From Cymbomonas tetramitiformis (Eukaryota > Chlorophyta > Pyramimonadophyceae > Pyramimonadales > Pyramimonadaceae): 64,000 nucleotides of DNA. The notes below the pieces were generated by a model. The model saw only the letters and a list, made by a program, of their open reading frames with translations, was not told the origin of the DNA and made no database searches. The stretch lies in NCBI GenBank assembly GCA_001247695.2, contig LGRX02024707.1, positions 56,720 to 120,719 of the forward strand, read 5' to 3'. Below are positions 1 to 64,000 of the stretch, one piece after another. The number at the start of each line of letters is the position of its first letter. Position 1 is the stretch's first letter. Position numbers and translations under genes: made by a program.

Positions 1-53
1 GGTGGCCATGAAGTTAGTCTTGAGAGGGGTCACCGCAGAAGGATCCCATGAGG

Positions 54-1253
54 TCACCACCTTGCCCACGCATGCTTCTTCCTGATGAGGTAGTAAGCTG
101 AGGTCCACCCCAGAGATTTCCGGAATACACGATTGAGGATGTATACCGCATGGCGGGTGGCCAGGGGCCACATGCTCGCATCAAATCCAAAGGTCAGTAG
201 GAGTGCTCTGGCCATGGCTTGTACATCTCGGTGTGACCTCTCAACCCTTGCCTGGTTCTCATGCAGGTATGGGGAGCCATGCCTCTGCTCAATACCATGC
301 TCCTCACAGAAAGCTGCAGTCTGTCCAGCTATCATAGTGTTGTCACCATCAGTGTGGAGCACCATGTGGTACTCGCTGGACAGGTTCATGGTGCTCCGCA
401 GGCGCTTCACCTCCTGCAGGTACAGCTGGAAGGCCTTGAGGTAGTCCGACTTCAGCTTGAGGAAGAATATGCTTATCTATGTCGTGGAGTCATCGACGAA
501 CAGCACGAGCCATCTGTACCCCCCAGCACTGGTCCTGAATGGTCCACATGTGTCTGACCATACAAGATTTCCCAATTCCTTGGACAGCTCCCTCCCAGTG
601 GGCTTCACAGAGGGCCTTATGGCTTTGGTCAACCTGCAGGCAATGCACCTCTCGGGGCAATGCTGCACTGGGCTGCCAGAGTACTGTGACTCACTGATAC
701 TCATAGGAATACTCTGAGCGAACATGTGGTCAATAGACTTGTCACCAATGTGGCCTAGCCTTACGTGTTGTAGCATCTTGATGTCAAGCCGCTCCGTAGT
801 GTGCGAGTCCTTGAACAACACCACCACTGGCCACTTGGTGTCCTCAATCCATACACGATCTTCCCCACAAGGCTCCAGATTAGCCACATTGTAGCATGAC
901 GCCCTTGGTGCAGAGAATATCTTAGCACCAGCAGGGTATTCATGAATAATATCGAATCGAGAGGTCAGGTTCCACCAACTCGTTGTGACCCACTTAGGCA
1001 ATACGAACCGAAATTTGGTGTTGGGAGGGTCTCTGTCAAAGTCAATGAGGTCTTTCTGAAGACACTGTAGAACGATGTCATGGTCGAAGGGCGGGTTCCC
1101 ATAGCAATGCCTACCAGCCCAATCCTTGACAAAACATGTGTCAGTTATGGTGCAATAGTCATCCAGGATGTGGTTGTCATCAGAGGAAAATAGTTCCAGG
1201 AGGAAAGGACCATGAGTGGTGAAGTGAGGCTCGGTGTCCTCAAATTTCTCTTT
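54..1253 (-). pseudogene. copia pol: Dam-like domain + integrase, stops in frame
   Basis: Continues in the Gag-protease frame after the TGA. Reading leftward, a domain of about 150 residues contains YGNPPFDHD (NPPF at 1,086-1,097), FVLPKW and KWPVVVLF; the same series occurs as WCNPPFSD, LFLLPDF and PWPVLVVL upstream of integrase in the gypsy pol at 49.1-49.6 kb. This matches the motif IV region of Dam-like N6-adenine methyltransferases; a clear AdoMet-binding motif is not obvious. Next come the integrase zinc region (LGHIGDKS, then CIAC, about 620-770) and the catalytic core with WSD, HTDGD and an ARVERSH glutamate. A TAG at 477-479 interrupts the core; the two halves are in frame (1,001 and 410 differ by a multiple of three). 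The frame breaks again near 100. Non-functional as it stands. Confidence 0.72.
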
Positions 1254-4200
1254 TCATTCAGAGCGGTCTCGTTGGTCATCAGTGTGCTTGACAGTACAGG
1301 CTAGATGTGTGTCCAAAGTGTTGTATGTGTCTTCATGCATAATGTACTGGTTGCCAACTCTGGCAAAGGAGAACACCACCCCCCCTTTGGACACAGTTCT
1401 GGCCCCAAAGTCCACAAGGAAACCAGCATCCTCGAGTGCCACCACAGATAAGAGGTTGAAGGGCTGCCCAAGTATGCAGTGCGTGCCGAGGAGCTGTAGC
1501 CCAACCATGCGCCCAGACTGCACATCCCTCTTGGCAAAGGTCACGGAGCCATTGCCGGAGGAGTTCACAGACTGACTCTGTACCACACTGAAAGTCTCAC
1601 AGGCTGTAGTGTCATAGTCCGCATTGAACACCTGGACAGAGTTGAAAATGTGCTTGGTGGCGCCACTGTCGATAACAGCACTCTTGTCCACAGCAGACTG
1701 AGTGCCACTGCTGCCAGCACTCGCACCACATGCCATCTGAATATGGCTAGCATCATAGCAGCTCTCACAATCGTCCTCATAATAGTCACTGGGGAGCACA
1801 CCCACAGAGCAGATGCGAATCTTGCGAGGCGGAGAAAGTAGTCCAGAGGCCCAATCATCAGAGGGGTTGTAGCCCACTCCTTCAACAGGCTGCCCAAGGC
1901 TCATATACTCTTCCTCCTCGTCAGAGTGTCCATAGTACATGCCCTCTTCCTCTTCGTCAGAGTCAGAGGCATCCTCCAGGTCTGGCAGAGAATCACCACC
2001 ATCCGAGTCAGAGTCCGACCCTGAAGCAAGGTCGGGGACTATGCAATCAGAGCCGCTGCCAGCTTGTCCAGAGATAGAGAGAAGATCAGGCATATAGCCG
2101 TCCCCCATCGGATGATAAGACCAGGAATCTCGGTCTGCAAGAAGCCGGTCATAATTGGGGGAACCCAGCGCACCAACAGACCCAGAATCACTCTCAACGG
2201 GCTGTTCAAGGTACTCAGGCCAGGCATCGGTACCCCACCCCTCACCGAGGGACAGCATGCTCCCAAAGTCCTCCACCACTTGTATAAAAGTCTTGGTGGC
2301 CTTCCCGAGCTCAGATGCCCAGCCACGCAGGTCTGCCAGGGAAGTACGCACCATGACAAACTCCAGCTTCAGCAATATGTCCATGTCATCCGTGGCCTGC
2401 CTGATGACATTGAGCTGGTAGAGAACCATCCCATCACTGACAGTGTGTTCAACACCACGAGGAAGGGTAGTGCCATTGTCAAGTATGTGGTGAGCACGAA
2501 GGAATATCTCCACAGACCCAGCCATCATGACAGAGTGCCACCGTTGCAACCCAGGCTTGAACCATAACTGCCTCGGGGATATCTGAAAAGTGTCACCCAA
2601 GTGCTGATCACGTCCACAATCCCACTGGGCCTGTGTCCTCTTCAGGCGAGCCTTGTCAGGGAAGAAGGCAGTGAGGACATCAATGTAGACCCACGAGTCA
2701 TAAACAGGCACAACCTTGGTGCGGTGACGACGGCTGAGCACAGGAGAATGCTTGTTGGGAACGTAGCAGTGACACTTCTTCCTGGTCCTGCGAGGAGGGC
2801 ACCCCACTGAAGACAATTCCACACGAGGTGCACTCACAGTGCCCTCATCGTCCTCAGTGTATCCATCAGTGGTGTGGGGCACAACAAGCTCAGGCTCACC
2901 CACGTCCGCCAGGACAGAGTAGTAATTGAACACCGGGAACACAGAGGACTGGGACTCCATAGGTACAGAGCCCCGACCACATATCCAGTGCTCGCACAGG
3001 GCCGAACTGGAAGGCAGTGGCCCAGAGATGCTGAGATTACCAGTCTCACCTGCCCCCGAGCTCAGGGCAGATTGTGCACCGTCCAGTAATTCACATAATG
3101 ATGACTCCACCAGTCCGGAGTCCTGATACGTAGATAGCTGGCTCGAGGTCGGACAAGGTGTCAGCGAGCCAGAGATACTAGCACGACCAGATTCCAATAG
3201 CCCAGAGCTGCAATAGCTGGCATATATATCTTCACCGGTCTCGTACAGACCAGGGTGTAAGCCAGATGCACTAGCCTCCCGAATAGCAAAGAGGACCTCA
3301 CCAGCCTCTTCCAGTCCAGGATGAAGCTCAGATTGCCCAGCTGCAGCACCAAGATGTTCACCAGGCTTCGGTAAGCTTCCATTCTTCTCGTAGTCAGCCA
3401 CCCTCTTGAGAATTGCCGCCTTGGTAGTCGGCGAAGCCTTCTTGAAGAACGCCTCGCGCTTCTCAACGTTCTTGATGAAACAGTCCTTAGCAGGGTGCCC
3501 ACGTCTATGACAGACAGGGCACGGGACTTTGACAGCCAGCAGTTTGCGCTTCGCCTCCTCCTGCTTACGCCTCTCGTCAGCAATGGCACCAGCAGCCTCA
3601 AATTGAGTATCCAGCGCGTGGGCAGTTTGCGCTACAGCAGCGCGCGGGGCGAGTATGGTGTCGTAGTGAGATGTTACTTGGTCCGACAGCACACTCGCGG
3701 TCGGCAGGGTCTCGGACATGAGTTTGGCCTTGAGGAGCATATAGTCGGGGTGCAGTCGCACAATAGCCATGGCAGAAAATATGGTCTCAACCGTCTCCAT
3801 ACACAGAGGCTTGCCAGAAGGAGTAACGCGCGCGTTCGCGGAGTACTCGCGTATACGCCGAAGAGTCTCCTTCGACTCCAAAAACGTTGGGAGAGAAGGG
3901 GCAAGCCTCGAGAGTTGAGTCGGTAGCGACAGCAGCTTATCCACCTGGGTGATGAAGTAGACGACGCTGGTGTTGCGTCGCAATTTGGATAACTCAACCC
4001 AGGCTCCGTGACCGTCAGAATGTTGTTCATAACTGCGAACGACAGCGTTCGCAGTGCCAGTGGTAACGCGGCAGAGGAAGTCATAAAACAGTTGATTCGC
4101 TTCCTCAAGATAGAGTTCATCCTCCCTCAACATATGGAGTGGAGTAGATTCCGAAAGCAGTAGCGCAAGAGAAGAGTGGCGCAAAGAAGGCTTAATTTTC

Positions 4201-4565
4201 GCAAGCCACTCGTCCCAAACTCCTTCCTGGTCAGTTTCCTTACCAGAAAAGTACGAGTCCGCGGAAAGCCCCTTGGTCATATCAGAAAGACCAGGTAAAG
4301 GACGTCGCCCACCAGCGGGCGACGAATTGCGATGTTTGTCCTCAGGGACAGTGGCGCCGAGAGTTGGGTGATGAAGGCCGCGCATATCGTAGAGCAGAGC
4401 ACTCAAACCTTTCATCATTTCCGTAAGCGCCGAGATTTGCTCCTGCTGACTACTCAGCGCAATATCTCGCAGAGACGACTCGCCAGGCTTCTCTTCGAAT
4501 TCTGGCGCGCCACCAGGAGGTGGCGGTGTCGCAGCTTGGCTATAGCTCTTACTCCCTTTGACCAT
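1254..4565 (-). CDS. copia Gag-protease polyprotein
   Basis: The ATG at 4,565 is chosen because it follows the primer site and opens a conventional Gag start (MVKGSKSYSQ); the frame is open to 4,625 but without a better start. About 1,100 codons. Gag lies in the first third. A retroviral-type zinc knuckle of CX2CX4HX4C spacing (CPVCHRRGHPAKDC) lies near 3,485-3,525. A long acidic Ser/Asp/Glu-rich linker follows (about 1,860-2,060), then the copia-type protease motif IDSGATKHIFN near 1,646-1,680. The ORF closes at a TGA just before the methyltransferase-like region, with pol continuing in the same frame. The stop could be decay, or a stop limiting pol expression by readthrough; the second stop downstream favours decay. 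Confidence 0.85.
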   Translation of the reverse strand: MVKGSKSYSQAATPPPPGGAPEFEEKPGESSLRDIALSSQQEQISALTEMMKGLSALLYDMRGLHHPTLGATVPEDKHRNSSPAGGRRPLPGLSDMTKGLSADSYFSGKETDQEGVWDEWLAKIKPSLRHSSLALLLSESTPLHMLREDELYLEEANQLFYDFLCRVTTGTANAVVRSYEQHSDGHGAWVELSKLRRNTSVVYFITQVDKLLSLPTQLSRLAPSLPTFLESKETLRRIREYSANARVTPSGKPLCMETVETIFSAMAIVRLHPDYMLLKAKLMSETLPTASVLSDQVTSHYDTILAPRAAVAQTAHALDTQFEAAGAIADERRKQEEAKRKLLAVKVPCPVCHRRGHPAKDCFIKNVEKREAFFKKASPTTKAAILKRVADYEKNGSLPKPGEHLGAAAGQSELHPGLEEAGEVLFAIREASASGLHPGLYETGEDIYASYCSSGLLESGRASISGSLTPCPTSSQLSTYQDSGLVESSLCELLDGAQSALSSGAGETGNLSISGPLPSSSALCEHWICGRGSVPMESQSSVFPVFNYYSVLADVGEPELVVPHTTDGYTEDDEGTVSAPRVELSSVGCPPRRTRKKCHCYVPNKHSPVLSRRHRTKVVPVYDSWVYIDVLTAFFPDKARLKRTQAQWDCGRDQHLGDTFQISPRQLWFKPGLQRWHSVMMAGSVEIFLRAHHILDNGTTLPRGVEHTVSDGMVLYQLNVIRQATDDMDILLKLEFVMVRTSLADLRGWASELGKATKTFIQVVEDFGSMLSLGEGWGTDAWPEYLEQPVESDSGSVGALGSPNYDRLLADRDSWSYHPMGDGYMPDLLSISGQAGSGSDCIVPDLASGSDSDSDGGDSLPDLEDASDSDEEEEGMYYGHSDEEEEYMSLGQPVEGVGYNPSDDWASGLLSPPRKIRICSVGVLPSDYYEDDCESCYDASHIQMACGASAGSSGTQSAVDKSAVIDSGATKHIFNSVQVFNADYDTTACETFSVVQSQSVNSSGNGSVTFAKRDVQSGRMVGLQLLGTHCILGQPFNLLSVVALEDAGFLVDFGARTVSKGGVVFSFARVGNQYIMHEDTYNTLDTHLACTVKHTDDQRDRSE

Positions 4566-4637
4566 AGTGAATTCTCTTACGCGCAGCGGAAAATTTGCGT
4601 GATAAACAAAAAAACGGATCCTCACTTACAATGTAAG

Positions 4638-4650
4638 TGGGCCCATAACC
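4638..4650 (-). promoter_or_regulatory. copia primer-binding site (internal tRNA-iMet type)
   Basis: On the minus strand the sequence GGTTATGGGCCCA lies a few bases inside the LTR end and just ahead of gag. It is complementary to the anticodon stem-loop of eukaryotic initiator tRNA-Met (UGGGCCCAUAACC), not to a tRNA 3' end. This is the half-tRNA priming known for Drosophila copia. Confidence 0.78.
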
Positions 4651-4653
4651 TTT

Positions 4654-4925
4654 TGGAATTCAGTACAGGGTTATTTGCAAAAAGCGAGCGCTAACTTTCA
4701 TTGTCAAAAGATATACCAGTTCGCAGCTCGAAACGCCACGAATGTTATCGCCCAATCATTACTGATTGGCCAGTCTAAGTGAAAGTTCGCTATTAGTTAG
4801 TTATGACGTGCCACTGTCGAGTTCATAACGACTGCAGTGACACGTCTGCGATGGGCCGGTGAACTATTACACACTGTGTCTTACCGATGGTCATTATATG
4901 ATCCAACGGCCACGATTAGTTCAGC
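4654..4925 (-). repeat. 5' LTR of the copia element (outer edge approximate)
   Basis: In plus orientation TGGAATTC starts three bases beyond the primer site, giving a minus-strand LTR end in TTCCA. The outer boundary cannot be fixed because the other LTR is not in the window. The end near 4,925, where a (AGATCT)n run begins, is a guess. Confidence 0.4.
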
Positions 4926-4986
4926 AGATCTAGATCTAGATCTAAGGGTTTCATAGGGTTTCTTCAGGGTTCCTTCAGGGTTTGAG
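4925..4986. repeat. AGATCT run and telomere-like AGGGTTT repeats
   Basis: Three AGATCT-type units are followed by four spaced AGGGTT(T/C) units about 11 bp apart. AGGGTTT is a permutation of the plant/algal telomere heptamer TTTAGGG, but the spacing is not telomeric. Possibly the end of an element or a degenerate interstitial repeat. Confidence 0.35.
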
Positions 4987-5063
4987 CATCCTGACTACTG
5001 TGCAAGGCCTAGACAGTCATGCTTTACATCGAACTGATCAGCAGACACTGCAGATTCCAATAC

Positions 5064-5355
5064 CAGTCTCGGATGTGCGGACATGATTTGAAAGCTCGCG
5101 TCTGGACGTGTGGCGTGCTTTGAAGGCCCAGTCTCGGACGTGCGGACATGATTTGAAAGCTCGCGGCTGGACGTGTGGCGTGCTTTGAAGGCCCAGTCTC
5201 GGACGTGCGGACATGATTTGAAAGCTCGCGTCTGGACGTGTGGCGTGCTTTGAAGGCCCAGTCTCGGATGTGCAGACATTATTTGAAAGCTTGCGGCTGG
5301 ACGTGTGGCGTGCTTTGAAGGCCCAGTCTCGGATGTGCGGACATGATTTGAAACC
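5064..5355. repeat. 65-bp tandem repeat, about 4.5 copies
   Basis: Units begin CAGTCTCGGA at 5,064, 5,129, 5,194, 5,259 and 5,324, an exact 65-bp period with few substitutions. Open frames through it are by-products of the repeat. Confidence 0.95.
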
Positions 5356-6844
5356 ATGGGCCCAGCTGTGCGGATATGATTCTAAAGCCTGCTTGGGGAT
5401 CTATGCCCCCTCAAACTAAATAGACTGCAATGAAACTGCGAATCCATCCAGCAGCGCACACACTGCAAGCATTTGCAGTGATAGATCTTGATCTGGGATG
5501 GCACACACACTGAGATGACAAGCCTGGCAGGTAACGAACTGTTTACCCATACCCCGATGAACGCGCGCGTGTATATCTAACCAGCGGATCACTTTGACAT
5601 GTCATCAACGTGATGCCACCGGCATCGGATGAAATCGCAGTGATTTCGAAAAGAAATACTGTTAATAGAAACTTTGGCAAAGCATGCCATATCATTGATC
5701 GCATCCCTGTGCAGGTATAATCCAAGTAACATTCTGATATAGAACGCTGCCCGTTGTTACATGGGCATTACCAGTCACATCCTTTGGTGATGACACATGA
5801 TCACAGATGACGCACAACACGCAACACAACGTCAACAGCTCCCATCCTGGGATACAAGTTACATGTCCAACAAAAGGCATGCCATCTATGATCGTATTTC
5901 AATACCGTGTACTAGATGATGGCTATGGCACTTTCACTGCGCGGACTTGCAACTTGCTAGTATGTTTTCGTGTGTAAAATACCACAGCCCAGCTCAAGAT
6001 ATCTAAGTAGCCTTACCAGTGGGGGGGACTGTCGCCCCTCGGCCCACCTTGGGGGGCTCCCCTCCCTCCCCACCGTTCACCTTGCCCAATTCAGAAATTG
6101 TATAAAAAGGGCATGACCGATGGTATTTGCGACGCGTTTTACACAATGATGGATCACAGTAAAACCGATGATAGGTATGACTATGTATGACTCCTTGATG
6201 GGTATGACCGATGATAGGTATGACCGATTACATGTATGATGCATGACATGTATGAGGGATCACATGTATGACATATGATGCCATGACCAATTTGACCGGT
6301 CACGGGCATGACGGACCGTGAAGGTCATGTTTGCCAAAGGCAAAAGGGACAGAGCTGAATGGCCGTGACGGTTCGTGGCCATTTGTACTCATGTACAGTG
6401 TCACGGAGCTACATGTGGCATTCTGCTCTACTGCAGCAAGAATCGCGATTCTGATTTCACAAAAAATTCGCTGCACACCACCTGCAGCATAGCGGACTTG
6501 CAGTGCAAAGCTGGATGAGCTTCCAGCTGCACTACATTTTCTTTTTTCGACGTGTGTGTACGGAATCTTACCACTCTGCCTTATTCCTCAATTCTTCTCA
6601 CTTCCACTGGGATGTTGTTGGGCCGTCTTTTGTCGGCGGACCTCATGCCATTCAGTGTGCAACGTATCAGTCGTGCACATGTAAGTCAGGATCTGAGTGT
6701 ACCACCCGATGCCTTTGTTGCTCGGGACATGCAAGTGCTATTCGGTGAGTCAGATTTGTGATCCATAGTACCCCTCAACAGTCCCTACATCTTGGGGGGG
6801 GGGGTCTTTGTGAACTCTGCCCTGAATGTGGGGCATGGGCGCAG
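5356..6844. other. no confident gene; TATA-like site and TGAC-rich simple repeats
   Basis: A TATAAAAAGG box sits near 6,108, followed by a run of degenerate TATGACCGATGA-type short repeats (about 6,150-6,310). The TATA box could serve the TraB gene downstream. An open stretch ending at a GTGAGT donor (about 6,552-6,745) may be an upstream exon of that gene, but I could not match it to the TraB family. Confidence 0.4.
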
Positions 6845-9154
6845 GGAGCTTTCGCTGTCGATCCAAAGGAACTTTTAGAATATGTGGAATCTCTCAAAGA
6901 CGCAGATCTTCTCACAGGTGTAATTGTGGGGAGCCGACTCCAAGCTCTCTTCACCTTCTCGTGCAGCACTCGAGTGTTGCCATGCTTGCCCCTTCAACCT
7001 GGTGCCATGGCCGTGGACTCTCGTGTGTACCCGAGTGTCGTGGATGCTTGTCCTCATTTTGAGCCGTGGCTTCGAGAACTTGCATTGTGGTGCCATGGCC
7101 TTGAATATGGCACGGAGTTTGATGGCATATCTGGGTGTTGAACAGGCTTGTGGTATGTGTGATTCGGTATGCCAAATGGTGTGTCACTGGGCATAGTACA
7201 GGCTGGGCATCTGTGAGCTGGAGTGACTTAGCGGAGCTGCCTATGTTTAGGCATATTTAAGTAGAGTGCCTCGTGATATGATGTGTCACACGTTTGTGCT
7301 CTGTCATGTGTGCTTGCATAGATGTTAGGAGGTGGATGACGAGGGAAGTGTGCGTGGGTTATGTTGGCCCACAGAGGCAATCAAGCAGGTTGCTGTGGAG
7401 TTTCCATCGCTGTCTCGGACTTTGATTGAGGAACGGGACTTATATCTCATCAACAGCTTCCGCAAAGCTGCTAAGCATTCGACAGTGAGTGGCGCTAAGG
7501 CATCCCTCAAAGCTTGGAAGATGCACGCGCTTCCCACATCGAGTGTGACACGCGTGTCATATGCACGTGCTTCCCACATCGAGTGCGCCACGCGTGCCAT
7601 ATGCACGCGCTTCCCACATCGAGGGCGCCACGCGTGCCATATGCACGCGCTTCCCACATCGAGTGCGCCACGCGTGTCATATGCACGCGCTTCCCACATC
7701 GAGTGTGCCACGCGTGTCATATGCACGCGCTTCCCACATCGAGTGTGCCACGCGTGTCATATGCACGTGCTTCCCACATCGAGTGCGCCACGCGTGCCAT
7801 ATGCACGTGCTTCCCACATCGAGTGTGCCACGCTGGCATATATATGCACTTCCCACATCGAGTGCGCCACGCGTGTCATATGCACGCGCTTCTCACATCG
7901 AGTGCGCCACGTGGCATATGCGCGCGCTTCCCACATCGAGTGTGCCACGCGTGTAATATGCACGTGCTTCCCACATCGAGTGCGCCACGCGTGTCATATG
8001 CACGCGCTTCCCACATCGAGTGTGCCACGCGTGCCATATGCACGCGCTTCCCACATCGAGTGTGCCACGCGTGTCATACGCACGCGCTTCCCACATCGAG
8101 TGCGCCACGTGCCATATGCGCGCGCTTCCCACATCGAGTGTGCCACGCGTGCCATATGCACGTGCTTCCCACATCGAGTGCGCCACGCATGTCATATGCA
8201 CGCGCTTCCCACATCGAGTGTGCCACGCGTGCCATATGCACGTGCATCCCACATTGAGTGCGCCACGCGTGCCATATGCACGTGCTTCCCACATCGAGTG
8301 CGCCACGCATGTCTTATGCACGCGCTTCCCACATCGAGTGCACGATTTCACCATTTCAACAACCTTGCTCTTGTGTCTCTGTGAGACTTTATTTTGTCTC
8401 AAAGGGCACAAGGTTTGCGCAAGATTGTAATTTTGGAGGTGTGAGTGCAACATCGGGGCTTCTGCTTTGCTTGCAGACTGTTGTCGCAGTGGTAGGCGCC
8501 GGGCATGTGCCTGGTATTTGTAGAAATTGGGATGCTGAAATCGATGTATGTAATCTCCCGCCCGGATCTGCATTTTGACACCAGTAATAGACATGCTCAA
8601 AGATGATGCGCTGCAGCTGAATATGTATCTATCTGCTTAGTGTGTTCCGGGTGGTGGCAAAATGGAGCGCCCATCGTCGGTAAAGTGCATCGTGGGGTTA
8701 GTGAAGCGGACCTCACCCATGAGGGTGGAGGGTTGAGGCGTTTATCCATGGTTCTGGAATAACCGCTGAACGGGGTACAAGAGCGGTCATCGACTCGGAT
8801 GATAGCGCAATTTTTTTGTGCGCTGCTGGAGTGGCTTTCGTTTGGGGTAATGAAATGGCTGTCGTCTGGGGTGGGGGAGCGGCCACGCTCCTCGCCGAAA
8901 TTTTGGTTTTGCATATGAGAGATTTGTGAAAAGAACTCTCAAGTTCACCAATTGGCAGTATGGTTGCAGTCAGCATCCTCTCTTGGGGCCTGTTAGTCCA
9001 GGGCCACGTGGCGGCGCCCTCTTTGGAATGCTCGAAGCACGTTTCACTGCATTAAACAAGGAATTGTTGACCATGCATGCAGGCTGAGAAGCTCCTGGAG
9101 CTTCCCTCCGAAGACGAGCCATCCCTTCTCCGGGCCGCTGCATGGGAGTGGTAA
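6845..9154 (+). CDS. TraB-domain (TRABD-like) protein, four 3' exons
   Basis: Four exons join in frame by GT-AG introns: 6,845-6,917, 7,375-7,484, 8,477-8,545 and 9,083-9,154 (TAA). Spliced, they give DPKELLEYVESLKDADLLT, EFPSLSRTLIEERDLYL, then VVAVVGAGHVPGI followed by NW. The ERD helix and the GAGHVPGI strand are hallmarks of the TraB/PrgY fold; in plants and animals the family sits on mitochondrial or other organelle membranes. The first junction makes T-E-A-I-K in phase 1, the second and third are phase 0, which supports the models. The N-terminal half (the GTAHVS and ELC motifs) was not found, and the usual C-terminal membrane helix is missing, so more exons may exist on both sides. The second intron carries an 820-bp minisatellite. 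This is the best candidate for an ordinary host gene here. Confidence 0.75.
7514..8340. repeat. 40-bp minisatellite, about 20 copies, inside a TraB intron
   Basis: The unit contains CTTCCCACATCGAGTG, then CCACGCGTG and CATATGCACG, repeating every 40 bp with few changes (T/C and G/A transitions, a few short deletions). Forty is not a multiple of three, so all three plus frames stay open and show the same 40-residue protein repeat. Donor GT at 7,485 and acceptor AG ending at 8,476 place it wholly inside an intron. Confidence 0.96.
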
Positions 9155-11439
9155 TGTTGATCAGCCTTAGCGCACAGCCCTCTGTGCACTTCCCAACCTT
9201 AGCACATACCGTGACATGATGCTCACCCTTAGCATAAGCATCATATGAAGAGGGCTATGCGCTGCGATATCTCGGATTTTCCTTGTACCCCCGAAGAGGT
9301 TGATATCTAAGGGATCAGGACACACACCATTTGGAGTTGTCATTGTTCCTTCCTTGCACATATGTTGCCGAAGTCAGTAACATGTATTTGTATAGGCCGC
9401 ACACATTTTGAAGTTGTTCACCGGAGGGCTTAGATGGCACTCAACTTTACAGATGTGCAGTGTCGATTAATCCCGTGCCCTTCCTTGTAATTGCAGGCGG
9501 TGGGAGCTCGTTACCGTGGCAACAGTTGTGATCACCACCAGTGTCACCTGCATTGTTACCTTACGTCGCCGTTCATCATAATATCTGTATGCCCCACGGT
9601 TATGCATCCACTATATGCATGATGGTGTGTAACAATGAGGGATTATGTAGCGTATCTTTATGTGATTTATCCTAGTAAGATCGCGGCTTTGCCTGATGGA
9701 TGCCTGCCAAGTGTTAGGGTATCGCAGTCATCGATGAGACTGTGAAGCACTGTTCATAAGTTGTTGTGTTCACTTGATATCACAGCAAGAAAAGTGACTT
9801 TTGTATACTGGTTGGAACATTGATACCAATACATTAGAAATTGGGTCACATTTCGTTGTAACATTAAAATGTAAAAGGTTCTTCCGGGAATCGTATTTGC
9901 CCCTCGATTGAATATGTATACATCGACATGAAATTGTTCCCGACAAGGAATGGCTCTGCAAGCTACCAAGCGTACCCCACTTTAAAAAAAACGAATTCCA
10001 GCATAGTGCATGCACGAAATCGATAATGCCCCCGTTATCCAATTGTGGGCGCTCGTGACCAGCAACGAGCTTTGAACCCACGAGAGTCGGACTCGATCTA
10101 ATCAAAAGCATTAGACATTATGCATTTTTCAGTTACAACTTCACCTACGCATCGGATGGCTACATCATCTTGGATAACAAAGTACTGAAATGCCAGCTTA
10201 TTGCTGGCATTTAAAAACTAATGCAACTGGGAATGGGATATGGCTCATGGACATCTTTGATGATATTAGTCGACGGGTGTTATAAATGAAACAAATAGAA
10301 GTCGAGTCGTCCATGCAGTCGATCATTTGATGCATGCGATGCCGTATGAAGCGTAGTGGGTGAAAGGCATGCCCATTCTAAATGGTAAAAGTGGAATGGC
10401 GCCACTTAGGGCGGGGAGCCGCTGGCGCACCACCAGGCCGAGAACTCGAAAGCGTCGACGCTTATTTCACAAAGCTCTCGTGGCGTGCTCGATCTTGTTG
10501 ACGAGTACGATGGCCGCCAACGTGTCTATCATCTTCGTCCTTGTCGCTCTCGTCAGATGCAGCGGCCGAAGCAATCCCACCAGCAGCACCGTCCGGCTGC
10601 TGCTGCGCCCACTGCTGAACGGTAAATATGACCGTTACAAGTTACTGTCGTCCAAGCGGCCGCGCATCGATAACGCCTGAGCAGAGGTCAGAGGGGAGGG
10701 GGTATCTCACCTAACAGCGGCGTAGAAGTCGCATTTAGCCGGTCCAACAACTTCGCGCCTTCCTGGTCAGCCACCAGCAACCCGCAGCCTTGTTCTCCCA
10801 CATTTCCCCATTTCCTCGCGATATTCCCGGCGCAAGTCCAGCAGGTTTGCACTCCGTGCACAGCGACACCACCAGCCTCGCCAATAACTTCTCGAGGTCG
10901 CCCTCATCGGTAAAGTAACGACTCGCTATTAAGAAACCCTGATGAGATTTGGTCCCGGCAAACGATATTCACCAATTTCAGTACCTCTCCTTCCCCACGG
11001 TGCCAGCGCTAGCGCCCTATGAAAGCACGAAGAATAGTAAACTACTATCTTTTAAAAGGGAGGCTTCCCCGCCTAGATTAGAAATAGGGAAGCTGCGTGA
11101 ACTTGAATTGCAACGTGCATGAACTAGCAAAGAACTTAGAATACCCTACCGTTTCACGGCCAGGCCCAGCACCACTTGCAGCCTCCACAGTCTGTTGCTG
11201 CGCTGCTGGGCGCGCTGCATGTGCCATGCCTTGCCCGCGGCTCATCCCTATCCTCGGCATCGGGTGGCCGGTCTGCACAAATATACAAAACGCTTTTGTC
11301 AACGTCAACCTGAAGGGCATATTAAGGACACCGCACGTGACCACAATACCAACGGCTTAATGAAACTATGAGATTCGGCAGGTTTATTACAAGGGACCTC
11401 CTTCCTTGTCTCTGATGGTGCTCCATTCTTTAATAATAT
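9155..11439. other. mostly non-coding; no confident gene
   Basis: No database-recognisable domain is visible between the TraB gene and the first 219-bp LTR. Only the possible minus-strand exons at 10.45-11.35 kb have splice-like borders. Confidence 0.4.
10450..11345 (-). CDS. possible spliced gene, unassigned
   Basis: Several minus-strand stretches have acceptor and donor borders: one starting after TTTGTGCAG near 11,275 and ending at GTAGGG near 11,150 (Met/Arg/Gly/Ala-rich, TGHPMPRIGMSRGQG), one ending LLDRLNATSTPLLG before GTGAG near 10,710, and one beginning after TTCAG near 10,613 with QQWAQQQPDGAAGG and an acidic DESDKDEDD tail. No family recognised. The exon order and joins are guesses. 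Confidence 0.25.
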
Positions 11440-11658
11440 TGTCGCAAACGCGTGCACATGATGGGACGAATACTGCCGGACCCGAGCAATCTCAACGCTC
11501 GCGAGTAAACATCAGCTTGTCTTTAACATTCACATGTGTCGGTAATTATCCAGGCAAATCTTAACACAGCACAAGATCGTAGAGCTACAAAAATTTTGAA
11601 ATTCTGATATTCTGAGATCGTATGCTAAGCTCTTATACACAAGCCCAAATTTCCAACA
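11440..11658 (-). repeat. 219-bp solo-like LTR, copy 1
   Basis: Starts TGTCGCAAACG and ends TTTCCAACA (TG...CA), nearly identical to 12,186-12,404. No matching 5-bp flanks are visible (AATAT left, TGTAA right), so it is not a clean solo LTR. Confidence 0.8.
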
Positions 11659-12185
11659 TGTAAAAGAATAAAAACAGCAGTAAAATATATTCACCAAAAG
11701 ATCGGTATAATAACCAAAAGTACGAATTATTGTACAAAACTGTGAGCAGAACTGTTTTAGCGGTCTAGCACTTGCACGCGAACAGCCACCTAGCACTTGC
11801 GAGAGCAAAACAATAATGAGTCCACTAGCCTTGACCTGTGGTCAGAGGTTACTTATATCTCAATTCTCTGTCACATCTCCCAAAACTGTAACAGGCTTCC
11901 GCCCTGAAATCTTCATCTAGCCAATGGAAAGTCATTATTCCATGCCAGCTTTAACAATGTTACCGTTTACCACATTCTGACTGACACGTCAGTGGCAAAG
12001 TTGTAACTGTCATATCATCTTATCACTTCATGGTCACCCGATAATGACCATATCTTCTCTGGCAGGTCTACACTTCTCGAGCAGTCATCTTACGCGAGGC
12101 CTGTCATACTTGCCATATCTGTCACGCTTGTTACCAGCTGGACAAACCCGGCACGGTACCATGGGAAGCCGGCGTTTGTTACAGC
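11659..12185. other. 527-bp spacer between the two 219-bp LTRs
   Basis: AT-rich on the left, with no coding features. It is not obviously the interior of a retroelement. Confidence 0.4.
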
Positions 12186-12404
12186 TGTCGCAAACGCGTG
12201 CACATGATGGGACGAATACTGCCGGACCCGAGCAATCTCAACGCTCGCGAGTAAACATCAACTTGTCTTTAACATTCACATGTGTCGGTAATTATCCAGG
12301 CAAATCTTAACACAGCACAAGATCGTAGAGCTACAAAATTTTTGAAATTCGGATATTCTGAGATCGTATGCTAAGCTCTTATACACAAGCCCAAATTTCC
12401 AACA
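12186..12404 (-). repeat. 219-bp LTR, copy 2, 3' LTR of a gypsy element
   Basis: Same 219-bp TG...CA unit as 11,440-11,658. On the minus strand it starts TGTTGGAAAT directly after a purine tract (GATGGGGGA, about 12,405-12,413), placed as a polypurine tract should be after the pol gene at 12,442-14,163. It is therefore the 3' LTR of that element. Confidence 0.85.
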
Positions 12405-12441
12405 TCCCCCATCTGTAGTTGCTGCCTGCAGTAGCACAGAC

Positions 12442-14163
12442 TCAAATATGGGCTTGTTCAGCATACTGGGACGTATCGCCATCTGCCATGAACTTGCCCA
12501 GACTGAAAGTAAACATACCAATGCCTTCACCTTCTCCACCTTGTAACATTCTAGCTCTGACCAGAGGGTTTTTGAACACTAAAACCCACATACACCTGCG
12601 GCCAATAGGTCCATGTTCCAGATGTCCGATCACATGTAGGCGTCCGGCCTGACTCAATCGTCTGAAGTACGCGGCTCTGCTCTCGGTCATATCTGTCAAA
12701 TAGTAAGAGGGAACATGCACGCATGCCACTACGCGGCTGGCCATGACTGCCAATGGAAACGCGATATCCAACGCTGCAAACCAGGGAGAGGTCACCACGG
12801 CATCACAGACACCATACTTCTCCTTCCATATGCAATAGTTACCTGGCTGAAGTGCATCACGCGCCTCAGACCAACCCAGCTGAGGGTTCCAGTCATTGTT
12901 CATAAATCTCAACTGTGGCCATTGCTCCACCATCACTTCACTGATGACCCCAGTACCTGCCCATGGGTCCCACACGCCATCGATGGACTTCCAGTCCACC
13001 TCTGTCGCCAAGCGCCTCACCTCGGAAGGCACCGTGATAACCAGCTCAAGTCCCCACTGCAGCGCGCTAGCTTCGCGCACCTGGGCCCTGGTCATATGTC
13101 TCAATTCTCCTCGTTTTTCAACCTCTTCTTCAGCCAAAGCAGGCACCAGAGGTGCATCCCTCAGTTGCCTTGCCATTGCTTTCTGTTCTCGATACTTCTT
13201 GCTCAGCACGGTGCGATGTCCCTCATTCCAGTGCCCAGGCATGAAGATCTTCACAGCCTCTGAGAGCTTGTCCTGTCTGCCCCAGTCCACCTGATCTGGC
13301 ATGTAGAGGAACAAGTCCTTCTCCTCCAGCATCATCTCCCTTGATGAGATAGCCTGCCATGGCTGAAACTTATCTCCCTTCACCACACGACGGGGACCCA
13401 CGTCTGCTGGCAGCAGGCGCATGTCTGAGGACAGCTTCTCGTTCAATTGCTGCTCCTTCATCCCCAATCTGTCCTCCAGGACGCAAGAGCCCTTGGTTTC
13501 CTGGGTCTGCACCTCAGCGTTTATAGCAGCTTGCATCCTCGTGCCTGGGCACCTAGGACATAGCCACTCGCCTTCTGGTACTTCATCCAGTGCTGGGGTA
13601 AGACACCACAAATGGCACCCCTTGTTGCACGTGTCGTACAACAACATCTCTGCCTCTCCATCAGACTTCCTGCACACCTCGCATGCAAGATGCCTACTGG
13701 GCACGGCTGCACTGCAGTCATACTGGTCCTTCACCTGCAGGTGACATGGCGCAATGCTCTGAACAGTGCTCTTCTCTTTTAACTTAGTGGCGTCCTCAAG
13801 CACCACAACACCATCTCGCTGTATCTTGACCAGCTTAAGGATGGCGGACTTGGTGGCGACTTCCATGCCGCTGTGAGGCTTCTGTCTGATGTAGACGAAG
13901 TCCCCCACCTTGAACTGATGTGGCTTAGGCTCGTAGCCACCACCCCTTCTTCCTTCATAATGTAAAGTATCACGATGCTGCACAATCTCCAGACTGCAAC
14001 CAGCATGCACCATCAACCGCCTCACCACCTGTGCTCTCAGGAGGAGGTCCTTGACTCGGGTGTCCTTGTCGTCGCTGACCTCCGGACTGAAATCCATGCT
14101 AGGCGCCTGCTTCAGATCTGGCGGCACCACTGCCTCTTGGGCAAACAGCAAGGTGACATCTGG
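12442..14163 (-). pseudogene. gypsy pol 3' end: integrase C-terminus + PHD finger + methyltransferase
   Basis: About 570 residues open at the 5' end: the frame enters from foreign sequence near 14,160 and begins within the integrase (LLFAQEAVVPPDL). FKVGDFVYIRQ is the integrase C-terminal barrel seen in gypsy elements. Around residues 158-203 a PHD finger is clear (CEVC, then CNKGCHLWC, then WLCPRC). From about residue 390 a methyltransferase-like region has DPWAGTGVI (AdoMet-binding motif I), FMNND, and a TSPWF motif that takes the place of NPPF/DPPW, with order I then IV. PHD fingers read histone tails and could steer integration; the methyltransferase substrate is unknown. 5'-truncated, so a relic, though the surviving frame is intact, suggesting recent loss. 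Confidence 0.75.
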
Positions 14164-14280
14164 AAAATGGCGAGGCGATCCGGGATCGCTCTTTTCGTGA
14201 TCCGGAACGGGATCGATCCCGGGAGGGAAGTTTCTTACGGGATCGTTCCGGTTTCGGCGAAATTACACGATCGTAGAGGT

Positions 14281-14395
14281 AACGCTCCAGGTACGGGAAC
14301 GATCCTGGAACGCTCCAGGTACGGGAACGATCCTGGAACGCTCCAGGTACGGGAACGATCCTGGAACGCTCCAGGTACGGGAACGGTGGAAGGAC
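14281..14395. repeat. 28-bp tandem repeat, about 4 copies
   Basis: Units start GTACGGGAACGATCC at 14,291, 14,319, 14,347 and 14,375; each contains the near-palindrome CCTGGAACGCTCCAGG. It adjoins a GATC-rich palindromic stretch (14,170-14,280) at the truncation point of the gypsy fragment. Confidence 0.95.
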
Positions 14396-14601
14396 AGGTG
14401 TGATATGCTCAAGATGTCTTCAAGCATTCAAAGAAAGTGTATCATGCACCACACATAAAAAAGGTAAACTTTCAGATCACAAGGCTAGAGGTAAAGGAGG
14501 CAACTTTTCAAATATGTATATACAAATCCCAAAAAAAAAACACCATACAGTACACTAGGTACTTCATTTGCATGTACTCATACTGTCTCCATTATCAACT
14601 A

Positions 14602-15663
14602 TCACTGACTAGTAAAGTCTTCTTCTTCCTCATCTATACTTCCCACTCCTATTGTGTTTTGGTGTTGAAGAATTTCTGTTAAAGTTGCAGGCCACTTGGC
14701 TGACTGCGCCAGCTTCACACGTGAGTGTACCATATTCCATCTTTTTACTTGGGTAAAAATTCTTGAGTACTCCTTGCTCAAGGTATTTGGCACCTCTGTC
14801 TGCACGTCGAAAGTGTCAAAGTGAGTACTAGTTGAAAAAAACGTGTACTCTAACCAAGCAAAAGTACCAAGGAAATGCATACTTACCACAACTTGTGACT
14901 TTGTGGATGAGTTCTCATTTATCTCATACTCGATGGCCCAATCTTTTAAGCTTGGGCCAAGGAGTGCCTTTTCAACACACATTACAGCGAAAGTAAGAGT
15001 TTGGCATCGAAGTTTTGATCTTTCTTTCCGAACACTTTCTTCAAAATAGACCCAAATAGGTCGTTTCCACACTGATCGACCTGGGGGTGTTCAGCTGAAG
15101 CTACATTCTTTCGCCACCACGCACCTGTGTGAGTAATACGAAAAGTGAGTATAAACCAAACGAACTATAGAAAGGACTAGAGAAAATAAAGATTGCTGGA
15201 ATAGTTTCATACTTTGTAAGCCTTCTGTGTTATAGTTGTATACACGGTCCTTGCCAACACCAGTAAACGCCTCTGGGTATGCTTGGATGGTCCCTGCAAA
15301 TAGTTTTTGCTGTAGCTTGCTGCGGGAGTTCACCTTGACCGAGTTCTTGAGTTGTACATTCAACCCAACTCACTTTTTCACCACGCACTTCTTTTATTTT
15401 TGCAAAAAGTGTTCCTTAAGAGGCCTTACCGCTTTCTTGGTGAGATTCCAGCCGTGGCAATCTTTTTCTTTTCCTTGTCCTTCCGTTTCCACGCTATACA
15501 ATGTCCCCATGCACTCGCCGATAGTGGTGTCTCCAAAATAATAGCCCTCTGGACCATTTGCCATAGTGTAACTTACCACTGCGCGAATATTTCCTTCCCG
15601 AGCACACATTTTACCCAAGCATGTTATACCAGAAACACTCTTTTTTGCACAAGCATAGCACAC
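14602..15663 (-). CDS. spliced gene, unassigned
   Basis: Three or four minus-strand open segments have good splice borders: a segment with NGPEGYYFGDTTIGEC ending NLTKKA at a GTAAGG donor (about 15,426), one with LFAGTIQAYPEAFTGVGKDR ending before GTATGA (about 15,213), one with VWKRPIWVYFEESVRKE ending at GTAAGT (about 14,886), and one from an acceptor TGCAG near 14,800 ending in an acidic DEEEED tail. No family recognised. Its 5' side runs into the minisatellite at 15.65-17.77 kb. Could be a host gene or an accessory gene of a transposon. Confidence 0.4.
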
Positions 15664-17770
15664 GCACGCAGATAGACACTTATCCTAGCATAGGCATAAC
15701 ACACGCATACTGAGATACACATATATCCTACCATACCAGAAACACTTGTTGAAAGTAAGGTATAGTACTTGTAGACCACATATTCTACTATACCATAAAC
15801 ACTCTTGGAAGTAAGGTATATTTAAACAATATGCCATAGCCATATGCTAACACATATCTTAGCACGGGCATAGCACACGCACATACTGTAGAGATACACA
15901 CATATCCTAGCACAAGCATAACCCACGCAACTAGAGATACACACATCTCCTAGCATAGGCATAACACAACAGGCATACACAGATATACACACATATTCAT
16001 GCACGGGCATAGCACACGCACACAGATACACACATATTCTAGCACGGCCATAGCACACGCAAAGAGATACACACATATCCTACCACAAGCATAACACACG
16101 CACACAAAGATACACACATATCCTAGCACAAGCATAACACACGCACAAGAGATACACACATATCCTAGCACTGGCATAACACTGGCACAAAGATACACAT
16201 ATATCCTAGCACAGGCATAACACACGCACACACAGATTCACATATATCCTAGCACAGGCATAACACACGCACACAAAGATACACATATATCCTAGCACAG
16301 GCATAACAAAGGCACAGAGATACACACATATCCTAGCATAGGCATAACATAACAGGCACACACATATACACACATATGCTAGCACAAGCACAGCACACGC
16401 AAAGAGATACACAAATATCCTAGCACAGGCATATCACACGCACACAAAGATACACACATATCCTAGCACAGGCATAACACTCGTACACAGAGATACACAT
16501 ATATCCTACCACAGGCATAACACAACAGAGATACACACCTATCCTAGCACAAGCATACCACACGCACACAAAGATACACACATCTCCTAACACAGGCATA
16601 ACACTGGCACAAAGATACACATATATCCTAGCACAGGCATAACACACGCACATTGAGATACACACCTATGCCTCTGTTGCTTGGCACATATCGCACAATG
16701 CGTGGTGGTAAGCCAGAGTGAATACTATATATACACACCTATCCTAGCATAGGCATAAAACTCGTACACGGAGATACACATATACCCAAGCATAGGCATA
16801 ACCCAACAAGCATACACAGATGCACACATACTCAAGCACATATCTTAGCACACACACACAGATACACACATATCCTAGCACAGGCATACCCCACGCACAC
16901 AAAGATACACACATATCCTAGCGGAGGCATAACACTGGCACAAAGATACACACATATCCTAGCAGAGGCATAACACACGTACACAAAAATACACACATAT
17001 CCTAGCAAAGGCATAACACACGCACAGAGAGGTACACATATCCTAGCATAGGCTTGTAACACAACAAGCATACACAGATACACACATATTCAAGCACACG
17101 CATAGCACACACACACACAGATACACACATATCCTAGCACAGGCATAACACACGCACACAAGGATACACACCTATCCTAGCATAGGCATAACACTGGCAC
17201 AAAGAAACAAATATATCCTAGCACAGGCATAACCCACGCACAGAGAGGTACACACATATCCTAGCATAGGCATAACACAACAGGCACACACATATACACA
17301 CATATTCTAGCACAAGCATAGCCCACGCACACAGATACACACATATCCTAGCATAGGCATAAGAGGCCTATGCTAGAATATGTGTGAATATGTGTGTGCC
17401 TGTTGTGTTATGCCTATGCTAGGATATGTGTGTACCTCTCTGTGCGTGTTTTATGCCTGTGCCAAAATATGTGTGTATCTCTTTATGCGTGTGATATGCC
17501 TCTGCTCTGTAAGAGGTAGCAGAGGCATAGCACACGCACAGAGAGATACACACATATTATGGCATACGCATAGCACACGCACATAGATACACACATATCC
17601 TAGCATAGGCATAACACAACAGGCACACACATATCTTAACACATATTCTAGCACAGGCACAGCACACGCACAGAGATACACATATATCCTAGCATAGACA
17701 TAACACACGCACACAGAGATACACACATATACTAGCCCAGGCATAGCACACACACAAACACACAGACATA
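15650..17770. repeat. 42-44-bp minisatellite, about 2.1 kb, with internal inversion
   Basis: Degenerate units of the form AGATACACACATATCCTAG then CAC(A)GGCATAACACACGCAC repeat about every 42-44 bp. From about 17,369 to 17,505 the units run in the opposite orientation, returning to the original near 17,520. Long Cys/Val-rich frames on the minus strand come from the repeat. Confidence 0.95.
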
Positions 17771-18269
17771 CACAAATCTTATTCCATGTTTTCTATTGCA
17801 TATTCTATGCCATATGCTTTATGCCACAGCCAAAGGCCCTCTGTGCTTATTGCCCGAACATACCTACACGTATATATTTCCGTGGGCAACCAGATACACA
17901 TACATATCTCTATCAATTTTATTGCTTGTGCTAAGGGCATACACCTGTCACACACAAAGGGCATACTGCATAAAAGAGTAGGGAAGGGGGAATTACTTAC
18001 AATTTTTAGTGAGTGGTCCGGAGTGTGGGTTGTGAGGTTATGAGAGTGAATACAATTACCTTAATGCACGTTCGTTCTTCACATTCCCGCTCCTTTGAAG
18101 TTTCCGCCTTACCATGCCCAACACCCCATGCAGTGTGAGAATAGCTTGGTTCCAAAACCTCAAAGAACATAGTGAAAAATAACATGCTTATCTTGATCTT
18201 ATGTAAGACCAGAAAGTGCGCAGTACCATACCATACTTTTATAGTAATCACACATATCCTAAAAGATCT
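17771..18269. other. no gene seen
   Basis: Only short chance frames lie between the minisatellite and the fold-back element. Confidence 0.5.
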
Positions 18270-18640
18270 AAAACACGGGAGCACATATGTGGAAAAATAT
18301 TTTTGCATCAAAATATTACACCTCTTTGTGGCGCAACGGGAGACAAGTGGTCACAGACACAAGAGTGTCAGACCTACTCAAACCCAAGATGCCATACATT
18401 ACAACAAGGCCTTGGCCTTGTTGCTCGCGGATCAAGGGCGCTCCAAACAAACCCACAGACCAAGGGTGCAGGCGCCTTCTTCTACAAGAGTAGAAAGCGT
18501 GACCACAATGGTTCCTTCAATGGCGCAGTCACCAATGTGTGGCCAAGGGAGTTCGTTTTTGCAACGCCACAAAGGAGGTGTAATATTTTGATACCTATGC
18601 TAAATAAAAGAATTCTCGCAGGATTGCTCCCGTGTTTTAA
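18270..18640. mobile_element. fold-back MITE-like element, about 370 bp
   Basis: The left arm begins AAAACACGGGAGCA and continues with ATCAAAATATTACACCTC and TTTGTGGCG; the right arm carries the reverse complement (CGCCACAAAGGAGG, GTGTAATATTTTGAT, TGCTCCCGTGTTTT). Arms are about 65 bp and imperfect, separated by about 240 bp without coding capacity. No clear target duplication. Confidence 0.7.
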
Positions 18641-18779
18641 AGCTTTCATACGACACATTCCCACCATGTAAACATGACAAAGTATTATGTGTAAAAAGAA
18701 ACCATTGTAACCTATGAGCTCCGAGCACGACACATAAGAAAGCCGGAAAAAAGCTTTTTTTTTACCGAGCGAGGTCGTG

Positions 18780-20022
18780 GCTCATAACGGTTTTACGATA
18801 TTCAAAAAGGACTTGGGTTTGACAGTAGCATTTCAGTTCTTTCCGACGTCGTTACTCGCTGGTTGTGGAAGGGTCAAAGCACGGAGTCGGTATGGAGGCT
18901 TTTGCCAACCCTTGAGGAAGAGTTTAGGCTGGAGGGCAAGGAAAGTAAAGTAGCAGCTGTACTTCACGTAGAGATAACTTCCTTCACTTTTTTATCGACT
19001 CTCGCTTTTATGAAAGATGTTTTTGAAAAGCTAAACGCTCTTAGTGTATCCTTGCAGACGGACATAGTAGACTATTAGCACGCTCTGACGTGCGTGAAAA
19101 ACTGCAAGTCCGGACTGCAATTGCTGTATCTTGCACCTGCTATTCCAGGAGGGCTCACACTGAAGAAGCTCCTAAGGATGAACCCAGAGAAAGAGGACTC
19201 TTTTGCTTTTCAGCACCCACACGGCACGTTTCTCGTGAGTTGTGAGCATGGTGCCCACGAGACAGTATTCACTCATATCAAACTTTTTGCCACAACGTTA
19301 CACCATCCAGGAACTTGAGGACCGATTTCCGACGACTGCCATAATGGAGGCCTTTCGAATCTTTACCCCGCCCTGCATCATTTCCAACGGAGGCGAAAGA
19401 CATAGGAGATTATGGGGATGCAGAGTTCGAGCTTTTATTGGCGCACTACACGACAGTCTTTGAGAACTCCGAACTGGAAACAATTATTGACAGAGAGAAG
19501 GCACTAGAACAGTGGGAAGCTTTGAAGATTGACATGTATGATAATTCGCCTTGGGACAGGAAGTTTGACGAATTTTGGAAGAAATATTTTACTACTCCCT
19601 CTACGTATGCCAAATTCTCGGTTATTTTATTGTTGATAGCTATCAGGATGATACTGCCCCTAGCGAACGCTCCTTGCGAGAGGGATTTTGCCACAATGAA
19701 AGACATCAAACGAGCAAAGCGCAATCGTATGAAGAGTGCGACCTTGTCCATTTTGATGATGATATTTTTGAATGGCCCAACAATTTCTTCGAAGAAGGCA
19801 GTTCACGATTTGATCATGCGAGCTTACAAAAAGTGGGTCAGTATCAATGCCCGCAATAGCAACAAAAGTCACAGGACCTCGCGCCCAAAACCGAAAAAGA
19901 AATCAGATAGTCGCAAGTTATCTCACTTTTTATCAGGAGCATATGATATCCTTCATACTCTTCATACTTTGCTGCGTTCATCGTCTATCGACTTGACTTC
20001 AAATAAGTGCGAAAGAGTATGA
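18780..20022 (+). pseudogene. hAT transposase remnant
   Basis: Successive segments match a hAT transposase in order: DVVTRW near 18,846, FLSTLAFMKDVFEKLNALS, LEDRFPTTAIMEAFRIF, then the C-terminal dimerisation region (LPLANAPCERDFATMKDIKR, followed by an Asn-Arg-Met stretch). An in-frame TAG lies at 19,076-19,078, and frame changes occur near 19,300 and 19,400. The N-terminal BED finger was not found. A decayed copy. Confidence 0.8.
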
Positions 20023-21335
20023 AAAGTCTTGAGATTCCTGTACCCGGCGGTACCACCAGGCAGCAATTAGCACAACAGTCGCAATGACTGCAAAAGACAT
20101 GCTACGGAAAGCATGGACACATACCTTAGATTCCCAGTGTTTCCACACCACCAGAGCCCAAAAGCAATTGGGGTGGTAACTGGGATCGGCGCGTCGGATA
20201 TTTATATCCCGCCTCCTCGCCAAGAGCCATGGGGCGGTTGTTATGCAATTTTGAGTTGCGACACTGGAACCTAGACTGGGCCTTTTTAGAAGCTAAAAAG
20301 GCCCAGTTTTTCACCATCCAGTAAAAACATGCAAACAGGCACACACACCTGTAAAATTATATCGAAGAATTCAATTTGAAAGCGTATTTTTCGAACTAGC
20401 TAGCCTAAAGGCAGAAAACGCACACAAAACAAGTACTTAAAAATCACTTAAACATCACGTAACGTGGGAGCTCCTAGCCCCACATCAAATGTCGAGCGTC
20501 CCTATACCAACTCACCTGCCCTTCAGGATATCACTATGATTCAAGGTGCACCGGTAGATATCCAGCTTTCCGATCTTACTAAAAGGTTGTGAGCGCACCT
20601 GGCGGGAATGATGTCCGCTCATTCCGTGTGTGACCAACTGCTTCCAACCATTTTCGAAAACGTGCTCATGGACTTCATCTGCGAACACTGTAAGTGAATT
20701 ACGAAAGGAAAATAGGTGCCCCGGCAGGATCTACTCTCAAAATCTCGCACGAAAATTATGGGGTAAATCATAGTTTTGGGCAAGCGACAAAGTGCGTGGG
20801 TGTGTGGGTTACGTAAACACCAAACGCATCTTGCTTGCGGCGACCACGCTATGACCAACCACCTGCGGAAAATATACGGTACGCGAAAATATCAGAAACT
20901 ATTTTATACTAGCAACACAATACAATCAAATTATTTAGGCTGATCTAATCAGAGTTTGCAGTATGGTTTTCGGCTCCCGTGCTTTCAAACTTCGGAGACG
21001 CACGTAAGACTACTGTAAATGGGAAGTCAAGAGCTCACGATACTGTGTCCATCAAGGTGAGGTCGCCATGGTGCAGTGCCATGCCAGTCCGAGCGTATGC
21101 GCCAGTGACATTTCTGCTGATGTCATCGATTACTGGAACGCGAAGAAACGGTGCAGTGCGTTCGGGATTTCCGATGACGGTTACGATCCAAAGCGAAACG
21201 AGAACGCGGATCGCGGATCATCACCATCGTTATGAGCACGCTCTCAGGCGATGCATGAACGGGGATCGTGACGTGTCGTCTTTGTTACACGAGCGCTCCG
21301 CAACGGGGGGGAACGGGGAACAGTCGATTACGCAT
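20023..21335. other. no gene seen
   Basis: Apart from a strong hairpin at 20,275-20,307 this stretch shows no coding or repeat structure that I can support. Confidence 0.4.
20275..20307. repeat. perfect 15-bp hairpin with 3-base loop
   Basis: ACTGGGCCTTTTTAG, loop AAG, CTAAAAAGGCCCAGT. No companion copy in the window. Could be a small fold-back insertion. Confidence 0.9.
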
Positions 21336-21344
21336 TCAGAACTG

Positions 21345-21760
21345 AACGCCGAATTCCAGATGGAACGGCGCCACTCCTGTGGACTCCTGGCGTGCTGCAT
21401 TGTAGCTCAGCACCAGTGGCCAGAGTTGTTCATCCCACTCGTAGTCGAGGCCCTTTTCCAAGGCGATCTTCTTAAAACAAAACTTCATCGTACGCACCAC
21501 TCGCTCGGTGAGACCATTGCCTTCTGGCGAGTCTGGTGAGGTGACCCTCCTGTCTATCAGACAGTCTCTGCATAGCTGGTCGAACTCACCCTCGAACTCC
21601 TTGCCTCCGTCCACCAAGCACTCTGCTGGCGCCCCGAAGACGGTCAGCACATGACTGCGAAATGCTGCCGCAATGGTGCTTGCCTCCTTGTTGGGGATAG
21701 GCACACAGACTATGAATCTGGTGTAGTGCTGAGCCGTCGCATTTCCCTATGCCGTCACAA
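21345..21760 (-). pseudogene. Ty3/gypsy integrase core fragment
   Basis: The minus strand encodes RFIVCVPIPNKEAS, then the second catalytic Asp in LVDGGKEFEG and the Glu in NGLTERVVR, ending at STGVAPFHL. The first catalytic Asp and everything upstream are missing, and the frame ends at foreign sequence near 21,345. The C-terminal residues stop where the fragment at 12.4-14.16 kb starts, so the two could be parts of one family or one element. Downstream lies the 183-bp satellite. Confidence 0.75.
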
Positions 21761-21776
21761 AGTGGTCACATGCATA

Positions 21777-22760
21777 ATTCAACGTTAGGAAGTTTTGAAA
21801 GTCACTAGAAATTAAGGGATGAATTCTAAGACAGCGAAAAAAGTTGGTTTTTGAATAGAAAAAAAATTGTGAGAAATATGGCCCGAAAACCGTTGTTTTC
21901 GGGCTGTTTTCAGCATTTTAGGCCTATTTCGGCTCAAATAGCCTTACGCCTACGGTTTAATGTCATGTTTGCGAAGTTTTGAAGGTTGCCTTACCCCATT
22001 ACAACATATCCAAGTGTCACACAAAAGTTGGTTCTTGAAATTCTTTTATTTTTTTTAAGAAATATGGCCCGAAAACCGCTGTTTTCGGGCTGTTTTCAGC
22101 ATTTTAGGCCTATTTCGGCTCAAATAGCCTTACGCCTACGGTTTAATGTCATGTTTGCGAAGTTTTGAAGGTTGTCTTACCCCACCACAACATATCCAAG
22201 TGTCACACAAAAGTTGTTTCTTGAAATTTTTTTTTTTTTGAGAAATATGGCCCGAAAACCGCTGTTTTCGGGCTGTTTTCAGCATTTTAGGCCTATTTTG
22301 GCTCAAATAGCCTTACGCCTACGGTTTAATGTTATGTTTGCGAAGTTTTGAAGGTTGCCTTACCCCACCACAACATATCCAAGTGTCACACAAAAGTTGG
22401 TTCTTGAATTTTTTATTTTTTTGAGAAATATGGCCCGAAAACCGTTGTTTTCGGGCTGTTTTCTGCATTTTAGGCCTATTTTGGCTCAAATAGCCTTACG
22501 CCTACGGTTTAATGTCATCTTTGCGACGATTTGAAGGTTGCCTTACCTCACCACAACCTATCTAAGGCACAACAAGTTGTTTGAATGAAGAAATGATCTT
22601 CATTTGCCCGATAACTCGTATGTTTCGGGCTCTTTTCGGCTAATTTTCATAATTTCAGATATATTTTTGATAATAATGCCTTATGCCCTTGGTGTAATGA
22701 TGCATTTTTCAGGTTTGGAGTTTGGAATTAACCCTTTAAGGCCACAATTCTAAGGCACAA
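21777..22760. repeat. 183-bp satellite with internal hairpins, about 5 copies
   Basis: A landmark GCGAAGTTTTGAAGG recurs at 21,971, 22,157 and 22,340, with variants at 21,789 and 22,523 (periods 182-186). Each unit includes the hairpin CCCGAAAAC-CGCT-GTTTTCGGG and GGCCTATTT...AAATAGCC. Units at the right edge are strongly diverged, as in a satellite that grew from one side. Confidence 0.92.
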
Positions 22761-22969
22761 CCAGTTTTTGAAATAAGGCAAAACAATAATTTGTTTAAAA
22801 AAAAATTGTATGTCACACCTTGACCGTCCACCTATTTTCTTGAGGCACAAGAGTCACGAGAGAGGCACGGGAGGTGATCAAAATAGCAATCCTAGGATGC
22901 GTTGATGCTCCGCATCGGATAGATGATAATAATCTTTCCTTCCTATTCTGCGTTTGGTCATGATCACAT

Positions 22970-25964
22970 CTACACACGCAATGTGGTGGGAATATGTAAG
23001 GCATTTTTACTAGTGTCCACAAAGTACTCCGTGCACGTCTCTTCATCACGCCATTCCAAGAAGCGGCCTTCCACAACATATTCCCCACACGTTGCATACA
23101 CCCCTTCCCCCGCCGGGCTGTAGTAATCGTCCTTCATCCCCGCCGGATCTTCAACCACTTGCACTCCACCAAGCGCCTTCACTAAATAGTAGGAGTGCAA
23201 GTCATCTCCCCCAGATGGCCGTGCAAAAATGCTCCCCCGCGCAACCATCACGCCCATCTCATGCGCGGCCTCCGCCGCTTGACGTCGTGTTTGCCGGGCT
23301 TGCGTTGCCTCTTTCACCGTCAAAGTGAACGGCACCCACTCGTCCACATGGCTCTTGTAGTGGCACCCCGCACTATCCGGGTGCGCCCGCTCGCACTGCG
23401 CATAGCAGTACTCACAATAGCACTGCCGGTCCCGCTTCAAACCCACCAGCAGTCCAACCCCCGCGCGCACGGAGTGCAACCGGAGGGTTCGGTCGACCGT
23501 GTCAAAAACCGGACCCGATTCATCCACGTCGCCTTTTTCACTAGGAAAAAGAACCGCTTGCAAAACTGTGAGCCTCGGGACCATGTCGTGTCCTTAGGGT
23601 CTTGCAGCCTTTCAATACAAAACTCCCATAAATGCCTGGCGCATGTTATTCCGCCATACCACTTGTCCGGGGTAGCCATCACCGCCAGACTCGCCTCATG
23701 CTTGACAATCACCCCCATTGCATCTTGCTCGCCTCGTGCGTGGGCTGTCTCAAATAAGTTGCGCTGGCATGGGATCCCAAGCCCTCTCACCCACTCCGCG
23801 CACATCGGGCGGCCGCTCTCCACGACGTCCGCAAATGCCGTTCCGCACTTGTTCTGCACCGCGCTCCCATCCGCCCACTCGTGTACGAATTTCGGCAGCG
23901 GGATGCCTCTCTTGATGAAATAGTCCTTCACAATAAGCATGCGCATGTGTTGGATGGAGCGATGGCTATGTGGCATGTCGTCGCCGATGAGGTAGATGTA
24001 GTCCTTGATAATGATGGGGTTCTCCTCCGTGGACTGCACACCATCCACCGGGCCATATGCGTGTCTCCATATGACACAACACAAAAATGAAGCTTGCTTC
24101 ACAATCCAATGCAACGATTGGATGGCTCGCGGGATGTTGAGGGCATGGTTTTCGCTGAAATCAAATAGAAGGAGGGTGTGATCCATTGGCAAGTTCGCTT
24201 TACACTTACAGTATTGAACATGGTCATGGAGTGCTGTGCCATGAAGCAATGGTAGGCGTATGGCTTCAGAAACGGACATGCCCGTCCGTCTACACCGTCC
24301 AGCTTGCCTATCCCCCAACCGTCCGGGGTTTTCAACACAAACTTCCCCGTGCATACGCAGTTGGGAGACTCTCCAGGCGTGTGCCCAAGGAGTGCACTCT
24401 GCAGCTTTGCGAGGAGCTCGCCCACCGGGGTCCGCTTTTGAACGTATTGAACTCGGTGCTTGTTCTTGCCGTCCTCGTCGACCCCCACAAGGGCACTCTC
24501 GTAGGTGTTCCACTCCACCGGTGTCGGGTTGGACACCTCTGTCGCGCACAAACTCAGGTTCTGCAGCGGCCCGCAGTCTTTGCATGACTGGTCCAAACAA
24601 GCCAGCTCGTGAAAGTCTGCGCGCTCGCCAGATTCCAGAGTTCTCCTTGGACACAGCAGGGAGGCTGTAAACCCTGAAGTCGAACGGGTCACCTCTGCCC
24701 GTCCACATACCACATCTGGGAACCCTGGAGGTGGTTTGCGATTGGACATGACGGCACGCTGTCCCCCAGTGTGAGGACAGCACTCCCTGTCCGGGCATTC
24801 ACACTTGGAGTGCAAACGCTCGTGTGCCCGCTGGTATGCGGTCACCGCCAACCTCATATCCTCGCGGTATCTACAGCAGCAGGAGATGATGTCCCGTCTA
24901 GTGAGTCGTCGCACTTGCTTCGGTTTGTTCTGCTCGAAACACCGCAGCCCAATCTTGATGTCAGGCTCCTTCTTCTGGAACTTGCGGTACACCTCTAGTT
25001 GTGTCATTTCTAACCAGTGTTTGGGCGCCTTCTCAGTCGTCCCGTCAGGATGCTTCAGCTTCAGGACGTCCCGCTTGGAAGTTGACACACGTGTTATTCC
25101 AGGACTGAGCCAGAAGTCGTGGATCTTCGCAATAAACAGCTCATTTGCCATTTGGTTAGCCAAGTTTCGATTCTTTCTAACCAGGCCTTCCAGAAGCCCA
25201 CTTCGAAGCCTTCGTACAGTCCCCAAGCTCGCGCCATCCAGCAAAATGCGATGCCCCACTATCCCAATAACCACAACCGGACGTCGAATGCCCAATACAT
25301 CCGCGATCCTGTTCTCCATACCCCGTGCGGCTTCTCCAAACGCCATTGCAGCACCAGACAGTTGAGTGTCCTGGTTCTGATTGGTTCTGGTTGTTGCCAA
25401 AGTTGAAAAAGAATCCCGAAAACTTGACACCATTATCTGTCCAACGCTCTCCTCTGCGCTGGCCAAAAGCGTGCGCAAGAGATTTTGATTATCCGCGTTC
25501 AGTGTGCGTATGTAGTTCGCCAACGCCCCAGCTATAATTCCCGGCGAGTTCTGGAACACCGCGCCGATCTTCTTATTCCAGTACGACTGGCTTCCACGCG
25601 GGACCACTGCGGTTACCTCGGAAGCTTGTGCTCTACTAGCGTCCGCGCATGTTGCGGTAGAATCCAGTCTCAGGCATTTCTTAGAACGAGAAATCCTTTG
25701 GCGTTGCACATTACTCGCGCGACGTTTGATCGCAGTCGAAGTTGGCTCAGCCGCCTCCGCGACCTGGTCTGCAAGCGGCGTTCCCGCACTTCCTGCCCCT
25801 GTATCACGCCAATGCGCTGCAAACTCCGAAATTTCTCTACTCAGCTCAATCCCGCGTTCCACATTCTCCTCCGCAATAGGATAGTCAGTTGGGAAATCTT
25901 TCGCCTGTTCACCAATGCTAGACAGCCAAGGCAAAATATCCAGCAGAAAACCATCTGAAGACAT
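22970..25964 (-). pseudogene. DDE-type transposase-like gene, two frameshifts
   Basis: Starts at ATG 25,964. After an N-terminal helical region comes TRVSTSKRDVLK, then a Cys-rich cluster (SCCCRYREDM, CECPDRECCPH), a second Cys cluster (CLDQSCKDCG), and a core with FDFSENHALN, ADGSAVQNKC and a GEQDAMGV-H-E block. This motif series (DFSEN, DG-A-Q, late Asp/Glu) belongs to a large family of transposase-like genes in animals and algae that I cannot name precisely. Near 24,205 a small insertion (about 5 nt, TGTAAG/TGTAAA) changes frame, and near 23,541 a run of five A changes it again; the C-terminus continues to 22,970. A diverged, truncated paralogue lies at 31.5-33.5 kb in the opposite orientation. 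Likely defective. Confidence 0.6.
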
Positions 25965-26112
25965 GATATATCTCTTCTAATGTATGCCACTGATAAGCAG
26001 CCTTGCATTATTATCCGTTATGCTTTACATGTTTGTGTAGGTAGTGTTTCAAAAAGTAAACAATCTGAACTTTTGCTTTTGCACTTGGCATGTAAAAAAA
26101 ACAACACAAAAA

Positions 26113-26164
26113 ACCGCCCGCGCGATGTTCCTAGTCACAGGAGGGCTTTCATCGCGCGGGCGGT
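26113..26164. ncRNA. hairpin 1 of a covarying pair
   Basis: ACCGCCCGCGCGATG pairs perfectly with CATCGCGCGGGCGGT, around a 22-base loop. Lies between two divergent genes (25,964 minus and 26,581 plus). Whether it acts as RNA or DNA is unknown. Confidence 0.6.
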
Positions 26165-26226
26165 ATCAGCTTCAGTGAATTTATAGTGAATTTATATTAG
26201 ATCTTACAATTTCGACTACACAAAAA

Positions 26227-26278
26227 ACCGCCCGTGCGATGTTCCTAGTCACAGGAGGGCTTTCATCGCACGGGCAGT
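26227..26278. ncRNA. hairpin 2 of a covarying pair
   Basis: Same 22-base loop as hairpin 1. One stem pair changes from C-G to T-A on both arms (CCCGTGCG/CGCACGGG), and one outer pair is lost (GGGCAG). Spacing between the two hairpins is 114 bp. Confidence 0.6.
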
Positions 26279-26580
26279 TTGACAGTAGAATGTAACTTTT
26301 CACATTGTGCACCAGAGTTCACCAAGCGCGACTCAAATTGCAACGGTTCAATTACCTAGGTATGCCTCGATTCGTGCGTGAGTGTGAATTCTGTTTAGGA
26401 GGCAACAAAAACAAAGCACAAGTGCGTTGCTGGTGGGGGCCAGATTGCGATTTGTGGTATATCACAGAGTACTCAGAGCATTGGGCGTGTTATATATCCT
26501 TCTGCTCAAACAACCTTCATAGATCAAGAGTCGTTGGACGACACCCCTGGTGTCAACTGGGAACTTATCGATAATTGAAC

Positions 26581-29291
26581 ATGTCGCGCCGCGGTAATGA
26601 TAAGTCGTCAGGGACCCAACAACCTACGAAGAGATCCCAGCTAGCGCGTGGGAGCGCTTTGGTGGACCAGGGGGCTAAGATTTCAGAAGCCTCCAAGTCA
26701 AGAAAGCAGCTAACATTTCCAACGCATATCTGCCAAGTGGCTTACTGCTCGCACTCTCGGGTTCCTGGAAGGGTGCCAGTATTGGACAAGAATTGCCGAG
26801 TTTGTGGGGCTTACTTTCACCGGGCATGTGGTGCGGGCGCAACCTACCCCGAGGAATGCGGACATTGCGGAAGTTGGGTTGCCGACTTCTGTCTGTTTTG
26901 CGCCAAGGGTAAGGTGGATGGCTCACCACCCGGGCATGCATGCCGCAACTGCAAGCGCAGCTTCCATGGGGTATGCGCCTATGGCTTCAAGAAGAACCCC
27001 GACGAGTCCTGGTGCCACCGCCCGGGTTGCGACGGCAAGAGTGGGTTTCAGAGGAGGTGCAGGCCTCGCGAATATCCTGCTGGGCTGATGGACGAGCTGA
27101 AGCAGCGCAACCGGGGCGGGTTTGTGCGTGGATGGGCTGCTGAAGCTGCAGTTGCTGCTGGGCAGCAGGAGACCGAGGGGGTTCAGCAGGCTGTTGGTGA
27201 AGTTCTTGCAGAAGCTGTGGCTGCAATAGTTGCTGCAGCTGGGCAGCAGGAGATCGTGGAGGAGGAGCAGGCTGCTGGCGAAGTTGCTGCAGAAGCTGTG
27301 GCTGCTGGAGCTGCTGCAGCTGGGGGGCAGCAGGAGATCGTGGAGGAGGAGCAGGCTGCTGGCGAAGTTGCTGCAGTAGCTGTGGCTGCTGGAGCTGCGG
27401 CAGCTGGGGGGCAGCAGGAGATCGTGGAGGCTGCTGGTGAAGACGCTGGGGGGCAGGATGGCAACGAGGTGGCGGAGGAGCAGCAGGGTCCGGGTGCTGC
27501 TCTGGATGCCAAGTCTCAGGCGATCCTGACAGAAGCGCTCGGAAGCTTTGGCGATTTGTCGGAGGTGGAGAAGGAGATGGTGGCACAGCTGTCTGTAACA
27601 GAAGACATGCCAGGTGAGGATACAGTCGACCAGGCACATGCGCCAGTCCTACTGTCTCTGCTCGCATTCTTTTAGGAAGAGCTTGAAACTGTTGAAAATA
27701 CTGAAAAACACATAAGTTATTTTGGCTGCAGGAGCAACTGTTCATGTTCCTGTTGCTGAGGAGCAGCCGGAGATGGAGATCGCGGTGGATCAGCAGGGTG
27801 TGGCAGCTGGAGGTGCTGCTGCCGTATCAGCACCTTGCCCTTCAGAAGACCTGCAAGGTGAGGCTACTTGCGACCACCGGACATACTCTGCTCGCATTCT
27901 TTTAGGAGGGAAAGAGTAACAGCACGAAACGGGAAAAAAACTGAAAAAGTGTAGTTTGTCTTGGCTGCAGGAGCAGCTGTTCTTGTAGCTGTTACTGAGG
28001 AGCAGCCTGAGATGGAGAACGCGGAGGAGGCGCAGGGTGTGGCATCTGGAGGTGCTGTTGCCGTGGGGGGGGGGAGGAGGGCGCGGGTGCAGCGGCGCAG
28101 CCCGAGGGGGAGGCGGATGCGGAGTGGGGTTTCGCATGTCCCCGGGACTGGCGTGAGCAGCTGGCGGAAAACGGGTTTTTTTGCGGACACCTGGAGGACC
28201 CGATTCCCGTGGCCGATCTCGTGAAGGAGTTCCACGCCGGGTACGTGAGCAAAGACGTGAAGTACAACTTCTCCAGCTTCAAGCAAGATGGTATTAAGGT
28301 CAACACGGTGAAAGACGAAACGCGGCTCATCGGGAACATCGTGGAGGGCAGCCAGCTGGGGAAGCGGGTGGATTATATTGGTGGGGAGTTGATGAAGCGT
28401 CTGGAAGGCGAGGGGGGGTCGGGCACCCCCCTATATGCAAAGGGGGAGCTGGAACTACGGCAGGGGAACATGGCCAAGACCGTATTGATCACGCAATAAG
28501 GTGCAGGCAGGCAGGCGAACCACCGCGACCACGGTGCGTATGGGGTGCTGTTTGTCATGTCCGACTGCTACCAGTTTCGGGCGTACCCTGGTTCGCACTT
28601 GGCGGCGAACAAGTCGAGGGTGGCGTCCATTGAGTCGATCACCCTCCACCTACCGGCGAAGAGCGTGATCGTCTTCAACGGGAAGCTGATACACGGTGCG
28701 GTGGAGTACGTGTCCTCCGGCTGGGCTCGGCTATCAGCCCACTTGTACGTGGACAAGAAGGGGGTGCCGATGCCGGAGGATACCACCTGGCCCGTGAAGG
28801 GTACTTTCGGCTTGGATGTGTCGATCACCCCCGTGGACTCCCGGCTATTACTCCAAACTCCCCCTCCCCAGCCGTATTGGCTGACGGCGCTGTTTGCGGA
28901 GAAGGAGTTCAGCGCCGCGTGTCCCCAGGGCTGTCACGCCGTGGGGCCTGAACTGGAGGCGCGCCTCACGCTCCGCAACATCACGCGTGGGGACACTGCG
29001 TTCGGCCGGGTGGTTGTGCATGAGAAGCACACCACCCTGTTTTGGATCGCGGGCTGTCCGGTGAAGCCACGGGGGGCACGTGCGGGCAATGGCCTGTGGG
29101 TATGCTCGAAAGCATTCCAATCTAAAGCTTTCCTCACAGCGGTCTTCGGACCTGGCAGCTCCCCCAGTTGTTTCGTCGCCTGTATGCCGTGCAGGTTCAC
29201 GACAGTGGGTTCCGATCTTCCTCCGCTAGGCTCGACGCATTCCTTGCGACCGCAGTTAAACAAAATTCTCTTTAGCCCTCTTCACTCTTGA
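26581..29291 (+). pseudogene. zinc-finger / 2OG-Fe(II) dioxygenase gene with exon repeats
   Basis: ATG at 26,581. Exon 1 (to 27,613) encodes a Cys/His-rich double PHD-like module (CRVCGAYFHRAC, CGHC, CLFCAKG, CRNCKRSFHGVC, CHRPGC), then 28-residue Ala/Glu repeats (QQEIVEEEQAAGEVAA). Exon 2 is 27,732-27,857 and exon 3 starts at 27,971; both introns are phase 1 and begin GTGAGG. A ten-G run at 28,068-28,077 shifts frame into ACPRDWREQLAENGFF and later VLITQ, where an in-frame TAA (28,497-28,499) stands just before HRDHGAYGVL (HxD). The distal His (KLIHGA) and Arg (ARLSAHLYVD) of a 2OG-Fe(II) dioxygenase follow. The substrate is unknown; PHD plus dioxygenase suggests a chromatin or DNA target. 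With a frameshift and a stop, this copy is probably dead unless the G-run is an assembly error. Confidence 0.62.
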
Positions 29292-29593
29292 CACTTTGGG
29301 TGGTAGCGCAACTCGCACACCTTGCATCGTGTCACGAAAGCCCCCTTATCACAATAGCAGCACCTATCTTCCGGAAGTACCTCTTTACATGCACCACACT
29401 GCACCGCCGGATACTTTTTATTCGCGCAGCTAAAGTGAAAGCTCCTATTGCAAACCCTACAAGTCTGCGCTGGAATTAGTTTACTGTCGCATCCATCGAC
29501 ATGGCAGCGGTGGTATTCAGGGGCGTTTCGGGGCATTTTCCCCGCACGGGTTTTGGCAGGCGCGTTGTTTCCGCCTCGGTTTCTTGAGGTCAT
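29282..29593 (-). CDS. small zinc-finger protein, PHD/RING-like
   Basis: ATG at 29,593, 103 residues. A basic N-terminus (MTSRNRGGNN) is followed by CHVDGC, CRVCNRSFHFSC, CGAC, CCYCDKG and CKVCELRYHPKC, a two-site zinc module. The same Cys/His series forms the N-terminus of the dioxygenase gene on the opposite strand. The 3' ends of the two genes overlap by ten bases tail to tail. Its promoter side carries the 104-bp repeats with TATA and CRE-like boxes. May be the first exon of a longer gene: the frame ends soon after the last Cys pair. Confidence 0.55.
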   Translation of the reverse strand: MTSRNRGGNNAPAKTRAGKMPRNAPEYHRCHVDGCDSKLIPAQTCRVCNRSFHFSCANKKYPAVQCGACKEVLPEDRCCYCDKGAFVTRCKVCELRYHPKCQE

Positions 29594-29676
29594 TGCAGTT
29601 TCCGAAGTGCTAGCTCTAAGAAGTGTTCTTCAAGAATGGTTTCCGCTCGCTTGCACCAACTAGGGCGCTGAGACGC

Positions 29677-30160
29677 AGTAACTGTGCATGCATGTGTGAC
29701 GTCAGCTCAGTATAAATCGAGGACAAAACCGCCCAAGCATTTCTCGTACGTCGATGGATCTGGGATCGGATCCGACATACGAGAAAAGTTCATGCACGTG
29801 TGACGTCAGCTCAGTATAAATCGAGGACAAAACCGCCCAAGCATTTCTCGTACGTCGATGGATCTGGGATCGGATCCGACATACGAGAAATGTTCATGCA
29901 CGTGTGACGTCAGCTCAGTATAAATCGAGGACAAAACCGCCCAAGCATTTCTCGTACGTCGATGGATCTGGGATCGGATCCGACATACGAGAAAAGTTTA
30001 TGCACGTTTGACATCAGCTTATTATAAATCGAGGACAAAACCGCCCAAGCATTTCTCGTACGTCGATGGATCTGGGATCGGATCCGACATACGAGAAATG
30101 TTCATGCACGTGTGACGTCAGCTCAGTATGAATCGAGGACAAAACCGCCCAAGCATTTCG
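29677..30160. promoter_or_regulatory. array A of a 104-bp promoter-like repeat, 5 units
   Basis: TGACGTCA boxes lie at 29,697, 29,801, 29,905, 30,009 (TGACATCA) and 30,113, exactly 104 bp apart. Each is followed 10-20 bp later by TATAAAT and then by an inverted repeat (TTTCTCGTACGTCG ... CGACATACGAGAAA) around GGATC repeats. TGACGTCA is the palindromic CRE/bZIP site. The array lies upstream of the zinc-finger gene at 29,282-29,593. It runs into the assembly gap. Confidence 0.85.
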
Positions 30161-30180
30161 NNNNNNNNNNNNNNNNNNNN
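30161..30180. other. assembly gap (20 N)
   Basis: A run of 20 N inside the 104-bp repeat region; the true length is unknown and repeat collapse is likely. Confidence 1.
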
Positions 30181-30487
30181 TGATACGGGGAAGTTACTAG
30201 AGGTTGTGAGAAGTATTTGGAGGTCATCCCTAGGCAGTGTGAAGCGGAATTTCACATCGGGTCATATTCACGGGGTGCTGGGGAGCTAATTTCGTCTGTA
30301 AAATGGCCGCTGTACCGAACTTGCATATCTTGCGGGCGCGTGAGATATGTGAGTGATACGGGGAAGTTATTCGAGGTTGTGAGAAGTATTTGGAGGTCAT
30401 CCCTAGGCAGTGTGAAGCGGAATTTCACATCGGGTCATATTCACGGGGTGCTGGGGAGCTAATTTCTTCTGTAAAATGGCTGCTGTA
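30181..30487. repeat. 173-bp direct duplication
   Basis: The block starting TGATACGGGGAAGTTA at 30,181 returns at 30,354 with very few changes and ends near 30,487. Confidence 0.92.
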
Positions 30488-30524
30488 TGAGCTGACGTCA
30501 TTTTTGCCCAAGCATTTCGGATTT

Positions 30525-30660
30525 CGGAGCACGGGTTTTGGCAGGCGCGTTTTTTCCGCCTCGGTTTCTTGAGGTCATTGCAGTTTCCGAAGTGCTAGCT
30601 CTAAGAAGTGTTCTTCAAGAATGGCTTCCGCTCGCTTGCACCAACTGGGGCGCTGAGACG
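30525..30660. repeat. duplicate of the zinc-finger gene start and 5' flank
   Basis: ACGGGTTTTGGCAGGCGCG through CTTGCACCAACTGGGGCGCT repeats 29,545-29,672 almost exactly, including the start codon region of the 29,282-29,593 gene. The coding sequence behind it is gone, so only promoter, leader and the first codons were copied. Confidence 0.85.
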
Positions 30661-30779
30661 TTGTACCCGTGCTCATAACACGTACTGTCCCATTTTACGC
30701 CTGCGCAATGTTACTACTAACACGTAGTGTCCCATTTTACACCTGCGCAATGATCCATCGCTGCAGTATCTGTCGCTGC

Positions 30780-31265
30780 AGTAACTGTGCATGCATGTGT
30801 GACGTCAGCTCAGTATAAATCGAGGACAAAACCGCCCAAGCATTTCGGGTACGTCGATGGATCTGGGATCGGATCCGACATACGAGAAATGTGCATGCAC
30901 GTGTGACGTCAGCTCATTATAAATCGAGGACAAAACCGCCCAAGCATTTCTCGTACGTCGATGGATCTGGGATCGGATCCGACATACGAGAAATGTTCAT
31001 GCACGTGTGACGTCAGCTCAGTATAAATCGAGGACAAAACCGCCCAAGCATTTCTCGTACGTCGATGGATCTGGGATCGGATCCGACATACGAGAAATGT
31101 TCATGCACGTGTGACGTCAGCTCAGTATAAATCGAGGACAAAACCGCCCAAGCATTTCTCGTACGTCGATGGATCTGGGATCGGATCCGACATACGAGAA
31201 ATGTTCATGCACGTGTCACGTCAGCTCAGTATGAATCGAGGACAAAACCGCCCAAGCATTTCGTG
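30780..31265. promoter_or_regulatory. array B of the 104-bp promoter-like repeat, 5 units
   Basis: CRE-like boxes at 30,800, 30,904, 31,008, 31,112 and 31,216 (last one TCACGTCA), again exactly 104 bp apart and each with TATAAAT (TATGAAT in the last). It points toward both the duplicated gene start on the left and the transposase-like gene beginning near 31,480 on the right. Confidence 0.85.
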
Positions 31266-31479
31266 GAAGTAAGTATGTGAAAATGCTTGAAGAGAAAGAC
31301 AAACTTGTATATATTACTATGGATATGCATACGCGATATGTCTTGGAATCGGAGCAAACGGTGTAGGAGGGCGCGAATATGGGTGGCAGCACGAAGCGGC
31401 GCCCCAATCCCACAAGCTTTAACGGTATGAATATCTACACCCCGAAACGTGTGTACAATACACATGTGATTGTGCTGCT

Positions 31480-33505
31480 GTGAGACTTCGCGTCAAGGAA
31501 GGGTTTACGTATGTCTTACTAGATTGTTTGGTGACAGGGACGCATATCGGGGAAGGGTTATTGAACGTCACGCTCGTGCGGGATCAACGATCGTGGTTAT
31601 TTGGGGTGGCATGTACGACTCTCCACATTACGCTGCTTGCAGTGAGCGTTTTCTTGGCGTTGTGTGGCTCCGACGCTGCCTACAATCCGGGACCGAATTG
31701 GGATATTCCTCCCGTTCTTATAGACTTGTTACCCCTTCTCGTAGAGGTTGGAGATTCCGCTCGCATTATACCTCTTGGAGTGTGGCCCCTGAAAGATGAT
31801 GATATGGATACGCTTGAGACGTTGGGGGGGAAGATAGATTTGTTGTGCGAGGCCTGGACATCAGCAAAAGGACAAGGTGATGTTAATCACGCTCACTCAG
31901 AGGAGGTTTGTGACGATGTGGAAATGTCAGACGAGTTGCAAGGTGGGCATGAGGAAACGCACGAACGTCCTTGAGGTCAATTGCCGCAAGTAAGTGACGG
32001 TTTTGAGGAGTTGACGCGCGGGAATAAGGGATGGTGGATCGAGAAGATGCGAACGGCATTTGGGAGAAGCCCTCGCCGCATTGCGGGTGCGGTGAGGGCG
32101 TATATCGAGTCCCTTCCGGCGGGCTTGAGTTCGGAGGTGCACAAGGAGTGCAAAGCGGCATTGGTGTCGTTAGGTGACCGGCGCGAGGAGACAGTGAAGA
32201 ATTGTGTTGTGGTGAATTTGAGGGACGCGTTATCACGCTTAGCACGACGAAACACACGTGCGAACGTTAGTCTAACGAGGGGGATATCGGCTGCGGCATT
32301 TGGGAGCAACTTGGCCGAGGATAACTTGGTGCGTACGGCTTGCACGATGCTTGGTGTGCATCAACGCGTTGGAACGCTTGGGGTGGTCGGAAATTCAAAC
32401 TTGAGGGAGGGGGCACACATGGCAACTGCGGAGAGAGGGCGTCGTGGCCTTTGAGAGGGCGTGATGCTTGCGGAACGGAGATTGTCTACCCGATGCTTGA
32501 CAATGGCGACTTGTGCTCTTATTAGAGCTTTTTGGTTGCACCCGGACAACACTCGAGTTAGTCCTTGCAAAAAGGACGTCGTGTTGGCACGTGACCCCAA
32601 CACCGGTGCTTTGAGAACACCGAGGGAGTTCGTGAGCAAACATTGGTTGGAAGCCTCTCAACTAGTAATATATAGGAGGTTTCAAGCCAAGTACCCCGCT
32701 CTCAAGATTGGGCAACGTTCCTTTGAGAAGCAAGGGGTGTGCAAGCCGCACAATGTTGTGCGGCTGCGAAGGAAGGACAACGTATCTTGTTGTTGTAGGT
32801 ACCACGAAGACATGAGAATGGTCCTTGAGGGCTTTGACAAGGCCCGAGAGGCGGTGCATTCACCATGTGCGTGCACTTCGGCGACATGTTGCCCACGGGT
32901 TCGAAGGACACCTGAGCATAGGCGAAAGGCGGCGGTGGGGAACACGGGGATGGTTTGCACTATTGCAAAGGCGGGGAGGTCGACATCAACTTTCGCCGAG
33001 GGCTTGTTGTGTCCGCGGGTGGGGGATACGCATGCCATGGAGTGCTTGAGAGGGAGGTGCGAGAAGTGTGGCGGCTTGGCCAACTTCAAAGTGTGTGACA
33101 GTGAGGTGCAGCATGAGGCGCAAGTGCCGTGGTCTTGTTATGAGACTTGCGGCACAGGACAGATGGACGAGGATGGTAAGGAGATTCGGCGACTGCAGTT
33201 TGTGCAGAAGAAGACGAAGCTGGCCGCCTTGATCGCCAAGTTGCAGGCGCTGTTGCTGGGGCACGAGCCGGGGGCTTCGCCAAACTGTCAGTGCAAGGGG
33301 AACTTCTTAGTGAATAGCGCGACCGCAGGGCAACCGGAGGCATGGGCGTGGAAGAAGTTGGAAGGCTGCGGGGATTGCGCGTTTCTGCGGCCATATGCAT
33401 ATCACACTTTCATGGCATTACACCAGCAGCGGCAGTTTCAGACGTGCGTCAGGGATTTGCCACTGGGACATGCGGTGTTCTTGTTTGACTTCTCGGAGAA
33501 TCATT
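31480..33505 (+). pseudogene. second transposase-like copy, truncated by insertion
   Basis: Collinear with the minus-strand gene at 23-26 kb: LLPLLVEVGDSA near the N-terminus, RSPRRIAGAVRAYIESLP, TRVSPCKKDVVL, the Cys cluster SCCCRYHEDMRM, CACTSATCCP, C-C-G-G near 33,060, and HAVFLFDFSENHS. The frame is broken by TGA at 31,972-31,974, by stops and a frame change near 32,452, and ends abruptly after DFSENH at 33,505 where unrelated sequence begins. The rest of the core (DG and late acidic residue) is missing. Similarity to the other copy is moderate, so they are old paralogues rather than a fresh duplication. Confidence 0.6.
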
Positions 33506-34204
33506 CAGAAAGGGGCGACCACCACGGTCTCCTGGGAACTGGGTCACGTCTTTTGTCTTTTTCTTGACATTCCTTTCCTTCTCGGATTTTGCTGCTCGCT
33601 CAGCCACTGCTTTCCTAGCCTTTTTCAATTTCTTCTCCTGTTCCTCAGTAGCCACTACTAGCTCTCCCTGGTACTCCTGAGCTGTTGGCCAACCAAACTT
33701 GAACGCGATATCGATCAGTTGGGCCTGGTCCTCGGCCCAGAGCATACCTTCCTCGATCGCAGCCTTCGCTTTTTTCACCTTCGCCAGCTGTTCCTCCGTA
33801 ATTGACTCTGGGGCCTCGAGCCCCTCCAGCTGCTGCTTCACATCGAAAAATACGTCGTCAGCCTTGTCCACCTGCTCGAACTGACGCTTGAAGGAAAGAT
33901 CTTCCGACTTAGACCCTCCTTGTTTCGCGTGGACGAAACCTCCTGCTGTCCACGATACTGGACGCTGCAACTTCCTTTTCTCTGGAACTTTCGCTACTGA
34001 CTGAAGGATCGCTGTCGCTGTGCCACTAGCTGCCCTGTTACGCTGCTCTTGCACCAACGCTGCTAAGTGAGATTGCAGATTTTTCTCGGCGTCGGAATAA
34101 GCTGGCGCGATCTCATCCAGTTTCGCCCTGTACGCTGCGTACTCAGGCGAGGCTTTTACGCGCGCAATTTTCTGTTCTAACTGCGCGTCTGTAAACTCGT
34201 CCAT
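33506..34204 (-). CDS. unassigned Lys/Glu-rich protein, 3' end chimeric
   Basis: ATG at 34,204 (MDEFTDAQLEQK) opens about 230 codons of predicted helical, charged protein (SITEEQLAKVKKAKAAIEEG, WPTAQEYQGELVVATEEQEK, then a Lys-rich tail). The frame continues past 33,506 into the antisense of the transposase copy, so the natural C-terminus is lost. It may be a gag-like or accessory protein of the element that interrupted the transposase gene. No family recognised. Confidence 0.5.
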
Positions 34205-34365
34205 ACTGAAAGAATTAACGAAATAACGAGAGAGAATATACACTGAAATACTCTGTAACGAAAACAATACCCCTCCCGAAATCAGATCAACTACTATCGG
34301 AGCAGAACTACCTCTACAGAGTTCCACACCTTATACTGCTCAGACCTGGGCCCTACGGTCCGGTC

Positions 34366-34391
34366 TGTCACATAACCAGAGTTATGTGACA
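34366..34391. repeat. 11-bp hairpin TGTCACATAAC / GTTATGTGACA
   Basis: Perfect inverted repeat with a 4-base loop; a related TGTGACACATAAC follows near 34,419. May mark the end of the inserted element at 33.5-34.4 kb. Confidence 0.75.
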
Positions 34392-34465
34392 CAGCACCTC
34401 TCGCTCCGCTCGCTGCCCTGTGACACATAACATCCAGATGTATATATGTGCATATCTATATATGG

Positions 34466-34545
34466 CATGTGTGCGTGTGTGCGTGTGTGTGTGTGTGTGT
34501 GTGTGCGTATCTGTGTAAGCTCGCGCGCGCGCGTGTGTGTGTGCG
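34466..34545. repeat. GT/CG microsatellite
   Basis: A (GT)n run interrupted by GC, followed by CGCGCGCGCG and another GT run. Confidence 0.9.
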
Positions 34546-35493
34546 GCTCATGCATCGGCCAACTCAATTGTCCACTTCTATCGTTCTATGCGATACACAC
34601 GCCAGTTGTCGTCGCAGTGAGTCCCACATGCTCGATTGCTTGCTCGGTGGGCCGCTCGTCTTCCATCTAGATTCAGGAAACCAACACCAAACACACCACC
34701 ACCTCCCCACCCATGACAAACGTATCGAACAGGGCGACCACCTATGTGGATGCGCGGAAACCCTGAGCATCGACGTTTAGGCGCCAGGAGACTAGGAAGT
34801 GCGCGGAAGGAACGTGGAGCCGCCTTCTACTAAAGCGTCATCCCGGGGTGCATAGGGACAAGGCGATATACGCACCTTCGAAGCTACCAATCACGAACCC
34901 TACTTAGAAGAAGAAGCCTGTAAGAGGAAGGGCGGCATATCATTCACTCAGTAAGGAAGCGAGATTTTTAGTGGTCTTGGAAGACCGTTCAAGCATGCGG
35001 TCCTTTCGGCCCTTGCCGTAAGATATGCCGCCCAGAATACATCAACTCGACCAGAAACGATTCTCGGCTTCGAGCGACACCCCTTCCCTCGACGAGATCT
35101 CTGTGCACGACCTGGTCAGCTGCTCCATCTGGCAAATCGATGCACAGTGGAACGCACCTTACGATCACGAATCCGAAAGCGAACGTCCTTTCGGAGTGGA
35201 AGCTTCCAAATAAGCTGTTGAATCTACTTGTAGGTCTCCTCCACTTCCTCGCGGATCCCTATTGAGGATGCACAGGACAATTAGATCGACGTTAGAAAAC
35301 GGTTGTATGCGTCAGAGAAAAGTAAGCCGAGCGTCCACCTTAGCAAGACGCAATATGTATGTACGGGGGTTCCTAGCTACCTTGTTACAAGGGTTTCACT
35401 TTCGCCGAGCCTCACAAACTAAACGTGAACAAGTCCGGGGAGTGATTGTTTATCATTTTTGCATTAAACATTTTAGAATCAATTCGGTCTATC
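34546..35493. other. no confident gene
   Basis: A 62-codon ATG frame at 35,025-35,213 (MPPRIHQLDQKRFS) is the only candidate; no family, no splice support. Confidence 0.3.
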
Positions 35494-35603
35494 GACAAGA
35501 GGTAGTTATAGCTGCCACGTCAGACTATATGCTCTGGACTGTGCCGGAGGCGCAATCCAGAGCATATACGTCTGACGTGGCAGCTATAACTACGTAGCTT
35601 GTC
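35494..35603. repeat. 110-bp near-perfect hairpin, pre-miRNA- or MITE-like
   Basis: Left arm GACAAGAGGTAGTTATAGC... and right arm ...GCTATAACTACGTAGCTTGTC pair over about 45 bp with a few bulges, loop at about 35,539-35,555. Long enough to be a small fold-back transposon or a small-RNA precursor. Confidence 0.85.
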
Positions 35604-35790
35604 GCTCGCTCGTCTTCGACTGATCCTACGGTCGCACTGCTCGCTCAGACCCGAATGTTATTTCTTGCCACGTCACTATCATAACTTTTGAGCTCTGTTT
35701 CCAAATCCTTGATGCTGTTCGACATTTTGCTCTCTCCTCCCGAAATTTGGAAACGAAGCGACAGCATCGAGCATTTGGAAACAGCATCGA

Positions 35791-35828
35791 GCAGCCCGCG
35801 ACAGCCCGCGACAGCCCGCGACAGCCCG
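35791..35828. repeat. 10-bp tandem repeat ACAGCCCGCG, 4 copies
   Basis: Follows two copies of ACAGCATCGAGC just upstream (35,761-35,792). Confidence 0.9.
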
Positions 35829-36426
35829 TTCAGTCGCGTTTTTTGCGCGGTTCGGCACGATTGTTCTCTTTTGGCGATCTTTCGCATGAATCGGCTCCCA
35901 TAAGCTTCCCTTGTGCGAAGGTGGGATAAGGCTGTCACAAACCACGGCTTATCGTGTACCTCAGCCGGGTTGTGACACTTGCGGCAGCAGTCTCTGTGAC
36001 GAACGTATGACACGCGCAGTACGATACGCGCGAGTGGTTACAACAGTGATAGGATACGGAAATACGGATGGGTGTTACACCTTGTTTGGAGATAGCGAGA
36101 ATGTGTAGGGCGGCGTAGCAGAGTGAGGCAGACGCTCATTTTTGTTTTGCCTTCGTAACAGTGGGTCCGAAAATAGGAAGTGCTCGCTCAGACCGCGAAA
36201 ACAGCAGTGTTATGATATAACGATTTATGATATATGACATTCTTTTGCTTGTGAAGTTATACATTTTGTGGACTTGTGCTTGTGTGATAGCGTCAGAACT
36301 GTGATCTTCAGTCTTTTACAAAACAAAAATGGGCTTTATTACAGACATGTCGTCTGTAATTCTGAGAGCGAAACAGCAGTCCTGAAGAACGAGGCTTCTG
36401 AAGGGTGAGGCTTCTGAAGGGTGAGG

Positions 36427-37057
36427 CCAGGGACGGATATATCCGTACTGGTAAGCTTGGAAGAGGTTGAGGGAAGCAGACTGTTGTGGCACTCGAGGTT
36501 CAGCAGCCATGCAAGACACAGCGACAGCGATATGGGCGTATCCTGGGTTATCCCGGTGGTGCGAAGCACTGGATGGTAAAGCCAGGGACGGATTTATCCG
36601 TACTGGTACGCCTGAAGGCGTAGAGCGGAACCGGGGGCTCATTGTTCAATATTGTGACAGCGTTGAAGATGTTATGCTGGACTATTCTGGGAGATGGCAT
36701 CCTGCTGGAGCGAAACACCGGATGGTAAAGCCAGGGACGGATTTATCCGTACTGGTACGCCTGAAGGCGTAGAGCGAAACGGGATTGTCAGTGTTTATTA
36801 TCACGGCAGCGGTCATTGCGGCATTCTGGCTTATTTTGGGAGGTAGCATCCTGCTACAGCACTGACAGCACTGACCAGTGATACTAAGAGTGAAATTAAC
36901 TGTGCTGGCTATCTGGAAGGAGTGGAGCAAGACAGGGGTCACATTACCCACGAGGCTTACCACTTAATTCATGAGCGAGCATGTCCTTGCAGTGACTGCT
37001 ACTTAGAGCGAAGCATTGATTGAAAGGTGAGACCAGGGACGGATCTATCCGTACTGG
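36427..37057 (+). repeat. four copies of a palindromic motif in a retroelement leader
   Basis: The core ACGGATNTATCCGT, flanked by CCAGGG and ACTGG, occurs at 36,427-36,451, 36,582-36,606, 36,731-36,755 and 37,033-37,057. The base between the half sites varies (A, T, T, C) while both arms are fixed. Upstream GCGAARCA and downstream AGCGAAA-like stretches are also shared by copies 2 and 3. These lie in the segment that, before the CACTA insertion, led directly into the gag gene at 57,462. Confidence 0.85.
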
Positions 37058-37263
37058 TAAGCTTGGAAGTGTGGAGTGAAAAAAGCTTTCACATTGGAAT
37101 CTTCCCACTACCGGGAAAATATCAACAGAGTCGATTACTGATCTCCAGAAACAGCAAAGAGCCGAAAGACGTACCCAGAGAGCGGTACGGGTGAGCCAGC
37201 ACTTCTCCGAGCTGGAAGAAGAGGAAGCAGCCGTCGGAGGTCAGCCTGAGGCTCGAGCCCAGG

Positions 37264-37300
37264 CCCTACAAAATAGGGATTATTCCAAAGGCTTGGACGG
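37264..37300. repeat. left TIR of the CACTA-like element
   Basis: CCCTACAAAATAGGG followed by ATTATTCCAAAGGCTTGGAC; AGG target duplication immediately left. Confidence 0.85.
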
Positions 37301-38360
37301 CACCATTCCGGGCGCCCGGAACCGTCCTGAAAATATTTGGTAAAATTCCAAGCCTTTGGAAACCGCCAGGAATTGCAAGGTGAAGCTTTGGGTTTTTCCC
37401 TAGGAGTCCTATGGGGTTCCAAGCCGACGGTCCTACGGGGTTCCAAGGGGCTGGACCGAAATTTGTTAGTCCAATGGGTCCTGGTCGATTCCAAGCCGTT
37501 GGACCTATGTCCTCGGATTACGTATGACCGAAGTCGTCGGTCCAAGGCGGTTCCAACGGTTTGGAATTCATTTTGGACAATTCCAAGCCTTTGGAACTTT
37601 CCAGTCTGAGGTCGGCAGTCTGAAATCGGAGGTTCAACGGCTTGGAACCCCATTGGACCGGTCTCCGCGCAGCACGGGCGTGGTTTCAAAAGATTCCAAG
37701 CCTTTGGAACTTGCTAGTACGAGTAATGAAGCTCGAACCCGGAGGCTCAACGGCTTGGAACCCCATTGGACCGGTCTCAGCGCAGCACGTGCGAGGGTTT
37801 CAAAAGATTCCAAGCCCTTGGACCTTGTTAGTACGAGGAATGAAGCTCAAACCCGGAGGCTCAACGGCTTGGAACCCCATAGGATCGGTCTCTGCGCAGC
37901 ACGGGCGTGGGTTTCAAAAGATTCCAAGCCCTTGGACCTTGTTAGTACGAGGAATGAAGCTCGAGCCCGGAGGCTCCACGGCTTGGAACCCCATAGGACC
38001 GGTCTCTGCGCAGCACGAGCGGGGGTTTCAAAAGATTCCAAGCCCTTGGAACCCCATAGGCCCAGTCTCTGGGCAACACGGGAGCGTGTTCCGAAATTCC
38101 AAGCCCTTGGAACTTCCCGATCTGAGAGCGGAACGCCAAGAGCAAATGCTTGATATATAGACTGAGAATGATAATAGAATGATAATTCTCTGGACCGATC
38201 ATTCTTGCTACGTGCAGTTCAAGACCGTCCAAGCCTTTGGAACGATTATGGAAGTGATATCTTATGGGGTCCAGGCTTAGTCCAATGGTTTGGAACCGCT
38301 TCGGAACTTGCGTTTGACGGATTCCAAGGCGCATCCAAGCCTTCGGAACCCCTTTGGAAC
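37301..38360. repeat. left subterminal array of CCAAGCCCTTGG palindromes
   Basis: Dozens of half and full sites of TTCCAAG(C/G)C(C/T)TTGGAA. From about 37,631 to 38,060 they sit in a 113-114-bp tandem unit (starts at 37,631, 37,744, 37,858, 37,972). Because 114 is a multiple of three, long frames remain open on both strands; I do not regard them as genes. A TTCCGGGCGCCCGGAA palindrome is at 37,305-37,322. Confidence 0.88.
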
Positions 38361-39089
38361 TCCAGGTAAGTTAGTATTATCTGTACAATGCGTGTTATAT
38401 ATTACAGTATATTTACAACCGGTAGGTTCTGACTTGGCAGCACGTGGTGCTCAACGAGACCGATACACTACCGCCTCGAGCGAGGCAACAAGTTAACTAA
38501 TCTTCGTCATCAGAACTACTATCGCCGATGTCGCCGACAAAATCGACGTAGCGGTCAAGCACGACGGCAAGCACGTCTGTCCGATGTCGAATATTTAATG
38601 GAACCTTGTTACCGGTATACCGTGCAAGCCGCAAAGGCTTCCATGGAATGGGCGCCACGACCACTTGATTGTTGATGTCCTTCGCTTCGATGAATGCATC
38701 TTTGGTCTCCCATGGCATATCGGTGCGCAGGTAGATGTTTTGCGTGACCGCATCGGAAAGAGCGGCTTCGAGGGGAAACCATCTACACTTCACAAGAATA
38801 TATGTGTCAGTGTGCACGACAAGCTTGACGACCTTCAGAATTTCGCCATACCTGCCATCAGAAGTGAAAGAATCATGAACACCTGCAAATCGAGATCTAC
38901 AAGGACGCTTTGGTCCGGGCGTCCGGAACCGTGTGGCAGCATGGTTCCGGACGCCCGGAACGTATCGGACTTTTGAATATTTAAACAGATTTAATGAAAC
39001 GTAGCTTGACCATGGTCCAAACGGCCGGAACCTACACTCCACTCTTATACAGACGTCTGGAACATGTATAGTTGGCATGTCTCACCTGT

Positions 39090-39690
39090 TGTGCTAGGGT
39101 AAGTCACGAGACAGTATGATGGCGCGTCAGAGCTACGAGTGACGGGTACGATGACAGTCATCAGTGACAGGCATTTATGTGACCAGATGACAAGGGGGTC
39201 TGACAGAAATGACTGACAGAAATACCTGACCCGAAAGTGAGTTTTGGTGGGAAAACCAGCAGTCAGAGAAATTGGAGGGAAAGCTGGTATGGCCTCCAAT
39301 ATTGCCAAGTCAGCACAGTTATAATTATTCAGAGTGATATGGAGTGGTTCGGAATACAGTGATGATATAACTGGGCTAGTCGGCAGATTCTATGATGTGA
39401 CTGTTCGAGTTCTCATGAAGTATGATGGGACCTGACAGGAGTCGACATCGAGTGAAGTTCGAAAGTCGAGATCGGAAACCATGGCATAAAGCAGCCGAGC
39501 AGGCTGAATAAAACAGTTTTGAATTTGTTACTGAACAGCCACACCTGGCTGTTGTAACTCCGACATTTAAGAAAGATCCGATTCACATATATGTATCTTG
39601 CTTACAGCCATACATATCTCTTGCAGGCTTGAACTAGGTTCCCTGTATTGTTGAGTAGACTTAGAAGCTCTTAGAGAGCACCCCCGAACA
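39090..39690 (+). repeat. 5' LTR of the gypsy element
   Basis: TGTGCTAGGG ... CCCCCGAACA. Target duplication CCTGT precedes it. Confidence 0.98.
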
Positions 39691-39692
39691 AC

Positions 39693-39706
39693 TGGTATCA
39701 GCGTGG
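39693..39706 (+). promoter_or_regulatory. gypsy primer-binding site
   Basis: TGGTATCAGCGTGG begins two bases after the LTR; its first nine bases equal the usual plant primer site for the 3' end of initiator tRNA-Met (TGGTATCAGAGC). Confidence 0.72.
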
Positions 39707-40061
39707 TTGCGTTAGACGCGACCTGTTAGTGCCGACTGAACTTCGGCTGTACAATTATCGGCACACAACTTCTCCGCGAGGCCTTTCCGCGGGTTCCCAC
39801 GAAAATTCTGAAGACGACGACGTAAAACACGCTTAATTGCGTCCGCCTTTCGTCAGGGCTGCGAATTTCGACGGAAAATATCATATACTGTTCCTGAATG
39901 CATATACCACACGTTCAAGTGTGATGTAATCCGTCTTTGCAGGTACCTTTCCGCGGGATCTGCCTTTCGTTAAACCGAAATCGGCGTCAATCGGCAAAAA
40001 ATTTATCGCCCGTACTGTGTGAGTTCACTGCCGTTTACGTGCGTTCACTCACAGCGCAATC
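39707..40061 (+). other. gypsy untranslated leader
   Basis: No ATG-initiated frame of note before gag; contains TTTCCGCGGG direct repeats (39,785 and 39,949) that could belong to a packaging or dimerisation structure. Confidence 0.5.
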
Positions 40062-43000
40062 ATGGACTTTCAGCATGGAATTCCGTCGCACACGGCTGTA
40101 GCGGCTTCCACGGAGCAATCGCAGTTTCTTTCGGCAGCGAATTACTCTGAATCGCTCGACCCGAGAATTGTTTCGCACGTCTTTCCGCAATCGGCTGCGC
40201 ACACACAACCTGGACTCTCGTACGTTGGCTCAACGCAACAGCTGGATGTAAATTCTGCGTACGGATTTTTGCACGAACTGCCGCAGCGTAATTTTATGAC
40301 GGCGCCGCCGCAATTTCAGCGGAATTCGTACGATTTTTCCGGCCCCCACAGTGGGTATGACGAGCGCAGCTCTAACGGTAGCCCAATTATGACAACGCCA
40401 GCCGGTCAATTTTGGCAGCCGCAGCCCCGTGATGATTTAGCTCACCAGAGGAATTTTCAACAGCAAATTTTTCTGCAGCAACAGCAGTACGGTCAGCAGC
40501 ACCAACTGCCACCACGTGCCTTGTGGCCGCATACCACTCCGTTGCCAGCGGCTGCGTACAGCGTACCAATGGGGTACCCTTCTCCGGGTATGCTGTCTCC
40601 CCCGGTGCCGAATCTGTCAGTGCCTGAGCTCTCACCGTACCCCACGGCGTCCGTGGCACCGAATTTAGCCCTGTCCTATCCTGTTCCAGTGACGGAAGCA
40701 GCCGTTCAGCTACCACCTGCTGTGACACCTTTAGTGCACGTTGCCAGCGCAGGAATTACCCCCTCGGCAGGGGGGGGGGAAGTGGTGCAAGTACCAGTGA
40801 GTCCAGTACCACTGAGTACATTGCCCTGTGAGCCAGTAGGGGTTATTCCGGCACTGGAGACCCCTGTTCATACCCCTATTTTCACTCCGATTGCCACTAA
40901 GCTGCAGGACTTAGAACGGATGAACATGGCAGCACTGGCAGCACAATCCGTTTCTGCGACCTCCTGCCCGAAAGCGGGGAACCGAGCTTCCATATCGACC
41001 CTTTCCGCCGGAGGCTCTGGCCAAATTCCAACGTCATCGGTGACTGAAGGTGCCACTGTTGTCACTTGCCCAATGGTGGGGGATAGGGTCCCCACGTCGA
41101 CCCTTCCCGCCGGAGGCTCTGGCCAAATTTCAACGTCATCGGTGTCTGGAAGTGCCACTGTTGTTACTTGCCCAATGGTGGGGGATAGGGTCCCCACGTC
41201 GACCCTTTCCGCCGGAGGCTCTGGCCAAATTTCAACGTCATCGGTGTCTGGAAGTGCCACTGTTGTTACTTGCCCAATGGTGGGGGATAGGGTCCCCACG
41301 TCGACCCTTTCCGCCGGAGGCTCTGGCCAAATTTCAACGTCATCGGTGTCTGGAGATACGGCTATTACAACGTCATCGGTGTCTGGAGATACGGCTGTTA
41401 TAACGTCATCGGTGTCTGGAGATACGGCTGTCGCAACGTCATCGGTGTCTGGAGATATGGTCGTTACAACGTCATCGGTGTCTGAAGGTACAGCTGTTAC
41501 AACGCCATCGGTGTCTGGAGTTACGGCTGTTACCGACACACGAACTGGCTCGACGACGACGCTGGAAGGACTGGCTGTAACCAGCGAGGGGCGCGCTGAA
41601 CGAACCAGGAAGAGACCAGAACGTACTGAGCTTCTGATCCAGCGCAGCAGAGCTGTTGTCAGCCAGACTGCGACTGGTCAAGCGTCCTCTAGCTCGGCTG
41701 TCTCGGCATCCTCACCTTCAATGCCGGGACAGTCAGCAAACGCTGCTTTAGCAGCCAAGGCAGGTGTGACCCCAGTCGCCCAAGCAGGCGCAGTTCCAGC
41801 GATTCGCGATCAGAATCCCTCCCCTGTCCTGAGCGCCGGAGGCTCTGGCGAGAACCTGACTCAGCCAGCATCAGCCTTGCAACACGCGGACTTTGTATTG
41901 CCTGACCCCTATGTCTCTGCAGAGGACTTTCCAGCACTACCCCTTCCAGCGACACCGCGTCCAGCGATGGAAGCCAGAGGGGAATTGGCCAGCCGGGAAT
42001 TGGTGGCTGCCCTGGAGAGAGTTGGACCGCAGCTGAAGGAAGGAGCACGGTCTGTCAGAGCTTTGAGAGAATCAGCCCGCCTCCAAGCATCAGAGCTTCC
42101 AGCTCAGCCAGCTCGGCAGGCTCAGCCAGTTGGACAACCCTCAGTTCCTCAGGGGGACAGGCAGAGATCGCCAGACCGAAGGAAGGATTTCCGGTCGCCA
42201 GAGCAAATAGCTCTGGACCGTGCGTACAGCAAGTGCGGGAAGGACCAGAAGGTCCGGGTGATCAGATGGATAGAGGGAACCAACACTGCGTGGAGCGACC
42301 ACAGTGGGGATAGCGCGGAATCGCAGGCTTCAGCCCCCGTGAGGTTGCAGATAGTTGCTCTGTCAGCTGAGGAAAAGAAGACCCTCACGCAATGGTTCTA
42401 TAATGAACCACGCACCCGGAGCGGGAAGATCATTTGGCATCCGGCCTCCCCGCAGGAGTTGGCTGTGCTACAGGCCGGAGTGACAGAAAGGGAATACAGG
42501 CGTGCCCTTAAACACGGGACTTTGCTACACCAGGAAGGGCTGCCAAGGAAACTCTTCGCAGGAGTGAACTTTGGCAGAGCACGTGTTAAGGAAAGAGGAG
42601 CGACCCCCACCCGCAACACCTTCTCAGCTCTCTCGGATCGCTTCACAGCACTCTCAGCGGCTCCAGCAGAGGCCCAGAGGCAACCATCCGTGCCGCAGTG
42701 GGAAGAAATACCCAGATGCGGATTGGCATATCCCCCGGGCTTCTCACCAATTCCTCGTTTCCCTCCCAGCAGCGACAGCAGTGGGCCCAGTGACTCCAGC
42801 GATTCTACAGTTTCCCCGGAGCGAGGCAGCCGCGGCAGCAGCAGGCGTAGAGGCAGAGGTAGCAGCAGCGGCAGCAGCAGGCGGCAACGGAGGCGGAAGA
42901 AGCAGTTAGCCAAGAAGAGGGCAGTCAAGGCAGCTAAAGGGAAGGCTGTAGATGAGGAGCCTGCCTCTCGAGTATCAGCTCTGGAGCCTGAGCTGACAGA

Positions 43001-45101
43001 AGGGATGGCTGTCAGAACTTTGTTCAAAGACAAGGCTCTGCGGGACCAGGCTTTTGAGTGCCTCCCAGAAGAGCGTCAGAAGGCCGTCGCTCTGGCAGCA
43101 GCTCGAGGTGAAGTGGTGAGTTGGGAAGAGGAGGGCTGGGAAGCTTTGATAGCAACCCAGAGGGAGGTTCTGAAGGGAAAGGAGGCCATCTGCGCAGTAG
43201 TCCCTTCACCTGAAGAGTCGGAGTGGGTCTGGTATGACTGGACTAAGGCTCGGCATCCCTCACTGAGTCCCGACGAGGCGTGGCGTTTAGCCATAACCAC
43301 CCGATCTGAGTCCGGAGGATCACCGTCCAAGTTTGGCAATGATGAAGCATCAGGCTCAGCGTCATCGGCTAAGGCAGCCCCACCAAGCCACGAAGCCCTG
43401 GAAGAGTGGAGAGACCCACTGGTACCCATCACTGTAGAACAGGGTATCAGGGACTACGTGAGGCGCCACGATGCTGATGCTCAGACAGCCGTGGCCATAG
43501 CCAAACAGTATTCCACTCTAGCGATTAGCTATGGGCACGCTCAGAACCACAGAGCTCGGGAGTCACTGATCAGCCCGGTGATGCAGCTGGTAGGACCCAG
43601 ACGGGATCAGGCTGTTCAGAGCGGCACGGATTGCAGCAGATGCGGTAGACTGTTGTTGTCACCAACTGGAGGGGTTAAGGTCGCCTCTGGGTTAGTATGG
43701 GACGTCATGTCGGGACCCAACAGAACGTGTGAGCAAGTTCCACTCTGTCAGAATTGTACTCAGCCGCCCTGGTCTGGTGCATTGGCCCAACTGCCCAACA
43801 TCCCAACTCCCAGTGTCACTTTGCCACAGTCACAACCCCCTCGACAGTCCCAGCCTCCACCTCCACCAGAGGAACCTGAAGAAGAACCTCCGAACTGTCC
43901 ACCGCCCCGAAGACCAGTCGAGCAGGAGCAGACAGAGAGGGGTCAACAGCGGGCAGACTATACCAAGCTGAAGGAGTTGGAAGCTGAGGACAGATTGTTG
44001 CTTTCTTTACGGAAACTACGGGACCGCATCACCACGTACACATGCCCTACGGATAGCCCCAGCGGGGACAGACCATCTGGACATCTGTTAGCTCCCCTGA
44101 AGAAGTTTATGAGAGAACTGCAAGATCACTTCAAGGAGGCACTGGTGAAGAGGGCGTTGACGAAGAAGAAGTCCTGCGACGATGGAGATCAGGAAGGGGC
44201 CACCATCACCACCGTGCCAGAAGAACTACGACTGATCATCAGGGACCGGGTGGAGGGGTCAGCGCAAGGAGTTCTAACTCAGAAAGTGTTGGCCAACCAG
44301 ATGCAGAGTCCGGACGACTTAGTGGCCACGCTTGCGCGAGCGTGTGTTACTGACGCTCACCTGAGTATCTTACCCAATATGCTGTCGCGAGCTCGTCAAG
44401 CCTCTGGCAAGAACGCTGGAAGAAACGCCGCCACCTTCCATCACTCTCTCATGGAGTCCTTCGACATGTTGGAAATGCTGCATAACCATGGGGTGACGGG
44501 ACCAATAAGTAGAGCGGCACTACCGGGTATATTCCTAAGTGGACTGACACCAGAACTGCATGCCAGAGTCCACAAGGAATTGGTTGGAAAGGTGGATTTC
44601 AACCAGAGCTCTGGGAAGGTTGGATGGGAGGCAGAGCTACTGCGCAGATATGTGGAGCAAGCTACGATGGAGGAACGCAAGGATCCTGCGCATCTGAAGC
44701 CTGCCCGCGATCAATCCCCCTTCCCTGTAGCTCCTTTGGCAGAATTCTGGGAGGAAGAAGCATCTCCCAAGGAACAATGCTACGCCATGCCCACGACCAC
44801 TACTCCAACGGAAGTGGAAGGCCGGCAGCTGCCAGGATCGTCAGTCTACTCTGGCTGTCGAAAATGCAAGTCCAAGGAGCACCTGGCTCGCGACTGCCCA
44901 CATCAACACCAGCCCCAGCAGAAAGCAGCCTGGGTCAAATGTATCTGGGAGGAGGCCTTCGAGACCTTCAAGAACGCGGGAATAGATACTGGATCTGGCG
45001 GGATAGTGGAGCAGCAGCTGGCACTGGTAGCCCCGGAGCACATGGATTTTGCCGAGGGAGAGTCGACGGGGGCCGGTGGCTCTCCCGGACAACGCGGATA
45101 G
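40062..45101 (+). CDS. gypsy Gag polyprotein, 1,679 residues
   Basis: ATG at 40,062 is the first ATG after the leader. The N-terminal third is Pro/Gln/Ser-rich; about residues 300-490 hold 34-residue repeats (TLSAGGSGQISTSSVSG plus CPMVGDRVPT), then shorter SSVSGDTAV repeats. A basic RGSSRRRGRGSSSGSSRR region lies near residue 940. A helical capsid-like part lies around residues 1,360-1,560 (LPGIFLSGLTPELHARVHKE), and a CCHC zinc knuckle CRKCKSKEHLARDC near residue 1,600. At nearly 1,700 residues it is several times longer than usual Gag. The last 51 bases overlap the protease frame after the proposed slippery site. Confidence 0.9.
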   Translation: MDFQHGIPSHTAVAASTEQSQFLSAANYSESLDPRIVSHVFPQSAAHTQPGLSYVGSTQQLDVNSAYGFLHELPQRNFMTAPPQFQRNSYDFSGPHSGYDERSSNGSPIMTTPAGQFWQPQPRDDLAHQRNFQQQIFLQQQQYGQQHQLPPRALWPHTTPLPAAAYSVPMGYPSPGMLSPPVPNLSVPELSPYPTASVAPNLALSYPVPVTEAAVQLPPAVTPLVHVASAGITPSAGGGEVVQVPVSPVPLSTLPCEPVGVIPALETPVHTPIFTPIATKLQDLERMNMAALAAQSVSATSCPKAGNRASISTLSAGGSGQIPTSSVTEGATVVTCPMVGDRVPTSTLPAGGSGQISTSSVSGSATVVTCPMVGDRVPTSTLSAGGSGQISTSSVSGSATVVTCPMVGDRVPTSTLSAGGSGQISTSSVSGDTAITTSSVSGDTAVITSSVSGDTAVATSSVSGDMVVTTSSVSEGTAVTTPSVSGVTAVTDTRTGSTTTLEGLAVTSEGRAERTRKRPERTELLIQRSRAVVSQTATGQASSSSAVSASSPSMPGQSANAALAAKAGVTPVAQAGAVPAIRDQNPSPVLSAGGSGENLTQPASALQHADFVLPDPYVSAEDFPALPLPATPRPAMEARGELASRELVAALERVGPQLKEGARSVRALRESARLQASELPAQPARQAQPVGQPSVPQGDRQRSPDRRKDFRSPEQIALDRAYSKCGKDQKVRVIRWIEGTNTAWSDHSGDSAESQASAPVRLQIVALSAEEKKTLTQWFYNEPRTRSGKIIWHPASPQELAVLQAGVTEREYRRALKHGTLLHQEGLPRKLFAGVNFGRARVKERGATPTRNTFSALSDRFTALSAAPAEAQRQPSVPQWEEIPRCGLAYPPGFSPIPRFPPSSDSSGPSDSSDSTVSPERGSRGSSRRRGRGSSSGSSRRQRRRKKQLAKKRAVKAAKGKAVDEEPASRVSALEPELTEGMAVRTLFKDKALRDQAFECLPEERQKAVALAAARGEVVSWEEEGWEALIATQREVLKGKEAICAVVPSPEESEWVWYDWTKARHPSLSPDEAWRLAITTRSESGGSPSKFGNDEASGSASSAKAAPPSHEALEEWRDPLVPITVEQGIRDYVRRHDADAQTAVAIAKQYSTLAISYGHAQNHRARESLISPVMQLVGPRRDQAVQSGTDCSRCGRLLLSPTGGVKVASGLVWDVMSGPNRTCEQVPLCQNCTQPPWSGALAQLPNIPTPSVTLPQSQPPRQSQPPPPPEEPEEEPPNCPPPRRPVEQEQTERGQQRADYTKLKELEAEDRLLLSLRKLRDRITTYTCPTDSPSGDRPSGHLLAPLKKFMRELQDHFKEALVKRALTKKKSCDDGDQEGATITTVPEELRLIIRDRVEGSAQGVLTQKVLANQMQSPDDLVATLARACVTDAHLSILPNMLSRARQASGKNAGRNAATFHHSLMESFDMLEMLHNHGVTGPISRAALPGIFLSGLTPELHARVHKELVGKVDFNQSSGKVGWEAELLRRYVEQATMEERKDPAHLKPARDQSPFPVAPLAEFWEEEASPKEQCYAMPTTTTPTEVEGRQLPGSSVYSGCRKCKSKEHLARDCPHQHQPQQKAAWVKCIWEEAFETFKNAGIDTGSGGIVEQQLALVAPEHMDFAEGESTGAGGSPGQRG
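45044..45050 (+). promoter_or_regulatory. candidate -1 frameshift site GGATTTT (gag/pro)
   Basis: Reads G-GAT-TTT in the Gag frame and lies 51 nt before the Gag stop, inside the overlap with the protease frame, which is -1 relative to Gag. It resembles the GGATTTA slip site of some betaretroviral pro-pol junctions. No structure prediction was done. Confidence 0.45.
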
Positions 45102-47275
45102 GCCCCCAGGCCCGCGAGGTAAGTACTCCGCACCTCGCCATGGCCATCAGGAGGGAGGCCGACTCTGGAAGAGAACCAGAGAGAGGCAGGCAGAGTCAGA
45201 CCTACCGGTGGATCACTCACTTCAGAGAGGATCATCGGATGAGGCACGGACCAGGACCAGCGCAGCGAGCAGTGGAGAAGATGAGGCGAGCATTACGCTG
45301 GCTGAAGAGGTCACGGCCAATCACAGTGGTAGCACCAGGGAGAACTGAGCCAAACGCTGCGCCCGCACAGGCATCCCAACCAACAGAGGTTCAGATCAGA
45401 TTTCCTCTGTTCGGCAAAGGGAGTCAAGGAGCCCCTAGCTCAAAAGGGGTGTACCAGCGCGCGTTGCAGCCCCCAGGAGTCAGAAGAGTGCGCTTTAGAG
45501 AGGAAGCAGCCCCGCGCCAGCTGGTCGGGAGAGCTCTGCGCCGACAACTGGATCGCGCTAAGCAGCCAGTGCTATCACACGCCCAGCAACGGTTACGCGA
45601 CGGACACCTGTCAGCAGCCTGGAAAGCAGCACAGACAGTAACGCGCAGAAGGAAGGAAGTGGAAGTGCACGGGCACAGAGTCAGAAGTGCATTGGCGCAG
45701 ATTCGGGAGCGTGTTGACCAGCTGAGGAAGATCACCCGGGCGCATCAGGAAGCAGAGGCAGCTCGACCTGCGCCATGGCCTGGTGATTCAGAACCAGAAG
45801 ATCAGGTCACCAGGCAGGCTCGTTGGCAAGCCAAGATAGCAGAGGCCGGCACGTACCATCTGCCGGAAGACAATTCAGATGAGGAGCTGAATCCGCCTGA
45901 GAAGGAGCCAGGACTGCACAAACTGGCCAGCATCAGACCAGAGATAGGGGTGGACGCAGGGTCTGGACGCTGGGGAGAATGGTTGGATGCAGATGTACTA
46001 GCTGCTATGGACGCGAAGGGACCCACTCTGCTGATTTTCTGGGCTTGGGTAGGCAGAGTACGAGTAAAGGTCTTGGTGGACTCTGGAGCTTCTTCTAGCT
46101 TCACTTCTGTGGAGGCCGCCAAGAAGTTTAAACTCCAGCCCAAGAAACACGAGACGCCGATGAAGGTGCAGGTGGCAGATGGCACCGTGTACGACGCCAA
46201 CTCTTGCGTCCGTCCGAAGCTCACAGCCGAGACACGGAAGGGCAGTTATGCCAAACAGGTTACTCTGCGCGTCATGCCATTAGCACTCGGAGTGGACATA
46301 GTGTTGGGCGGAGACTGGCTACGAGCACAGAAGAAGGTCACATTTGACTACGCCCAGTATGGTAGCGTGAAGTTCGGACATGGGTCGCAGAAAGTAGTCA
46401 TCGCGGGTTGCAACCCTGGGTCGTCATCTACAGGGTCTGGGCAGGCCATGGGACTGGTAGAGGCACAGCTTATCAGTACTAAGCAAGCCAGGAAGGACCT
46501 GCGAGCTTTGAAGAATAGCGGCGAGGAGGCGTACCTGATGTATCTGGCTCCAGATGGCACATTTAAAATGGAGGCCACCGACGACCCCAACTCTCCCTTA
46601 GAGGCCTCTGCAGCCTTATCAGAGTCATCTTCATCATCATCATCGGAGGCAGAGGGTGACAACGCTAGGCCGAGGGGGGGGGAAGTTACCTCTGACGAGG
46701 AAGGCTGCGACAGCGACAGTACAGTAGCAAGCGTAGCCACCCTAATCTCCGACAGCAGTTCGTCTGAATCTGAACAAGATGCAACGGAGCAGGAGGACTG
46801 GGCACAGGAGCAGGTGTGTGCTCTGCGACCGGTGACGTGCCCCACATCAGCGCAACCCGCTGTGCGAGACTGGGGACCTTACCCCACAAGGGCCAGATGG
46901 GAGGCGTTCCAGATGCTTCCACGAGAGCGCAGGGAGCAGGCTGCACAGCATCACGCGGAGGAATTGGAACCTGAGTGGGAAGAGGAGGCATACTGTTTGT
47001 GGAAAACAGGGCAGGCACTGCGTCTGCAGCAGGAGCAACGGAGGAGCAGAGGGGTGAACCACAGGAGATCGCGCAGAGTTAGCGAGCCAGTACTGGCAGC
47101 ACCTATAGAAGCTGAGACAGGGCAAGGCAAAGATGGGTATAGCTGTTTCAGGAAAGAGGCACCAGCTGCTGCGGCGACACCTAGTGATGAGCGGACAGCA
47201 AAGGTGAGACCAAGGAGGCCAAGCCGGATGAGGAGGACGCAGAGGTACCACAATGGATCCTGGACGAGCTGGTGA
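45051..47275 (+). CDS. gypsy protease polyprotein (pro frame)
   Basis: Frame is -1 to Gag; it is open from 44,624 but has no needed ATG, so expression by frameshifting near 45,044 is proposed. About 740 residues. The first part is basic (RRALRWLKRSRP, QQRLRDGHLSAAW), followed by an acid protease: VKVLVDSGASSSFTSVEAAK at about 46,064-46,120 and DIVLGGDWL at 46,297. A Ser/Glu-rich linker precedes the end. The TGA stop at 47,273-47,275 overlaps the pol frame, which is again -1. Confidence 0.85.
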
Positions 47276-50200
47276 AGCTGAAGCAGCGGTACCAGGACGT
47301 GGTGGGCATGGAGCTTCCTGAGGGCGTCGTGGACCGCGACCACAAATCGCCGCTGCGCGTGGACCCCGAGTACCGTGATGGTGCACGGCACAAGAGGTGC
47401 TACAAGCTGTCCATGGAGGAGTTGCGACAACTTCGTGGACAACTGGACGAGCTCTTGGCAAAGGGATACATCCGTCCCTCGTCTTCACCTTGGGGCAGTC
47501 CAGTCCTGATGGTGCCCAAGCCCTCCAACCCCAAGGAGCTGCGACTGGTGATCGACTATCGCCAGATCAACGAGATCACCGTGAAGGACCGTTACCCTCT
47601 CCCTGACGTACAGTCTCTCATCGATGACCTGCATGGAGCGACTATCTTCTCTACCGCGGACGCTCTGTGGGGATTCTGGCAGGTGCCCATGGAGGAGGAC
47701 GCGATCGAGAAGACGGCCATGACCACGCCGTTTGGAGCTTATGAGTGGTTGGTCATGCCTATGGGGCTGTCCAATAGCCCTTCGTGCTGGCAGCGAATGA
47801 TGCAGAAGTACTTGGGCCACCTGCCGTTCGTCAGAGTCTTTGTGGATGACATCATGATCTTCTCTCGCAACCCCGAGGAGCACCTGGACCACCTGCGGCA
47901 GGTTTTGGAGGTATGCCGACAGAATAAGGTCAAGTTGAAGGAGTCCAAGTTACGTTGTTTTAAACGCTCAGTACGTTTTCTGGGACACGTCATTGACCGC
48001 ACAGGTTGCCGACCTCAGCAAGACAAGATAGCTTCCATACGGGACTGGCCGCGACTCGAGACGGTGAAGCACGTGCGACAGTTCTTGGGCTTGGCTGGGT
48101 TCTATCGACGGTACATACAGGGTTTCGCTGACTTAGCGCACCCTTTGACCAAGCTGACTAAGAACCTAGTGCCATGGGAATGGGGACCAGAGCAGGAACA
48201 CGCCTTTGAACGCCTCAAGACCGCTCTCACCACCGCACCGACCTTGATCTTGCCCGATCAGGAAGCAGCGCATCGCGGCACCAGCCCCTTTGTTGTGCAG
48301 ACTGATGCGAGTGCAGTGGCTTTAGCTGGCGTGCTGATGCAGGATCTAGGCAAGGGCCTGCAACCCATAGCCTTCGAGAGTAAGCAGTTCTCGTCTGCTG
48401 AGCAGAACTACCACGCAGGTGAGCGTGAGCTAGCCGCCATCCACCACTGCACTACGCAGACTTGGAGACATTACCTGATATTCACGGAGTTCAGGTTAAT
48501 GGGGGATCATGCTCCTCTAAAGTGGTTATTCGCACCTGGACGGGAGCTCAGCCGACGCCAGGCTAGGTGGTACGAAGACCTGGTGGAGGTAGGAGTGCAC
48601 GCCATGGAGCACGTGCCTGGACGCACACTGGTGGTACCGGACGCTGCCTCACGGCGACCGGACTACGTGCAGGCGACGGCGCGCGAGGGGCTGAAGGAGG
48701 CTGGCTATGTGGATCCGAGCACTGACCAGCCGGTGTCTGCAGAGGAGGGTAGAAGAGCTGCGGGAGCCAAGGGGAAATCAGAAGACATGGTGGCTGGCCT
48801 GAAGGTTGCAGAAGAGGAAGACCCCACTTCACCCCTGGACTTAGAGCTCAGCTCGTCGGACGAGGAGGAAGGTGAGTACCCACCGGTCAGTGAGCCCAAA
48901 GTAACCGGTAAGCTAACTCAGCTGAACGGTCTCTGGTGGGCAGAAACACCGGACTTATGGCTGGACGCTATGGTCACAGTGGAGAGGATGGCCGCGCTAC
49001 CAGCAATGGCAGGAGTCCAGACACGAGCCCAGAGTGAGCAGCGACCAGCAGAGAAGCAGCAGCCAGCAGCGGTACAGCAGCAGTCCTCACCAAGGATGCA
49101 ACCTGGGGAACCCCTGGTAGACAATCAGGACTGGAAGCTGATTCCGTCCGAGTTTAGTCGATTGCAAGCCAAGTACGCGAAAGTGTTGGGTGGACGGTTC
49201 CAGGTGGACGCATGCTGCGACCTCATGGGGCAGAACCGGCAGGTGGACACGTTCTGGACAGATTGTCTGAAGGAACAGTGGAGGGGTCGCGTGGTGTGGT
49301 GTAACCCACCCTTCTCGGATTCCAAGGTGAGCATTGCTGACATCCTAAGACACTATGCTTCAGAGGCCCGACACGCTCCCCAGAGCACAGCCGCGCTGTT
49401 CCTGTTGCCTGACTTCCCGCAGGCTGACTGGCGGCCCCTGCTGCGAGAGTACGGAATGGAAATTGCAGAGACCATACCCCGAGTGAACGAGCAAGGGGAG
49501 CCCAACCGGATGTTCGTCTCTCCTGGCGAAGAAAGGGGACACCGTACAGCCCTGCAAGAGTTGCCCATTCCATGGCCCGTCTTGGTAGTGTTGGCTAAGC
49601 CGCAGCGGAAGCACTTTGAAGAGATCACAGCCCCAAGGGAGAGACCCTCAGCATCACCAGCGGTAACTCTCAAGGGCGCAGCAGCCAAGATCAGGGACCA
49701 GGCAGGAGTGGTGGAACCAGGCATGTTTCTGCGTGCCTTACGAGCAGAGCACAGGCGCAGCGAGTACCTTTCAGCTCTGAAGCAGGAACTACTGGCCACT
49801 CAACATCACCGCACCGAGCATTTTCGACTGGTGAGTAACATCATCTGGAGAGTGGCGGAAGGGCGCTATCAGGTGGTCTTAGCTCCCGACTCCCCTCTGA
49901 GAGAGCTGGTCTTGAGGGAGGCTCATGAAGCACCTGCAGCTGGCCACACAGGGAGGGACAAGACCCTGGACAGAGTCAGGCGACGATTCTGGTGGCCGCG
50001 TATGGATCTGGACGTAGCTGAATGGGTGAAGACGTGTGTAACCTGCCAGCAAACCCAGCCGCGCCAGGGATACCCAGCAGGCCTGTTACAGCCTCACTCT
50101 GTGCCTAGTCGATTGTGGGAAGTGGTGAGTATAGACTTTGTTACTGGGCTCCCCACGACAGAGAGAGGTGTGAACGCCTTCGCCACCTTTACTTGTAAAC

Positions 50201-52206
50201 TGAGTAAGATGGTGCACGTGGTCCCAATGGCGTACAATGATAGCTCAGCGGAGGTGGTGACCAGAATGTTCATGGATGCGGTGTGGCGACTGCACGGAGC
50301 CCCAATGAAGATTGTGTGCGACCGGGACCCGCGCTTTCGAGATGCTCTGACCCAGGAGTTCATGCGACTGATGGGCGTGAAGGTAGCCAGCACCACCCCT
50401 TATCACCCGCAGAGTGATGGCCAGGCGGAGCGCAGTAACCACACTGTGGAGCGCATGCTGCGTTGCTACGTGGCAGAGAACCAGGAGGATTGGGACCTGT
50501 GGGTGGCTCCAGTGGAGTACGCCATCAACGACTCCAAGTCGGCAGTGACAGGGTTCTCACCGTTCGAACTGGTGTATGGACATGCGCCAGCGACTCAGTT
50601 GGACCTCTTCATGGATGCAGCTCTGGAGGGAGGCGCAAAGAGGAGGAAGGGAGGTCGCACAGCAGCGGACAAGCAGGGTACCGCTCACCAGCTGGCCAAG
50701 CAGTTCGCGCAGCAGCTGCAGGCGGCACGAGAAGGTTTGCAACTAGCTCAGCAGCGTATGATAGAGCAGTTCGATGCACGGCACCGTCTCCAACAGTACA
50801 AGGTGAATGATCAGGTGTGGGTGGATGGACAGCACCTGACGCTGCCCGGTGACAGGGGCTTGAAACCCAAGTTGCGCAAGTTGCGGCACGGACCTCTGCG
50901 AGTAGTAGAGTGTCTATACAGTGATCGACAGCAAGAACTGCCAGTACAGGACCGAGGAGCCCCGTCAGCCTACAGACTGGAGCTGCCTGTGCACTGGAAG
51001 GTACATGACACTTTCACTGCAGACAGGCTCAGCCCAGTACAGTCAGGCGCAGATCACTTTGTTAGCAGACGGGAGGAGATGGCACCACCGCCAGTAATGG
51101 TAGAAGGGCAGAAGGAGCGCGAGGTGGAGCGCATCATTCGCACGCGCTTCAGAAAGCTAGGCGGAAAAACTGGCGGGTCAGTACAGGAGTGGTTGACTAA
51201 GTGGAAGGGATTACCACACAGTCACAGCCAGTGGCGGACTCGAGAAGACCTGGAGGGCAAGGGAGGCAGGCTGGAACCTCTGAGAGCCTTTGAGGCTGAT
51301 GAGGAGAAGCAGAGGAGGGCTCCAGAAAAGAGGCGTAGGGAGACGCACGGCCAGCAGCAGGAGCAGAGGGCTCAGCTCATGGCAATGAGAGCCCCCACTC
51401 CGAAGGTTTACAGTAAGGGTGCCAGTCAGGTGTACCAGCCACATCTCACAACAGTGCAACACCCTGTGAGAATCCTCGTCCTCTTCTGTGGGACTGGATC
51501 TGTGGAGCAACAGTTCCAACGACAGTTCGACGGCTGCGAAGTGGTGACAGTGGATATTCTTCCCAAGTGGCAAGCAACATGCACCGAGGACATTCTCCAC
51601 TGGAACTACAAGCTGTACCCCCGACACCACTTCGACGTGATCTGGGCGAGCCCACCATGTAAGGAGTACAGCAAGGCCAAGACTATAGGAGTACCAGATC
51701 TGGAACTGGCTGATCGACGAGTGAAACGTACCCGGCAGATCATCGAGTACTACGATCCAGCATACTACTTCATTGAGAACCCAGCTGGGGATGCACTGCG
51801 AGGGCTGCACACGCGACCTGTGATGAAGGGGTTACCCGATCCTCACCCCGTCTCCTACTGTAGGTATGGGACACCTTACATGAAACCTACACATATCTGG
51901 ACGAACGCCGTGCTACCCGTACCCCTGCTGCAGTGTACTCAAGCAACGCCATGTCCCGCGAGAGCTGTGCTGGGAAAGCACGAGAACACATCGCAAGAAG
52001 GAGTTTCAGCGTCCAGAACACGAGGCATGGGGTCAGCGCAAGCAGTATACGCGATTCCCCGCACCTTATTGCACCATCTGTTCTGTGGACTGAAGTTGGG
52101 CAAGCGCATGAGCGAGGAAAGTGCAGCAGCTATCATGGACCTCATCGCCACCCTGACAGCGCAGACGGATGAGATCTCGATGCAGGAACAAGATACTGGG
52201 GTCTAA
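47191..52206 (+). CDS. gypsy Pol: RT-RNase H-Dam-like-integrase-chromodomain-C5 methyltransferase
   Basis: The pol frame opens at 47,191 after TGA and overlaps pro; no ATG is used. Counting residues from 47,272: reverse transcriptase with RLVIDYRQIN and FVDD (191-194), RNase H (TDAS 344), a Dam-like domain about 620-780 (FQVDACCDLM, WCNPPFSD at 678, LFLLPDFPQADW), integrase zinc region (HTGRDKT, CVTCQ), integrase core Asp about 955, Asp 1017 and Glu 1053, chromodomain-like EVERIIRTRF...LTKWKGL about 1,285-1,340, and a cytosine methyltransferase 1,400-1,610 with LFCGTGSVE, ASPPCKEYS (catalytic Cys), ENPAG and YCRYGTPYMKPT. The last motif is typical of phage C5 methyltransferases lacking a large target domain. 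All catalytic motifs appear intact. Confidence 0.95.
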   Translation, partial: ADSKGETKEAKPDEEDAEVPQWILDELVKLKQRYQDVVGMELPEGVVDRDHKSPLRVDPEYRDGARHKRCYKLSMEELRQLRGQLDELLAKGYIRPSSSPWGSPVLMVPKPSNPKELRLVIDYRQINEITVKDRYPLPDVQSLIDDLHGATIFSTADALWGFWQVPMEEDAIEKTAMTTPFGAYEWLVMPMGLSNSPSCWQRMMQKYLGHLPFVRVFVDDIMIFSRNPEEHLDHLRQVLEVCRQNKVKLKESKLRCFKRSVRFLGHVIDRTGCRPQQDKIASIRDWPRLETVKHVRQFLGLAGFYRRYIQGFADLAHPLTKLTKNLVPWEWGPEQEHAFERLKTALTTAPTLILPDQEAAHRGTSPFVVQTDASAVALAGVLMQDLGKGLQPIAFESKQFSSAEQNYHAGERELAAIHHCTTQTWRHYLIFTEFRLMGDHAPLKWLFAPGRELSRRQARWYEDLVEVGVHAMEHVPGRTLVVPDAASRRPDYVQATAREGLKEAGYVDPSTDQPVSAEEGRRAAGAKGKSEDMVAGLKVAEEEDPTSPLDLELSSSDEEEGEYPPVSEPKVTGKLTQLNGLWWAETPDLWLDAMVTVERMAALPAMAGVQTRAQSEQRPAEKQQPAAVQQQSSPRMQPGEPLVDNQDWKLIPSEFSRLQAKYAKVLGGRFQVDACCDLMGQNRQVDTFWTDCLKEQWRGRVVWCNPPFSDSKVSIADILRHYASEARHAPQSTAALFLLPDFPQADWRPLLREYGMEIAETIPRVNEQGEPNRMFVSPGEERGHRTALQELPIPWPVLVVLAKPQRKHFEEITAPRERPSASPAVTLKGAAAKIRDQAGVVEPGMFLRALRAEHRRSEYLSALKQELLATQHHRTEHFRLVSNIIWRVAEGRYQVVLAPDSPLRELVLREAHEAPAAGHTGRDKTLDRVRRRFWWPRMDLDVAEWVKTCVTCQQTQPRQGYPAGLLQPHSVPSRLWEVVSIDFVTGLPTTERGVNAFATFTCKLSKMVHVVPMAYNDSSAEVVTRMFMDAVWRLHGAPMKIVCDRDPRFRDALTQEFMRLMGVKVASTTPYHPQSDGQAERSNHTVERMLRCYVAENQEDWDLWVAPVEYAINDSKSAVTGFSPFELVYGHAPATQLDLFMDAALEGGAKRRKGGRTAADKQGTAHQLAKQFAQQLQAAREGLQLAQQRMIEQFDARHRLQQYKVNDQVWVDGQHLTLPGDRGLKPKLRKLRHGPLRVVECLYSDRQQELPVQDRGAPSAYRLELPVHWKVHDTFTADRLSPVQSGADHFVSRREEMAPPPVMVEGQKEREVERIIRTRFRKLGGKTGGSVQEWLTKWKGLPHSHSQWRTREDLEGKGGRLEPLRAFEADEEKQRRAPEKRRRETHGQQQEQRAQLMAMRAPTPKVYSKGASQVYQPHLTTVQHPVRILVLFCGTGSVEQQFQRQFDGCEVVTVDILPKWQATCTEDILHWNYKLYPRHHFDVIWASPPCKEYSKAKTIGVPDLELADRRVKRTRQIIEYYDPAYYFIENPAGDALRGLHTRPVMKGLPDPHPVSYCRYGTPYMKPTHIWTNAVLPVPLLQCTQATPCPARAVLGKHENTSQEGVSASRTRGMGSAQAVYAIPRTLLHHLFCGLKLGKRMSEESAAAIMDLIATLTAQTDEISMQEQDTGV

Positions 52207-52328
52207 AACCCTCAGGGCGCAAAGCAGCGCAAGACCCGCAAAGCGAGAAAAGTACCAGGGCGACAGAACCGTTTAAGCGTTGGCAGCGTAATTCGGGGAC
52301 GGAACCTAGGGAAACCTCCAGCGCGGAA

Positions 52329-52448
52329 GGGGACTCAGACCCAAGGACTGAGGGGCACGGGACCCAAGAACCCGAGGCTTAGAAGCCAGGGGGACTCAGA
52401 CCCGAGGACTGAGGGGCACGGGACCCGAGAACCCGAGGCTTAGAAGCC
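52329..52448 (+). repeat. 60-bp tandem duplicate in the gypsy 3' untranslated region
   Basis: Two units from GGGACTCAGACCC to TTAGAAGCCAG; they differ at two positions (CCAAGGA/CCAAGAA against CCGAGGA/CCGAGAA), the same A-to-G change twice. Confidence 0.9.
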
Positions 52449-52532
52449 AGCATCACTGTGCATGTTTGTTGATCCCCAGACAATGTAAATACAGGCGAAC
52501 TCTAACGCTAGCGAGGACGTAAGCGCGCGCCT

Positions 52533-52546
52533 AAAAGGGGGGAGAG
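52533..52546 (+). promoter_or_regulatory. gypsy polypurine tract
   Basis: AAAAGGGGGGAGAG immediately before the 3' LTR; expected plus-strand primer. Confidence 0.9.
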
Positions 52547-52547
52547 T

Positions 52548-53148
52548 TGTGCTAGGGTAAGTCACGAGACAGTATGATGGCGCGTCAGAGCTACGAGTGA
52601 CGGGTACGATGACAGTCATCAGTGACAGGCATTTATGTGACCAGATGACAAGGGGGTCTGACAGAAATGACTGACAGAAATACCTGACCCGAAAGTGAGT
52701 TTTGGTGGGAAAACCAGCAGTCAGAGAAATTGGAGGGAAAGCTGGTATGGCCTCCAATATTGCCAAGTCAGCACAGTTATAATTATTCAGAGTGATATGG
52801 AGTGGTTCGGAATACAGTGATGATATAACTGGGCTAGTCGGCAGATTCTATGATGTGACTGTTCGAGTTCTCATGAAGTATGATGGGACCTGACAGGAGT
52901 CGACATCGAGTGAAGTTCGAAAGTCGAGATCGGAAACCATGGCATAAAGCAGCCGAGCAGGCTGAATAAAACAGTTTTGAATTTGTTACTGAACAGCCAC
53001 ACCTGGCTGTTGTAACTCCGACATTTAAGAAAGATCCGATTCACATATATGTATCTTGCTTACAGCCATACATATCTCTTGCAGGCTTGAACTAGGTTCC
53101 CTGTATTGTTAAGTAGACTTAGAAGCTCTTAGAGAGCACCCCCGAACA
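52548..53148 (+). repeat. 3' LTR of the gypsy element
   Basis: Identical to the 5' LTR except one base near its end (AAGTAGAC instead of GAGTAGAC); followed by the CCTGT target duplication. Confidence 0.98.
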
Positions 53149-53779
53149 CCTGTCCTGGTCGTCTTCTTGCATTTCGGACACGTCGGTGCCTCTTCGGGAA
53201 GCAGACCTTTGAAAAGAAAATTGCACTTCTGGCACACATCCATCTCGTTGTACTTCATGAGGAAATCCTTGAAAAACCGCAGGCACGCTTGGTAGGTATG
53301 AGGTAGTGCTACCTCGTCATCGGTCGAGATTGATTCATCGTCGACCTCCAAGCCGCATACTCGACGTCGCAGAATTTCCAGGATTGTGTCAAAGTACGCC
53401 TGGGTCGAGTTATGGTTGGAGTGGGCCTCAAGTAGATCCAGTATGAAGCGGTTTGCAAGGGTAGTCGATTTGTCATGCACATTTTCTCCCTCCTGCAATT
53501 TAGTCACACAGCATCTGATTGATTTTGGTCCAGAGGGGTTCCACACGTAAGGACGCACCTTTCCAATGACTTGGAATAGTGATATAGTGCAGTTTTCGGA
53601 AGGCATTCAATCTGTGCGTATTGAACTTACCATGATGAATTCCGGGTCCCTTGTTCGGTCGTTTTCACGTTGCTCGCGCGCATCACTTTCCTCCTCCTAG
53701 AATACGGCGGGCATCCACTCCCATCAACCCAGCAATCCTGAACTAATAAGATGCGATGTAAGAATCTGGCTTACAGTGA

Positions 53780-54870
53780 TGGCTCTAAAGGTGTTCCAAA
53801 GGCTTGGACGATGCTAGGACTCTTCTTCGTGGGGGAATTCAAGGTTGTTCCAAAGGCTTGGACGGGGCTTGGATATTGTTAAACAATGGTTCCAACGGCT
53901 TGGACGGGATTTAGAACTCACCGAGTCGGACGATGCATACTCAATCGGGCTGAAGAAGTTTTCACGGATCTTCCGGAGCATCCGTTCGGCATGGTCATGA
54001 AGATATGTGTCATCCTCGTGTTCTTCCTCTTCGTCCGTCTCTGATGGTGGATCCGTCTCACCGTCATCATTCACACTTTCGGCACCGTCAAGAGAGTCGT
54101 TTTCTTCATGATCTCGGTCATTGGAGAGGCGTGCGACGGGCGGATGTAGGATCAAATGCCGCTTAATCTGTTTTTTGGAGTAGCAAAATCGGAGTCTGCA
54201 TTGATCGCATGGGCATGGAGTGCCTTCCGCGTTCTCGTTTCGAGCTAGTCCACGCCTTTGCCCAGCCATTATTCCTGCGAATCCATGTAAGAAGTGTGAG
54301 TTGTCTGACCGGACTTGTAAGGTTTTCAGATGCATTCCGGGCGCCCGGACCCATGGTCCGGCGCGTGGGAACGTGGTTCCGGGCGGTCGGAATTAAATAC
54401 CTTCAACATTCGGCAAAAGTCCGGTTTGTCACCTTTACATCAGGGTTTCTACGTTTTTAGGCACAATCCGGGCGCCCGGACAGGCCAGGGATTCCGGTGT
54501 CCATCGGTTTGGAAAAGCCATCTTAAAAATCGACTAGGTCTACTTCTGGGGATTCATCCAAGGGCTTGGAAATCCATTGGAATTGGACATTTGCTCCCAC
54601 TTGAGAAATTCCATGCCTCTGGAATTCCAAAGTGAAGCATTGGAATCGCACAAAGTTATTTAGAACGTTTTGAGGATTGCAAAAATCACCTAAGGACCAA
54701 TATTCCAACGGGTTGGCCCACCCAAACCAATGGCATGGAACTTTTTTGGTAAAAATCGACTAGGTCCACTTCTGGGGGTTCATCCAAGGGCTTGGAAATC
54801 CATTGGAACTGGACATTTGCTCCCACTTGAGAAATTCCATGCCCCTGGAATTCCAAAGTGAAGCCTCTTA
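53780..54870. repeat. CCAAGCC palindromes and a 114-bp direct repeat
   Basis: TTCCAAAGGCTTGGAC-type sites at 53,790-53,900 and 54,550-54,850. A block beginning AAATCGACTAGGTC occurs at about 54,524 and 54,752 with few changes. TCCGGGCGCCCGGA palindromes at 54,334 and 54,467. Confidence 0.85.
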
Positions 54871-55229
54871 TTTCAAAGCTTAATACTTGGCTGTTTTTTG
54901 TGTAAAAAGCCCAAAAAACAAAATTTCGGAAAATTTTCTGTTTTTTTGAAAAGTGGACATATGTTTGGCCCCGATGTTTTTGATATGCAGCGACGTGAAA
55001 AATGCAGAAAAATTGTTTTCTACCGTCAATTATGCACATCTTACGGGAAATTTCTAAAAATAGAGCTGCGACGAATTCTGTAGAAGGACTTGCTCCAAAA
55101 ATAAAAAGCAACAGTCCAGAAAACAGAAATATACAGTATAGCGATGGACTGCTCAGATCGAAGATTAAATTGGATTCGTCGTGCACGAATGGTTGGATCG
55201 ACTGCTCAGTCTTTCGCCGTACGTAGTAG

Positions 55230-55312
55230 AATCGCGAGTAATCGCGAGTAATCGCGAGTAATCGCGAGTAATCGTTAGTAATCGCGAGTAATCGCGAGTA
55301 ATCGCGAGCATC
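55230..55312. repeat. 10-bp tandem repeat ATCGCGAGTA, about 7 copies
   Basis: One unit is ATCGTTAGTA. Centred on TCGCGA palindromes. Lies inside the CACTA-like element. Confidence 0.95.
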
Positions 55313-56454
55313 GCGACCTTTGAAGACGATGGATTTTCAAATGGCTAGACGAACGGTACTCTGTGACTGTGGACTGTGGACACAGTGAAGACCCGACACT
55401 TTACAATACGGAACTTCATATTTCACCTCAACGCCGTCGAAGACTTGCAGTATTGTATGTCCAGGTTTGTACTGTAATTATCTATATGAGCTTAGCCGTG
55501 TCTTCTTTCTTCTCATTTTTCGCAAGATTACTTTGTGGAGATCTGCAGGAAATTCTCCGGTGACGCTCGGGTCCGGGACGTAAACGCGATTCCAGGAAGT
55601 CTGAAAGATCTCTGCGGCGGAGTTATTCAAACGGTACGGGCTCAATTCGCTGTGACACTGAGAATGCCGCAACGACAGTTCTTGAACGTACCTGCCGTTA
55701 TCTAGCAGCCTTGCATGTTGCGCGCGCAGAGTTGTTTTCAGCATTTTGTTTGAAAACAGTTCAGCATCATCGTAGTAGCAACACCGTATCATTAATCCCA
55801 CAAACCTGCACTTTTAAAAATAGCGTCAGCCCAAAATAGTACCGATGCTCGAGAATCGGCCATAACACGCCGGTATGTTTTCCACATATGCGTGTAGAAC
55901 TGAGCTTTGTGTTTTACTTTTTCAGGGATTGGTACCGCCCGGGTCGAGAATTGCTCTATCGCAGGTAAGACTGTTTAAACGTTGGATCTGATTTGCGTTT
56001 CGTTGACTGAAGTTTATTATTTTACTTGCGGTTCGGCGTCTGATGAACGCTGATTTTGTTCTACGGTTTTACGGCATGTTCGCAGGTCGTGTTTCAAGTG
56101 CGTCAGTGCTTGCAATTAGCGGAACAGATTTCAATTTAAAAGTTTCAAACTAATTAGAGTAGTTTTAAGAGTAGATTCGAAAGCTTGCAGCTTTCGGTAG
56201 AATCCCTGACTTGTGATAGCATTATTAGCCTGAACCTAGATCCCACGCACTTGTAACTCTGTCAAGTAATGTTATTTATCCAATGATGATGACGTATTTG
56301 CAACTTAGCATCGCAACCTTTAAACTTTCTGTGTACAGCATGCACACGACATCATAATGTATGTGTGCAAAGAAACATGAAAACAATCTAGCAACGATTG
56401 CAAGTGTATTTTGGAACTGCGCAGTACCCCTTAACCCTGCATACCTGCATATTC
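55313..56454. other. CACTA interior, no confident exon
   Basis: A minus-strand 107-codon frame at 55,478-55,801 is open but has no recognisable features. May contain 5' exons or leader of the Tnp2-like gene. Confidence 0.35.
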
Positions 56455-57391
56455 TCACTGTAAATGTATTTGGAGCCATGGTTCCAAGTCTTTGGAACCA
56501 TGTCCGTTTAAGCCTTTGGAGCCATATATGTTTAAGCCTTTTGGAAACGTTGTTCCAAATCGTTGGAAATGCGGTTCCAAGCGTTTGAAATTAATGAAAT
56601 GTATGAAGCAAAATAAATGTATTTGGAACCATGGTTCCAAGCCCTTGGAACATGTCCGTCCAAGCTTTTGGAAACATTGTTCCAAAGCTTTGGAACAATG
56701 GAACCTGGCCATGCAATTCTCGTTTAACAGATTCTAAGCCCCGTCCAAGCCCTCGGAACTCGCTTGGAACCTTAATTTAACAGCTTCCAAGCCCTTGGAA
56801 TCACGTTGGAATCTCTGTTTAACTGAGTCCAAGCCCTATCCAAGCCCTTGGAACCCCCTCGGAAACTTCTTTTGACGGAGTCCAAGACCCGTCCAAGTCT
56901 TTGGAACCCCTTTGGAACCTGTTTTTTTGCAGCGTCCAAGCCCTTGGACCCTCCTCGGAATCACCGTTTGGCAGAGTCTAAGCCCCGTCCAAGCCTTTGG
57001 AACCCCATTGGAATGCCCGTTTAACAAGGTCCGAGCCCCGTCCAAGCATTTGGAACCCCCTTGGAATCGCCAATCTAAAAAAATCCTATGGGAATCCAAG
57101 CCGATGGTCCAAGCGGGTCCAACGGGGTTCCAAGCTGACGGTCCAGATGGGTCCTATGGACTTCCAAGCCGAGGGTCCAACGGCTTGGAACCCCTTTGGA
57201 ATCGTGTGTAAATTCCAAGGGGGTTCCAAGGGCTTGGATAGCAAATGTCCAGGTCCAAGCCGTTGGACCGCGGCTTGGACGGGGCTTGGACCTGGACATT
57301 TGCTGTCCAAGCCCTTGGAATTCCCAGTGTTAACGCCAACGCCTCTCAAACACACACCTGTCCTATCGGGCCCTACGGGGTTCCAAGCCGA
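56455..57391. repeat. right subterminal array of CCAAGCCCTTGG palindromes
   Basis: Repeated every 55-70 bp in the pattern TCCAAGCCC(C)GTCCAAG then CCCTTGGAACCCC, spaced by AT-richer TTTAACAGA linkers. Mirrors the array at 37.3-38.4 kb in inverted position. Confidence 0.88.
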
Positions 57392-57428
57392 CGGTCCAAG
57401 CCCTTGGAATGTTCCTTATTTTGTAGGG
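57392..57428. repeat. right TIR of the CACTA-like element
   Basis: Ends ...TTATTTTGTAGGG; reverse complement CCCTACAAAATAAGG. AGG duplication follows at 57,429-57,431. Confidence 0.85.
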
Positions 57429-57461
57429 AGGAGCCTACATACAGTGATATTTGAGGAGAAG

Positions 57462-60400
57462 ATGGAGTACAGTGACTCCACTCGCCTTGCCCTTGGCACT
57501 CTGCCCATATATACGGGCACCAAGGAGGAAGACCGGCCTAAGTTCTTGAGGGACTTCGCCCTCATGTGCGAGAACTTCATACGCCAGCACAACGCCAGCA
57601 TCAGGAAGAAGCTCAGGTCCGTGGCGAACGCTAATCTCACTGAAGCGCAAAAGAAAGCCCTGAGGGAGACACCTCCTGACTGGGAGACACTTTGGGATAT
57701 CGTCCCCGCGTGTCTAGCTGGTGAGAACTCGCAAAGCCTCAGCTGGTGGCGTGAGAATTATGAAAGCGGGGGTGTAGTGGCTTCGAACACGGATAGGGTG
57801 CTCAAGGACACCAGCGTACATGGCCCACTCGAGGGCTCTATCCCATGCGCTAGGCCCCCCTTTAATGAAATGAATGCTGGTACTACGTGGGTAATCGCGA
57901 GACCAGCAACAACCCAGGACGCTCAAGGAGAGGTGTCCAACGAGTATCTGACTGATGGTACCTCGCTGAAAGGGTTGACGGGTCAATATGTCACCCATGA
58001 CACGCAGTACTTCTACGCCCTCAGGGGCTTCATTGCTGCGCTTGACAAGAAGTTCATGATGAAGGGAACACAGGAAAAAGTTGATCTGTTGACCCAGAAG
58101 CCCCAAGAACTGGGGCAAGATGGTCTAACGTATATGAAGATGTGTCAACGCAGGGAGATGCAGCTCAACACCGGGAAGGTGCTGAGCGACGAGGCTCTAC
58201 GTACCTTCATCGAGGACTGCGTCGAGAACCTCCGCATCAAGATCTTCCAGACGCGGGTGAAAGAGCAGCTGAGGGCTCAGTTCCCGCCACCCAACCGGGT
58301 GACCTGGAAGGACCTGGAGGCCATCATCGAGGTGCAGGACAAGCTCAAGAACGATGCGGAGTCCTGGTTCCTCACCTTCCTGCAGGAGATCACTAGGCGG
58401 TGCGGCTGCCAGTATTCCACCTGGGAAGCCCGACAGCATGGCCTCGACCTCAAGGCCATCAAAAACTCGATCAGGAAGATAGAGTCAGCCGTGGAAGGGC
58501 AGTCAGGCGACCCTGAGACCAGCAAGAAGGCGGACACATCGCCTTCTAAAAAGATGAAGAAGGAGGTGAACGTCGCGGAGAGAGCCAAGAAGCCTGCGTA
58601 CAACAAGACACCTCCACCGGCAGAGGGCAGTCGTACCAACGACAAGCCCAAGTGTTTGCGCTGCTTCGGAGGAGGCTGGCATGAATCCGACCCCGAGCAG
58701 TGCAGAAGTGGCTACAAACACGTCAAGATGCCAGCGGGGTACCACGAGAGCAGGCTTGGGTCCAGTAAGTGGTGGGATGCCGAGAACGCCGCCTTACGGA
58801 TGTACAACTTGAAGAACCGCTTCAAGAACTCCGACTGGGGCATCCTGGTGACCGACTGGCAGCAGCTGTCCAACGACGAGAAGGACAAGTACCGTGCTAA
58901 GCCGCCACCAGCGGACAAACAGAAGAGCCCAACTGGTAATTCAGACGCACTGAAGGCTGAGTATCAGGGCATGGTGGCTGCCCGAAAGACTGTCAGTCGT
59001 GCTGGCAGTGTGAAGTCACAGGTGCTCTCCGAGGACGAAGGTTCCGACGAGGAGCTGGTCGCTTCGAACGTCGCGGAAAGGGAGGTGTACATCTCTGACG
59101 CGCACGAGGTGAACCACCGCGAGATCACTGGGCCAGGAGTGTCATCCGGCTCTCCAGCCAGCTTGCTCTCAGCACTGGCTGAAGAGATGGGCGAGGAGGT
59201 GCTCTCAGACGCGCTCAACACCCTAGGCTTAGGGGAGCTCCCCGAAGCACTGAGCAAGGGCGGTGAGCCCGAGGTCATGGCAGCACCAGCAGTAGCGCTG
59301 GGTAGCACTCAACACATGAGGGGATTCCCAGTGAAGACACCCGAAGAGTACGAGGCAGATGCGCAGGTGCCTATGGCGCCGGCAGCGGACGAGATGCAGA
59401 GGAAGGTGCAGCTCATGGCCTCTGTGATCAAGAGTCTGGGCGCGGCTTTCCGGAAGCTGGCTGCTGGGCTCGTAGCGGAGGGCAGGATAACAGCCCCCAG
59501 GGGTGTGGAGACTTTGGTGGAGCTAGCTGAGACCGGTCAGCTCCCCATGCCAGCAGCCTTAGCAGCAGACTGTCAGAGCAGTGGCGAAGGTGATGGTGAT
59601 GACGACGAAGACGACGACTGCCCAGGAATGGAGTCTGGTGATGACAGCGACGAGGAAGAGATCCCCCTGGACGAGATGCCGGAGGACATGGTGGACCAAC
59701 CTAGTAAGAAGAGAGCTGCTGTGCACGTCACCGCTGCGGCAGCCACAATTCAGGAGAAGTTCGGGGTGACGGACTTCAGTGGGAAGGGCGAGCTACACGC
59801 AGGAACTATGGAGGCCAAAGCCTACGAGCTACTGAAGAGGAAGATGCTCAGTGGCCTCACGGAGGAACAGCTCACAGCCATGGCGCAGGTTCAGCCCGTG
59901 TGTAAGCTCCTGAACGAGACGCTGGCACAAGGGATGGCCCTCGTGGCCTCTAGTGGGCTACTCATGCTGTACAAGGCCCTGCTCCTAGACACCGGGGCCA
60001 ACTGCAACATCATCCCCATTAGGACGGTCAACCGGCTCGGTCTGACCATCTTTGATGCGGAGACAGGGGCCAGGGTGGCCAGGTGCGACGGCAGCCCCGC
60101 GGAGCTCACCAAGTACTGTTACGTGGACGTTATTCTCGCTGCAGGCACTCCTTACATGACTCTGCACCGGCTCCATGCCTTCGTCACGTTCACCAACGAC
60201 ACCACGCACGTGGGACTTCCTGGTGGGCACAGGACCCCTGAAGAACGCGTTGAAGCTTACCATCGACCTCTACCGGGGTGTCGCCACCTCTGAGGCCGCG
60301 GTGTCGTTGAGCATGAGGGAGAAGGTCACGTTGCCGCTGATTGAACTGACGCCGCCTGCTGACGCGAGGAGTAAACGGAACGAGGACCCCAGGGTGTGCT

Positions 60401-60780
60401 TGGCAACTGAGATCTTTGATGACCGTGCTCCACCGCTACACGAGGCTGCGCTTTCCGAGGCAGTGGGAGAGGACCGTCTGGCCCTCTCAGGAGAGCGATG
60501 TGCATTCTCACGAGGACATCCTGAGCTAGTTGACCTCCTGGCGTCGTTCCTGGAGGAGCTCAGACTCAAGAGGTTCAACCAGGAGGAGAGGGAGATGCTT
60601 GACGCGCGCTGCCAGTCCATGGTGGAAGCAGGTATATTGCGACCCAACTCACTGATGCGAGCCGAGCTCACTGGACGGATCAACCTGCACGCCGAGAGCT
60701 CAAAGTTCGAACCACCTGCGCCTGGCACGTCCGTGACGGGCCAGATGTTGGGCCTGCTACAAGAACACACTATTCGATGA
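57462..60780 (+). pseudogene. Gag-protease of another LTR-type retroelement, one frameshift
   Basis: ATG at 57,462 (MEYSDSTRLALGTLP) follows the CACTA end by 31 bp. Gag-like helical region (TYMKMCQRREMQLNTGK, FIEDCVENLRIKIFQTR), a zinc knuckle-like CLRCFGGGWHESDPEQC, an acidic linker, then a retropepsin-like ALLLDTGANCNIIP near 59,980. Near 60,205 the frame changes by one base into TWDFLVGTGPLKNALKL and runs to TGA at 60,778-60,780. Reverse transcriptase is absent, so it is a 3'-truncated or non-autonomous element, or a domesticated gag-protease gene that has since been damaged. Its natural leader is likely 36.3-37.26 kb. Confidence 0.72.
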
Positions 60781-60805
60781 AAATGACATTATCATATGTC
60801 ATTTT
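60780..60805. terminator. 10-bp hairpin at the gag-protease stop codon
   Basis: AAAATGACAT, loop TATCAT, ATGTCATTTT, starting at the last base of the stop codon. Possible 3'-end signal or chance palindrome. Confidence 0.45.
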
Positions 60806-61036
60806 TAGATTTATATATATTTCATAAAAATCAGGGTTTAGTGATATTTATGCGCGAAATAGGGGTACATAAAGGCAACAAGGTAGAAAAGTGCAGTATG
60901 CGTACAATGAAAACACCGAAATATGCATACATGTATCATTCTTTATTCAAATGTTTACGAGCAGAGTACTTTTCACCCTATACCGTCGAGGCATGACTGA
61001 TACTATCAGTCAGGGCGGTCGACAAATCCTACTATT
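60806..61036. other. intergenic, no gene seen
   Basis: AT-rich stretch between the convergent gag-protease and methyltransferase genes. Confidence 0.6.
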
Positions 61037-64000
61037 TTATTCATCACTCTCTTCGGCCTCTTCTACTTGTGCTTCGTCCTCATCCGACTCAACAGTGGCT
61101 GCTTCCTTCCCCTTCGTCGTCGGTTCACTCTTCTGTTTTGGCTTCGTCTCGGCATCCTGATCGGGCTCGGCGTGGAAATTGATCAGCCGTTGCTGCGCAG
61201 AGCTGACCATGTACTGGTCGTGGTCGAAGCCGATCGCGTTCATACCACACCTCATGGCGGCCATGGACGTCGAGCCGACGCCGCAGCAAGCGTCGAGAAT
61301 CCAGTTGAGTGGATGGCCGTTCTCATCCACCTTGCCCGGATTGTCACCGAGCATGTGGCACTGGATCAGCTCCATCAACAGTGCTAGGGGTTTCTGATGG
61401 TTATTCACGACTTTGCCGTCGCGTTTGTACATCTGGTGCACAACCGGGAAGCCGCGCAAAAGTGACGCGCGGCTCAGACGTTCACCGTCCCCAAAATCAA
61501 AGTTGAACATCCACTCCGGCTTTTTAGAAGACTCCCCCTGGGCATCGCTCTTTACATGGTACCCCAGGACGCCACATTCAACGTCATTGTAGCGTACGGA
61601 CTTGTTGGGGTTCATGTGCACGTTCTGCTTGTGCCAGAAGAACCGCTCCGCGCGGCCGGAGCAGTAATTGTCAATCACCTCCAGGAAATCGTTTTGTTGG
61701 ACGAAACCGCAAAAGATAGCGACTGTCCATGCCGGGGCGGTGGTCTTGCTTGGCGTTGAAAGACTCCAGGAACGGTTGCACCTCCTCCTTGGTCATCGCG
61801 TCGGGAGTCTTCTCCTTGTCAAGGGCGTAATTGCAGTCGATGACCGTCCCCGTGAAGGGCAGTCTCGGGATGTCCTTCAAATCGTTCATGCTGCCCTTGA
61901 CGATCTTCCAACGAGGGAGCATCGGCACGTCCGTCTGATGTGTGGGCTCGTCGTCCTCCAGGCCTGCCTCTCCTGCAACCTTAGGCTCCGGCCCGTCGGT
62001 CCGCGCCTCCCGATAGAGTTTGATGTCGACTTTCACCTCGATCTGTTGCAAGCCTAGGATGTGAGCCGCGCTTGGCGCCTGCGCTTCTTTGAGATTTGCC
62101 CGCGCGTTCTCGACGTAATTGAAGATCGCTAGCGGAACTTCCCCAGACCCCCCCCGGCGCGCTCCCCCCTGAGTTGAAGGTAAGCAGCCGATCAACGACT
62201 CGATTTTCTCTTGGGAGCTCCAGTAGGGGGTGAACTCGTCCTTGAATTCGTCCCAGGTTTGCAATCCCGCCGCGGACACCAAGTGCTTCTGCACCATGCG
62301 TTCCTTCTTGAACTGGCTTATCATATTGCCCCCCTCTTTTATTGAGATCTCCTTGTCAATAATCAGGCGCAGATACGTGTCCACCTTGTCGAACTCCGCA
62401 TCCCCCGCCAAGCCGCCCAAGTTAATCCAGAACGTCATACCCATGGATTTGGCATTGTGGAGAAACTGAGCTTCTTCCACCAAAATGCCTGCCCCTCTAG
62501 ACGAGCCCGCTCCGTGGTCCCCGCCTCCTCGTTGCACCTCGTCTTCCATCTGTAAGTAAAAAAAAACATTTTTAGCATGTCTTAAAATATAGAAAAGGAT
62601 GCTTTGGGAGGGAGAACACTGTTTGAAGCAGAAGCAAAAAATAATTTACCTGTCGGTTGGAGGTGGCCTTTTTGCCAGCTTTCTTGGAGGGTCCGCTAGC
62701 GGGCGAAGATGAGGCCTTGCGCTTTTTGGTCTTCGAAGCCAAAGGGTTTTTCATGCCCTCCAGGTCAAACCTTCTGTAAGCCTCCATGATGCTAACGCAG
62801 AGGTCCCACGTCTGCGGCCGGAAATTGGCAACGGTCCAGTGCATGAAGTAGTGGTTGATTTGCGCGCTGCCGAACACAGAATGCTTGGACATCGCTACTT
62901 GCTTCACATGCGTCTCCATCGACTGGTTCAAGTGAGACATTACGGGGTACCAATCTGTGACCCGATCGAGGTGAGCGTTGATGTCATCGTCCAGCACCGT
63001 CACCGTCAGCTCTACCTCAGGGTCTGCCTCAGGGTTTCCCTCGTGCTCAAACGTCTCCCGCTTCTCGATGTACTGGAATCCCTTGGGATATTTCACGGGA
63101 TCCGGGATTGCAAATCCATGCTCTGATTCGTATGTCGCCATTTTTTCCACCAGCTCTCCGGCCTGGTACCGCCCAGGTTGATAAGGGATACCCCCTTCGG
63201 TGTCCTCGGGGACGCTGGCGACGAACTCGGAGATCAACGCTTCTCGGTAAACGGTGTACACGACCCCATGCTTTTCGAAAAGGGTCGAACGGAGCCCTTG
63301 CATGAACTGAGTGTTGTCTTTGCCTTTCTGCTTCTGATCGATCTGGTTCTGCATCTCGCCTAAGAACCGAATCATGTCAGGCGTGAGACCGATGTAGATC
63401 TTGCTCTCGAAGAACTGGAAAGCTACCTCCAACGGGATTTCCTCGTGACACTCGTCGGTGGCTTGATAACAGTGCTGGTGCCCAAAAACCTTGCCTCTGT
63501 ATTCTCCCTTCAGAGCTTTTTTCAGGGAGAATTCGGCACGGGTTTTGACATCGTCGATCGCAACGAGACCCGCATTGAAAGGGGCCCACGGGTTCTCCTT
63601 CCTGCCGGACTTGATCTCGTTCACCCAGCCCCTCTCTTGATCCCGGCAGGCCTCGTACCCCTTCGCGTGGTACAGGCATTCAATGGGGAGACGAAACACA
63701 CTCCCTTGCTCCGCCGCCTCGTCTTTCGACATCGGATTCGGCCACCGGTGCTCCATCTCGATTTTCTTGCACAGCTCAGCTTTCTCCTCATATTCTAACT
63801 TTGCTGCATGCTCCACTTTCAGCTTAGCGTGCCACCCATGTGCAGCCTCCTCGGCTGCCTTCCTTGCCTCAGATGGGGTGGCCACTTGAGACATATCCAC
63901 ATTAGCGCCCGCTCCAGTATACACTCTGGAGCCACCAGGTCCTTGAAGGGCGCGTTGGGCAGCAAGCTCCACTGCCGTTTTCCTGGCAGCCTGGGACAAG
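61037..64000 (-). CDS. fusion protein ending in a beta-class DNA methyltransferase
   Basis: Exon from beyond 64,000 to 62,650, intron 62,649-62,550 (GTAAAT...TTACAG, phase 0), exon from 62,549. The first exon (about 450 residues) is charged and unassigned, ending in a nuclear-localisation-like KTKKRK and KKAGKKA. After the intron: GTVIDCNYAL (motif IV position, DCNY in place of DPPY), FFWHKQNVHM, then motif X (HQKPLALLMELI) and motif I (WILDACCGVGSTSMAA) with GFDHD, i.e. the IV-X-I order of beta-class amino-methyltransferases. A run of four Cs (61,734-61,737 on the plus strand as G) breaks the frame once; KQDHR then rejoins at PAWTVAIFCGFVQQ. That may be an assembly error. Acidic tail, stop TAA at 61,037-61,039. 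DCNY makes activity doubtful. Host or mobile origin is unclear. Confidence 0.68.

Follow-up and report, generated by a model that had tools for sequence, protein, structure and literature searches.

Two putative DNA methyltransferases of different chemistry in the Pol polyprotein of a Ty3/gypsy retrotransposon family from Cymbomonas tetramitiformis

DNA methyltransferases carried by retrotransposons are already in print: cytosine-C5 (C5) enzymes have been described from gypsy, LINE and DIRS elements, the last of which also have Dam-like domains (PMC5890265; PMC3266345). KnitGypsy-Dnmt3 of Klebsormidium nitens (de Mendoza et al. 2018, PMC5890265) has a C5 enzyme inside the Pol of an LTR Gypsy element, under purifying selection, as does the element studied here; however, its enzyme belongs to the Dnmt3 family and no adenine methyltransferase is described with it in the available text, whereas our element combines a short phage/virus-like C5 (phrog_757) with a Dam domain. 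SymbioDIRS-Dnmt3 and SymbioLINE-Dnmt of Symbiodinium (PMC5890265) are likewise retrotransposon-borne C5 enzymes in many copies, those of DIRS being active in yeast, but they reside in tyrosine-recombinase and LINE elements rather than in LTR elements with an integrase, and the accessible part of the paper describes no Dam in the same element. In the Pol of DIRS1-like retrotransposons, too, a reverse transcriptase (RT) and an RNase H are followed by a methyltransferase of unknown function (PMC3266345), and DIRS methyltransferases are similar to bacterial Dam (PMC5890265); these elements differ in having a tyrosine recombinase in place of the integrase and, as far as the available text of PMC3266345 goes, no C5 enzyme. 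Chromoviruses, including Chlamyvir of green algae, share with our element a Ty3/gypsy Pol with a C-terminal chromodomain (PMC3350952; PMC10675990), but Chlamyvir chromodomains belong to group I (PMC3350952) and ours is group II-like. A degraded Chlamyvir-related element with a chromodomain is reported from Cymbomonas in PMC10675990, and the word methyltransferase is absent from that paper in its available form. The 2025 survey PMC12344493 lists DNMT3 in LTR Copia and DIRS elements and, in the part at hand, mentions neither gypsy, Ty3 nor Cymbomonas. Phage Dam (PF05869) and phage C5 (phrog_757) enzymes are like ours in sequence family and catalytic motifs, but are stand-alone genes. In the literature searched (bioRxiv, most subscription journals and Repbase being outside its scope), we found no report of an LTR-element Pol that combines Dam with C5, and none of a gypsy element with a C5 of the phage type.

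The window analysed here is a stretch of 64,000 nucleotides of C. tetramitiformis (contig LGRX02024707.1, positions 56,720 to 120,719). It contains a complete 14.06-kb Ty3/gypsy element at 39090-53148, which houses a pol frame at 47191-52206 (Table 1). Two TG...CA LTRs, a short target-site duplication, and the succession of protease, RT and RNase H with the integrase last (the protease being a separate frame in the window copy) place it in Ty3/gypsy, and a chromodomain C-terminal to the integrase is a feature it shares with the chromoviruses. The profile search of the window Pol gave the order RT-RNaseH-Dam-integrase-chromodomain-C5, in which the integrase core scored 32.4 bits against a cut-off of 32.6 and the H2C2 finger was well above its own cut-off. 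A DIRS retrotransposon was considered and rejected: in place of a tyrosine recombinase, the element has an integrase with an H2C2 finger. The original prediction is borne out in that this gypsy pol encodes a C5 of the phage type as well as a Dam-like domain placed after RNase H and ahead of the integrase, with the catalytic residues kept in both domains; both regions have profile matches, and catalytic residues are not lost across all copies. Tandem repeats of 102 nt and 33 nt, both multiples of three, lie within the Gag frame (40965-41563), and a 61-nt tandem pair lies between pol and the 3' LTR (52329-52450).

Table 1. Features of the Ty3/gypsy element in the window
Feature	Position	Strand	Remarks
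Target-site duplication CCTGT, left	39085..39089	.	read directly; equals 53149-53153
5' LTR, 601 bp, TG...CA	39090..39690	+	one mismatch with 3' LTR
Putative primer-binding site TGGTATCAGCGTGGTT	39693..39708	+	sequence; directly after 5' LTR; presumably initiator-Met-like
ORF1, Gag-like, 1692 codons stop to stop	40023..45101	+	zinc knuckle near end; PF00098 E 0.0016, below cut-off
ORF2, aspartic protease at about 46055-46318	44513..47275	+	PF13650 E 6.2e-8
ORF3, Pol polyprotein as in the window copy, 1671 codons without stop	47191..52206	+	
Reverse transcriptase	47371..48090	+	PF00078 E 9.8e-33
RNase H	48181..48600	+	PF17917 E 5e-27
Dam-like N6-adenine methyltransferase domain (core)	49138..49575	+	WCNPPF motif from 49297
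Integrase, H2C2 zinc finger and catalytic core	49876..50550	+	profile match
Chromodomain, cage positions R/W/L	51121..51261	+	PF00385 E 8.6e-8, 32.4 bits, cut-off 25.1
C5-cytosine methyltransferase domain	51460..52092	+	SPPC catalytic Cys codon 51658-51660
Putative polypurine tract, upstream of 3' LTR	52533..52546	+	sequence
3' LTR, 601 bp	52548..53148	+	one mismatch with 5' LTR
Target-site duplication CCTGT, right	53149..53153	.	sequence

To place this copy among its relatives, we searched the genome (851.7 Mb in 25,745 contigs). The C5 query found at least 142 loci of 98-100% identity, 2 of the 142 with a stop (scored out of 8010 candidates), and the Dam query at least 150 loci of 97-100% identity, again 2 with a stop (scored out of 7053 candidates). 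An unbroken frame of 2552-2577 codons surrounds the C5 on 18 contigs, all of which recur in the Dam list with equal frame length; the protease and pol frames are therefore continuous there and broken in the window copy, where the break falls between protease and RT, within the ORF2/ORF3 overlap (47191-47275). The 11 copies of this family that were fetched (L105-L114 and L118) are 99.4-99.9% identical to the window pol, and in each of them pol is open upstream to the edge of the fetched stretch with no stop. A second family (query P0137) has the same domain order: each of the 40 copies scored has the Dam-integrase and C5 stretches, with 82% identity over Dam and integrase and 79-80% over C5, and frames of up to 2618 codons hold all three. 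Because the window pol frame does not run into the protease frame, one might think of an assembly chimera or a chance join of neighbouring elements, but this reading has practically no standing, as it is refuted by the single frame that holds both domains on 18 contigs and by a domain order common to ENA/JGI proteins and the second family. By its sequence, the window pol belongs to a Ty3/gypsy family that is young and present in many copies, and the Pol of this family contains two predicted methyltransferases, both catalytically equipped. In pairwise comparisons among the 12 copies (window, L105-L114 and L118), synonymous divergence is 0.077 in RT and 0.007-0.042 elsewhere in pol, a rise in RT that likely stems from recombination between subfamilies.

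The window Dam scores 28.4 against PF05869 (phage N6-adenine methyltransferase) as a slice and 25.4 within the whole Pol, the curated cut-off being 28.1; its relative P0175 reaches 41 bits, and the same match is precomputed for 24 of 43 other members of the clade described below. The catalytic motif of PF05869-type Dam is [DN]PP[YFW]; it reads WCNPPF in the window, and NPP[YF] is found in 49 of 64 proteins. The 64 Dam domains come from the clade and from other Pols; the remaining 15, which fall on several distinct branches, have no NPP. This suggests that adenine methylation may be dispensable in some lineages, or that these rows may be decayed copies. It is also conceivable, at rather long odds, that the Dam-like domain modifies RNA (the cap or an internal m6A of the element transcript) and that only the C5 acts on DNA. 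A shared fold says nothing on substrate; however, for 9 of 9 members Pfam gives PF05869, a phage DNA family, and nothing else at E ≤ 0.01. At the same threshold the Dam of one relative hits 674 phage records, and the 12 of these that are listed (coverage 40-58%) are annotated as adenine, Dam or plain (DNA) methyltransferases. A close phage origin of the window Dam itself was rejected, as its tblastn search against phages gave no record at 1e-5.

C5 methyltransferases are recognized by motifs I (FxGxG-like), IV (PPC) and VI (ENP), which in the window read LFCGTGS, SPPC and IENP. PPC and ENP are present in all 26 C5 domains of a first set, and in 58 and 57 of 59, respectively, in a wider set; the fold also agrees with known C5 DNA methyltransferases. 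The window C5 does not reach the curated cut-off of PF00145 (17.5 vs 22 bits), a match precomputed in only 4 of 43 other clade members, and it matches phrog_757, which comprises short phage C5 methyltransferases, at 6.3e-15; to judge from these matches, it is of the short phage/virus-like type. The best PDB matches of the C5 profile by sequence are tRNA methyltransferase/DNMT2, and 12 phage records show 29-36% identity with the window C5. In the viral scan no relative was found with the whole Pol as query, and with the C5 as query the best 80 of at least 509 relatives were used. A set of 237 C5 domains was thinned to 73 for a tree, in which most gypsy C5s fall together and adjoin short ENA/JGI proteins of about 200 aa, while P0200 and P0241 are placed elsewhere. 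The thinned set retains 16 IMG/VR rows; 15 of them cluster with one another, separate from the gypsy C5s, and the 16th also lies outside the gypsy group. This suggests that the gypsy C5 was captured from an enzyme of phage- or virus-like type, and that gypsy elements made such a capture more than once; because it is a quick tree with 12 of 70 inner branches starred and modest supports, from a set without Dnmt families, no donor is claimed. Two C5 relatives also match other domains, namely a methyl-CpG-binding domain (P0073) and a PHD finger (P0110).

Since dN/dS between families is saturated for most domains, we counted changes within families, as unique single-base codon changes among the 12 copies of the window family, which were picked mostly for long open frames and thereby favour intact ones. 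The ratio of nonsynonymous to synonymous changes (N:S) is 3:11 for Dam (P = 1.9e-5) and 3:16 for C5 (P = 5.9e-8), alongside 5:46 for RT, 1:12 for RNase H, 1:24 for integrase and 3:17 for the chromodomain region; less constrained parts are the linker between RNase H and Dam (7:7, P = 0.034) and the last 37 residues (3:0). In 6 copies of the second family, N:S is 5:15 for C5 (P = 9e-7) and 1:3 for Dam (P = 0.034). Both Dam and C5 have therefore been kept by purifying selection within recent activity. These counts bear on the view that the two are passenger domains, captured once and now decaying, or mere nucleic-acid binding scaffolds. The 15 Dam domains without NPP, and a Dam less conserved than C5, would fit such a view, but selection on both domains in the window family and the near-constant PPC and ENP of C5 make it very improbable, and for C5 it was already disfavoured. 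Because the Dam motif has been lost repeatedly among lineages and the C5 motif almost never, the C5 seems more needed than the Dam.

To ask how widely the two domains occur together, we searched proteins with residues 640-1671 and obtained 122, of which 120 are listed, the nearest named ones being from C. tetramitiformis. The RT set comprised 121 proteins including the window Pol; 87 with a near-complete RT entered a maximum-likelihood tree, and 34 with none or a partial one were dropped. The tree contains a clade of 44 members (support 96/99), made up of Cymbomonas and ENA/JGI proteins, with RT identity down to 34%. Every one of the 44 has Dam after RNase H; 38 have a full C5 and 6 lack a full C5 match, a proportion that is no population frequency, since the rows were gathered by their similarity to residues 640-1671 and only the 7989 candidates with the most shared words were scored. 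The sister pair of this clade (support 86/84) has C5 without Dam; beyond the clade and the pair, 38 rows have no full Dam or C5 match, P0207, P0247 and P0248 among them having partial ones. The outgroup was not clean and long branches joined one another, both outside the 44-member clade. The Dam and C5 profiles for this count were built from the same proteins and are partly circular, and the count was therefore repeated with the single domain sequences of the window (E < 1e-3), which found Dam in 43 of 44 and C5 in 39 of 44 clade members, compared with 2 and 3 of the 43 proteins outside; the member missed by the Dam query is P0194 (E 0.0036). Of the 38 members with all five domains, 37 have them arranged as RT-RNaseH-Dam-integrase-C5, the exception being P0188, in which C5 comes first.

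The RT tree would be explained if Dam had been acquired once, in the ancestor of the clade. Before the RT, a C5 is found in P0188, P0203 and P0241 and a Dam-like domain in P0204 and P0222, with P0204, P0222 and P0241 lying outside the clade and its sister pair; the domains have therefore moved several times within or between gypsy Pols. Identity and co-variation were assessed in 35 of the 38 members, P0188 being set aside and P0141 and P0154 failing a strict coordinate check. Mean pairwise identity is 0.53 for RT and integrase, 0.60 for RNase H, 0.49 for C5 and 0.35 for Dam, with 0.18 and 0.22 for the linkers flanking Dam. The distances of RT, integrase, Dam and C5 co-vary, as is expected if the four travel together (Spearman 0.55-0.69, a level reached in none of 999 permutations). 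The combination of both enzymes and a chromodomain in one LTR polyprotein, predicted to be unusual, is so for the literature searched, but in nature it is the usual architecture of the whole 44-member clade. A PHD-finger pattern, also labelled by Pfam, is seen between Dam and integrase in P0175, P0176, P0178, P0180 and P0187.

What the two enzymes act on may be approached from their place in Pol. As parts of Pol, both are expected in the particle that makes the cDNA, and the cDNA is their simplest substrate. We consider it probable, though well short of assured, that both act on the element's own cDNA or its insertion site, so that a new copy would be pre-marked like host DNA. Dam and C5 would share a particle with the enzymes that produce and insert the cDNA, reverse transcriptase and integrase; their methylation of that cDNA in double-stranded form, or of the insertion site, would precede or coincide with integration; and the new copy would enter the genome already carrying the marks of host DNA. 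The earlier suggestion that the element methylates its own cDNA or target remains the best explanation, and we infer it from the fusion to Pol. There is a precedent in two SymbioDIRS-Dnmt3 domains that methylated CG de novo in yeast, while the same test was negative for the SymbioLINE and Klebsormidium gypsy enzymes and is called inconclusive in the available text (PMC5890265). The two enzymes might instead act in trans on host or foreign DNA, for instance against the endogenised large DNA viruses of this alga, to the gain of host or element. Antiviral roles have been hypothesized for retrotransposon-borne DAM and DCM domains (PMC6338049, as far as available), and the paper on the Cymbomonas genome refers in its title to many endogenous viral elements (PMC10675990); however, nothing in the sequence supports such a role, both domains are fused inside Pol with cDNA-handling enzymes, and their order is constant in 37 of 38 clade members, which leaves it an unlikely option.

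If the element does methylate its own cDNA or insertion site, the marks in related algae are of interest. In the prasinophytes Micromonas and Ostreococcus, 6mA is found where active genes begin, and gene bodies carry 5mC between nucleosomes (PMC12695648, in the part available), and by analogy an element writing 6mA and 5mC would make its copies resemble host genes. More speculatively, and with doubt prevailing, the whole clade might write both host marks, the adenine enzyme supplying an active-gene label and the cytosine enzyme a gene-body or host label, to complete a forged epigenetic identity, in which case loss of the Dam motif would show hosts not using 6mA. The observed/expected CpG ratio of the element (0.70) is below that of the remaining window sequence (0.85), and three second-family loci have 0.91-0.92; no excess of CpG transitions was found among the 12 copies (13 of 602 CpG sites vs 85 of 2620 other C/G sites). 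According to the accessible text of PMC12695648, neither mark has a substantial influence on base composition across eukaryotes, and the CpG footprint therefore neither supports nor refutes self-methylation.

The chromodomain had been predicted to steer the element to marked chromatin, and in the classical way this is not borne out. HP1 has three aromatic residues at the cage positions. The window chromodomain has R, W and L there; steering by histone marks is doubtful for it, because two of the three aromatics are missing. In retrotransposon chromodomains of group II the first aromatic is absent, usually along with the third, and their role is little known (PMC3350952, available part). Among 35 clade chromodomains, 7 did not fit the cage pattern, and the 28 readable ones show Y/W/Y (5), F/W/Y (5), A/W/Y (5), R/W/L (3, including the window) and others (10); for the relatives with Y/W/Y, steering appears possible.

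Two further frames lie downstream of the element. The 251-codon frame at 61037-61792 on the minus strand has an N6_N4_Mtase match exactly at the Pfam cut-off (26.7 bits), and 61309-61088 is 76% identical to the start of the EukProt protein P0014, itself collected as a C5 relative; this frame is possibly another mobile element with a methyltransferase. The 1103-codon frame at 56982-60293 on the plus strand has the protease-like word DTGANC and no Pfam match at 0.01, and looks like the Gag-protease part of a different retroelement.

Retrotransposons with a DNA methyltransferase pose a known puzzle, since the mark that such an element writes is often one that silences the element. The natural family described here retains two predicted writers of different chemistry in one polyprotein, across a clade with RTs as little as 34% identical. 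As the family has many young copies in an alga with a published long-read assembly, the question of self-methylation could be put to nanopore signals of each insertion, and lineages that lack only the adenine motif would provide a built-in control. Because both marks occur in Micromonas and Ostreococcus (PMC12695648, as above), both might be readable in Cymbomonas too.
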